A stretch of DNA of 33,579 nucleotides, taken from positions 1-33,579 of IMG/VR virus record IMGVR_UViG_3300048091_000433, one strand, 5' to 3'. The notes below the pieces were generated by a model. It was not told the origin of the DNA. It worked only from the letters and a program-made list of their open reading frames with translations, and made no database searches. Position 1 is the stretch's first letter, and the number at the start of each line of letters is the position of its first letter. Origin of the DNA: a virus. The translations under genes and the position numbers were made by a program. Shown piece after piece: positions 1 through 33,579 of the stretch.

Positions 1-339
1 ATGAAAACAGATAACGAAATTCCGAAGGAAGCCGAACTGCGCTGGGAATGGATCAAGTTCCAGCTGCGGGCTAAAGGCACTTCGCTGGCTCAATTGGCTC
101 GCCAACTCGAAGTTGAGCGTAATGCGCTTAACAACGTAAAGCGCGTTGCCTATCCCCGCATGGAGCGAGCTATCGCCAAAGCCCTGGGTCTTACTCCTTT
201 TCAGATCTGGCCAGAGCGTTGGGATCAAAGCGGAGAACCGTTTCGTCAGCGACCAGGTCGGGCTGAAAAATCTTCGGAAATCGCGCAGAAGTCTAACGGT
301 TTATCACCTAAAACACACCATCGCACAGGGAAGGCTTGA
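1..339 (+). CDS. ner: Ner-like DNA-binding regulator (Nlp family)
   Basis: This is a 112-residue protein with a helix-turn-helix in its first half (about residues 27-50, around SLAQLARQLEVERNALNNV), followed by the YPRMERAIAKALGLTPFQIWPERW signature of the Ner/Nlp family. In Mu, Ner is a small early repressor that turns down the early and repressor promoters after induction; that role is inferred here from family and position. It lies directly before transposase A, as in Mu. The C-terminal third is basic, polar and probably disordered. The ATG is the first base of the window, so the ribosome-binding site and early promoter cannot be seen and a longer start cannot be excluded. Confidence 0.85.
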   Translation: MKTDNEIPKEAELRWEWIKFQLRAKGTSLAQLARQLEVERNALNNVKRVAYPRMERAIAKALGLTPFQIWPERWDQSGEPFRQRPGRAEKSSEIAQKSNGLSPKTHHRTGKA

Positions 340-341
340 GC

Positions 342-2381
342 ATGACCAAGTCACTTGGATGGTTCACAGCTAAGGAGTTGGCTGGGCTCCCCGGTATGCC
401 GGGAAGTGACCGGGCAATTCAGATCCGCGGAAAGGATAGTTGGGAGTGGCGCAAGCGAGCAGGGACCAAGGCGATTGAATATTCGCTTGGCTCTCTACCT
501 GTCGAAACGCAAGAGGTTTTACTCACGCGTGAAGTTGGTAGCTCTGAACCAACTACCGATCTGCTGCTGGTCCATTCCGATTCGGAATTGACTGAGCGTG
601 ACGCTAAATCATCGTCACGCCTGAACAATAAACAGCGAAATGTGATGCTTGCACGTCTGTCATTTATTCGGGAGATCGAACGTGTTGGTGCGGTAACTAC
701 TCAGAAAAACGCTATCGACGTTCTGGTCAAGCAGGCTCAAGACAATGCGCTGAGCCCGTATCTGATGGAGCGCGTAGACCTTGCGAACGACAGAAAAACC
801 GGAAGCCGAGCATTGTCTGAGCGGACATTGAAACGGTGGTTGTCTGCATATCGTGCCCAAGGTGAGAGCGGCTTAGCGCCTCTCCGTCAGAAGCCGAGTA
901 CCGACGTTCCTGAATGGCTGCCAACGTTTCTTCGGTGCTATCAGAGACCAACGAAGCCAAGCGTAGCTGCAAGTTACGGAGAGTTCCTTGCTCGCTACCA
1001 AGGCGAAACACCTCCAAGCATTCATGCTGTGCAGCGGTTCTTAAAAAAACTCACGCCAGAGGCTCTCAACGTAGGTCGGATGAGTCCGCAGGAATTGAAG
1101 GCGCTGCAGCCGTTTCGTCGCAGATCTACCAAGAATCTGTTTCCTGGGGATGTTTATACCGCTGACGGCCATAAGTTCGACGCTGAGGTACTCAATCCAC
1201 TTACAGGCAAGCCCTATCGCCCGGAAATTACAACAGTTCTCGACGTGGCGACCCGTCGCGTCGTTGGGATATCTGTTGGCGAGGCGGAATCAGCAATAGG
1301 CGTATTGGATGCTCTCCGTGATGCGGTGGGTAAATGCATGTTCGCGATTTTCTACGTCGACAACGGATCAGGCTTCGACAACGAAACGGTACGCGAGGTT
1401 GTTGATCGTCTAGGCGGAACGATGACCCATTCCTTGCCTTATAACAGCCAGGCGCGTGGGTTGTCGGAGCGCGGTCATCAAACAATCTGGGTACGGGCGG
1501 CCAAGAAATTGGTCAGCTACATCGGCGCGGACATGGATAAGCATGCCGGTACGAAGGTGCATCGGATCGGTCGTAGAGAACTGAAAAAAACCGGCTCTAC
1601 AAGATTGCTCCCTTCATTCGCTGAGTTCATGGCGGGCGTCGAGGATGAAATTAACTCTTACAACCGCACTCCGCACCGAGGCCTTGAAAAAGTTCGAGAT
1701 CCTGAGACTGGTTCATTAAGGCATCCAAGCCCTGATGAAGCCTGGGATGCAGCCTGTGCCGAGGGATGGGAGCCAATCGCTGCGTCCCCTGAATTGATTG
1801 AATCACTAATGCGGCCGCAAATCGTTCGCCAGACCCGTCGTGGTGAAATTTCTTGGCTCGGCAATACCTACTTCCTCAACGACCTACGCGGCTTGCACGG
1901 ACAAGAAATACGGTTGGCCTACGACGTTAGAGATGCTGGGCGTGTTTGGACATACACGTTAGACGGAGAGCTTATAGGGGAAGCAGTTCTAGACGGCAAC
2001 TCCACCGACTATATGCCAATGAGCATGCTGGAGCTTGGGCGCCAAAAGCGGGCTCAGGGACAAGTCAAACGATCTATGGACAAGCTGGAGACGCTGACAG
2101 GACATCGAGTGGAGATGATTGCACCGACCACCGCGCCATCCGCAACGCTTACCCATGAACAATTGATTTCTGCTCAGGAGTTCGCGGCCGCTCTGGAGGC
2201 GGAAGCACCGAAATTTCATATACCAGGTGATGACGTTTCCCGTTACCGGCTATGGATCAAGCTCGATGAGCGCGCAAAAGCCGGGGAAATGCTGACCGCT
2301 GACGAAGCCAGATGGTTGGAAGGGTATCCCGCCCATCCGGACTTCGTAGCGATGCAAGAAGTGTTTCAACACGTGGGCTAA
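342..2381 (+). CDS. A: Mu-type DDE transposase A
   Basis: This 679-residue protein catalyses strand transfer during transpositional integration and replication of the phage. The N-terminus (WFTAKELAGLPGMPGS) is the Mu-type winged-helix end-binding domain. The catalytic core carries D275 (TADGH), D340 (YVDNGSGF) and E376 (SERGHQTIW), spaced like the MuA DDE triad. A C-terminal beta-barrel region follows (around RGEISWLGNTYFLNDLRG), then a helical tail that in Mu contacts B and ClpX. I chose ATG 342 because GGAAGG lies 7 nt upstream. A TTG at 336, overlapping the ner stop, would add two residues. The gene follows ner almost without a gap, which suggests co-transcription. Confidence 0.97.
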   Translation: MTKSLGWFTAKELAGLPGMPGSDRAIQIRGKDSWEWRKRAGTKAIEYSLGSLPVETQEVLLTREVGSSEPTTDLLLVHSDSELTERDAKSSSRLNNKQRNVMLARLSFIREIERVGAVTTQKNAIDVLVKQAQDNALSPYLMERVDLANDRKTGSRALSERTLKRWLSAYRAQGESGLAPLRQKPSTDVPEWLPTFLRCYQRPTKPSVAASYGEFLARYQGETPPSIHAVQRFLKKLTPEALNVGRMSPQELKALQPFRRRSTKNLFPGDVYTADGHKFDAEVLNPLTGKPYRPEITTVLDVATRRVVGISVGEAESAIGVLDALRDAVGKCMFAIFYVDNGSGFDNETVREVVDRLGGTMTHSLPYNSQARGLSERGHQTIWVRAAKKLVSYIGADMDKHAGTKVHRIGRRELKKTGSTRLLPSFAEFMAGVEDEINSYNRTPHRGLEKVRDPETGSLRHPSPDEAWDAACAEGWEPIAASPELIESLMRPQIVRQTRRGEISWLGNTYFLNDLRGLHGQEIRLAYDVRDAGRVWTYTLDGELIGEAVLDGNSTDYMPMSMLELGRQKRAQGQVKRSMDKLETLTGHRVEMIAPTTAPSATLTHEQLISAQEFAAALEAEAPKFHIPGDDVSRYRLWIKLDERAKAGEMLTADEARWLEGYPAHPDFVAMQEVFQHVG

Positions 2382-2402
2382 GCCCCACGCTTAATACAGT
2401 AG

Positions 2403-2420
2403 GTGTGCCTGCCAGCACAC
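2403..2420 (+). other. Small inverted repeat between A and B
   Basis: GTGTGC (2403-2408) and GCACAC (2415-2420) form a perfect 6-bp stem with a 6-base loop in the 58-bp gap between A and B. No T-tract follows, so it is not an obvious terminator. It could be a weak mRNA structure or a chance palindrome. Confidence 0.3.
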
Positions 2421-2439
2421 GAACAAGGAGAGAAACACA

Positions 2440-3162
2440 ATGAGTGTAACCAAGATTGTGCCATTAACAAACGTAGGATTGCTTGCTGGCGCTCTGAGGC
2501 GTGCTCAAGCTCGTCCTAGTGGACTTCCTGGCTTGGTGGCGATGTACGGCCCAAGTGGTTTTGGAAAAAGCGCGGCTGCAGCTTATTCAGCAAATATGCA
2601 TCGCGCCTATTACATCGAATGCCGCGATGCTTGGAGCAAGAAAGCCTTCCTACAGGCAATCCTGCGAGAAATGTGCGTGCATCCCCATCGCACCATGTCA
2701 GAGATGGTGGATCAGATTGCTGTTCAATTAAGCACTTCGATGCGTCCTTTGATCATCGATGACGTTCAGTATTTGCTTGATAAGGCTGTGGCTAATGTCC
2801 TGACAGATATCTACAACGCCAGCCAAGGGACCATCGTGCTCATCGGTGAAGAGAGAGTTCCTGCGTCATTGGCAAAACTGGAAAGGCTACACAACAGGGT
2901 ACTGGAATGGGTTCCGGCCCAGGCAGCAACGTTGGAAGATATTCGCAAACTTGCTGAGCAGAGCTATCCGAATGTTGAGTTCGCCGATGACCTCTTGGAG
3001 GACTTGAATAAAGCCACGCGAGGGTGCTTGCGACGTGCAGCTGTGAATCTGTTTAAGGTCCAATCAGAAGCTACTGCCATGATGATCAAGAAGATTGATA
3101 TGGCGGCATGGGGAGGGCGTGGATGGTTCACGGGCGAGGCTCCTGCTCGGAGGTCTCACTAA
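2440..3162 (+). CDS. B: MuB-like AAA+ ATPase, transposition target activator
   Basis: This 240-residue ATPase has Walker A at residues 37-44 (GPSGFGKS) and Walker B at about 104-108 (LIIDD). It belongs to the MuB/TniB-like AAA+ group, which polymerises on target DNA, delivers it to the A-DNA complex and gives transposition immunity. A strong AGGAG-type ribosome-binding site precedes ATG 2440. Mu B has about 312 residues, including an N-terminal DNA-binding appendage. Here the AAA+ core starts almost at once and no such appendage is visible. The next gene overlaps its stop codon (TAATG) and encodes a probable winged-helix protein. Confidence 0.93.
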   Translation: MSVTKIVPLTNVGLLAGALRRAQARPSGLPGLVAMYGPSGFGKSAAAAYSANMHRAYYIECRDAWSKKAFLQAILREMCVHPHRTMSEMVDQIAVQLSTSMRPLIIDDVQYLLDKAVANVLTDIYNASQGTIVLIGEERVPASLAKLERLHNRVLEWVPAQAATLEDIRKLAEQSYPNVEFADDLLEDLNKATRGCLRRAAVNLFKVQSEATAMMIKKIDMAAWGGRGWFTGEAPARRSH

Positions 3163-3902
3163 TGGTTAAGCCAACGCAACTTCGCTTAATTGGCGGCAAG
3201 GAGCCTCGCCAGCACATGTGGGAGGCGGTTCGTGACAATCGTAGTGGTTTTACGGCGCGCCAAATTGCCATGCAATCCCGCCAAGCAGGTATGAGTGTTG
3301 AAAACTACATTCGCGCATTGAGCAGAGCATCGCTTATTGAGCTGGTCGATGAAGGCTCAAAGTTTGTTGACCATCGATGGCGCCTTATTCGAGACGAGGG
3401 TGCGGAATATCCAAGAGTAGCGAGTAACGGGAAGCGCTCGCGGCGTGGGCTGGGCTTGGAAAACCTTTGGCGAACTCTGCGCATCATGGGTGAAGTTACC
3501 GCAGCAGACGCCGCAGAAATGGCCAGCAACGGTGGTGTAGTAGTAAGCCAGGCGTATGCAGCAAATTACTTTGCGGTACTTGTTCGAGCTGGCTACCTGG
3601 TGGCGAGCGAGCATAACTATCAGCGTGCTCAAACTTACAAGCTTGCGCCGGGGAAGCGACCAGGGCCACGCCATCCGGTAGTTCAGCGATCCGAGGCAGT
3701 GCAGGTATTCGATCCGAATTTGAATATGGTCGTTTACTCGAATGTTGCTTCGGGAGGTGTGTCTGACGCGTCTGCTCCTGATAACGACATGCAGCAGGAA
3801 AACCTTCGCCTCCGTAAGTTGCTGACTGAGTTCATCGACGCGGGCTTGGGCGGTGTCACCACCAGCCTACTTCAGAGGGCGCAATTGGAGATGGCGGAAT
3901 GA
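3162..3902 (+). CDS. Early protein with probable winged-helix domains
   Basis: This 246-residue protein begins at an ATG overlapping the B stop codon, with GGAGG 8 nt upstream. An in-frame ATG at 3108 lies inside B and has no such support. Two stretches look like winged-helix modules: about residues 16-75 (FTARQIAMQSRQAGMSVENY, then a basic wing-like region) and about 95-160 (LENLWRTLRIMGEVTAADAA, then NYFAVLVRAGYL). A coiled-coil-like segment (MQQENLRLRKLL) sits near the end. The function is not known. The position next to B suggests a role in early transcription or in target-DNA handling. This call comes from reading the sequence, not from a recognised family name. Confidence 0.75.
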   Translation: MVKPTQLRLIGGKEPRQHMWEAVRDNRSGFTARQIAMQSRQAGMSVENYIRALSRASLIELVDEGSKFVDHRWRLIRDEGAEYPRVASNGKRSRRGLGLENLWRTLRIMGEVTAADAAEMASNGGVVVSQAYAANYFAVLVRAGYLVASEHNYQRAQTYKLAPGKRPGPRHPVVQRSEAVQVFDPNLNMVVYSNVASGGVSDASAPDNDMQQENLRLRKLLTEFIDAGLGGVTTSLLQRAQLEMAE

Positions 3903-4273
3903 CCCGAGTCGATATTTCTGCCTGGGGCGCGGAGCCTCCTTTGTTTGTTCAATTGCTTGCAGCTGAAGTTGGTGTAAGCAATCGAACGCGCGCAGCCGAA
4001 CGCGTAGGTATTAGTCGAACCGCTGTAAGTCTGATCCTGGTTAACAAATACAGCAGTCCAAGCACTGCCGGAGTCGAACGACGGGTAATGGACTCGCTTG
4101 GTCGAATTGAATGTGTCGCTGTTGGCGAGACACTGACAATCGAGCGGTGCCAAAGCTATCGCGAGAAGCCAGCCCCAACGCACAACCCACAAGCGATGCA
4201 GCTCTGGCAGGCCTGCCAGCACTGCCCCAACAATCCAAATTGCGCAGGTGCCGGAAATGCAACCGTCCACTGA
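3899..4273 (+). CDS. Small HTH protein with C-terminal cysteine cluster
   Basis: This 124-residue protein overlaps the preceding stop (ATGA at 3899). Residues about 27-50 (SNRTRAAERVGISRTAVSLIL) read as a lambda-repressor-like helix-turn-helix. The C-terminus carries C84, C106, C109 and C115 (WQACQHCPNNPNC), a plausible metal site of C-x2-C-x5-C type. Similar HTH-plus-cysteine proteins occur in the early region of Mu-like Pseudomonas phages, but I know of no demonstrated function. A transcriptional regulator is the simplest guess. Confidence 0.75.
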   Translation: MTRVDISAWGAEPPLFVQLLAAEVGVSNRTRAAERVGISRTAVSLILVNKYSSPSTAGVERRVMDSLGRIECVAVGETLTIERCQSYREKPAPTHNPQAMQLWQACQHCPNNPNCAGAGNATVH

Positions 4274-4439
4274 GCTTGTTCGCCCGCAAATACCTGTAGT
4301 TCAGATTTACATATCTGGACGCAGTTTGATCCGCCTGTATGTGGGAGAAAAATGCGTTGGGTTCTCCGAGTCCTACAAGTTCGCGCAGATTCGTGCGGAA
4401 GAGTTGGCGAACGCTTGTCGTCAACAGGAGGTGCATTGA
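4257..4439 (+). CDS. Short hypothetical protein
   Basis: This 60-residue ORF (ATG 4257; a GTG at 4248 would add three residues) bridges the otherwise uncovered 165 bases between its neighbours. It overlaps the gene before it by 17 nt and shares a TGATG junction with the gene after it. No clear ribosome-binding site is visible, so translation may be coupled to the upstream gene. The protein reads as a small beta-rich domain (VVQIYISGRSLIRLYVGEKCVGF). The function is unknown. The main argument for it being real is the gap-filling position and the overlapping junctions. Confidence 0.55.
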   Translation: MQPSTELVRPQIPVVQIYISGRSLIRLYVGEKCVGFSESYKFAQIRAEELANACRQQEVH

Positions 4440-4930
4440 TGCGTACTCGATGCCCTAACTGTGGAACGACGCTCAGCCTGGATGCCCTCATTGCCCATGA
4501 TGGTGCCCGCGACGCGCTGGGGGTGGCATTCAAATTGTCCGGCCAACTGGGCAACGCGTTGATTAGGTATGTCGGCTTGTTTCGTCCGGAAACCCGTGAG
4601 CTGACTTTGGATCGGGTGGGCAAACTCCTCAACGAGCTGCTGCCAGATCTGCAAGCCCAGCGTATCGAACGTAATGGCGCCGTGTTCAACGCTCCTACAG
4701 CCTGCTGGATTTGGGCAATGGAGCAAGCAATAGGTGCTCGCGATTCCGGCCGACTGGCTACACCGCTCAAAGGGCATGGCTGGCTGTACCAGGTCATGAC
4801 GCAATGGCAAGGCGAAGCAACGGCAGTGCTGCTACCTGAAGCCTCGCAGCCGAAACAACCCATGCTAGGCAGGCCGAGTCAGACAACAGCAGCTCTTGCG
4901 GCACTACAGGGGCGGTTGAATGGAGGGTGA
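4439..4930 (+). CDS. Hypothetical early protein with N-terminal CPNC knuckle
   Basis: This 163-residue protein starts at ATG 4439 in a TGATG overlap, with an excellent AGGAGGT 6 nt upstream. The frame is open from 4352, but the ribosome-binding site decides for 4439. Residues 5-8 (CPNC) form a single zinc-knuckle half, and I see no second cysteine pair. A helical middle part (RELTLDRVGKLLNELLPDLQ) follows, and the C-terminal 30 residues are Pro/Ser/Gln-rich. The function is unknown. It lies in a tightly overlapping run of early genes. Confidence 0.75.
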   Translation: MRTRCPNCGTTLSLDALIAHDGARDALGVAFKLSGQLGNALIRYVGLFRPETRELTLDRVGKLLNELLPDLQAQRIERNGAVFNAPTACWIWAMEQAIGARDSGRLATPLKGHGWLYQVMTQWQGEATAVLLPEASQPKQPMLGRPSQTTAALAALQGRLNGG

Positions 4931-5312
4931 TTGGCTACAGCGTGAGGTGATTGCAGGGCTCATGGGGCTTGTTGCCCTTCGCCTCGACGGTGCGCCCGCT
5001 GCCGACGCTATCACCCACACGCTTGATATATGGCTGGTTGCCTTGAAAAAGGCACAGCGCTGGAACGAAGAGACAGATGGGGCGCGGGTTAAAGCCGCAT
5101 TCGAGGCGCTGTTTGCAAGCTGCGAGCGCTGGCCTGCACCGGCCGCATTGATTCGGGCGATACCGCTTCGACAAATCCAGCAGGCATTACCTAAGCCCGC
5201 GCTAACGGAAGAACAACGCGCTAATGGGCGTCGTCGGATCGGGGAGATCCTCGGTGCCTTGAAGTACAGCAACACCAAACATGAAACGAATATGGAGCAG
5301 GACAAAGAATGA
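4920..5312 (+). CDS. Hypothetical early protein
   Basis: This 130-residue, mostly helical protein overlaps the previous gene by 11 nt and the next one by an ATGA. The central part (RVKAAFEALFASCERWPAPAALIRAIP) resembles small phage proteins associated with replication, but I cannot name the family with confidence. The C-terminus (HETNMEQDKE) is charged and probably disordered. The overlaps imply translational coupling in the early operon. Confidence 0.7.
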   Translation: MEGDWLQREVIAGLMGLVALRLDGAPAADAITHTLDIWLVALKKAQRWNEETDGARVKAAFEALFASCERWPAPAALIRAIPLRQIQQALPKPALTEEQRANGRRRIGEILGALKYSNTKHETNMEQDKE

Positions 5313-5950
5313 TTATCCCAGAAGGGTTCCGCAAAGACGCCAAGGGTCACTTGGTTCCAGTCGAAATGATCAAGCCAATTGATCTGGCCCGAGACGAACT
5401 GGTCATTGAACTTGTCGACAAGGCGAAGGCTATTTCCAAGGCGCTAAGCGCTTTTAAGGCAGGCGCTTTCGGTGACATCAAGGCATTCGTTGAAATGTCT
5501 GCCGAGCAGTACAAAGCCACCATCGGCGGAAAGAAAGGCAACGTCACTCTGTTGTCGTTCGATGGCCGTTACAAGATCGTTCATGCGGTACAAGACTCGA
5601 TCAAGTTCGATGAGCGGCTTCAGGCTGCCCGCGCCTTGATTGACGAGTGCGCTGCTGAGTGGACGCAAGACGCTCGAAGTGAAGTGCGTGTACTGGTGAA
5701 TGAGGCGTTTCGTACAGACAAGGTAGGTGAAATCAGTACCGGGCGTGTGCTTGCGCTTCGCCGGTTGGAGATTTCGGACTTGCGATGGCAGCGCGCAATG
5801 CAGGCCATCAGTGACGCTGTGCAGGTCGTTGGTTCCAAAAGTTACGTTCGGATCTATGAGCGTATCGGTGATAGCGACCAATACGCCTCAATTCCATTGG
5901 ATATCGCCAGTGCTTTTGTTGCGGCTTCTGCGCCGTCGACGCTGCACTGA
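5309..5950 (+). CDS. DUF3164 family protein
   Basis: This 213-residue protein begins in an ATGA overlap. The opening (IIPEGFRKDAKGHLVPVEMIKPIDLARDELV), the KKGNVTLLSFDGRYKI block and the closing part (AISDAVQVVGSKSYVRIYER) match the DUF3164 family, common in the early region of Mu-like phages. The biochemical role is not known. I saw no separate gene resembling the Mu Gam nuclease inhibitor in this window. Only a 59-bp spacer separates it from the next gene. Confidence 0.85.
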   Translation: MIIPEGFRKDAKGHLVPVEMIKPIDLARDELVIELVDKAKAISKALSAFKAGAFGDIKAFVEMSAEQYKATIGGKKGNVTLLSFDGRYKIVHAVQDSIKFDERLQAARALIDECAAEWTQDARSEVRVLVNEAFRTDKVGEISTGRVLALRRLEISDLRWQRAMQAISDAVQVVGSKSYVRIYERIGDSDQYASIPLDIASAFVAASAPSTLH

Positions 5951-6009
5951 TCTGAATTCGTCACTGACTACCCCTCATTCAGCACTGAACGTACGAGAGC
6001 GAACAAATT

Positions 6010-6246
6010 ATGGCCAAGTTCCAAATCACCATCGAAGACAGCGCCGATGGCGTTTCTATCCAGGTAGACAACCAAGCCCAATTGAGTGGCAGTAAAGCGG
6101 GACGCGTAGCGAGCGCCCTCATGACCGGCGCACCAATGCTGCTTGCTCGTATCCCTGTCGATTTTGCCGTAGGGCATATCGCGTGTGATTGCGAGATCTG
6201 TCAGGCCATGCGCGAAAAACAGATGACCAAACCAACTATTCACTAA
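6010..6246 (+). CDS. Small cysteine-containing hypothetical protein
   Basis: This 78-residue protein has an amphipathic beta-rich N-terminus (FQITIEDSADGVSIQV) and a C59-x-C61-x2-C64 cluster (ACDCEICQAM) that could bind a metal. The function is unknown. The notable point is its 3' end: the stop codon TAA (6244-6246) touches the first base of a hammerhead ribozyme, so the terminating ribosome would cover the start of that ribozyme. Confidence 0.65.
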   Translation: MAKFQITIEDSADGVSIQVDNQAQLSGSKAGRVASALMTGAPMLLARIPVDFAVGHIACDCEICQAMREKQMTKPTIH

Positions 6247-6307
6247 GCGAAACCACCTTGGGTAACTGAGGTGGTCTATCCGGCGCGGTGGCCGGGTACT
6301 GATGAGC
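6247..6307 (+). ncRNA. Type II hammerhead ribozyme, copy A
   Basis: All conserved hammerhead positions are present in type II order (open at stem II). Stem II strand GC (6247-6248) is followed by GAAA (6249-6252). Stem III follows: A6252-U6275 through G6261-C6266, 10 bp, capped by a GUAA tetraloop. The cleavage triplet GUC (6274-6276) comes next. Stem I is 6277-6284 paired with 6291-6298, 8 bp, with loop GCGGUG. Last come CUGAUGA (6299-6305) and the closing GC (6306-6307). Self-cleavage is predicted between C6276 and U6277. Stem II has only two clear base pairs, which is the main weakness. The second copy at 7414 supports the fold by compensatory changes. It sits between a stop codon and the start codon at 6321. 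Confidence 0.93.
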
Positions 6308-6320
6308 AGCCGAGGACGAA

Positions 6321-6737
6321 ATGGAACAAGCAGATTGGGATGCACTGAAGGAGCAGATGGCAAGCCCGTGGGGCTACATGAAGCTCAAGTGCGATGGGTT
6401 TGAGATCAGCCTATCGCAAGAGACAGACCGCACCAAAAAGAGTTGGTCGACAGTGGTCTACGTGGATGGATATTTGAAGGGTGTTTGGTTGGGTTGTGAC
6501 CACAAAACCGGCGAGCCCTTGCATGAGGAAACTCGCCGTTTCTATCGCAAGGTGACTCGTGCCCTTCATAACAAAAAGGATATCGAGGCCTATCGAAAAA
6601 TCTACGGTAAGCGCAAGGCAACGGAGATGGAGGCGGTCAAGTTTTTCACTTATGACTGGTCCTGGAAAAGCTTCAGTTCTCTGAAAAAACACCTGCTGGC
6701 CAATAACACCAGCATCACGCGCATTGCCGAGGTCTGA
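6321..6737 (+). CDS. Hypothetical protein between the two ribozymes
   Basis: This 138-residue protein starts at ATG 6321, preceded by a GAGGA-like ribosome-binding site (6312-6316) just after the copy A ribozyme. The sequence is rich in aromatic and basic residues (KFFTYDWSWKSFSSLKKHL) with a beta-rich N-terminal half (MKLKCDGFEISLSQ, TVVYVDGYLKGVWLG). I do not recognise a named family. It and the following DUF2786 gene are the only two ORFs in the RNA segment bounded by the two predicted cleavage sites. Confidence 0.75.
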   Translation: MEQADWDALKEQMASPWGYMKLKCDGFEISLSQETDRTKKSWSTVVYVDGYLKGVWLGCDHKTGEPLHEETRRFYRKVTRALHNKKDIEAYRKIYGKRKATEMEAVKFFTYDWSWKSFSSLKKHLLANNTSITRIAEV

Positions 6738-6741
6738 CGCC

Positions 6742-7413
6742 ATGGACCACAGTAAAGCTCTCGAAAAGATCAAGAAGTGCATGCGCCTGGCTGCAAGCAG
6801 TAATCCTCATGAGGCTGCTGCAGCGATGCGCCAGGCTCGTGCCCTGATGGATAAGTACCGCATTGAGGAGTCCGATGTTGCGCTTTCAGACATTCAGGAA
6901 TGCGCATCAAAAAGTGGCTCCAAGAACACACCCTCTCAGTGGGAGGCGAACCTGGCTGGATGCGTCAGGCGCGCCTATGCCTGCGAATTTCTGTTCATGG
7001 CGGGCGTGGGCGAATGGCGGTTTATCGGTGAGTTCGCTGAGGTGGCCAGCTACACCATGACGGTTTTGCTTCGTCAGGTGCGCCAAGCCCGCCGCGATTT
7101 CATCAATGACAGGCTCAGTCGATGCAAGGCGTCGACCAAGACCAAGCGCGCAGACGTTTTCTGCGATGCGTGGGTTTGGGAAGTCCGCAAGAAAGTCATG
7201 GAGTTCACGGGCAGCGATACACCATCGGACCTTGCTGCCGCCTACATGCTCAAGCATCACCCTGAGCTGATGTCAGGCAGCGCCCGTGATCGTAATGCCG
7301 GCAAGCAGATAAGCAACCGATCCTTGACCGATGCAATGCACGGCATCGAGGCGGCAAGCGATGTCCGGTTAAACCATGGTGTGAACGGACAAGAACGGCT
7401 GGCATTGAATTGA
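6742..7413 (+). CDS. DUF2786 domain protein
   Basis: This 223-residue protein begins with a clear DUF2786 module (ALEKIKKCMRLAASSNPHEAAAAMRQARALMDKYRIEESDV, about residues 4-45). A second domain of the type often joined to it in phages follows. ATG 6742 is preferred over an in-frame TTG at 6724. The molecular function of DUF2786 is not established; it is common in phage early regions. The gene lies 4 nt after the preceding one. Its TGA (7411-7413) touches the first base of the second hammerhead ribozyme. Confidence 0.85.
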   Translation: MDHSKALEKIKKCMRLAASSNPHEAAAAMRQARALMDKYRIEESDVALSDIQECASKSGSKNTPSQWEANLAGCVRRAYACEFLFMAGVGEWRFIGEFAEVASYTMTVLLRQVRQARRDFINDRLSRCKASTKTKRADVFCDAWVWEVRKKVMEFTGSDTPSDLAAAYMLKHHPELMSGSARDRNAGKQISNRSLTDAMHGIEAASDVRLNHGVNGQERLALN

Positions 7414-7473
7414 GCGAAACCACCTCGGCAATCGGGGTGGTCTGCCAGGCGTAGTGGCCTGGTACTGACGAGC
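7414..7473 (+). ncRNA. Type II hammerhead ribozyme, copy B
   Basis: The same architecture as copy A. Stem II strand GC (7414-7415) precedes GAAA (7416-7419). Stem III runs from A7419-U7441 to G7427-C7433, with a short GCAAU loop. The cleavage triplet is GUC (7440-7442). Stem I is 7443-7450 paired with 7457-7464, loop GUAGUG. Then come CUGACGA (7465-7471, allowed N7 = C) and GC (7472-7473). Predicted cleavage is between C7442 and U7443. Compared with copy A, a C-G pair in stem I is replaced by A-U (A7447-U7460), U-G by C-G, and stem III swaps U-G for C-G and G-U for G-C. The fold is kept while the sequence drifts. Confidence 0.93.
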
Positions 7474-7482
7474 AGCTAACCA

Positions 7483-7761
7483 ATGACACAGGAAACCCCG
7501 GTCGAACGGAAACGCCGGCTTGCCCGCGAGCGACAACAGCGTAAGCGTGACGCTCGCACAGCAAAGCTTAAGGCGATGGGCGCATCAAAATTCAAGATGG
7601 AGATGTATTCGGGAACAAGTGCTGCCTTGGAGACGGTTCGGACGGCTGGGGAATTCGATGATGCGGCCGAGGCACTGACGTTACTCATTCACGCAGCGGC
7701 CAAACTGGCGAAGCGTGATCTGATAGCGTTCAGGGAGTTGGTCGAAGTGAGGAGAAAATGA
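7483..7761 (+). CDS. Small basic hypothetical protein
   Basis: This 92-residue protein has a strongly basic, helical N-terminus (ERKRRLARERQQRKRDARTA) that could bind nucleic acid, then an alpha-helical C-terminal half (EALTLLIHAAAKLAKRD). The family is not recognised. It starts 9 nt after the copy B ribozyme and has no good ribosome-binding site of its own apart from the purine-rich bases of the ribozyme's 3' strand. It overlaps GemA by an ATGA. Confidence 0.65.
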   Translation: MTQETPVERKRRLARERQQRKRDARTAKLKAMGASKFKMEMYSGTSAALETVRTAGEFDDAAEALTLLIHAAAKLAKRDLIAFRELVEVRRK

Positions 7762-8171
7762 ATCGGCGCAACCTTGATCTATCAAAGATCCATATTGCCA
7801 AGAAGGATTTGGCACTGGATGAAGACACCTACCGAGCAATGCTTCAGCGAGTAGCTGGTGTGAGTTCGGCGAAGGATTTATCACCACTGAAAACCTCTGT
7901 TGTGCTCGCGGAGCTGGAGCGCTTGGGATGGAAGCCAAAGAAATCTAAGGCAGGCAGAGCTGCGCCAAAAGTTGCACCAGATCGGGAAAAACTGGTTGGC
8001 AAAATCGAAGCCTTTCTGGCCGAAGCTGGACGGCAGTGGGCTTATGCCGATGGTATGGCGCAACGCATGTTCAAGGTCGAGCGAGTGGAATGGTTGGATG
8101 CCCGGCAGCTCGGGAGCATGGTGTCGGCCCTGGCCTACGATGCCAAACGGAATGGGAGAACGACACAGTGA
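7758..8171 (+). CDS. gemA: GemA/gp16 regulatory protein (DUF1018)
   Basis: This 137-residue protein matches the Mu gp16/GemA family: an N-terminal IHIAKKDLALDEDTYRAMLQRVAGVSSAKDLS block and a C-terminal MFKVERVEWLDARQLGSMVSAL block. In Mu, GemA is an early protein affecting host gene expression and DNA supercoiling; the exact activity is uncertain. ATGA overlaps with both neighbours place it in one translationally coupled group with the Mor-type activator, as in other Mu-like phages. Confidence 0.9.
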   Translation: MNRRNLDLSKIHIAKKDLALDEDTYRAMLQRVAGVSSAKDLSPLKTSVVLAELERLGWKPKKSKAGRAAPKVAPDREKLVGKIEAFLAEAGRQWAYADGMAQRMFKVERVEWLDARQLGSMVSALAYDAKRNGRTTQ

Positions 8172-8611
8172 GCAATGACCAGTTATTTGCTGACGACAGT
8201 GACAAGCTTGATCCCAAGAAAGTTTTGGCCCATATGGAAGACCCTATCGTTTCTGCTCGATGGGAGGGAAACCTTAAGGAGATGGTCGAGCTTGCTGAAT
8301 TTGAGCTGTTGAAAAAGCTTCCAGAAAAACCCGAGGCAGTACCCGAAATTGCGCGTGCAGTCGTGTTTTCGATCTGCTCCACCATGGGTGGCTCAGTGAT
8401 TTATCTGCCGCGTGGAGAATCGCTCAAGCGAGCAATGCGAGACGCTGAAATCTACCGTGAATGGTTGGATGCTGGGGCGCAGCCCCATGAGCTGGTGCGC
8501 AAGTATCAGCTTTCTTCAGCCATCATCTACGGCATCATTAAGCGTCAACGGGGATTGCACAGACAGAATGGGCCTGACTTGTTTGGCTTTGAGCAGGAGA
8601 CCATCCACTGA
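8168..8611 (+). CDS. mor: Mor/C-family transcriptional activator
   Basis: This 147-residue protein starts at GTG 8168, overlapping the GemA stop, with GGGAGA 8 nt upstream. The central dimerisation part (PEIARAVVFSICSTMGGSVIYLPRGESL) and the C-terminal helix-turn-helix (AQPHELVRKYQLSSAIIYGIIKRQ) are typical of the Mor transcription activator family. Mu uses Mor for the middle promoter and C for late promoters. Only one such protein is seen here, so it may itself drive the late operons that begin just downstream. Candidate targets are the repeated elements at 8665, 17191 and 28667. Confidence 0.92.
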   Translation: MSNDQLFADDSDKLDPKKVLAHMEDPIVSARWEGNLKEMVELAEFELLKKLPEKPEAVPEIARAVVFSICSTMGGSVIYLPRGESLKRAMRDAEIYREWLDAGAQPHELVRKYQLSSAIIYGIIKRQRGLHRQNGPDLFGFEQETIH

Positions 8612-8641
8612 TAGCATTGCCCTGAGTAATGCCGCTCCACC

Positions 8642-8669
8642 AACCCCCGCCGTTGCGGGGGTTTTCTTG
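8642..8669 (+). terminator. Rho-independent terminator of the early/middle operon
   Basis: A 9-bp GC-rich stem (8642-8650 paired with 8655-8663) with a CGTT loop is followed by TTCTTG. It lies 30 nt after the mor-like stop codon. Its T-rich tail runs straight into the first copy of the repeated late-promoter-like element at 8665. Confidence 0.88.
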
Positions 8670-8686
8670 TCTGAATAAGAAACTCG
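8665..8686 (+). promoter_or_regulatory. Candidate late promoter/activator site, copy 1
   Basis: TCTTGTCT-G-AATAAGAAACTC occurs here 58 nt before the first lysis-region gene and again at 28667 with two differences in 22 bases. A diverged copy lies at 17191. All three precede late gene blocks, directly after a Mor/C-family activator gene in this case. No canonical -35/-10 pair is obvious, as expected for an activator-dependent promoter. The assignment is inference. Confidence 0.55.
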
Positions 8687-8743
8687 GTCACATCTCCCAA
8701 AGCGCGAATCTAGCTCGGTACTTCTTACCGACGGGTTCACGTC

Positions 8744-9061
8744 ATGTCTGTCTCGGTTCCTACAACCCCACGTGCATTTGCTGCTCAGATTCTTGAGGGC
8801 AGCTTTTCGTGCGAGTCGATTCTCGAACGGTGCCCTGTCGAATGGCATGACCTGGTCATGGAACACGTTCGCGTAACTCAGGACCGACGCGACATGAACG
8901 TCGCCCGTCAGCAGAAGTTTCGGCCGCAGGCCAAACCATCGAGCCCGAAAACCACCACCTACCAGGAGCAGCACCTGGTGCGCGGCAATCCTGTCGTTGC
9001 AGCTGCGCATCTGGCTGCTGTTCGGGCCTCCCTCAACTCCAATCGAGCGATCTCACAATGA
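8744..9061 (+). CDS. Hypothetical protein, first gene of the lysis block
   Basis: This 105-residue protein has a helical N-terminal part (RAFAAQILEGSFSCESILERCPVEWHDLVMEHV) and a basic, Pro/Thr/Gln-rich middle. I do not recognise a family. It is the first gene after the candidate late promoter and overlaps the holin-like gene by an ATGA, so it belongs to the lysis operon. A structural or regulatory role cannot be told apart from the sequence. Confidence 0.7.
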   Translation: MSVSVPTTPRAFAAQILEGSFSCESILERCPVEWHDLVMEHVRVTQDRRDMNVARQQKFRPQAKPSSPKTTTYQEQHLVRGNPVVAAAHLAAVRASLNSNRAISQ

Positions 9062-9351
9062 CCTTCCGAAATCACGGGCGGCAGTCCCGTGCCCCGCGTA
9101 TGACCGACTGGACGGTGATCACCATCATTTTGATGGTCATGCTGGCCATGGTCGCCCCGACCAAGCTGGCAGTCATCCTTTATAAGGTCGGGCTGGTGGC
9201 TGGTGGCGGCGTCCTGGGCTACTGGATCGACCGCGCTCTGTTCCCCTATGCCAGACCCGACAAGGTCCATCGCGTGCACCAACCATGGGCTGGACTGCGC
9301 CGCGCAGTCGTCGTGCTGGCCTGCGTCATCGGCATGACGATGGGGCTGTGA
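9058..9351 (+). CDS. Putative holin-like membrane protein
   Basis: This 97-residue protein has a basic N-terminus, then hydrophobic segments at about residues 20-36 (VITIILMVMLAMVAP), 39-58 (AVILYKVGLVAGGGVLGYW) and 83-97 (VVVLACVIGMTMGL). Its size, multiple membrane segments and position directly before a secreted lytic enzyme fit a holin, which would permeabilise or depolarise the inner membrane to time lysis. No sequence motif proves this. It is coupled to the preceding gene by an ATGA. Confidence 0.7.
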   Translation: MTFRNHGRQSRAPRMTDWTVITIILMVMLAMVAPTKLAVILYKVGLVAGGGVLGYWIDRALFPYARPDKVHRVHQPWAGLRRAVVVLACVIGMTMGL

Positions 9352-9353
9352 CC

Positions 9354-9986
9354 ATGACGCGATCACGAATCCTACTCGCTGGTTGCTTGATTGGTTTGGT
9401 GGCTGGCCTCGCACTCTGCGGCCAGGCTCGCGCCGAAATTCCGATGCAGGCCGAACAATACCGACGCGATCTATCCCGCATTGCCCAGGCTGAATGGGGT
9501 CTGGAAGCACCCGTTGCCACCTTCGCGGCGCAAGTTCACCAGGAGAGCCGCTGGAAGTTCAACGCGAAGTCACCTGCAGGTGCGCAAGGCTTGGGCCAAG
9601 TGATGCCCACGACCGCCACTTGGCTTGCCGAACTTTTCCCCAAGGCTCTTGGAAAAGTCGAGCCATACAACCCGACTTGGTCGATGCAGGCCCTGGTCAG
9701 CTATGACCGTTGGTTGGCGGACCGTATTAAGGCACGAGACCCATGCCAGCAAGGCGCCATGGTCCTGTCCAGCTACAACGGCGGACTGGGGTGGCTGATC
9801 CGTGACCGCAAGTTGGCATCGGCAAAGGGCGCCGATCCGCTGACCTGGTTCGGGTCCATCGAGCGATTCAACTCTGGCCGCTCTGCTGCGGCCTTCAAAG
9901 AAAACCGGCAATACCCCCGCCTAATCCTGCAGCGCTGGGAGCGCCTGTATGTCGATGCTGGCTGGGGTAAAGGGGTATGCCAATGA
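9354..9986 (+). CDS. Secreted lytic transglycosylase (endolysin)
   Basis: This 210-residue protein has a Sec-type signal peptide (basic MTRSR, hydrophobic core, probable cleavage after GQARA). A lysozyme-like SLT domain follows, with the catalytic glutamate E64 in HQESRWKFN, then AGAQGLGQVMPTTATW and a later SSYNGG. It would cleave peptidoglycan in the periplasm. ATG 9354, 3 nt after the holin stop, is preferred because it gives the signal peptide directly; the frame is open further upstream. It overlaps the spanin gene. Confidence 0.9.
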   Translation: MTRSRILLAGCLIGLVAGLALCGQARAEIPMQAEQYRRDLSRIAQAEWGLEAPVATFAAQVHQESRWKFNAKSPAGAQGLGQVMPTTATWLAELFPKALGKVEPYNPTWSMQALVSYDRWLADRIKARDPCQQGAMVLSSYNGGLGWLIRDRKLASAKGADPLTWFGSIERFNSGRSAAAFKENRQYPRLILQRWERLYVDAGWGKGVCQ

Positions 9987-10612
9987 AGGAAACACTCAAG
10001 TGGTTTGCGCCTCTGCTCATCGCATTGGCTTTGGTCGGCGCCGTATTCCTGTTCGTCGAGCACACCCGGCAAGCCGGTTATGACGAAGGGTTCATTGCCG
10101 GAGAGGCCAAGGGGGCGGAGCCATATCAAAAGCTCAAAGACGAAGTTGAGGGCGAACGCCTAGCGCTGGCCCGCGAAGATTTGGCGAAAGCTCAGGCCAC
10201 TGCCCAATTGATCCTGGAGCAAACCAAGCGTGGCGATGACCTGGCCAGTCAACTCGTCACCACCAAACAAGAGCTTCGCCGAAATACCGACAAGCTCACT
10301 GGAGAGATAAACCGTGTCACGACTCTATATCGCCGCGCCTTGGATGCACCGCCTGAGCCTTTGCCTACTGCTGTGTTCACTACCGGCTTTGTCCGCGTGT
10401 GGAACGAAGGCCTTAACCCAACCGCAATGCGTGCCAAGCAGCCCGCCAGCGGAGCTGCTGCGACTTCCGGAAGCCCCGGAGCCGCTGACGACCTCGACAG
10501 CGGAATAACTCCAGCTGTCCTTCTAACCAACCAAGTGCGCAATAGCGAGAAGCATGCTTCTTGCCGCGCTCAGCTTACAAGCCTGATCGAGTACTACACC
10601 CATGGACGTTGA
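9983..10612 (+). CDS. Rz-like inner-membrane spanin
   Basis: This 209-residue protein has one N-terminal membrane anchor (about residues 8-25, FAPLLIALALVGAVFLFV) and a long periplasmic helical region rich in Ala, Glu, Lys and Gln (about 50-115), as in i-spanins. With the outer-membrane partner it would fuse the two membranes in the last step of lysis. ATG 9983 has AAAGGGG at a suitable distance; ATG 9977 is too close to it. A second reading frame nested inside encodes the lipoprotein partner. Confidence 0.85.
   Translation: MKETLKWFAPLLIALALVGAVFLFVEHTRQAGYDEGFIAGEAKGAEPYQKLKDEVEGERLALAREDLAKAQATAQLILEQTKRGDDLASQLVTTKQELRRNTDKLTGEINRVTTLYRRALDAPPEPLPTAVFTTGFVRVWNEGLNPTAMRAKQPASGAAATSGSPGAADDLDSGITPAVLLTNQVRNSEKHASCRAQLTSLIEYYTHGR
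10314..10508 (+). CDS. Rz1-like outer-membrane lipoprotein spanin, nested in Rz
   Basis: This 64-residue protein lies wholly inside the Rz-like gene in another frame. It has a hydrophobic signal (LSLCLLLCSLPALSAC) ending in the lipobox LSAC, so C29 would be acylated. The short mature part is proline-rich (QCVPSSPPAELLRLPEAPEP), as usual for Rz1. The GTG start at 10314 has GGAGAG 7 nt upstream; the internal ATG at 10344 has no such site. Confidence 0.88.
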   Translation: MSRLYIAAPWMHRLSLCLLLCSLPALSACGTKALTQPQCVPSSPPAELLRLPEAPEPLTTSTAE

Positions 10613-10817
10613 TGACCGCGCCACCGAAGTCGAGGAAGCGCATCGAGAGGCTGCTTTAGCGGCGCATTTGGCACAAGCAAAACAACCCGAGCGCCCCTCA
10701 TCTTTCCACTGTGAAGATTGTGGCGGAGCAATTCCAGAGCCGCGCCGCGTAGCTGTACCAGGTGTTTCGCTCTGCGTGGATTGCAAATCCATCCATGAGT
10801 ACTTGGGGCGCAAATGA
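10602..10817 (+). CDS. DksA/TraR-type C4 zinc-finger protein
   Basis: This 71-residue protein has a helical, acidic N-terminal half and a C4 zinc finger, C37-x2-C40 and C58-x2-C61 (FHCEDCGGAIPEPRR, LCVDC), typical of the TraR/DksA family. Some members bind RNA polymerase through its secondary channel and change promoter choice. The short phage forms like this one are mostly uncharacterised. It overlaps Rz by 11 nt and the next gene by an ATGA. Confidence 0.88.
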   Translation: MDVDDRATEVEEAHREAALAAHLAQAKQPERPSSFHCEDCGGAIPEPRRVAVPGVSLCVDCKSIHEYLGRK

Positions 10818-11122
10818 ACATGATCGAGATGCCACCTTGGCAATTGATCGCGTCAGCGATAACCCTCCTGGGGATCTTCGCAGGCTTGGTCAGGTTGCTG
10901 CTCTCTCAGATGGAGGGGCGCCTGGACGAGCGCTTTGCAGCTGTCGCGAAGGACTCCGAACGACTTCGCCAGGTCGAGCTTGGCTTGGAGCGTCTACGCG
11001 GTGAGATGCCTCTGCACTACGTCCGCCGTGAGGACTACGTGCGAAATCAGACAGTCATCGAGGCCAAGCTCGACGCCCTGGCCCTCAAGTTCGAAAACGT
11101 TCAGCTCAAAGGAAAATTGTAA
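10814..11122 (+). CDS. Mu gp25-like protein (DUF2730)
   Basis: This 102-residue protein has one N-terminal membrane segment (about residues 9-30, QLIASAITLLGIFAGLVRLLL) and then a coiled-coil-like region (DERFAAVAKDSERLRQVELGLERLRGEM). Size, layout and position before a gp26-like gene and the small terminase match Mu gp25. The function is unknown. TAATG links it to the next gene. Confidence 0.8.
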   Translation: MNMIEMPPWQLIASAITLLGIFAGLVRLLLSQMEGRLDERFAAVAKDSERLRQVELGLERLRGEMPLHYVRREDYVRNQTVIEAKLDALALKFENVQLKGKL

Positions 11123-11433
11123 TGAACATCGACCATGCGAAGGCCCGACGCGAAACACTGCGCTGGTACATCCTCCTTACTCTCAATACGTCTCGTCCGG
11201 TTGATCCGCATGAGGCAGTGGTGCTCTCAACGATCCAGGGCATCTACGCCGACGCGACGCAGCTGGAGTTACGCCGTGAGTTGGACTATCTGAAAGATCG
11301 TTCCCTGGTAACACTGAAAAAGCAGCCAAACGGAGTATGGATCTGCGGGCTAACCCACTATGGCGTGGACATTGCCGAGTACACCATCGACTGCAATCCC
11401 GGGATCGCCCGGCCTGAAAAGTACTGGTCGTGA
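11122..11433 (+). CDS. Mu gp26-like winged-helix protein
   Basis: This 103-residue protein has a winged-helix appearance (RRETLRWYILLTLN, then DATQLELRRELDYLKDRSLVTL and the wing NGVWICGLTHYGVDIAEY). It corresponds in size and place to Mu gp26. The family is usually listed as of unknown function; a DNA-binding role near the packaging genes is possible. It starts in a TAATG overlap. Confidence 0.82.
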   Translation: MNIDHAKARRETLRWYILLTLNTSRPVDPHEAVVLSTIQGIYADATQLELRRELDYLKDRSLVTLKKQPNGVWICGLTHYGVDIAEYTIDCNPGIARPEKYWS

Positions 11434-11436
11434 CTC

Positions 11437-11949
11437 ATGCCGCCACGTAGCAAGGTGACCGCACTGCCGGCCGAGGTAAAGACCTGGCTCGATCAGTCAT
11501 TGGTCGAGTCGAACTTTTCTGGGTATGAATCCCTATCGGCTGAGCTGGAAAGCCGAGGCTACTCCATTGGTAAAAGTGCCCTGCATCGCTACGGCTCAGA
11601 GTTTGAGGTCAAGCTGGCATCGCTTCGGATGGCGTCAGAGCAAGCAAAAGCGGTAGTCCAGGCGGCCCCCGATGAAGAAGGGGCTGTCAACGAGGCGCTC
11701 ATGCGCCTTGTACAAGAACACCTATTCAAGCTGCTGATGGCTGACGCAGGAAAGATCGACCTTCCGAAGGTGGCCAAGGCTGTCGCCGAGCTTGGTCGTG
11801 CGTCGGTTGTGCAGAAGAAATGGCAGGCCGAGTTCCGAGAGAAGGCCGAAGCCGCTGCTTCCCGTGTCGAGAAAATCGCGAAGAAAGGTGGCTTGAACGC
11901 CGAGACAGTCAACGAAATCCGTCGCGAAATATTGGGAATGGCGTCATGA
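11437..11949 (+). CDS. Small terminase subunit, Mu gp27-like (DUF3486)
   Basis: This 170-residue protein opens with a helix-turn-helix region (LPAEVKTWLDQSLVESNFSGYESLSAELE, then YSIGKSALHRYG), followed by long helices, and fits DUF3486/Mu gp27. Small terminase recognises phage DNA at the packaging site and hands it to the large subunit. In Mu, packaging starts near the left end and proceeds headful-wise into host DNA. Its stop overlaps the large-subunit start (ATGA). Confidence 0.9.
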   Translation: MPPRSKVTALPAEVKTWLDQSLVESNFSGYESLSAELESRGYSIGKSALHRYGSEFEVKLASLRMASEQAKAVVQAAPDEEGAVNEALMRLVQEHLFKLLMADAGKIDLPKVAKAVAELGRASVVQKKWQAEFREKAEAAASRVEKIAKKGGLNAETVNEIRREILGMAS

Positions 11950-13499
11950 GTCTGCCTCTGTTCCTCGACAGCACCGCCACCCTAAGCGCCCCAGCGGTAT
12001 TGCTCGACTATCAGAAAGAGTGGATCGGTATCCGCGCCCCGCTCAAGGTCGGCGAGAAGTCCAGGCGTATTGGTCTCACTTGGGCCGAGGCGGCCGATAA
12101 CGTCTTGGTGGCTGCCGCCGAAAAATCAGCGGGTGGTCAGACGGTTTATTACCTGGGCTACAACCAGGACATGACGGTTGAGTACATCCAGGCCTGCGCA
12201 ATGTGGGCGCGTGCCTTCAACTATGCAGCCGGGGAAATCGAAGAAGGTATCTGGCCGGACAGTGATCCTGACAAGCACATCAAGACCTACACCATCGTGT
12301 TCCCCAGTGGGCACCGAATCGTTGCACTGACCAGTCGCCCATCTAACTTGCGTGGCCGTCAGGGTGTGGTCGTGATCGATGAGGCGGCGTTCCACCAGGA
12401 TCTTGCTGAGCTGCTTAAGGCGGCGCTCGCTCTCCTGATATGGGGCGGTGAGGTTCATGTCATCAGTACACACGACGGCACCGAGAACGCATTTAATGAA
12501 CTGATCAACGATATCCGTGCTGGCAAGCGTAAGGGCGCACTGTTCCGCTGCCCATTCCGTGAAGCGGTCAGTGACGGGCTTTATCAGCGCGTGTGCTTGC
12601 GTAAAGGGATTGAGTACAGGGAAGAAGAGGAAGCCGCTTGGGTTCAGGACGTCTATGACTTCTACGGCGATGCGTCGGAGGAGGAGCTTGATTGTGTCCC
12701 ATCTCAAGGCGGCGGTGCCTTCCTCAGCTTGGCCCTGGTCGAGCAACGCAGCAATCGTGAAGTGCCAGTGCTTCGTCTTGCCTACCCGCAAGGGTATGAG
12801 GTCCAGGAGGAGCATATCCGTTTGGCCGAATCCCTTGAGTGGTGCGAAGAAAACTTGCTCCCGCTGCTCAATGCTATTCCTTTGGATGTGCAGAGCTTCT
12901 ACGGCATGGACTTCGCTCGTAGCGGAGATCTGTCGGTGATCTGGCCGTTGGTCAAAGAACAGAACCTGCGCAAACGCACACCCTTTGTAGTCGAGCTGCG
13001 CAACGTCCCGTTCAAGCAGCAGTTTCAAATCAAGTGCTACATCATCAGTCGCCTGCCCAACTTCCTAAAAGGTGCGGACGATGCCAGGGGCAACGGCTCG
13101 CAGTTGTCTGAAGACACTGCCATCGAGTTTGGTTTCAACCGTATCGAACGGGTGATGCTTACCGAGGGTTGGTATCGGGACAACATGCCGTTGTTCAAAG
13201 CCGCTCTTGAAGACGACACGTTCTACGACATCCCTGCCGACAAGGACGTCGTGAGCGACGTGCGCGCCTTTCGCGTGGTCAAGGGTGTGGCGCGAATCCC
13301 AGAAAAGCGCACCAACGAGAAAGGCGAAAAGTCTGGGCCAAAGCGCCACGGTGACGCCGGGATCGCGGCCGTACTAGCTGATTACGCCTCTCGCCAAGAT
13401 GTCGAGATATTTGAATTTCACCGCGTCCCGCCATCAGGTAGTCACGACCGTACGGTTCAGACTGGCGGCGGCTGGCGCTCTAATAAAGGCATCTGGTAA
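11946..13499 (+). CDS. Large terminase subunit, Mu gp28-like
   Basis: This 517-residue packaging motor begins at ATG 11946 in an ATGA overlap. The ATPase half has a degenerate Walker A region (KSRRIGLTW, residues about 38-46) and Walker B at 141-146 (VVVIDE, with D145 and E146). The RNase-H-like nuclease half starts around D322 (YGMDFARSGDLSV). The Mu gp28 group is known for such an atypical Walker A. It translocates DNA into the prohead through the portal encoded next. Confidence 0.93.
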   Translation: MSLPLFLDSTATLSAPAVLLDYQKEWIGIRAPLKVGEKSRRIGLTWAEAADNVLVAAAEKSAGGQTVYYLGYNQDMTVEYIQACAMWARAFNYAAGEIEEGIWPDSDPDKHIKTYTIVFPSGHRIVALTSRPSNLRGRQGVVVIDEAAFHQDLAELLKAALALLIWGGEVHVISTHDGTENAFNELINDIRAGKRKGALFRCPFREAVSDGLYQRVCLRKGIEYREEEEAAWVQDVYDFYGDASEEELDCVPSQGGGAFLSLALVEQRSNREVPVLRLAYPQGYEVQEEHIRLAESLEWCEENLLPLLNAIPLDVQSFYGMDFARSGDLSVIWPLVKEQNLRKRTPFVVELRNVPFKQQFQIKCYIISRLPNFLKGADDARGNGSQLSEDTAIEFGFNRIERVMLTEGWYRDNMPLFKAALEDDTFYDIPADKDVVSDVRAFRVVKGVARIPEKRTNEKGEKSGPKRHGDAGIAAVLADYASRQDVEIFEFHRVPPSGSHDRTVQTGGGWRSNKGIW

Positions 13500-15043
13500 T
13501 GACCCAGTCCCGAATCGTTGACCAGCATGGTCGTCATATCCAGCTCGATCAGCTTACCGAAGAGGTCGCCGCACCTCGGCTGACTGGCGTGCGCCAGGTT
13601 TGGCACCCGTCTGTTGCGAGCGGCCTTACCCCGCAACGACTGGCGAACATTCTTCAGGGTGCTGCCGAGGGCAATGCGCACGACTATTTGACCCTGGCTG
13701 AAGAAATGGAGGAGAAAGATCTGCACTACGCCTCCGTCCTGGGCACTCGCAAGCTTGCCGTGGCTGGCTTGAACATTCGTGTCGAGGCGGCCAGTGATGA
13801 TGCTGAGGATATTCGTCGTGCCGATGCAGTGCGTGAAGTGGTTGAGTCTGCCGAGTTCGGCGAGCTGCAAAGCGAAGCGGTTGATGCCCTGGGCAAGGGT
13901 TTTTCAGTAAGCGAAATCATTTGGGATCGAAGCGGCAAGACTTGGATGCCGGATCGATTCGAGCCACGCGACCAGCGTTTCTTCCAGTTCGACCGCGAGA
14001 CTGGCCGTGAGCTGCGACTACTGGACGAAGCCGATATGGTCAACGGCGTTGCTCTGGCTCCTTACAAGTTCATCGTGCATCTGCCACGCATCAGATCCGG
14101 CTTGCCAATCCGTGGCGGTTTGGCCCGGCTCGCGGCAGTGGCTTACATGTGCAAAGCGTGGACATGGAAAGACTGGATGGGGTTCGCCGATATCTACGGC
14201 ATTCCCATGCGCGTGGGTCGGTATGGACCGAACGCAAGCAAGGATGACATCGGCGTCCTGCTTTCAGCCGTGGCCAACCTAGGCAGCGATGCGGCAGCAG
14301 TCATCCCTGACAGCATGAGAATCGATTTCACGGCAGCTGCAAACGTAGCCGGTGCCGGGGAATTCTTCAAAGGGTTGGCCGAATGGTGGGATAAGCAGGT
14401 AAGTAAGGCGGTCGTGGGTCAAACCATGAGCGCCGACGATGGAGCTAGCCTAGCTCAGGCGAAGGTTCACAATGAAGTTCGCCTTGATCTCCTGGAGGCT
14501 GACGCTAAGGCACTCAGCAATACTCTCAATCGGCAATTTGTTCGTCCGTTCTGCGATCTGAACTTTGCACCAGGTCGTCGCTATCCCAAGCTCATCGTTG
14601 ATGTTCCTCAGCCAGAAAACATCGAGCTGCTTATTAAGGCGCTCAAGGATCTGGTGCCGCTTGGGCTTGAGGTAGAGCAGTCGGTCATCCTGGACAAGCT
14701 CAACTTGCCGTCCCCAGCTGAGGGCGCAAAGATCCTGGGCAAGGCTGCAGCGCCGACGCTTGCGACTGCGGCAAACCGAGAGCAGCCGACGAAGGTGGTC
14801 GATATAAAGGACGTGGTGGATAACCAGGTGAAGACTTTGGAGGCCGTTGCAGCAGCACCGCTCGGCGATATGGTTGACGCCATCCGCGAATTGCTTGATT
14901 CGGTCAGCAGCCTGGAAGAGTTCCGTGACCGCCTGATCGAGGTCTATCCCGATATGGATGCGGGTCAACTCGCGGATGTAATGGCTGATGGGTTGGCGGC
15001 TGCCAGCCTTGCCGGGCGATACGATGTGTTGAGGGGGCTTTAA
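13499..15043 (+). CDS. H: Portal protein, Mu gp29-like (DUF935)
   Basis: This 514-residue protein is typical of the DUF935 portal family: RLANILQGAAEGNAHDYLTLAEEMEEKDLHYASVLGTRK near the start, and FGELQSEAVDALGKGFSVSEI and WWDKQVSKAVVGQTMSADDGASLA in the middle. It would form the ring at one head vertex through which DNA enters and leaves. TAATG overlaps at both ends link it to terminase and MuF. Confidence 0.95.
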   Translation: MTQSRIVDQHGRHIQLDQLTEEVAAPRLTGVRQVWHPSVASGLTPQRLANILQGAAEGNAHDYLTLAEEMEEKDLHYASVLGTRKLAVAGLNIRVEAASDDAEDIRRADAVREVVESAEFGELQSEAVDALGKGFSVSEIIWDRSGKTWMPDRFEPRDQRFFQFDRETGRELRLLDEADMVNGVALAPYKFIVHLPRIRSGLPIRGGLARLAAVAYMCKAWTWKDWMGFADIYGIPMRVGRYGPNASKDDIGVLLSAVANLGSDAAAVIPDSMRIDFTAAANVAGAGEFFKGLAEWWDKQVSKAVVGQTMSADDGASLAQAKVHNEVRLDLLEADAKALSNTLNRQFVRPFCDLNFAPGRRYPKLIVDVPQPENIELLIKALKDLVPLGLEVEQSVILDKLNLPSPAEGAKILGKAAAPTLATAANREQPTKVVDIKDVVDNQVKTLEAVAAAPLGDMVDAIRELLDSVSSLEEFRDRLIEVYPDMDAGQLADVMADGLAAASLAGRYDVLRGL

Positions 15044-16326
15044 TGGCGGTCTCTCACGGCTCGCTACCGTTCCAGGAGCAGATCGACTACTTCCGAGGCA
15101 AGACCAATATTCCCACACGCGCTTGGACGGATGTTTACAGCGTCGAGCATGACTGGGCGTTCGTGGTCGCGGGCACCACCAAGCAGGCCCTTCTTGCGGA
15201 TATGCGCGGTGCTGTCGAAAAGGCGATCACCAGTGGCCTCACCTTGGAGCAGTTCCGTGCTGGGTTCGACCAGGTCGTAAACAAGCATGGCTGGGAATAC
15301 AACGGCGGGCGTGGCTGGCGGACTCGCGTGATCTACGAGACCAACCTGCGCCAGTCCTATAACGCCGGACGCGAAACGCAGATGGCCGACCCTGAGCTAC
15401 GCAAGCGCAGGCCATATGGTCTCTACCGCCACGGTGACAGCGCTCACCCTCGGCCACAGCACCTGGCTTGGAATGGAACGGTGTTGCCCCTGGACGATCC
15501 GTGGTGGAGTATTCACAGCCCCCAGAACGGCTGGGGCTGCAAGTGCAAGAAATTCATGGTGGGTCAACGTGATATCGACCGCCAAGGTTTGAAGGTAGGT
15601 CCGGCGCCAGAGATTGAGTATGAGGATCGCACCATTGGCGTAAACAGCCCGAACGGCCCTCGCGTTGTGCGTGTGCCAAAGGGTATTGATCCGGGCTTTG
15701 AGTTCGCACCTGGTCAATCACGGTTGGCCACGGCCGTGCCACCACTGCGTGCTTACGATCCGTTACCTGAACCAGGTGCGCGGTCGAGCAGTGTTCAGGG
15801 CGCGGGCCTGCCAAACAAGCGGCCACTTAGTGCACTACCTCCAGCGCGGGAAGTGTCTGCTGACAAGCTCTTGCCGGAGGGGCTTCCCGACCAGACCTAC
15901 GTTGAGCGCTTCCTGGCAGAGTTCGGCGCGTCGGACGCGGCGCCGGTCTTGTTCAAGGATGTGACCGGCGATGCCGTAGTGGTCAGTCGTGAGCTGTTCA
16001 CGAGTGCCAAAACTGGCGCTTTAAAGATCAAGAAGCGTGGCCATGCGCGTGAGCTGCTGCTGCTCGCTGAGGCTATCAAAGATCCCGATGAGGTGTGGGT
16101 GCGGCTGGAATGGCTGTATGCCAAGAACAAGGCGGTAGTGCGGCGCCGCTACATCTCTCGCTACCAGATCGATGGCGAGCCGGTCCCGGCACTTTCAGTG
16201 TTTGAGGTTGGAGATGATGGTTGGGATGGGATTACGACGTTCTCGCCGGATGCCAACAATCCAGATTACCTGGAGCAACTCAGGATCGGGGTACGGCTGT
16301 ATCGTCGGTCAACAATCGACGAGTAA
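15043..16326 (+). CDS. F: MuF head morphogenesis protein with C-terminal PBECR2-like nuclease domain
   Basis: This 427-residue protein has an N-terminal MuF/SPP1 gp7-like domain (about residues 55-190), with RTRVIYETNLRQSYNAGR and the cysteine motif GWGCKCKKF. A Pro-rich linker (about 225-280) follows. A separate C-terminal domain (about 285-425) contains FKDVTGDAVVVSRELF, HARELLLLAEAIKDPDEVWVRLEW and VVRRRYISRY. This last part resembles PBECR2, a Barnase/EndoU/ColicinE5/RelE-type nuclease domain known on MuF proteins. MuF acts in head assembly and may be ejected with DNA; toxin activity here is inference. No immunity-like gene is obvious beside it. Confidence 0.9.
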   Translation: MAVSHGSLPFQEQIDYFRGKTNIPTRAWTDVYSVEHDWAFVVAGTTKQALLADMRGAVEKAITSGLTLEQFRAGFDQVVNKHGWEYNGGRGWRTRVIYETNLRQSYNAGRETQMADPELRKRRPYGLYRHGDSAHPRPQHLAWNGTVLPLDDPWWSIHSPQNGWGCKCKKFMVGQRDIDRQGLKVGPAPEIEYEDRTIGVNSPNGPRVVRVPKGIDPGFEFAPGQSRLATAVPPLRAYDPLPEPGARSSSVQGAGLPNKRPLSALPPAREVSADKLLPEGLPDQTYVERFLAEFGASDAAPVLFKDVTGDAVVVSRELFTSAKTGALKIKKRGHARELLLLAEAIKDPDEVWVRLEWLYAKNKAVVRRRYISRYQIDGEPVPALSVFEVGDDGWDGITTFSPDANNPDYLEQLRIGVRLYRRSTIDE

Positions 16327-16330
16327 CAAA

Positions 16331-16356
16331 AAACCACGCGCCGCCACACGTGGTTT
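16331..16356 (+). terminator. Hairpin after MuF, possible terminator
   Basis: AAACCACG (16331-16338) pairs with CGTGGTTT (16349-16356), 8 bp with a 10-base loop, 5 nt after the MuF stop. The 5' side is A-rich (AACAAAAAACC), but only TTTC follows on the 3' side, so termination on the + strand would be weak. It may act mainly as an mRNA-stabilising or attenuating hairpin. Confidence 0.5.
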
Positions 16357-16432
16357 CGCCCTGAGTGTAGGCCTGGAGGTCCTGGCGGGGACTGCTCACT
16401 CAATGGGCGTTCATTGATAGTAGGAGATGCAC

Positions 16433-17002
16433 ATGGCAGGCGCAATGCTCAATGTCGAAGTGGATGACAGCCGGTCTGGTGCAGTGTTGGCGGAGTTGGC
16501 AGAGCGGTTGGAGGATATTCGTGTACCGCTCCTGGATATCGCTGAATACCTGCATCAGTCCACGGACGACCGCTTTAGAAGGCAGGTCTCTCCCGACGGT
16601 GCTCCGTGGGCACCATTGGCCGCGTCCACTATTGCTAAAAAGAAGTCGAGCCAGATCCTGCGGCAAGACGGTTTTCTCCAGGACACCATCCGGCATCGGG
16701 TCAGCGGTGACGAATTGGAGTTAGGTTCGGATCGCCCATACGCGGCTATCCATCAGTTCGGTGGCAAGATCGAGCAGGCCGCCAGGTCGCAACAGGTTTA
16801 CTTCAAGCATAAGGGTGGCGAAGTCGGAAATCGCTTTGTCAAAAAGAGGCAGTCCAACTTCGCCCAGTGGGTGACCCGTGGTGCGACTTCTACCGAGATG
16901 CCGGCTCGACCTTATCTCGGCCTGTCATCCGAGGATGACGATGAGATCCTCGCCATCGTGTCGGACTATCTTTCTGAACCATTGGAGGCCGGTCCAAGGT
17001 AA
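16433..17002 (+). CDS. G: Virion morphogenesis protein, Mu gpG-like
   Basis: This 189-residue protein matches the Mu gpG/phage virion morphogenesis family: FRRQVSPDGAPWAPLAASTIAKKK near residue 50, ILRQDGFLQDTIRHRV, and DRPYAAIHQFGGKI. Members act in head-tail completion. ATG 16433 has AGGAG 6 nt upstream; an in-frame ATG at 16427 is too close to that site. The gene follows a 106-bp gap holding a hairpin and precedes the longest gap of the window. Confidence 0.88.
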   Translation: MAGAMLNVEVDDSRSGAVLAELAERLEDIRVPLLDIAEYLHQSTDDRFRRQVSPDGAPWAPLAASTIAKKKSSQILRQDGFLQDTIRHRVSGDELELGSDRPYAAIHQFGGKIEQAARSQQVYFKHKGGEVGNRFVKKRQSNFAQWVTRGATSTEMPARPYLGLSSEDDDEILAIVSDYLSEPLEAGPR

Positions 17003-17063
17003 TCGCGCTGAAGGCGTTTAGAGGGCCTTGCAGGTACAACGACGGCGGTAGTGGTTCGCAAGA

Positions 17064-17083
17064 AGCGTTAGACCAGCGTTAGA
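17064..17083. repeat. Short direct repeat AGCGTTAGA x2
   Basis: AGCGTTAGA occurs at 17064-17072 and 17075-17083, an 11-bp period, about one helical turn. Two identical sites on one DNA face suggest a protein-binding site. With only two units, chance is not excluded. Confidence 0.6.
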
Positions 17084-17182
17084 TTTCCCTCAAGGGTCAT
17101 GCCTGCATCATAGCGGTAGCCATAGTCACCAAGATCCAGCCAAAATACCCAATTCCTGCAACTCCCTCGCACCAGGTTGAGA

Positions 17183-17201
17183 CCCAAATTTCTTATTTGG
17201 G
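17183..17201. repeat. Inverted repeat CCCAAAT-N5-ATTTGGG
   Basis: A perfect 7-bp dyad with a TTCTT centre overlaps the candidate late element at 17191. It could be an operator, or a weak hairpin in RNA. No T-tract follows. Confidence 0.55.
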
Positions 17202-17212
17202 GTTGAAACTCC
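17191..17212 (+). promoter_or_regulatory. Candidate late promoter/activator site, diverged copy
   Basis: Aligned without gaps to the copy at 8665, it shares TCTT-x-T-x-T-G at the left and GAAACTC at the right, 15 or 16 of 22 positions, with a different middle. It ends 32 nt before the ATG of gene I; the 28667 copy has nearly the same spacing to gp46 (33 nt from CTC). Mu has a late promoter upstream of I. The role is inferred. Confidence 0.42.
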
Positions 17213-17243
17213 ATCGTTGATCGATGCCGCTGAAACTAGCGGC

Positions 17244-18212
17244 ATGAAAACATTACTCGCACTCAATACTGACCTCTCTGCAGCGATTGCCAACGGCAAG
17301 GCGCCGGAATGGGTCGAGCTGATTCCAGCCGGTCCCGTCGTTGTCGGTCGTGATGGTCGTCAGTGGCTGTTCGATGAGCAGGCTCAGGAGATGGTGCTGA
17401 GCCTGTTCACGGCTCGGAACATCGAGCTGCCCATTGATTGGGAGCATGCCACTCAACATCTCGCTCCAAATGGTCAGGCGGCTCCTGCAGCCGCGTGGAT
17501 CACTGAGCTTGAGATTCGCTCTGGCGGACTCTGGGGGCGCGTCAACTGGACCCCTCGTGGTGGCGAGCAAGTCGCTGCCAAAGAGTATCGCTTCCTTTCC
17601 CCTGTATTCGACTACGAGGCCGAAGGCGGACGCATCGTCCGCCTGGTCAGTGCTGGCCTCACCAACGTCCCGAATTTCCTCCTCACTGCTCTCAACCACG
17701 AAAACCCGGAGTTCAATGTGAAATTCCCTCCTGCGCTATTGGCATTGCTCGGTCTGACCGACGCTGCCACCGAAGCCGAAGTTATGGCGGCGGCCAACCA
17801 ACTGAAGCAAGCCGCGAACACTGAAAAGACGCCAAGCCTGGATCGTTTCGTACCGCGTGCTGATCACGACGCTCTACAGCTTCGTGCTACCAACGCCGAG
17901 CAGGCATTGGCTACCCGCGTCAAAGCCGAGCGTGATTCGTCAGTTAACGCCGAGATCGATGCCGCCCTGAAACTCGGCAAGATTACCCCGGCGACCGCTG
18001 ACTACCACCGTGCCTGTTGCCAGGAAGAAGGCGGCCTTGATCGCTTTAAGGCGTTCGTGGCTGCTGCCCCTGCAGTCGCGGAACCGTCTGGCCTGAATGG
18101 CAAACCGCAAACCGTTCTCCCTACTGCCCTCAACGCCGAGCAGCAAGCCATGTGCGCGCAGCTGGGTGTTGATCCTGAGCAGTACGCCAAAACGCTTCAG
18201 AGCGAGGGCTAA
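17244..18212 (+). CDS. I: Mu gpI-like prohead protease with scaffold domain
   Basis: This 322-residue protein has an N-terminal protease half (DWEHA with H68; FLSPVF with S119; VSAGLTNVPN) and a helical, Ala/Glu/Gln-rich C-terminal half typical of a scaffold. The protease would process the prohead; H68 and S119 are suggested catalytic residues by family pattern only. ATG 17244 has no clear ribosome-binding site, and a 6-bp hairpin (17226-17243) touches it, so translation may be limited. A GTG at 17718 with GGAG 6 nt upstream could start a separate scaffold product, as gpZ does within Mu I. Confidence 0.92.
   Translation: MKTLLALNTDLSAAIANGKAPEWVELIPAGPVVVGRDGRQWLFDEQAQEMVLSLFTARNIELPIDWEHATQHLAPNGQAAPAAAWITELEIRSGGLWGRVNWTPRGGEQVAAKEYRFLSPVFDYEAEGGRIVRLVSAGLTNVPNFLLTALNHENPEFNVKFPPALLALLGLTDAATEAEVMAAANQLKQAANTEKTPSLDRFVPRADHDALQLRATNAEQALATRVKAERDSSVNAEIDAALKLGKITPATADYHRACCQEEGGLDRFKAFVAAAPAVAEPSGLNGKPQTVLPTALNAEQQAMCAQLGVDPEQYAKTLQSEG
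17718..18212 (+). CDS. Possible internal-start scaffold protein (gpZ-like)
   Basis: An in-frame GTG at 17718, preceded by GGAG with a 6-nt spacer, would give a 164-residue product covering just the helical scaffold half of gpI (starting VKFPPALLALLGLTDAATEA). In Mu, the scaffold Z is made in this way from inside I. The start fits the domain boundary, but the internal initiation is predicted, not shown. Confidence 0.5.
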   Translation: MKFPPALLALLGLTDAATEAEVMAAANQLKQAANTEKTPSLDRFVPRADHDALQLRATNAEQALATRVKAERDSSVNAEIDAALKLGKITPATADYHRACCQEEGGLDRFKAFVAAAPAVAEPSGLNGKPQTVLPTALNAEQQAMCAQLGVDPEQYAKTLQSEG

Positions 18213-18215
18213 CCC

Positions 18216-18611
18216 GTGCCGCTTACTCAAGACCGCAATACCTCAATGAAAGCCACCGACGTCGTGGTGATCGGTGTTGCAGCCAGCACCAAGATCTTCG
18301 CTGGTAGCCTGGTGATGCTCAATGCGGCCGGCTTTGCCGTGCCGGGTAGCACCGCGACTGGTTTGACCTACGCCGGGCGAGCTGAAGAGTTCGTCGATAA
18401 CACCTCTGGCGCGGCTGGCGCGGCTCGCATGCCGGTGCGTCGCAACAAGGCATTCAAGTGGACCAATGACGGCTCCATCGTTCAGGCCAATCTGCTGAAG
18501 AGCGCCTATGTGGTGGATGACGGAACTGTTGCGGCCACTGATGGGGGCGGCACTCGCTCCGTCGCTGGCCGAATCGTTGGCATCGATTCCGACGGTGTTT
18601 GGGTCGAGTAA
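18216..18611 (+). CDS. Capsid-associated, decoration-like protein
   Basis: This 131-residue beta-rich protein starts at GTG 18216 with GAGGG 7 nt upstream. It lies between protease/scaffold and the major head protein, where Mu-like phages often carry a small head or decoration protein. The pattern (TKIFAGSLVMLNAAGFAVPGS, AGRAEEFVDNTSGAAG, FKWTNDG, VAGRIVGIDSDGVWVE) resembles DUF2190-type head proteins. A role in stabilising the capsid is inferred. Confidence 0.75.
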   Translation: MPLTQDRNTSMKATDVVVIGVAASTKIFAGSLVMLNAAGFAVPGSTATGLTYAGRAEEFVDNTSGAAGAARMPVRRNKAFKWTNDGSIVQANLLKSAYVVDDGTVAATDGGGTRSVAGRIVGIDSDGVWVE

Positions 18612-18638
18612 CCCTCTCTATATAGGAGCGCATTGCGC

Positions 18639-19547
18639 ATGCTGGTAAATAAAGCTTCGATTAACGCGGCGTTCGTCGCACTCAAAACGCTGTTCAACAA
18701 CGCCTTCACCACCGCGCCCAGCAACTGGGAAAAGATCGCGATGAAGGTGCCGTCCAGCACGGGCAGCAACCTTTACGCGTGGCTGTCGTCCTTTCCTCGT
18801 ATGCGCCGCTGGATCGGCGAGAAACACATTAAAAGCCTGAAGGCGTTCAAGTACACCGTCGTCAACGAAGACTTTGAGGCCACCGTTGAGGTGGACCGCA
18901 ACGATATCGAAGACGATCTGCTGGGTGTCTACTCGCCTCAGGCGCAAATGGCAGGCCACTCGGCCAAGCAGTTGCCAGATGAAATCATTTTTGAAGTGGT
19001 CAACGCGGCTTTCACCAGCCCGTGCTACGACGACCAATACTTCTTTGACACCGATCACCCCGTGGGCGATCAAAGTGTCAGTAACAAGGGAACCAAGAAG
19101 CTCTCGATTGCAACTCAGGCGCTCGCTCAAGCCAGTTATGGAGCCGCCCGAACTGCCATGGGCAAGTTCATGGATGAAGATGGTCGCCCCCTGAACATCA
19201 CGCCAACCGTTCTCCTGGTGCCAAAGGCGCTGGAAGACGTGGGTCGTGCGTTGCTCACGGCTGACCGCCTGGAAGACGGCAAGACCAACATCTATAAGGG
19301 GACCGCCGAACTGGTTGTCTCCGGTCGCCTGACTTCGGACACCGCATGGTTCCTGCTCGACACCAGCCTCCCGGTGAAGCCGTTCATTTACCAGGAGCGC
19401 AAAGCGCCGGTGTTCGTCCAGCAGATCGACGCCGAAGCGGATGATGTTTTCAACCGCAAGAAATTCAAGTTTGGTGCTGAAGCACGTGCGGCTGGTGGCT
19501 ATGGCCTCTGGCAGACCGCTTACGGCTCCACCGGTACGGACGCCTAA
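18639..19547 (+). CDS. T: Major head (capsid) protein, Mu gpT-like
   Basis: This 302-residue protein shows the Mu gpT pattern: MLVNKASINAAFVALKTLF, then APSNWEKIAMKVPSSTGSN, YAWLSSFPRMRRWIGEK, QLPDEIIFEVVNAAF and KPFIYQERKAPVFVQQ. It would form the HK97-fold shell. An in-frame TTG at 18633 closer to AGGAG (18624-18628) would add two residues; ATG 18639 fits the family N-terminus better. It should be the most abundant late protein. Confidence 0.95.
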   Translation: MLVNKASINAAFVALKTLFNNAFTTAPSNWEKIAMKVPSSTGSNLYAWLSSFPRMRRWIGEKHIKSLKAFKYTVVNEDFEATVEVDRNDIEDDLLGVYSPQAQMAGHSAKQLPDEIIFEVVNAAFTSPCYDDQYFFDTDHPVGDQSVSNKGTKKLSIATQALAQASYGAARTAMGKFMDEDGRPLNITPTVLLVPKALEDVGRALLTADRLEDGKTNIYKGTAELVVSGRLTSDTAWFLLDTSLPVKPFIYQERKAPVFVQQIDAEADDVFNRKKFKFGAEARAAGGYGLWQTAYGSTGTDA

Positions 19548-19551
19548 TCCC

Positions 19552-19842
19552 ATGGCCTTACTCATCACAGCATTGCGCGATGGCTTCCGTCGCGCCGGGA
19601 TCGCTCACAGCAGTGCGGGCACTTACTACGCCGATGATGCATTCAGCGAAGAACAGCTGGAAGCGCTCAGAGGTGAGCCGCAACTGATCGTGGTCGAAGG
19701 TGTGGAAGAACCGGAAGAGGATGGCGGCGATGAGAACGAGGGCGGCGGGCTGGAAGGTAATGGCGCACAAACAGGCCCGACGCCTCGTGCGCCGAAGCCT
19801 AAGGCAGTTGGTGCTAAGACCCGCCGCGTAAGGGGCTCCTAA
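19552..19842 (+). CDS. Mu gp35-like protein
   Basis: This 96-residue protein has a short N-terminal domain (LLITALRDGFRRAGIAHSSAGTYYADDAFSEEQLEALRGEPQLIVVEGVE) like Mu gp35/HI1506, followed by an acidic Gly/Glu-rich tract and a basic Pro/Lys/Arg tail. The N-terminal fold resembles small DNA-end- or head-joining domains, but the function is unknown. ATG 19552 is chosen because the frame upstream lies inside the head gene. Confidence 0.82.
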   Translation: MALLITALRDGFRRAGIAHSSAGTYYADDAFSEEQLEALRGEPQLIVVEGVEEPEEDGGDENEGGGLEGNGAQTGPTPRAPKPKAVGAKTRRVRGS

Positions 19843-20333
19843 TGAACCTCTCGCTACCTGGTGCACTGGTCTTGATCGCTCGCTTCGGTGCTACGGAAAT
19901 GGCCAGTCTGGCCGTCCCTGACACCTTCAATCCCATTGAGCCTGGTCTGCTGGAAGCAGCAGCCAGGGGCGACGATCTGGCCGAATGGGAGGCCGATGAT
20001 GTGGCGGCCGCCGTTGCGGCGCTGGCGAGGATTGCCGATGCCGCCACCCGGGCCCGGAGCGAGGTTCAGTTCTACCTGCGTTATCGCCGTCCAGGTGAAG
20101 ACGCGCCGGATTGGGTAGCTGAAGATCTGCCCGAACTGACTCGGTTTCACCTGTACGGCGAGAAGGCCAATGCTGAGTCGAGCGTGCGGCTGCGTTACAA
20201 GGACATCATCAAGCGGCTGGAGAGCCTGGCCGCTGAGGATGATAAGCGCGGGGCATCTGAGTCTGGCCAGTCAGGTTTGGCAATCCAGCATGCACCGCGA
20301 CTGTTCAGCCGCAACACGCTGAGCCGGCTCTGA
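19842..20333 (+). CDS. Mu gp36-like head-tail connector (DUF1320)
   Basis: This 163-residue helical protein matches DUF1320: LIARFGATEMASLA, the DDVAAAVAALARIADAATRARSEVQFYLRYR block, and LTRFHLYGE. The family is placed at the head-tail joining region in Mu-like phages. TAATG and TGATG junctions link it to its neighbours. Confidence 0.9.
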   Translation: MNLSLPGALVLIARFGATEMASLAVPDTFNPIEPGLLEAAARGDDLAEWEADDVAAAVAALARIADAATRARSEVQFYLRYRRPGEDAPDWVAEDLPELTRFHLYGEKANAESSVRLRYKDIIKRLESLAAEDDKRGASESGQSGLAIQHAPRLFSRNTLSRL

Positions 20334-20905
20334 TGTTGGGGGATCTGGAAGACGCCATTGAGGCCAGGCTTGCGGACCTGAAAAAGCAGCTCCCGCGCCT
20401 GACGATCAAGACGTATGGCGGCGAGCTGAGCGATCCAGATTTGCTGGTTGATCTGATCAAGGGCACGCCCTCAGTGATGCTCACTACGCCTCGGGTGGTG
20501 TTTCGCCGTCAGAGCCAAACCAGCCGCCGATTCAGCGCCGCAGTGGTGTTCCGCCTTGTCATCTCTAGCAAGTCGGTCCGAGATGAGAAAGCCACTCGGC
20601 GGGGCACCGTCACTGCAGATCCGGGCAGCTACTGGATTTGGGAAAGCTGCATGCGGCTGCTGACAGGCTGGCAGCACAAGCCTGATGGGGCGCGTGCTTC
20701 TCCAACTGAGTTCGCCAACCTGGTCACCGGCAAATTCCAGTCCGATCACCTTTCGGTGCTAGGGCAGAGCTTTGCCATCGATCTGGACTGGGTGATCCCA
20801 GAAGAGCCGCTGCCAGACCTCGAAGGCATTGATATTTCGTACCACGTTCCAGGCGACAACCCTGAGACGACCGCAACAGACAACATCGAATTGAGGGTTC
20901 CGTGA
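20333..20905 (+). CDS. Mu gp37-like protein (DUF1834)
   Basis: This 190-residue protein has the features of DUF1834/Mu gp37: LGDLEDAIEARLADLKKQLP, TIKTYGGELSDPD, and a later RLLTGWQ and VLGQSFAIDLDWVIPEE. It is thought to act in tail completion or head-tail joining because it always lies between the connector and tail sheath genes. The next gene starts in a TGATG overlap. Confidence 0.9.
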   Translation: MLGDLEDAIEARLADLKKQLPRLTIKTYGGELSDPDLLVDLIKGTPSVMLTTPRVVFRRQSQTSRRFSAAVVFRLVISSKSVRDEKATRRGTVTADPGSYWIWESCMRLLTGWQHKPDGARASPTEFANLVTGKFQSDHLSVLGQSFAIDLDWVIPEEPLPDLEGIDISYHVPGDNPETTATDNIELRVP

Positions 20906-21120
20906 TGCGCGTGATCGCCACAACAGACCCGGTGCCTATGCAGCCGGATCAACTGAACAAGCAAGCGGGGTTCATTCAGCCCGAGCCTGCTGAGCCGGTG
21001 GAGGTTGAAGACACCTCCTACTACCAGCGCCGTATTGCTGCAGGCGAATTGCGTGTAGTCGCAGATGCCAAAACGGTTGGTCGTGGTGCCAAACAAATCG
21101 CTAAAGGAGTCATGCAATGA
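20905..21120 (+). CDS. Mu gp38-like small protein (DUF2635)
   Basis: This 71-residue protein (VIATTDPVPMQPDQLNKQAG, then VEVEDTSYYQRRIAAGELRVV) matches DUF2635/Mu gp38, always found before the sheath gene. ATG 20905 has GAGGG 7 nt upstream; the GTG at 20902 is too close to it. The function is unknown, probably tail assembly. It overlaps the sheath gene by an ATGA. Confidence 0.85.
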   Translation: MRVIATTDPVPMQPDQLNKQAGFIQPEPAEPVEVEDTSYYQRRIAAGELRVVADAKTVGRGAKQIAKGVMQ

Positions 21121-22214
21121 CTATCGGCTTTGACACGATTCCAGCAAGCATCCGCAAGCCGGGTGTGTACATGGAATTCAACACCAAGTTGGCCGTGCGC
21201 ACTCTGCCGACCAACGCGCAGAGCATCTGCCTCATCGTCCCTTTGGACGCAGGCGCTACTGCGGTAGCTCATGTTCCTGTTCAGGTCTACAGCGCCGATG
21301 AGGCCTTGGCCCAGTTTGGGGTCGTTGCTCAGGAGATGGTTGCTGCAGCGATTGACGCTTACCGTTACGTGGCCATCTCATGTGTTGGCGTGACCGTGAC
21401 CGAAGGTCAAGAACCCAACATCAGTGCCGCATTGGCTGCGACTGCAATGGGCAAGTTCACCATCCTGGTGCCAGCCTGGTTTAGCCAGATTGCCCTCACG
21501 GCTCTGCGCACTCACATCAACACCTATACCGATTCGGTTGAGCAACAGTCGATCCTGGGCGTCGGTGCAGTGACCTCGACTATCTCTGCGGCTACCGCGT
21601 TGGCCACTGCGCTCAACTCCGGCCCGATCACTCTGGCGCTTCTACCAGGAACCACCTCGACCGCGCGCCAGGTCGCAGCAGCGTATGCGGCAATGATCGC
21701 TTCTGAGGAAGATCCGGCCCGTCCGTTGAACACCCTGGTCCTAACTGGCATCCAGGTGCCGCCAATCGCCAGTCGATTGGGGCGTACTGAGCAAGAGACT
21801 TGCTTGGCCAACGGCATCACACCGCTGGAGGTAGGTCCGGGTGACCAGGTGCAAATCGTCCGAGCGATCAGCACTTACACAAAGAACGCCACCGGGGCGA
21901 CGGATGTGTCGCTGCTCGACCTGACCACCATGCGGACGCTGTATTACTTCCGGCAGGCTTGCCGTGATCGTATCCGCCTGCGATTCCCGAGATCCAAGCT
22001 TTCCAGCAGAACGGCAGCTGCGGTGCGTAGTGAACTGCTCGATGTTGCGAAAAAGTGCGAAGAGCTGGAGATCCTCGAACAGGTCGATGCCAATGCGAAC
22101 GCCCTGATTGTTGAGCGTTCGCAGCAAGACGTGAGCCGCTTAAACGCTTCCATTCCCGCCGATGTGGTGAACGGCCTGCATGTGTTCGCCGGTCGCATCG
22201 ACCTGCTCCTGTAA
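21117..22214 (+). CDS. L: Contractile tail sheath protein, Mu gpL-like
   Basis: This 365-residue protein starts TIGFDTIPASIRKPGVYMEFNT, the Mu gpL N-terminus, and has the sheath pattern in its later part (NTLVLTGIQVPP, LDLTTMRTLYYFRQACRDRIRLRFPRSKL). It wraps the tail tube and contracts on infection. This makes the phage a myovirus, unlike siphoviral Mu relatives such as D3112 and B3 of Pseudomonas. Confidence 0.95.
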   Translation: MTIGFDTIPASIRKPGVYMEFNTKLAVRTLPTNAQSICLIVPLDAGATAVAHVPVQVYSADEALAQFGVVAQEMVAAAIDAYRYVAISCVGVTVTEGQEPNISAALAATAMGKFTILVPAWFSQIALTALRTHINTYTDSVEQQSILGVGAVTSTISAATALATALNSGPITLALLPGTTSTARQVAAAYAAMIASEEDPARPLNTLVLTGIQVPPIASRLGRTEQETCLANGITPLEVGPGDQVQIVRAISTYTKNATGATDVSLLDLTTMRTLYYFRQACRDRIRLRFPRSKLSSRTAAAVRSELLDVAKKCEELEILEQVDANANALIVERSQQDVSRLNASIPADVVNGLHVFAGRIDLLL

Positions 22215-22229
22215 TCCGAGGCCGCACCT

Positions 22230-22601
22230 ATGTCAGATATCTATGTTGGGCAAATCGTCCTTTCCATCAATGGTGAGGACTACGAGATCAAGAGTCTTGA
22301 GCACACGCTTAAGACCGGTCGCACCATCGTCAAAACCATGAACCGTAATCGGCGGCCTTTGGGGACTGCTGCCGGGGTCGAGGATTTCGACCTGCGTGTA
22401 TCCGTGGCCATCCCTAAGTCCGGCGAACCGAACTGGCGGGCCATGCTGGACGCCAAGATCACCATCGAGCCGGTTGATGGCGGCGGTGATCGCGAATCCT
22501 GGACGGGCGTATCGCTCATTGAGATGGGTAGCAAGTATCAGCTCGAAGGCGAAGCAACCCGCGACTTGACCCTGGCCGCACTCAACTACTACTCGGAATA
22601 A
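22230..22601 (+). CDS. M: Tail tube protein, Mu gpM-like
   Basis: This 123-residue beta-rich protein (GQIVLSINGEDYEIKSLEHTLKTGRTIVKTMNRN, then DLRVSVAIPKSGEPNW and MGSKYQLEGEATRDL) fits the Mu gpM tail tube family. It polymerises to form the inner tube below the sheath. GAGG lies 8 nt before the ATG. Confidence 0.93.
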   Translation: MSDIYVGQIVLSINGEDYEIKSLEHTLKTGRTIVKTMNRNRRPLGTAAGVEDFDLRVSVAIPKSGEPNWRAMLDAKITIEPVDGGGDRESWTGVSLIEMGSKYQLEGEATRDLTLAALNYYSE

Positions 22602-22605
22602 CACG

Positions 22606-22989
22606 ATGACGACAATTGATAAGCGTTGGGATGGTTTGACCGAGTCAGGTGAGCTAGCCGTTGGTGTGTACTTTGCGGGCTCGCGTCACAAGAGCTTTAC
22701 CTTGCGCGTGCCGATGGCAGGCGATCTGGTCGGCGCTCAACAGGAGCACCCACAGGGGCCGCTGCAGCTAATTACAGTTGATGTGTTCCGGCGTCAGCTG
22801 TTGGCCCTGGGCGATATCCCGGCCGAATCGCTGACAACGGAGTTGCTCCTGGACGAGCTAACTGAGACCGATTTGGCGCGGTTGGGCCAAGCAGACGAGG
22901 TGCTGGAAAAAAAGCTCGCGCCGCCGAGCGCGGTTCCAACGACTGGCGACGCATCGAGCACGCCCTTGTCCGACACGGCTACCGCTTAG
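22606..22989 (+). CDS. Tail assembly chaperone, short form (Mu gp41-like)
   Basis: This 127-residue protein is the zero-frame product of the tail chaperone gene between tail tube and tape measure. The body (KSFTLRVPMAGDLVGAQQEH, then ITVDVFRRQLLALGDIPAESLTTELLLDELTETDLARLGQADEVLEKK) is typical of Mu-type chaperones. The last 24 residues after EKK (Pro/Ser/Thr-rich) are probably just the unshifted tail. A slippery heptamer at 22908-22914 leads to the long form. Confidence 0.88.
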   Translation: MTTIDKRWDGLTESGELAVGVYFAGSRHKSFTLRVPMAGDLVGAQQEHPQGPLQLITVDVFRRQLLALGDIPAESLTTELLLDELTETDLARLGQADEVLEKKLAPPSAVPTTGDASSTPLSDTATA

Positions 22990-23102
22990 ATGAAATCCGG
23001 TCGATGACCCGTCCCGAGATCGAGGCGCGCCTTGATCTTCTGGTAGGCCGCAAGAACAACTCCACGCGATATGTCAGCAAACGTAAGGGCAAAAGGAAAT
23101 GA
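22606..23102 (+). CDS. Tail assembly chaperone, -1 frameshifted long form
   Basis: The heptamer A-AAA-AAG at 22908-22914, correctly phased with the zero frame, allows a -1 slip. Reading on from 22914 gives a further 62 residues to TGA 23100-23102, 165 in all. The new part contains DWRRIEHALVRHGYRLDEIR and SMTRPEIEARLDLLVGRKN, a well-formed domain that has no start of its own at its beginning. Tail chaperone genes with a programmed frameshift before the tape measure are widespread. The long form would bind the tape measure during tail assembly. Base 22914 is read twice. Confidence 0.9.
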
Positions 23103-23362
23103 CTCCGACCGTATATATCAAGCTTGATCTGTCCAGCTTCGAGGCTCTCGACGGGATCATGCGCGCTCATCGCGCCAATGCGCTGGCATCGCTCGATGCG
23201 AAGCCACCAATGGAGGCGTTCCAGGAAGACTTGGTTATCGCGGCGGAGCGTCTCGGGTTCGTTCCACCTGAGCCTGGCGTTTTCTGGATCAATATCCAAC
23301 CAGGTGGCCGAAACACATTGTGTTGGAGTGCCGGCTCTGAGGCCGGGCCTGCGCAGAACTGA
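23099..23362 (+). CDS. Hypothetical protein between chaperone and tape measure
   Basis: This 87-residue protein starts in an ATGA overlap with the stop of the frameshifted chaperone, which supports both. It has a short beta-alpha region (TVYIKLDLSSFEALDGIMRAHRANALASLDA) and a beta-rich end (GVFWINIQPGGRNTLCW). I recognise no family. It is followed by a terminator hairpin. Confidence 0.65.
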   Translation: MTPTVYIKLDLSSFEALDGIMRAHRANALASLDAKPPMEAFQEDLVIAAERLGFVPPEPGVFWINIQPGGRNTLCWSAGSEAGPAQN

Positions 23363-23365
23363 CCT

Positions 23366-23393
23366 AAGGCCCGGAAACGGGCCTTTCTTCTTT
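23366..23393 (+). terminator. Rho-independent terminator before the tape measure gene
   Basis: AAGGCCCG (23366-23373) pairs with CGGGCCTT (23378-23385), 8 bp with a GAAA tetraloop, followed by TTTCTTCTTT. It lies just after the 87-residue ORF and inside the tail operon. It may trim expression of the large tape measure gene or separate it from the strongly expressed tube and sheath genes. Confidence 0.8.
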
Positions 23394-23420
23394 ATATAAA
23401 GGCGTGCGGGAGTTTCAAAC

Positions 23421-25676
23421 ATGAGTTCAGATCTGCGCGTAGCGCTCCGCATCCAAGCCACGTCGGGCAACAGTCGGCGCGAGATTCAAGCCATTGAGCG
23501 TGATCTGCGTAAGGCTGGCAAAGACGGCGCCAAGGCCTTGGCTGATGAGTCGGGTAAAGCAACCAGTGCGATCAGCAAGGCCGGGCAAGCCGGCGCTGCC
23601 AGTTACAAAATCATCCGTCAAGCCATGCGTGAAGCCACCACCCAAGGCAGCGGCGTGTTCCGTCAAGGCGTCCTGCAGAGCACATCGGACCTTAAGCAAC
23701 TTGGTCAGGTCGGGCGCCAGGCTGCCCGCGAAACCAAAGCTGAGCTGGTTCGTACCGCTCGCGAAGGCGTCGATCCTTTGCGCCAAAGTGTGGACCGTGC
23801 CGAGACCAGCTTTCGCCGTCTGGCACAGAATGGCGGTCGCAATCTACGGGTCTTGAAAACGCTGGCTACTGGCGTCCGTGAAGAGTTCAACCGTATTAAA
23901 GGCCTCGGCACTTCGGTGCAAGGCCGGTTGGCAGGCCTTGGGGTTGGTGTCGGTGTTGCTGCGGGGCTGACCGGCAGCGCCAGGCTTGACCGCCAATTGA
24001 TCCGTACTCAGCAGACTGCCGGGATGACCTCGGCTCAGCGCGGTGAATGGCGAGAGGAAGGCTTTCGCATTGCGAAAAAGTACGGCTTGGACCGTGCAGG
24101 AGTGGACAGCGGCTTCAACACGCTAATTGCTTCTGGCGTCAACTATGACGCGGCCAAGAAGACTGCAGACGCCATCGGACAAACCACAGCCGTCAGCGGA
24201 GCCGACTCAGCAATCCTGGGTAAGGCCACGGTTGCCGGTGCCAGTGCGTTCAACATCGACCTGAACAAGGCCGGCGCTGCTCTCGATCTGCTGCAGAAGA
24301 TGACGGTGGCCGGTCGCCTCGGTAACGCCGAGCTGGAGAACCTGGCCGACCTGTTCCCCAAAATTGGTGGATCTGCTCAAGCGGCGGGCATGGGCCTTTC
24401 TCAGGCGCTCGCATTCGTCGAGACGCTATCGACCGTCGAGATGCAGCCGGATCGCCTGGGAACACTTGCTGACTCAACACTTCGGGTCTTCAGCGTGAAG
24501 CAATACCGTGATCAGGTCACGAAAACCAGTGGCGTGAAGTTCTTCAACGGCGACGGCAGCTCGCGCAATCCAACGGATGTTATGGCCGATCTGAAGCGCA
24601 AATATGACGCCTTGAAGACGGACCAGCAACGCGCTCAGTACATGGGTACGGTGTTCAAATCCATGGACCAGGACACCGTCCGGGGCATGCGGATCATGCT
24701 CGGTGGCGACCGTCTCGCAACCTTCAATGAGCAGACGGCGAAAATCAACGCTGCAGAACCAGTACTTAATCGCGATCTGAAGGAAAACACCGACAGCGCC
24801 ACAGCTGTAGGCAACCGCATGAAGGCCACCTTGAGCCAAGCGATTGACCGCATGGCTCAACCACTCAATAAAGGGCTCGCCGACTTTGGCGGCTACTTGC
24901 TCGATGACTTGAACCTCACTGGCGAGCAGATGTTGGGCGGCAGCCTTGCCTTGGGCGCGGGTGGTTACTACGCCGGACGTGGCGCCAAAGCGGGTGTTGG
25001 CGCATTGCTGAACAAGTTTATGGGCGGCCCTGAGACACTTAAGAACATCGCCGTCGGTAAGGTGCTGGAAGAGGCTACCGGCGTCACCTCGGTGTTTGTT
25101 ACCAACTGGCCGAACAACATGGGCACCGGAGGTACACCTGATATCTCATTGGGGGCAGATGGTAAGGGCGGCAGCAGCTTAGGTCAGTATGCCAAGTTGG
25201 CTTTTGGATATGCGCTGAGCAAATCCCCTTACATCGCAGGTGCTTTGATTCCCGGCTCTACGCCTCAGGATGACGAAAGCCGCGCTGATCTTGCCAGTCG
25301 TAGCAAGTTGCTCGACGGCGGTCAGCGAGCCTATCAGATGGCGTTCTATCGCAACCGTAGCGACCTAGCCAGCCAAAACCCCGATGCGTCGTCAGACTGG
25401 CTATCGGAAAACGCCAGGCGCCTTGCCCAAGATCAAACCGGCCTGACGGCCACGGGCACGACCGTTGCCGGTGCCAATAGCTGGGCTTCAGGCATGGCTG
25501 CCAAGCTGGTCAATGCGGGGGTTACTCCCATGAGTTCACCCGGTGCCAATCAGGCCGCTGAACAGCGCCTGAAATCGCTCCTGGACAAACCACTAGTGAT
25601 TGACCTGCGCTTTGACTCCGAGGCTTTCCAGGCCGAAATGGAACGACGTGTTGGCATTCAATTGAGGCGCGGATAA
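23421..25676 (+). CDS. Tail tape measure protein
   Basis: This 751-residue protein has an N-terminal coiled-coil-like region rich in Ala, Arg, Gln and Lys (about 1-170), a glycine-rich hydrophobic stretch (RLAGLGVGVGVAAGL), then the TP901-type tape measure core (MTSAQRGEWREEGFRIAKKYG, LENLADLFPKIGGSAQAAGM, MQPDRLGTLADSTLRVF). A further hydrophobic/glycine-rich segment lies around 510-540. It sets tail length and is a channel-forming candidate at infection. GGGAG lies 8 nt before ATG 23421. TAATG couples it to the next gene. Confidence 0.93.
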   Translation: MSSDLRVALRIQATSGNSRREIQAIERDLRKAGKDGAKALADESGKATSAISKAGQAGAASYKIIRQAMREATTQGSGVFRQGVLQSTSDLKQLGQVGRQAARETKAELVRTAREGVDPLRQSVDRAETSFRRLAQNGGRNLRVLKTLATGVREEFNRIKGLGTSVQGRLAGLGVGVGVAAGLTGSARLDRQLIRTQQTAGMTSAQRGEWREEGFRIAKKYGLDRAGVDSGFNTLIASGVNYDAAKKTADAIGQTTAVSGADSAILGKATVAGASAFNIDLNKAGAALDLLQKMTVAGRLGNAELENLADLFPKIGGSAQAAGMGLSQALAFVETLSTVEMQPDRLGTLADSTLRVFSVKQYRDQVTKTSGVKFFNGDGSSRNPTDVMADLKRKYDALKTDQQRAQYMGTVFKSMDQDTVRGMRIMLGGDRLATFNEQTAKINAAEPVLNRDLKENTDSATAVGNRMKATLSQAIDRMAQPLNKGLADFGGYLLDDLNLTGEQMLGGSLALGAGGYYAGRGAKAGVGALLNKFMGGPETLKNIAVGKVLEEATGVTSVFVTNWPNNMGTGGTPDISLGADGKGGSSLGQYAKLAFGYALSKSPYIAGALIPGSTPQDDESRADLASRSKLLDGGQRAYQMAFYRNRSDLASQNPDASSDWLSENARRLAQDQTGLTATGTTVAGANSWASGMAAKLVNAGVTPMSSPGANQAAEQRLKSLLDKPLVIDLRFDSEAFQAEMERRVGIQLRRG

Positions 25677-27004
25677 TGAGCTGGTCAGAGACGCTGTTGG
25701 ATGCCTCCTTTCGGGGCGTTCCTTTAGATGTGATAGATGAAAACCTGCAGGCGCAAAGGGCAATAGCTCAGCACGGCACACCCTATCAGGACGGTGATTC
25801 GGTTGAAGACTTGGGTCGTGGAGCCCGAGCCTTTGCGATGCGAGTAGTGTTGTTCGGGACGAACTACGAAATAGCCCTGCAGCTGCTGCTCGCGGCCTTG
25901 GACATGATTGGACCAGGTGAACTGGTCCATCCGATTTACGGCAGCCTCAATGTCATAGCCTACAACTGGAGTGTCCAGCACACCGCCAACCGGCCCGATT
26001 ACGCTGAGGTCTCCCTGCAGTTCATCGAGCAGAAGCCTGATGAGCCGTTCTTCCAGCGCCAGTTCGTCTTTGTTGATGAGGCGAGCCTGATGCTGGGCGA
26101 TGAGTACTCATGGCAAGACGGTCTGTTCGATCTGCTGGCCAGCGTGGACACCCTTGTAGCTGACGTACAGAGCTGGATCGGTGGTGGCTGGACCGGGCTG
26201 CTTGAAAAAGCTCTCGGGCTGCCCGGCATTGGCTTACGCCTTGAGCAGTTGCGCTCCCAGATCATGGGCGTAGTGTCGGGCGTTGACTCGATGGTCAACG
26301 GCGATTCAACGTCAACCTATGACCCTCTGGTGGAGCTGAACCGGACCCCTACGGAAATTAGGAGCGCGATCCAGGACAGCACCCCAACCAGCTCAAGCGA
26401 GCTGTTGGCCCGCGATGGTGTTCCTGCGACTGTTCCAGGTGCGTCCAGCCTGACCGTCGAAGCCGGGAATGCTGGAGCATCCTTGCTAGCCTCGGCGCGC
26501 CAAGGGCAGACGCCATCGGATGAAGCCCTGCCAGAGGCAATGCCCAGCGATCCACTGGCGGCATCGGGTATGGCGTTGGTGATCCTGGTCATTACTGAGT
26601 TGGCCCTGTCACACGCACAGGCGGTATCGGTTGTGATCGAGGCCGAGGCCGAAAGTCCGACACTGAGCCCTGATCAACTGGAGGGTCTGGTTAACCTGGT
26701 GCGCTCGCTCATCCAGTCGGCAATCTTGCTGCAGCGCCGTCTCTACGGCGTCGAGGACGCGTTACAGGTCATCGAGTCGCTTCGGAACATCGCCCATCTG
26801 GTCCAGGCCCGTGCCCGCTCCGTCATCCTGCAGAGTCCACCCCTGATCGAGCGTACCGTCCAAACTCCAAGCAGTCTCCGCTTGTTGGCTTTTCGCTGGT
26901 ACGCCGATCATTCGCGGGCAGCAGAGCTGCTCAGGCTCAATCCAGGGCTGACCCGGCCTTACAGTATTCCTGCAGGGGAGGTGCTGCGTGCCTACGCCAA
27001 ATGA
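25676..27004 (+). CDS. N: DNA circularisation/baseplate protein, Mu gpN-like
   Basis: This 442-residue protein begins with the gpN-type domain (SWSETLLDASFRGVPLDVIDENLQAQRAIAQHGTPYQDGDSVEDLG, then FGTNYEIALQLLLAALDMIGPGELVHPIYG). The C-terminal half is helical, ending in FRWYADHSRAAELLRLNPGL. In Mu gpN is a baseplate hub component; the 'circularisation' label comes from the family name. It overlaps the P-like gene by 17 nt. Confidence 0.93.
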   Translation: MSWSETLLDASFRGVPLDVIDENLQAQRAIAQHGTPYQDGDSVEDLGRGARAFAMRVVLFGTNYEIALQLLLAALDMIGPGELVHPIYGSLNVIAYNWSVQHTANRPDYAEVSLQFIEQKPDEPFFQRQFVFVDEASLMLGDEYSWQDGLFDLLASVDTLVADVQSWIGGGWTGLLEKALGLPGIGLRLEQLRSQIMGVVSGVDSMVNGDSTSTYDPLVELNRTPTEIRSAIQDSTPTSSSELLARDGVPATVPGASSLTVEAGNAGASLLASARQGQTPSDEALPEAMPSDPLAASGMALVILVITELALSHAQAVSVVIEAEAESPTLSPDQLEGLVNLVRSLIQSAILLQRRLYGVEDALQVIESLRNIAHLVQARARSVILQSPPLIERTVQTPSSLRLLAFRWYADHSRAAELLRLNPGLTRPYSIPAGEVLRAYAK

Positions 27005-28106
27005 AGCCATCACCCTGACCATTGGGGGGCTGGCCCATGCGACGTGGGACGGCTGGTCGGTTGAATCGGATCTACTGACCCCTTCCGATGCCTTTGAGAT
27101 GGAGTTGTACACCCGCGAGACGAAACAACTGCCGAGCGTCCTGGTCGAAGGTGCGCCTTGCATCCTGACCCTGGGCGGTGATCGCGTGTTGACAGGTCAG
27201 ATCGATGAGTTCGAGCACGATATTTCTCGCCAAGGCATTGCCATTCGTATCAATGGTCGTGACGGTGCAGCGCCTTTAGTGGATTGTTCCTGCCCATTCG
27301 TTGCGATGCGCGAGGCTTCGCTGGCAGACATCGTCAGCCAAGTGGTCAAGCCGCTGGGCGTTAGCAAAATCGAGATCAGGGCCGCGTCGGCAAAGACGCG
27401 GCGGCGCATCCAGATTGAGCCAGGACAGTCGGCTTGGGAGGCGCTCCTGCAGGTGGCCGAGGCCAATGGGCTTTGGCCATGGTTTGAGCCAGACGGTCGG
27501 TTGGTGATCGGCGGTCCTGACTACACCAGTGCACCGGTTCATGCGCTGGTGATGAACCTGGACGGTCAAGGCAACAACGTCGAGCGGCTTTCGGTTAGGC
27601 GCTCCATCGCCAATCGGTACAGCCAGATCACTGTCCTGGGACAACACGGTCAGTATGACAACGACGGCTTCGATACGACGAGGTCTCACCTGCGTTCGGT
27701 CATCCAAGACGATGCGTTGGCCAAGCGCGGAATCTTCCGGCCGAAGGTGATCGTGGACAGTTCGAGTGAGAGCCAGGACATGGCCACCACACGCGCTCGA
27801 AAGCTGTTAGCCGATAGTCGCTTGGAAGGCTTCGAGATTCGCGCCGTGGTCAAAGGCCATCGCTCTGCCAGCGGCAAGGTGTGGGCACCTGGTCAGCGCG
27901 TCCAGGTGCGAAGTGAACCGCATGGTCTGGACGGTACTTTCTTTCTGATGTCGCGCACCCTTCGCCTGACCCGTGGCCAAGGCGCCATTACTGAGCTGCG
28001 CCTGCGCGAAGACAAAATATGGGTACTGGATGGCAATCCCGTGAAGAAGCACAAGGGCAAGTCCAACCAGGATGCCGCGTTCATCGAACTGATTAAGGGG
28101 CTATGA
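26988..28106 (+). CDS. P: Baseplate hub protein, Mu gpP-like
   Basis: This 372-residue protein (ITLTIGGLAHATWDGWSVESDLLTPSDAFEMELYTRE at the start, then QIDEFEHDISRQGIAIRINGRD, and WEALLQVAEANGLWPWFEPDGRLVIGGPDY) fits Mu gp44/gpP and the T4 gp27-like hub. GTG 26988 has GGGGAGG 6 nt upstream, a strong start inside the end of N. It would form the central hub carrying the spike encoded next. Confidence 0.93.
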   Translation: MPTPNEAITLTIGGLAHATWDGWSVESDLLTPSDAFEMELYTRETKQLPSVLVEGAPCILTLGGDRVLTGQIDEFEHDISRQGIAIRINGRDGAAPLVDCSCPFVAMREASLADIVSQVVKPLGVSKIEIRAASAKTRRRIQIEPGQSAWEALLQVAEANGLWPWFEPDGRLVIGGPDYTSAPVHALVMNLDGQGNNVERLSVRRSIANRYSQITVLGQHGQYDNDGFDTTRSHLRSVIQDDALAKRGIFRPKVIVDSSSESQDMATTRARKLLADSRLEGFEIRAVVKGHRSASGKVWAPGQRVQVRSEPHGLDGTFFLMSRTLRLTRGQGAITELRLREDKIWVLDGNPVKKHKGKSNQDAAFIELIKGL

Positions 28107-28108
28107 CT

Positions 28109-28666
28109 ATGAAGTTGACGCGAATGATGCGCGAGCAGGCGAGTCGAGAGAGGCAACAGTTCCGCCAAGCCTTTCGTGCCGTGGCTGCCCGTAACAAGCA
28201 CGGAAAGCTCATCGGGGTTGATATGCAGGGGCTTGCCGGTGAGACGGTCTCGGGGGAGTTGTTCCAGCACTACGGCTTCACTTCGGCGCCTCTGGCCGGT
28301 GCCGAATACATCGCTATACCGGTGGGAGGCAACAGCAAGCACACCGTAGTGGTGGCCAGTGAGGATGGGCGCTATAGGGTCACGCTAAAGGATGGTGAGG
28401 TAGCTTTGTACAGCGACGAAGGCGATTACGTTCACCTCAAGCGCGGTCGAGTGGTCGAGGTGGTAACGGAAACGCTCCTGGTCAAAGCCGGGACGAAGGT
28501 TCGCTTTGAAACGCCACTGATAGAGGCTACGGGCGACGTTAAGGTGGATGGCAACATCAAGGCAAATGGCAATATCGCCGACCACACTCGCGCCATGCAA
28601 GATGACCGCGAACTCTACAACGGCCACGGTCACCCTAACGGTCCGGCACCATTTCCTCAGCAATAA
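28109..28666 (+). CDS. Baseplate spike protein, Mu gp45-like
   Basis: This 185-residue protein has an N-terminal OB-like part (GKLIGVDMQGLAGETVSGELFQHYGFTSAPLAGAEYIAIPVGG) and a C-terminal beta-helix region with short repeats (VRFETPLIEATGDVKVDGNIKANGNI). It ends in H173-G-H175 (NGHGHPNG), the HxH motif that binds iron at the spike tip in Mu gp45 and P2 gpV. ATG 28109 has AAGGGG 8 nt upstream; ATG 28103 is too close to it. It would pierce the outer membrane. Confidence 0.93.
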   Translation: MKLTRMMREQASRERQQFRQAFRAVAARNKHGKLIGVDMQGLAGETVSGELFQHYGFTSAPLAGAEYIAIPVGGNSKHTVVVASEDGRYRVTLKDGEVALYSDEGDYVHLKRGRVVEVVTETLLVKAGTKVRFETPLIEATGDVKVDGNIKANGNIADHTRAMQDDRELYNGHGHPNGPAPFPQQ

Positions 28667-28688
28667 TCTTGTCTAAATAAGAAACTCA
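28667..28688 (+). promoter_or_regulatory. Candidate late promoter/activator site, copy 2
   Basis: TCTTGTCT-A-AATAAGAAACTC differs from the copy at 8665 in two of 22 bases. It begins on the base after the gp45 stop codon and ends 32 nt before the gp46 ATG. It splits the tail genes into two blocks. A promoter driven by the Mor/C-type activator is the best explanation. Confidence 0.55.
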
Positions 28689-28720
28689 GCCTCGCGCACA
28701 CGCGGGGCAATCTGCCTGGC

Positions 28721-29068
28721 ATGGACGCAGGCATAAACCCCACTACTGGCGACTTGACGGGTCAGCGCATTACGACGCTGGCAAACGCCGTCTATCTACG
28801 CCTCATGACTCCCCTCGGAAGCTACTGGGCCGCGCCCGAACTCGGTTCGCGTCTGCATGAGCTGAAACGGGAGAAGGACAAAGCCCGCGTTAGCGGCCTA
28901 GCCATCCAGTACGCTAAAGACGCGTTGAAGCCCTTGATCGATGACGGTCGAGCGACCTCTATCAACATCACGGCAGAGCGCGCTGGTGACGGCTGGTTAA
29001 AGCTGTTGGTCGAGGTTTACACCCCGGCGGGCAGACAGACATTTGAACATCTCGTGAGCGTAATCTGA
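28721..29068 (+). CDS. Baseplate protein, Mu gp46-like
   Basis: This 115-residue protein (MDAGINPTTGDLTGQRITTLANAVYLRLMTPLGSYWAAPELGSRLHEL, then RAGDGWLKLLVEVYTPAG) belongs to the Mu gp46 family, related in role to the gp25-type wedge proteins. It would sit at the tail base. The ribosome-binding site is weak, and the gene is the first after the candidate promoter at 28667. TGATG links it to gp47. Confidence 0.92.
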   Translation: MDAGINPTTGDLTGQRITTLANAVYLRLMTPLGSYWAAPELGSRLHELKREKDKARVSGLAIQYAKDALKPLIDDGRATSINITAERAGDGWLKLLVEVYTPAGRQTFEHLVSVI

Positions 29069-30135
29069 TGCCCTACAACGCTCCCAAATTCGACACTATC
29101 CGATCCCGCGCTTTGCGGGAAATTCGTTCGCTTGAGTCGGACGCAGACATCACCAGTGATAGCGATAACTTCGTTCGCGCAAGCGCTACGTCGGCGATTG
29201 CCGAGGGCATTCACCAGCAGGGCTCCTGGACCGCAAGGCAAATATTCCCGGACACTGCCGACTTCGATGAGCTGAAGAAGCACGCCGCCACTCGCGGTGT
29301 TTATCCGAAATCGGCCACCGTCGCAGGCAGTTCAATTGCAGTCAGCGGAAGCCCAGGTGTTCCGTTGCCAGTGGGCTCTCAGGTGCGCCTCATCGCTACA
29401 GGGACGGTGTTGTTCACAACGGCCAGTGTAACGATTGGGTCTGATGGGACCAGTGTTGCTCCAGTCTCTACTGTGGAAAGCGGTGCTTCGCTAAATGGAC
29501 TAGAGGGCGCTGCAACCCTGACCAGCCCACCACTTGGGATCGATGGGAGTTGCACCCTTGCCGCGTTGGCTGGCGGCACTGACGACGAAATCCAAGAAAG
29601 TTTACTTGGGCGTTACCTGGACGTTCTTCGCAATCCACCAAGCGGCGGATCGATTGCGGATTATCGCCGCTGGGCATTATCCGTAGACGGCGTATCGACC
29701 GCCTTAATCATTCCGAAGCGTCGTGGCGGTAACACGATTGACGTGGTGATTACGTCTGCGGGAAGCCCTTCTTCTGCAGCAGTCATCGCGGCGTGCCAGG
29801 CATATATCGAAACAGTAGGGCCTGCTGGTGCGGATATTTGGGTATTCACACCCGCTGTTATTACCGTGGATCTGCAGGTCCGTCTCAAGCTTCAGGTTGG
29901 GTTCACCTTGGCCGATCTGCAAGCGCCGTCGGAGCTTGCTGCCGCTGGAGTGATTGGTCCTCTGGTCCCGCTGGAAACCCTCTACATCCTTCGCCTAACA
30001 GCGGCATTCAGCAGCTTGGCTGGGGTTATAGACCTTCAGTTGGTGACTCCTCCAAACAATATTTCAGCATCCGATGATCCATCGACAGTTAAGTGGATTC
30101 GTCTCGGAGCGGTCACTTTGGAACCGATGGCATGA
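29068..30135 (+). CDS. Baseplate J-like protein, Mu gp47-like
   Basis: This 355-residue protein has the baseplate J pattern: YNAPKFDTIRSRALREIRSLESDADITSDSDNFVRASATSAIAEGI, DFDELKKHAATRGVYPKSA, GSQVRLIATG and GGSIADYRRWALSVDGVSTALIIPKRRGGNTIDVVI. It forms the baseplate wedge with gp46 and gp48. An ATGA overlap leads to the next gene. Confidence 0.93.
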   Translation: MPYNAPKFDTIRSRALREIRSLESDADITSDSDNFVRASATSAIAEGIHQQGSWTARQIFPDTADFDELKKHAATRGVYPKSATVAGSSIAVSGSPGVPLPVGSQVRLIATGTVLFTTASVTIGSDGTSVAPVSTVESGASLNGLEGAATLTSPPLGIDGSCTLAALAGGTDDEIQESLLGRYLDVLRNPPSGGSIADYRRWALSVDGVSTALIIPKRRGGNTIDVVITSAGSPSSAAVIAACQAYIETVGPAGADIWVFTPAVITVDLQVRLKLQVGFTLADLQAPSELAAAGVIGPLVPLETLYILRLTAAFSSLAGVIDLQLVTPPNNISASDDPSTVKWIRLGAVTLEPMA

Positions 30136-30737
30136 GCGAAATATTGATTGAGCAACTCCAGTCGTTGCTGCCGCCAGTTTCATACGATCCCAACGGTAGG
30201 AACTTAAAGGCTCAGTTGGCTGGTGATGCTGCGGTTTTAGGTGATGCGTTAGCGGGTCTTGAGGCTGTTGAGAAGGCGATTTTTCCAGAAACTGCTGGGG
30301 AGTTTATCGCTGACTGGGAGCGTATCTACGGGCTGACTCCATCACCTGATGCGACTCAAGATGAGCGGGTGCAGGAAGTTCTCGCAGCCATGGGGGATCT
30401 TGGTGGGCAGTCCATTCCTTACTTCATTCGCTTGGCTTCATTGTTCGGTGTGGCTGTCTCCATCGAGAGTTTCAGGATTCCCTTAGTCGGCTTGCTGGAC
30501 ACAGGGGATTCGATTTATTCCGGCGACTGGCCATACATCTGGCGCGTGAATGCGCCGCTTGCGGCCTATATCAATTCAGCCATGGAACACCGGATCACTG
30601 AACGCCGTCCTGGTAATACCGAGGTGATCTTTGGTTATGGCAAAGAGGTGGTGGATGTCATCACTGGTGCGGTCGACCAACTATTCAATGCTGTGAATTA
30701 CGTCATGCCCTCTAACTTGAGTATCAACAATGGCTGA
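30132..30737 (+). CDS. Baseplate protein, Mu gp48-like (DUF2313)
   Basis: This 201-residue protein (SEILIEQLQSLLPPVSYDPNG, LKAQLAGDAAVLGDALAGLEAVEKAIFPETAGEFIADWERIYGL, then DERVQEVLAAMGDLGGQSIPYFIRLASLFG) matches DUF2313/Mu gp48, which joins fibres to the baseplate. ATG 30132 lies in an ATGA overlap. Its end overlaps a short ORF by 8 nt. Confidence 0.93.
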   Translation: MSEILIEQLQSLLPPVSYDPNGRNLKAQLAGDAAVLGDALAGLEAVEKAIFPETAGEFIADWERIYGLTPSPDATQDERVQEVLAAMGDLGGQSIPYFIRLASLFGVAVSIESFRIPLVGLLDTGDSIYSGDWPYIWRVNAPLAAYINSAMEHRITERRPGNTEVIFGYGKEVVDVITGAVDQLFNAVNYVMPSNLSINNG

Positions 30738-30897
30738 TCAACCAACTATCGAAGCGCTGGCCGGCTACGCCGGACAACTTTCAGAAGCCGCTTCGCAGGC
30801 CATTGCCGCTTCCGGAAAGCAGCATGAAATTATTAATGGCGATGCGCAAACTGATGTTTTGACGGAGTCAGGCTTAGTTCCAACACTTGCCAAGTAA
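30730..30897 (+). CDS. Short protein between gp48 and the tail fibre
   Basis: This 55-residue ORF overlaps the end of gp48 by 8 nt and stops 6 nt before the fibre ATG. The N-terminal half is a helical, Ala/Gln-rich stretch (IEALAGYAGQLSEAASQAIAASGKQ) and the C-terminal half is polar (HEIINGDAQTDVLTESGLVPTLAK). It fills exactly the space between two certain genes, with tight junctions. A small fibre-associated or attachment protein is possible. The function is unknown. Confidence 0.6.
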   Translation: MADQPTIEALAGYAGQLSEAASQAIAASGKQHEIINGDAQTDVLTESGLVPTLAK

Positions 30898-30903
30898 GCA
30901 GTA

Positions 30904-33579
30904 ATGGCACAAGAAAAAGTAACTTCAGCGCTAAGCGAAGTGGCTCTGCAGATGGCTGGGGCAATGACTTACGCCACGACAGCCCTGGGGTTGGAGGGCA
31001 CCAACAACGGTGGTTATTTCAGCGTACCGAGCCCTGTTGATCTGGAAACTTCGATCCTTTACCAAAATGCGTCGGGTGTCGCCGTTGAAACTAAGCGCAC
31101 ACCGAGCGCCAAGGTGCTCAACATTGCGCGTCGCGCAAACTACCAGTTGTCGGGGCGCCCAACGAAGATTGAGAAAGGTGCCTTGAGTCTGGACTACACG
31201 GTCAGCTGGGGCCGACTCTACATCTTTACCGGCACCGGCAAGGCCCGAGCGAATGTTCAGGCCGTAACTGATCTGGTGGTGCAGGACGGTAAATGTGCTT
31301 ATGTGGATCTGGCCGAGCCATTGGTCGGTGGTGAGTACGTGGTGCATGTGTCATCGCTCCCTCTGACGGCGATTGCTAACCCGCCGGGATCGTACATCGA
31401 TGACAGCAAAATTATTCTGTTCGCCTGCCTGAACGGCGTTATCGGTGGGGCGCTGTATCCTCAGTACCATGCCGTGGGTGATGGCTTGGTATCGCGTGCG
31501 GCATTGGCCGGCTCGCTGCAGAACACCATGGACCGGGCCGGCTGGCACGTGGTGGGTCGGGCCTCCAAACTGCAGCGAAACGTGGGTACACCAAGCACCT
31601 ATGCAATCAGTTTTTCGGAGCTGACGGTCACTGGTGGTTTGACCTTTTCGTCGAAAAGGGTAGCCCCAGCCAGTGGCCAGAATGTGCCGCTCGGCGAAGC
31701 GCTCTATGTGGATCTGGACAGCGCTCCCAATGAGAGTGGTCAGCTCGTTCCACAAGTCACGACCGGTGGTTTTACGGCCGGGATGTTGACTTCTGGTGCG
31801 TTCGTCACGGATCGGAAGGTTTATCTGTTCATCAACGGCACTGCCGGGCTTGGTGGCCCACTGGCCCGGCAGGACGCCACTGTTGATTCCATTGATCAAA
31901 CCTTGAAGAACCGCACGGTGCGTGCGGCCTATCAGGTGATTGGCGACATTAGCCGGTTCATTCTCAGCGGAACGTCTTGCGTCATGTCGTTCGGCGATCT
32001 TCGTGTTGCGCGGGGTGTGGGCAACACTACTCTGGTGATCGCTGCTATCACGGATGTGACGGTCCCCCAAGGCCGGGCGCTTTACGTCGATCTGGGCGGC
32101 GCGTTAGTCGGTGGGAAGTTGGTGGCTGAGGTCACCACCGCCGGTTATTCGAGTGTTGGCGGTAGCATCGCTTCCGGTGCATTCGTCGATGACAACAGGC
32201 TCTACCTGTTTATCAATGACGCGGCCGGATATGGCGGTGTGTTGGCCAATCGAAGGCCGCTGAACACGTACCTGGGCGAAGTCTGGCTGAAGCAGACGCC
32301 GATCAATATCACCTTTGACCCGACCACCCGCACGCTGGCCTGGGACAACTATTTGATTCTGCCCACTAACAGCGGGCAGGGGCGCATTAAGATCGCCCCG
32401 GGCTCGTTTACTTTCACCAGCACCGCCTTCAATGTGGCCTACCTTGACCTGTCGGCCACGGTAACGATCGGCGACACCCCGGCTACGGCAGTGAAGGGAG
32501 GGGTCTATTACGAGTCTCCCAGCCCTGACCGCTTTCGAGGCCTGCCCAATCAGCTGCCGATGTTCTACTGGAACGGCGCTAACGACTTCGGTTCGCTCTG
32601 TGGTTTTCCACGGGCATCCGAGCCGGGTGCCGGAGCGCCGTCCGTACTCGCGGCCGATGACGTGGTGGTCAAGGTCGGCAACAACACCGTCAGCGTTTTC
32701 GTCAAGGGGGCTAAGTCGGGGTCCACCAAGTACCTAGAGCAAACTATCGGCTACGAAAGCCGCCCCTTTGATCCGACGGGCGCAGACGTCTTTGGTAACT
32801 CGGACCTGTGGCGTCTGAAGCACCAATACGAATGTGACCTGAACGCCGAGACTATGAGTTTTGCCCGGACCCGTGCGGGTCAGGCGCTGCTCAATGGTGG
32901 TGAGGTCGAATGCGCGATCAAAGAGAAAAACGCCGGTGACTACATCGGTGGTTACCACGGCGATGAAGTCAAAACGCATGCTGTGTTGATGCTCGATGGT
33001 GTAGCGATTCCGTTTAACACGGTGGCCACCTACGTCGGCAAGAATGTGGCCCTGGTCCAGTCTTCCAAGCTGTTCAAGTGGAACACCCAGCTGGAAGTCG
33101 CGACCCACTCCAAGCGGGTGACGCTCAGTCACGCCGATGGCGGCCTAAAAATCGACATGGTCCAGCAAGTGAAGTGGTCGCAATCCCTGGTGCTTGAGGC
33201 GGCTATGCTGACCATGCTGCCGATCAAGCGGCTCATCGCGGACACCACCGGGGAGGTCATCACCAGCACCGCCATGCGTGCGCCGTATGCCTCGACCGAG
33301 GATGTGTCGATCACGGGCTTTGCCCAGGTCGCAACCTTAGGCTCGTTGCCGGCTGCCCAGCTCTGGGGCCCCACGGGAATTTCGGCCAGCGCGGAAATTC
33401 TCAAGCATCTGGGTTTGCCGAGCTGCGGGTTTTTTATCGCCAGTCCGGTGAACTACAACAAGTTCTATTTCAGCGTGGGCGGCAGCGCGGTCAGTACCAT
33501 GGGCGGCATCACCCACACCACGCAGCCCGGAGAAACCTGGGACGTTGAAAGTGTGATCAGGATGACAACTAGCCTCTGA
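30904..33579 (+). CDS. Tail fibre protein with tandem modules
   Basis: This 891-residue protein occupies the fibre position after gp48. At least three related modules of about 120-135 residues are visible, aligned on YVDL motifs at D135, D270 and D396, with a fainter fourth at D515 (YLDL). They share an SGAFVxD block and a YLFIN-x2-AGxGG block. The C-terminal 200 residues (SITGFAQVATLGSLPAAQLWGPTG, then LPSCGFFIASPVNYNKFYFSVGG) are not repeated and may hold the receptor-binding tip. The stop codon is the last base of the window, so a fibre chaperone downstream cannot be seen. The ribosome-binding site is weak. Confidence 0.82.
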   Translation: MAQEKVTSALSEVALQMAGAMTYATTALGLEGTNNGGYFSVPSPVDLETSILYQNASGVAVETKRTPSAKVLNIARRANYQLSGRPTKIEKGALSLDYTVSWGRLYIFTGTGKARANVQAVTDLVVQDGKCAYVDLAEPLVGGEYVVHVSSLPLTAIANPPGSYIDDSKIILFACLNGVIGGALYPQYHAVGDGLVSRAALAGSLQNTMDRAGWHVVGRASKLQRNVGTPSTYAISFSELTVTGGLTFSSKRVAPASGQNVPLGEALYVDLDSAPNESGQLVPQVTTGGFTAGMLTSGAFVTDRKVYLFINGTAGLGGPLARQDATVDSIDQTLKNRTVRAAYQVIGDISRFILSGTSCVMSFGDLRVARGVGNTTLVIAAITDVTVPQGRALYVDLGGALVGGKLVAEVTTAGYSSVGGSIASGAFVDDNRLYLFINDAAGYGGVLANRRPLNTYLGEVWLKQTPINITFDPTTRTLAWDNYLILPTNSGQGRIKIAPGSFTFTSTAFNVAYLDLSATVTIGDTPATAVKGGVYYESPSPDRFRGLPNQLPMFYWNGANDFGSLCGFPRASEPGAGAPSVLAADDVVVKVGNNTVSVFVKGAKSGSTKYLEQTIGYESRPFDPTGADVFGNSDLWRLKHQYECDLNAETMSFARTRAGQALLNGGEVECAIKEKNAGDYIGGYHGDEVKTHAVLMLDGVAIPFNTVATYVGKNVALVQSSKLFKWNTQLEVATHSKRVTLSHADGGLKIDMVQQVKWSQSLVLEAAMLTMLPIKRLIADTTGEVITSTAMRAPYASTEDVSITGFAQVATLGSLPAAQLWGPTGISASAEILKHLGLPSCGFFIASPVNYNKFYFSVGGSAVSTMGGITHTTQPGETWDVESVIRMTTSL

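Follow-up and report, generated by a model that had tools for sequence, protein, structure and literature searches.

Type II hammerhead ribozymes abut stop codons in the early operon of a Mu-like phage and probably cut its mRNA

Hammerhead ribozymes are known in their thousands from bacteria and phages, and to our knowledge no purpose has been proved for them. For the type II form (Rfam RF02276), Perreault et al. (2011; PMC3088659) showed that a pseudoknot controls the speed of the ribozyme. They also demonstrated in vitro cleavage for three clustered arrangements from bacteria, one of which was cut upon expression in E. coli as well. The A. tumefaciens triple array around ardA cleaves in vitro and upon expression in E. 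coli, but it surrounds different genes and offers no counterpart of the DUF2786/gemA/mor order considered here (PMC3088659). The HHphage hammerhead of haloviruses HF1 and HF2 is similar in that a start codon of an early gene region follows 13 nt after it, yet it belongs to an archaeal virus and was described as a variant hammerhead (PMC3088659). More broadly, according to earlier work summarized in PMC10085705, the genes with which hammerhead and twister ribozymes of bacteria are most strongly associated are those of Mu-like phages, for a reason called unknown there. Earlier publications thus cover type II hammerheads with their pseudoknot, the way they cluster around prophage gene blocks, and their link to Mu-like phages.

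The DNA that we analyzed (the window) is a 33,579-base virus record from IMG/VR, and it carries the genes of a Mu-like transposable phage, as indicated by Mu-transpos_C, AAA/TniB, phrog_310, phrog_296, and phrog_532 and by homology of one product to annotated GemA. An initial sequence-only reading had placed a hammerhead in the early operon, and the gene order is indeed that of a Mu-like early operon (Table 1); lysis, packaging, portal, and head genes lie downstream of the Mor-like gene. No tRNA genes were found in the window. A weak RsmY-like match on the minus strand (8641-8777), which reaches 17.7 bits (E 2.7) where the cut-off is 57, is most likely due to chance.

The ribozymes share with published type II hammerheads the order of parts, the core, the two-pair stem II, the pseudoknot between loop I and the 3' tail, and the clustering around prophage gene blocks, and we see no structural difference from them (RF02276; PMC3088659). 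What is added is that stop codons abut them precisely and that, in one phage lineage, two sites are conserved while the gene content turns over. As for the association with Mu-like genes (PMC10085705), the window is such a case, to which it adds exact sites, the fit between stop and start codons, and orthologues in phages D3112, MP22, JBD24, Ab30, and LPB1.

Table 1. Genes and ribozyme elements of the early region, with hammerheads of three named phages. Positions are those of the window unless an accession is given.
Feature	Position	Strand	Basis or remarks
MuA-type transposase	336-2381		
MuB-type ATPase	2440-3162		
DUF3164 gene	5309-5950		
Stop codon TAA of 78-aa upstream gene (gene 6010-6246)	6244-6246	+	Sequence; abuts copy A
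Type II hammerhead ribozyme, copy A	6245-6315	+	RF02276 69.8 bits; R1 84.9 bits
Copy A stem II 5' strand GC (6247-6248) and core G12 A13 A14 (GAA, 6249-6251)	6247-6251	+	Sequence; invariant in 63/63 sites
Copy A stem III hairpin, 10 bp (6252-6261/6266-6275), GUAA loop 6262-6265; includes A15.1-U16.1 pair (A15.1 = 6252)	6252-6275	+	Sequence
Copy A predicted cleavage site after C17 (C6276/U6277)	6276-6277	+	C17 invariant in 63/63; position inferred from known hammerhead chemistry
Copy A stem I hairpin, 8 bp (6277-6284/6291-6298), loop GCGGUG 6285-6290	6277-6298	+	Sequence
Copy A pseudoknot 5' strand CGGU in loop I (partner 6309-6312)	6286-6289	+	Covariation
Copy A core CUGAUGA (6299-6305) and stem II 3' strand GC (6306-6307)	6299-6307	+	Sequence; invariant except N7, 63 sites
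Copy A pseudoknot 3' strand GCCG; final base opens Shine-Dalgarno-like GAGGA (6312-6316) of next gene	6309-6312	+	Sequence, covariation
138-aa gene, phrog_5671, function unknown; first in bracketed block; start ATG 6321	6321-6737	+	
DUF2786/DUF7168 gene, 223 aa from ATG 6742; second in block; missing from some relatives	6742-7413	+	
Type II hammerhead ribozyme, copy B; predicted cut C7442/U7443; stop TGA 7411-7413 abuts	7412-7481	+	RF02276 66.4 bits; R1 81.5 bits
92-aa gene, phrog_4093; opens 92-aa/gemA/mor segment, downstream of cut B	7483-7761	+	
GemA homologue	7758-8171		
Mor-like late-activator gene	8168-8611		
D3112 type II hammerhead ahead of gemA/mor; predicted cut near 9471/9472	NC_005178 9439-9510		
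MP22 type II hammerhead ahead of gemA/mor	NC_009818 8315-8386		
JBD24 type II hammerhead ahead of gemA/mor	NC_020203 8476-8547		

The sequence-only reading described a complete type II hammerhead at 6247-6307 (copy A). Every core and stem coordinate was re-read and found correct, and the Rfam scan that it had proposed as a check placed the element well above threshold. Searched against all 4227 families, the window gave Hammerhead_II matches at copy A (69.8 bits, E 9.4e-13) and at a second site, copy B (66.4 bits, E 7.2e-12), both above the curated cut-off of 37 bits. A lineage-specific covariance model (R1), run with filters off over the whole window, also recovered both copies and revealed no third or degenerate one, the next best match scoring 10.0 bits (E 0.71). 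The features that define the family are present: a CUGANGA core, GAA, the A15.1-U16.1 pair, a position 17 other than G, stems I and III closed by loops, and an open stem II, for which the sequence agrees with the two sure pairs originally proposed. A nearest-neighbor fold instead pairs CUG (6299-6301) with CAG (6307-6309) at the expense of stem II, using a program that cannot model pseudoknots. Copy A is a complete and very probably active hammerhead.

A contact between loop I and the flank had been suggested at the outset, and it takes the form of a 4-bp pseudoknot of the kind found in the majority of Hammerhead_II members. In copy A the predicted pairs are C6286-G6312, G6287-C6311, G6288-C6310, and U6289-G6309; in copy B, U7452, A7453, G7454, and U7455 face A7478, U7477, C7476, and G7475 in the same register. 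Two pairs are compensated between the copies, C-G becoming U-A and G-C becoming A-U. In a set of 100 distinct sequences whose stem I hairpin is 22 nt long, the pseudoknot was paired in 397 of 400 cells, against at most 386 of 400 in shuffles and 164 and 175 in slid registers. An alignment of 47 sequences (A1), in which 24 pairs were scored, gave a comparable picture for the whole element: 98.5% of cells pair, and 12 of the 24 pairs show two-sided changes. None of 500 shuffles reached the observed values, and slid versions paired in 26 to 51% of cells. Within this alignment, two-sided changes affect 7 of the 10 stem III pairs, stem I is paired in 99.7% of cells, and the pseudoknot is paired throughout (100%), again with two-sided changes.

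We then compared 63 orthologous or paralogous sites: the two in the window, five in phage records retrieved through DNA similarity to the gene region, and the others in IMG/VR loci found by protein homology. No ribozyme pattern was used to retrieve the 61 sites outside the window. The GC/GC stem, GAA, A15.1-U16.1, C17, and CUGANGA apart from N7 are identical in all 63. The invariance of C17 is in keeping with the cut between C6276 and U6277 that was originally predicted, and this position stands. The sole variable core position, N7, is T in 46 sites, C in 15, and A in 2; position 7 of the hammerhead is the core position that tolerates any base. Such a core, invariant except at N7, argues against a dead or merely structural element.

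In this lineage the ribozyme also takes up the space between its neighboring genes. A stop codon lies within 1 nt of the ribozyme in 62 of 63 sites, being flush in 51, one base before it in 10, and overlapping it by one base in 1 (L263); the remaining site, which has no abutting stop, comes from an unannotated record marked unverified. The next gene starts 13 nt past the last ribozyme base (GC) at A sites, with a Shine-Dalgarno-like GAGGA that opens within the pseudoknot strand; the distance is usually 7 to 9 nt at B sites. Ahead of the B-site start codons (region 7474-7483 in the window, and B sites of relatives) there is no clear Shine-Dalgarno sequence (AGCTAACCAATG, AGCCACCCATG), in contrast to GAGGA at site A, so translation of the 92-aa gene may begin weakly or in an unusual way.

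Across the lineage, the locus runs DUF3164, variable genes, ribozyme, variable block, ribozyme, 92-aa gene, gemA, and mor. Of the 22 phages retrieved by homology to the 138-aa protein, 21 have a ribozyme immediately ahead of its gene. What the two ribozymes enclose varies: the 138-aa gene with DUF2786, the 138-aa gene alone (L246, L261, and L263) or with another gene (L245), a 70-aa gene with DUF2786 (L265), or DUF2786 alone (L266, L268, L269, and L271). Distant DUF2786 homologues in other viruses (about 35 to 38% identity) have no such ribozyme, which ties the element to the locus and not to DUF2786. The named phages D3112, MP22, JBD24, Ab30, LPB1, and HKPH_J3 carry a single type II copy. Phage Mu and phage B3, with a related operon, have no such ribozyme, and the cut is therefore not essential to this way of life. 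The hammerhead is missing from the annotated features shown for the D3112, MP22, and JBD24 records, and likewise for LPB1 (NC_027298), where the intergenic stretch carries an annotated terminator and promoter at 7819-7833 and 7914-7942 and has the hammerhead at its end (about 7997-8068).

The same arrangement recurs beyond this lineage. When viral contigs were scanned for the core pattern, a structurally sound type II element was present at 77 of 120 loci among the matches listed, with 119 such elements in all; in bacterial genomes, 8 of 120 loci among the matches listed passed the stem test, and there the pattern is mostly chance. For 69 of 125 distinct elements among the matches listed, the longest frame upstream has a stop codon that ends at -6 to +1 relative to the ribozyme. 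When a single rule is applied to every class, 47 of 81 type II and 32 of 60 type I viral elements among the matches listed have both a stop and a start close by, against a baseline of 2.6% of random positions; for type III the figure is 3 of 25 among the matches listed, in a small and weakly filtered sample. We had entertained the idea that only type II is used between genes, leaving a hairpin on both products. Type I packs alike, so tight intergenic placement is not special to type II. Several type I hammerheads each, likewise packed between stop and start, were seen in viral contigs such as L404, L318, and L389. Other virus contigs (L118, L035, and L050) hold about seven to nine type II hammerheads each, two of those in L035 lying almost back to back (5049-5111 and 5115-5185).

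The most extreme case is the 57,338-base record IMGVR_UViG_3300017605_000570, a tailed-phage contig with terminase, portal, and contractile-tail sheath genes. It has 24 Hammerhead_II matches above the cut-off, all on one strand within 7.6 kb (9932-17520, or 1433-9021 of locus L295), and the lineage model likewise gives 24. One gene fills 21 of the 23 gaps, with its stop within -5 to +1 of the next ribozyme. A search with its 334-aa protein among named phages and viral contigs returned no relatives. It is possible, and we suggest it tentatively, that stop-ribozyme-start is a standard phage gene spacer, insertable after any gene and at the extreme after almost all genes of an operon, that splits long transcripts into one-gene messages, with cutting perhaps timed by ribosomes.

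For the window itself, we consider it likely from the sequence evidence that copies A and B are type II hammerheads cutting the nascent polycistronic early mRNA at 6276/6277 and 7442/7443. As the early operon is transcribed, each ribozyme RNA would fold and cut after C17, presumably leaving 5'-OH and 2',3'-cyclic phosphate ends. The upstream mRNA would then end in the stem III hairpin about 30 nt beyond its stop codon. Between the two cuts, a two-gene mRNA of 1,166 nt (6277-7442) would be set free, beginning with a 5'-OH stem I hairpin and finishing in a stem III hairpin, and the 92-aa/gemA/mor mRNA would start at 7443 with a hairpin of its own. The purpose is most likely to provide every block with RNA ends of its own and with stability and translation independent of its neighbors. 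We found no report in the literature of a measured benefit of cutting for any phage hammerhead.

With stop and start codons packed so closely around the ribozyme, ribosomes may slow or prevent its cutting. An alternative takes this further: ribosomes would compete with cleavage, only poorly translated messages would be cut, and the ribozyme would in effect sense translation. A terminating ribosome would cover the 5' strand of the ribozyme, and a 30S subunit on the next start codon would cover the pseudoknot strand. The near-universal stop abutment, the contact of the pseudoknot strand with the Shine-Dalgarno sequence, the fixed start codon spacing at A sites, and the recurrence of this packing far beyond the lineage are all consistent with such gating. 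However, the argument is purely geometric, and compact phage genomes would squeeze any element into the smallest gap, with no need for gating. We regard this alternative as unlikely.

It is considerably less probable that the ribozymes serve mainly as short homologies through which gene blocks are swapped between phages. The content between A and B does vary with clean edges, as in L246, L255, and the window; between L246 and L255, whose flanking genes are nearly identical, the difference is whether DUF2786 is present just before ribozyme B. However, the similarity of copies A and B within one phage barely exceeds that of A and B taken from different phages (78.4% versus 74.3%, n = 16), and homology alone would not select for a catalytic core. 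We also considered concerted evolution of A and B and rejected it, the excess in similarity being weak.

A further proposal, which we find highly improbable, is that paired ribozymes excise the enclosed block and that an RNA ligase then uses the 5'-OH and 2',3'-cyclic phosphate ends, either to circularize this block or to join the mRNAs on its two sides. Such ends suit RtcB-type ligases, and two copies do bracket a block in most relatives. Against this, D3112, MP22, JBD24, Ab30, and LPB1 have a single copy, and 24 ribozymes in one phage fit cutting better than pairing or excision. Spliced or circular products of clustered hammerheads were moreover sought by Perreault et al. and none were detected (PMC3088659). 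Finally, that two strong hairpins (fold z-scores of -2.4 and -2.9) act as an intrinsic terminator or a passive stability structure, the hammerhead match being incidental or a dead relic, is scarcely credible given that the unpaired catalytic bases are invariant except N7, that the pseudoknot covaries, and that a scan of 5900-7800 found no plus-strand terminator, stem III being followed by CUAUCC and not by a U-run.

The text of Perreault et al. (2011; PMC3088659) makes no mention of stop codons, so the placement rule may be new. Likewise, we found no open-access literature linking D3112 and the hammerhead. The stop-ribozyme-start packing and the 24-ribozyme phage appear under-described and may be new as judged from the open-access literature, and earlier reports may exist.

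Taken together, the fit from stop to start codon across phages makes the purpose of a hammerhead testable. This lineage provides a clean test, as the ribozyme is present in cultured Pseudomonas phages (D3112, MP22, JBD24, Ab30, and LPB1) at a fixed place ahead of gemA/mor. If the ribozyme does trim the early message, self-cutting RNA would be a routine means of mRNA processing in DNA phages and would offer a ready-made part for splitting operons.
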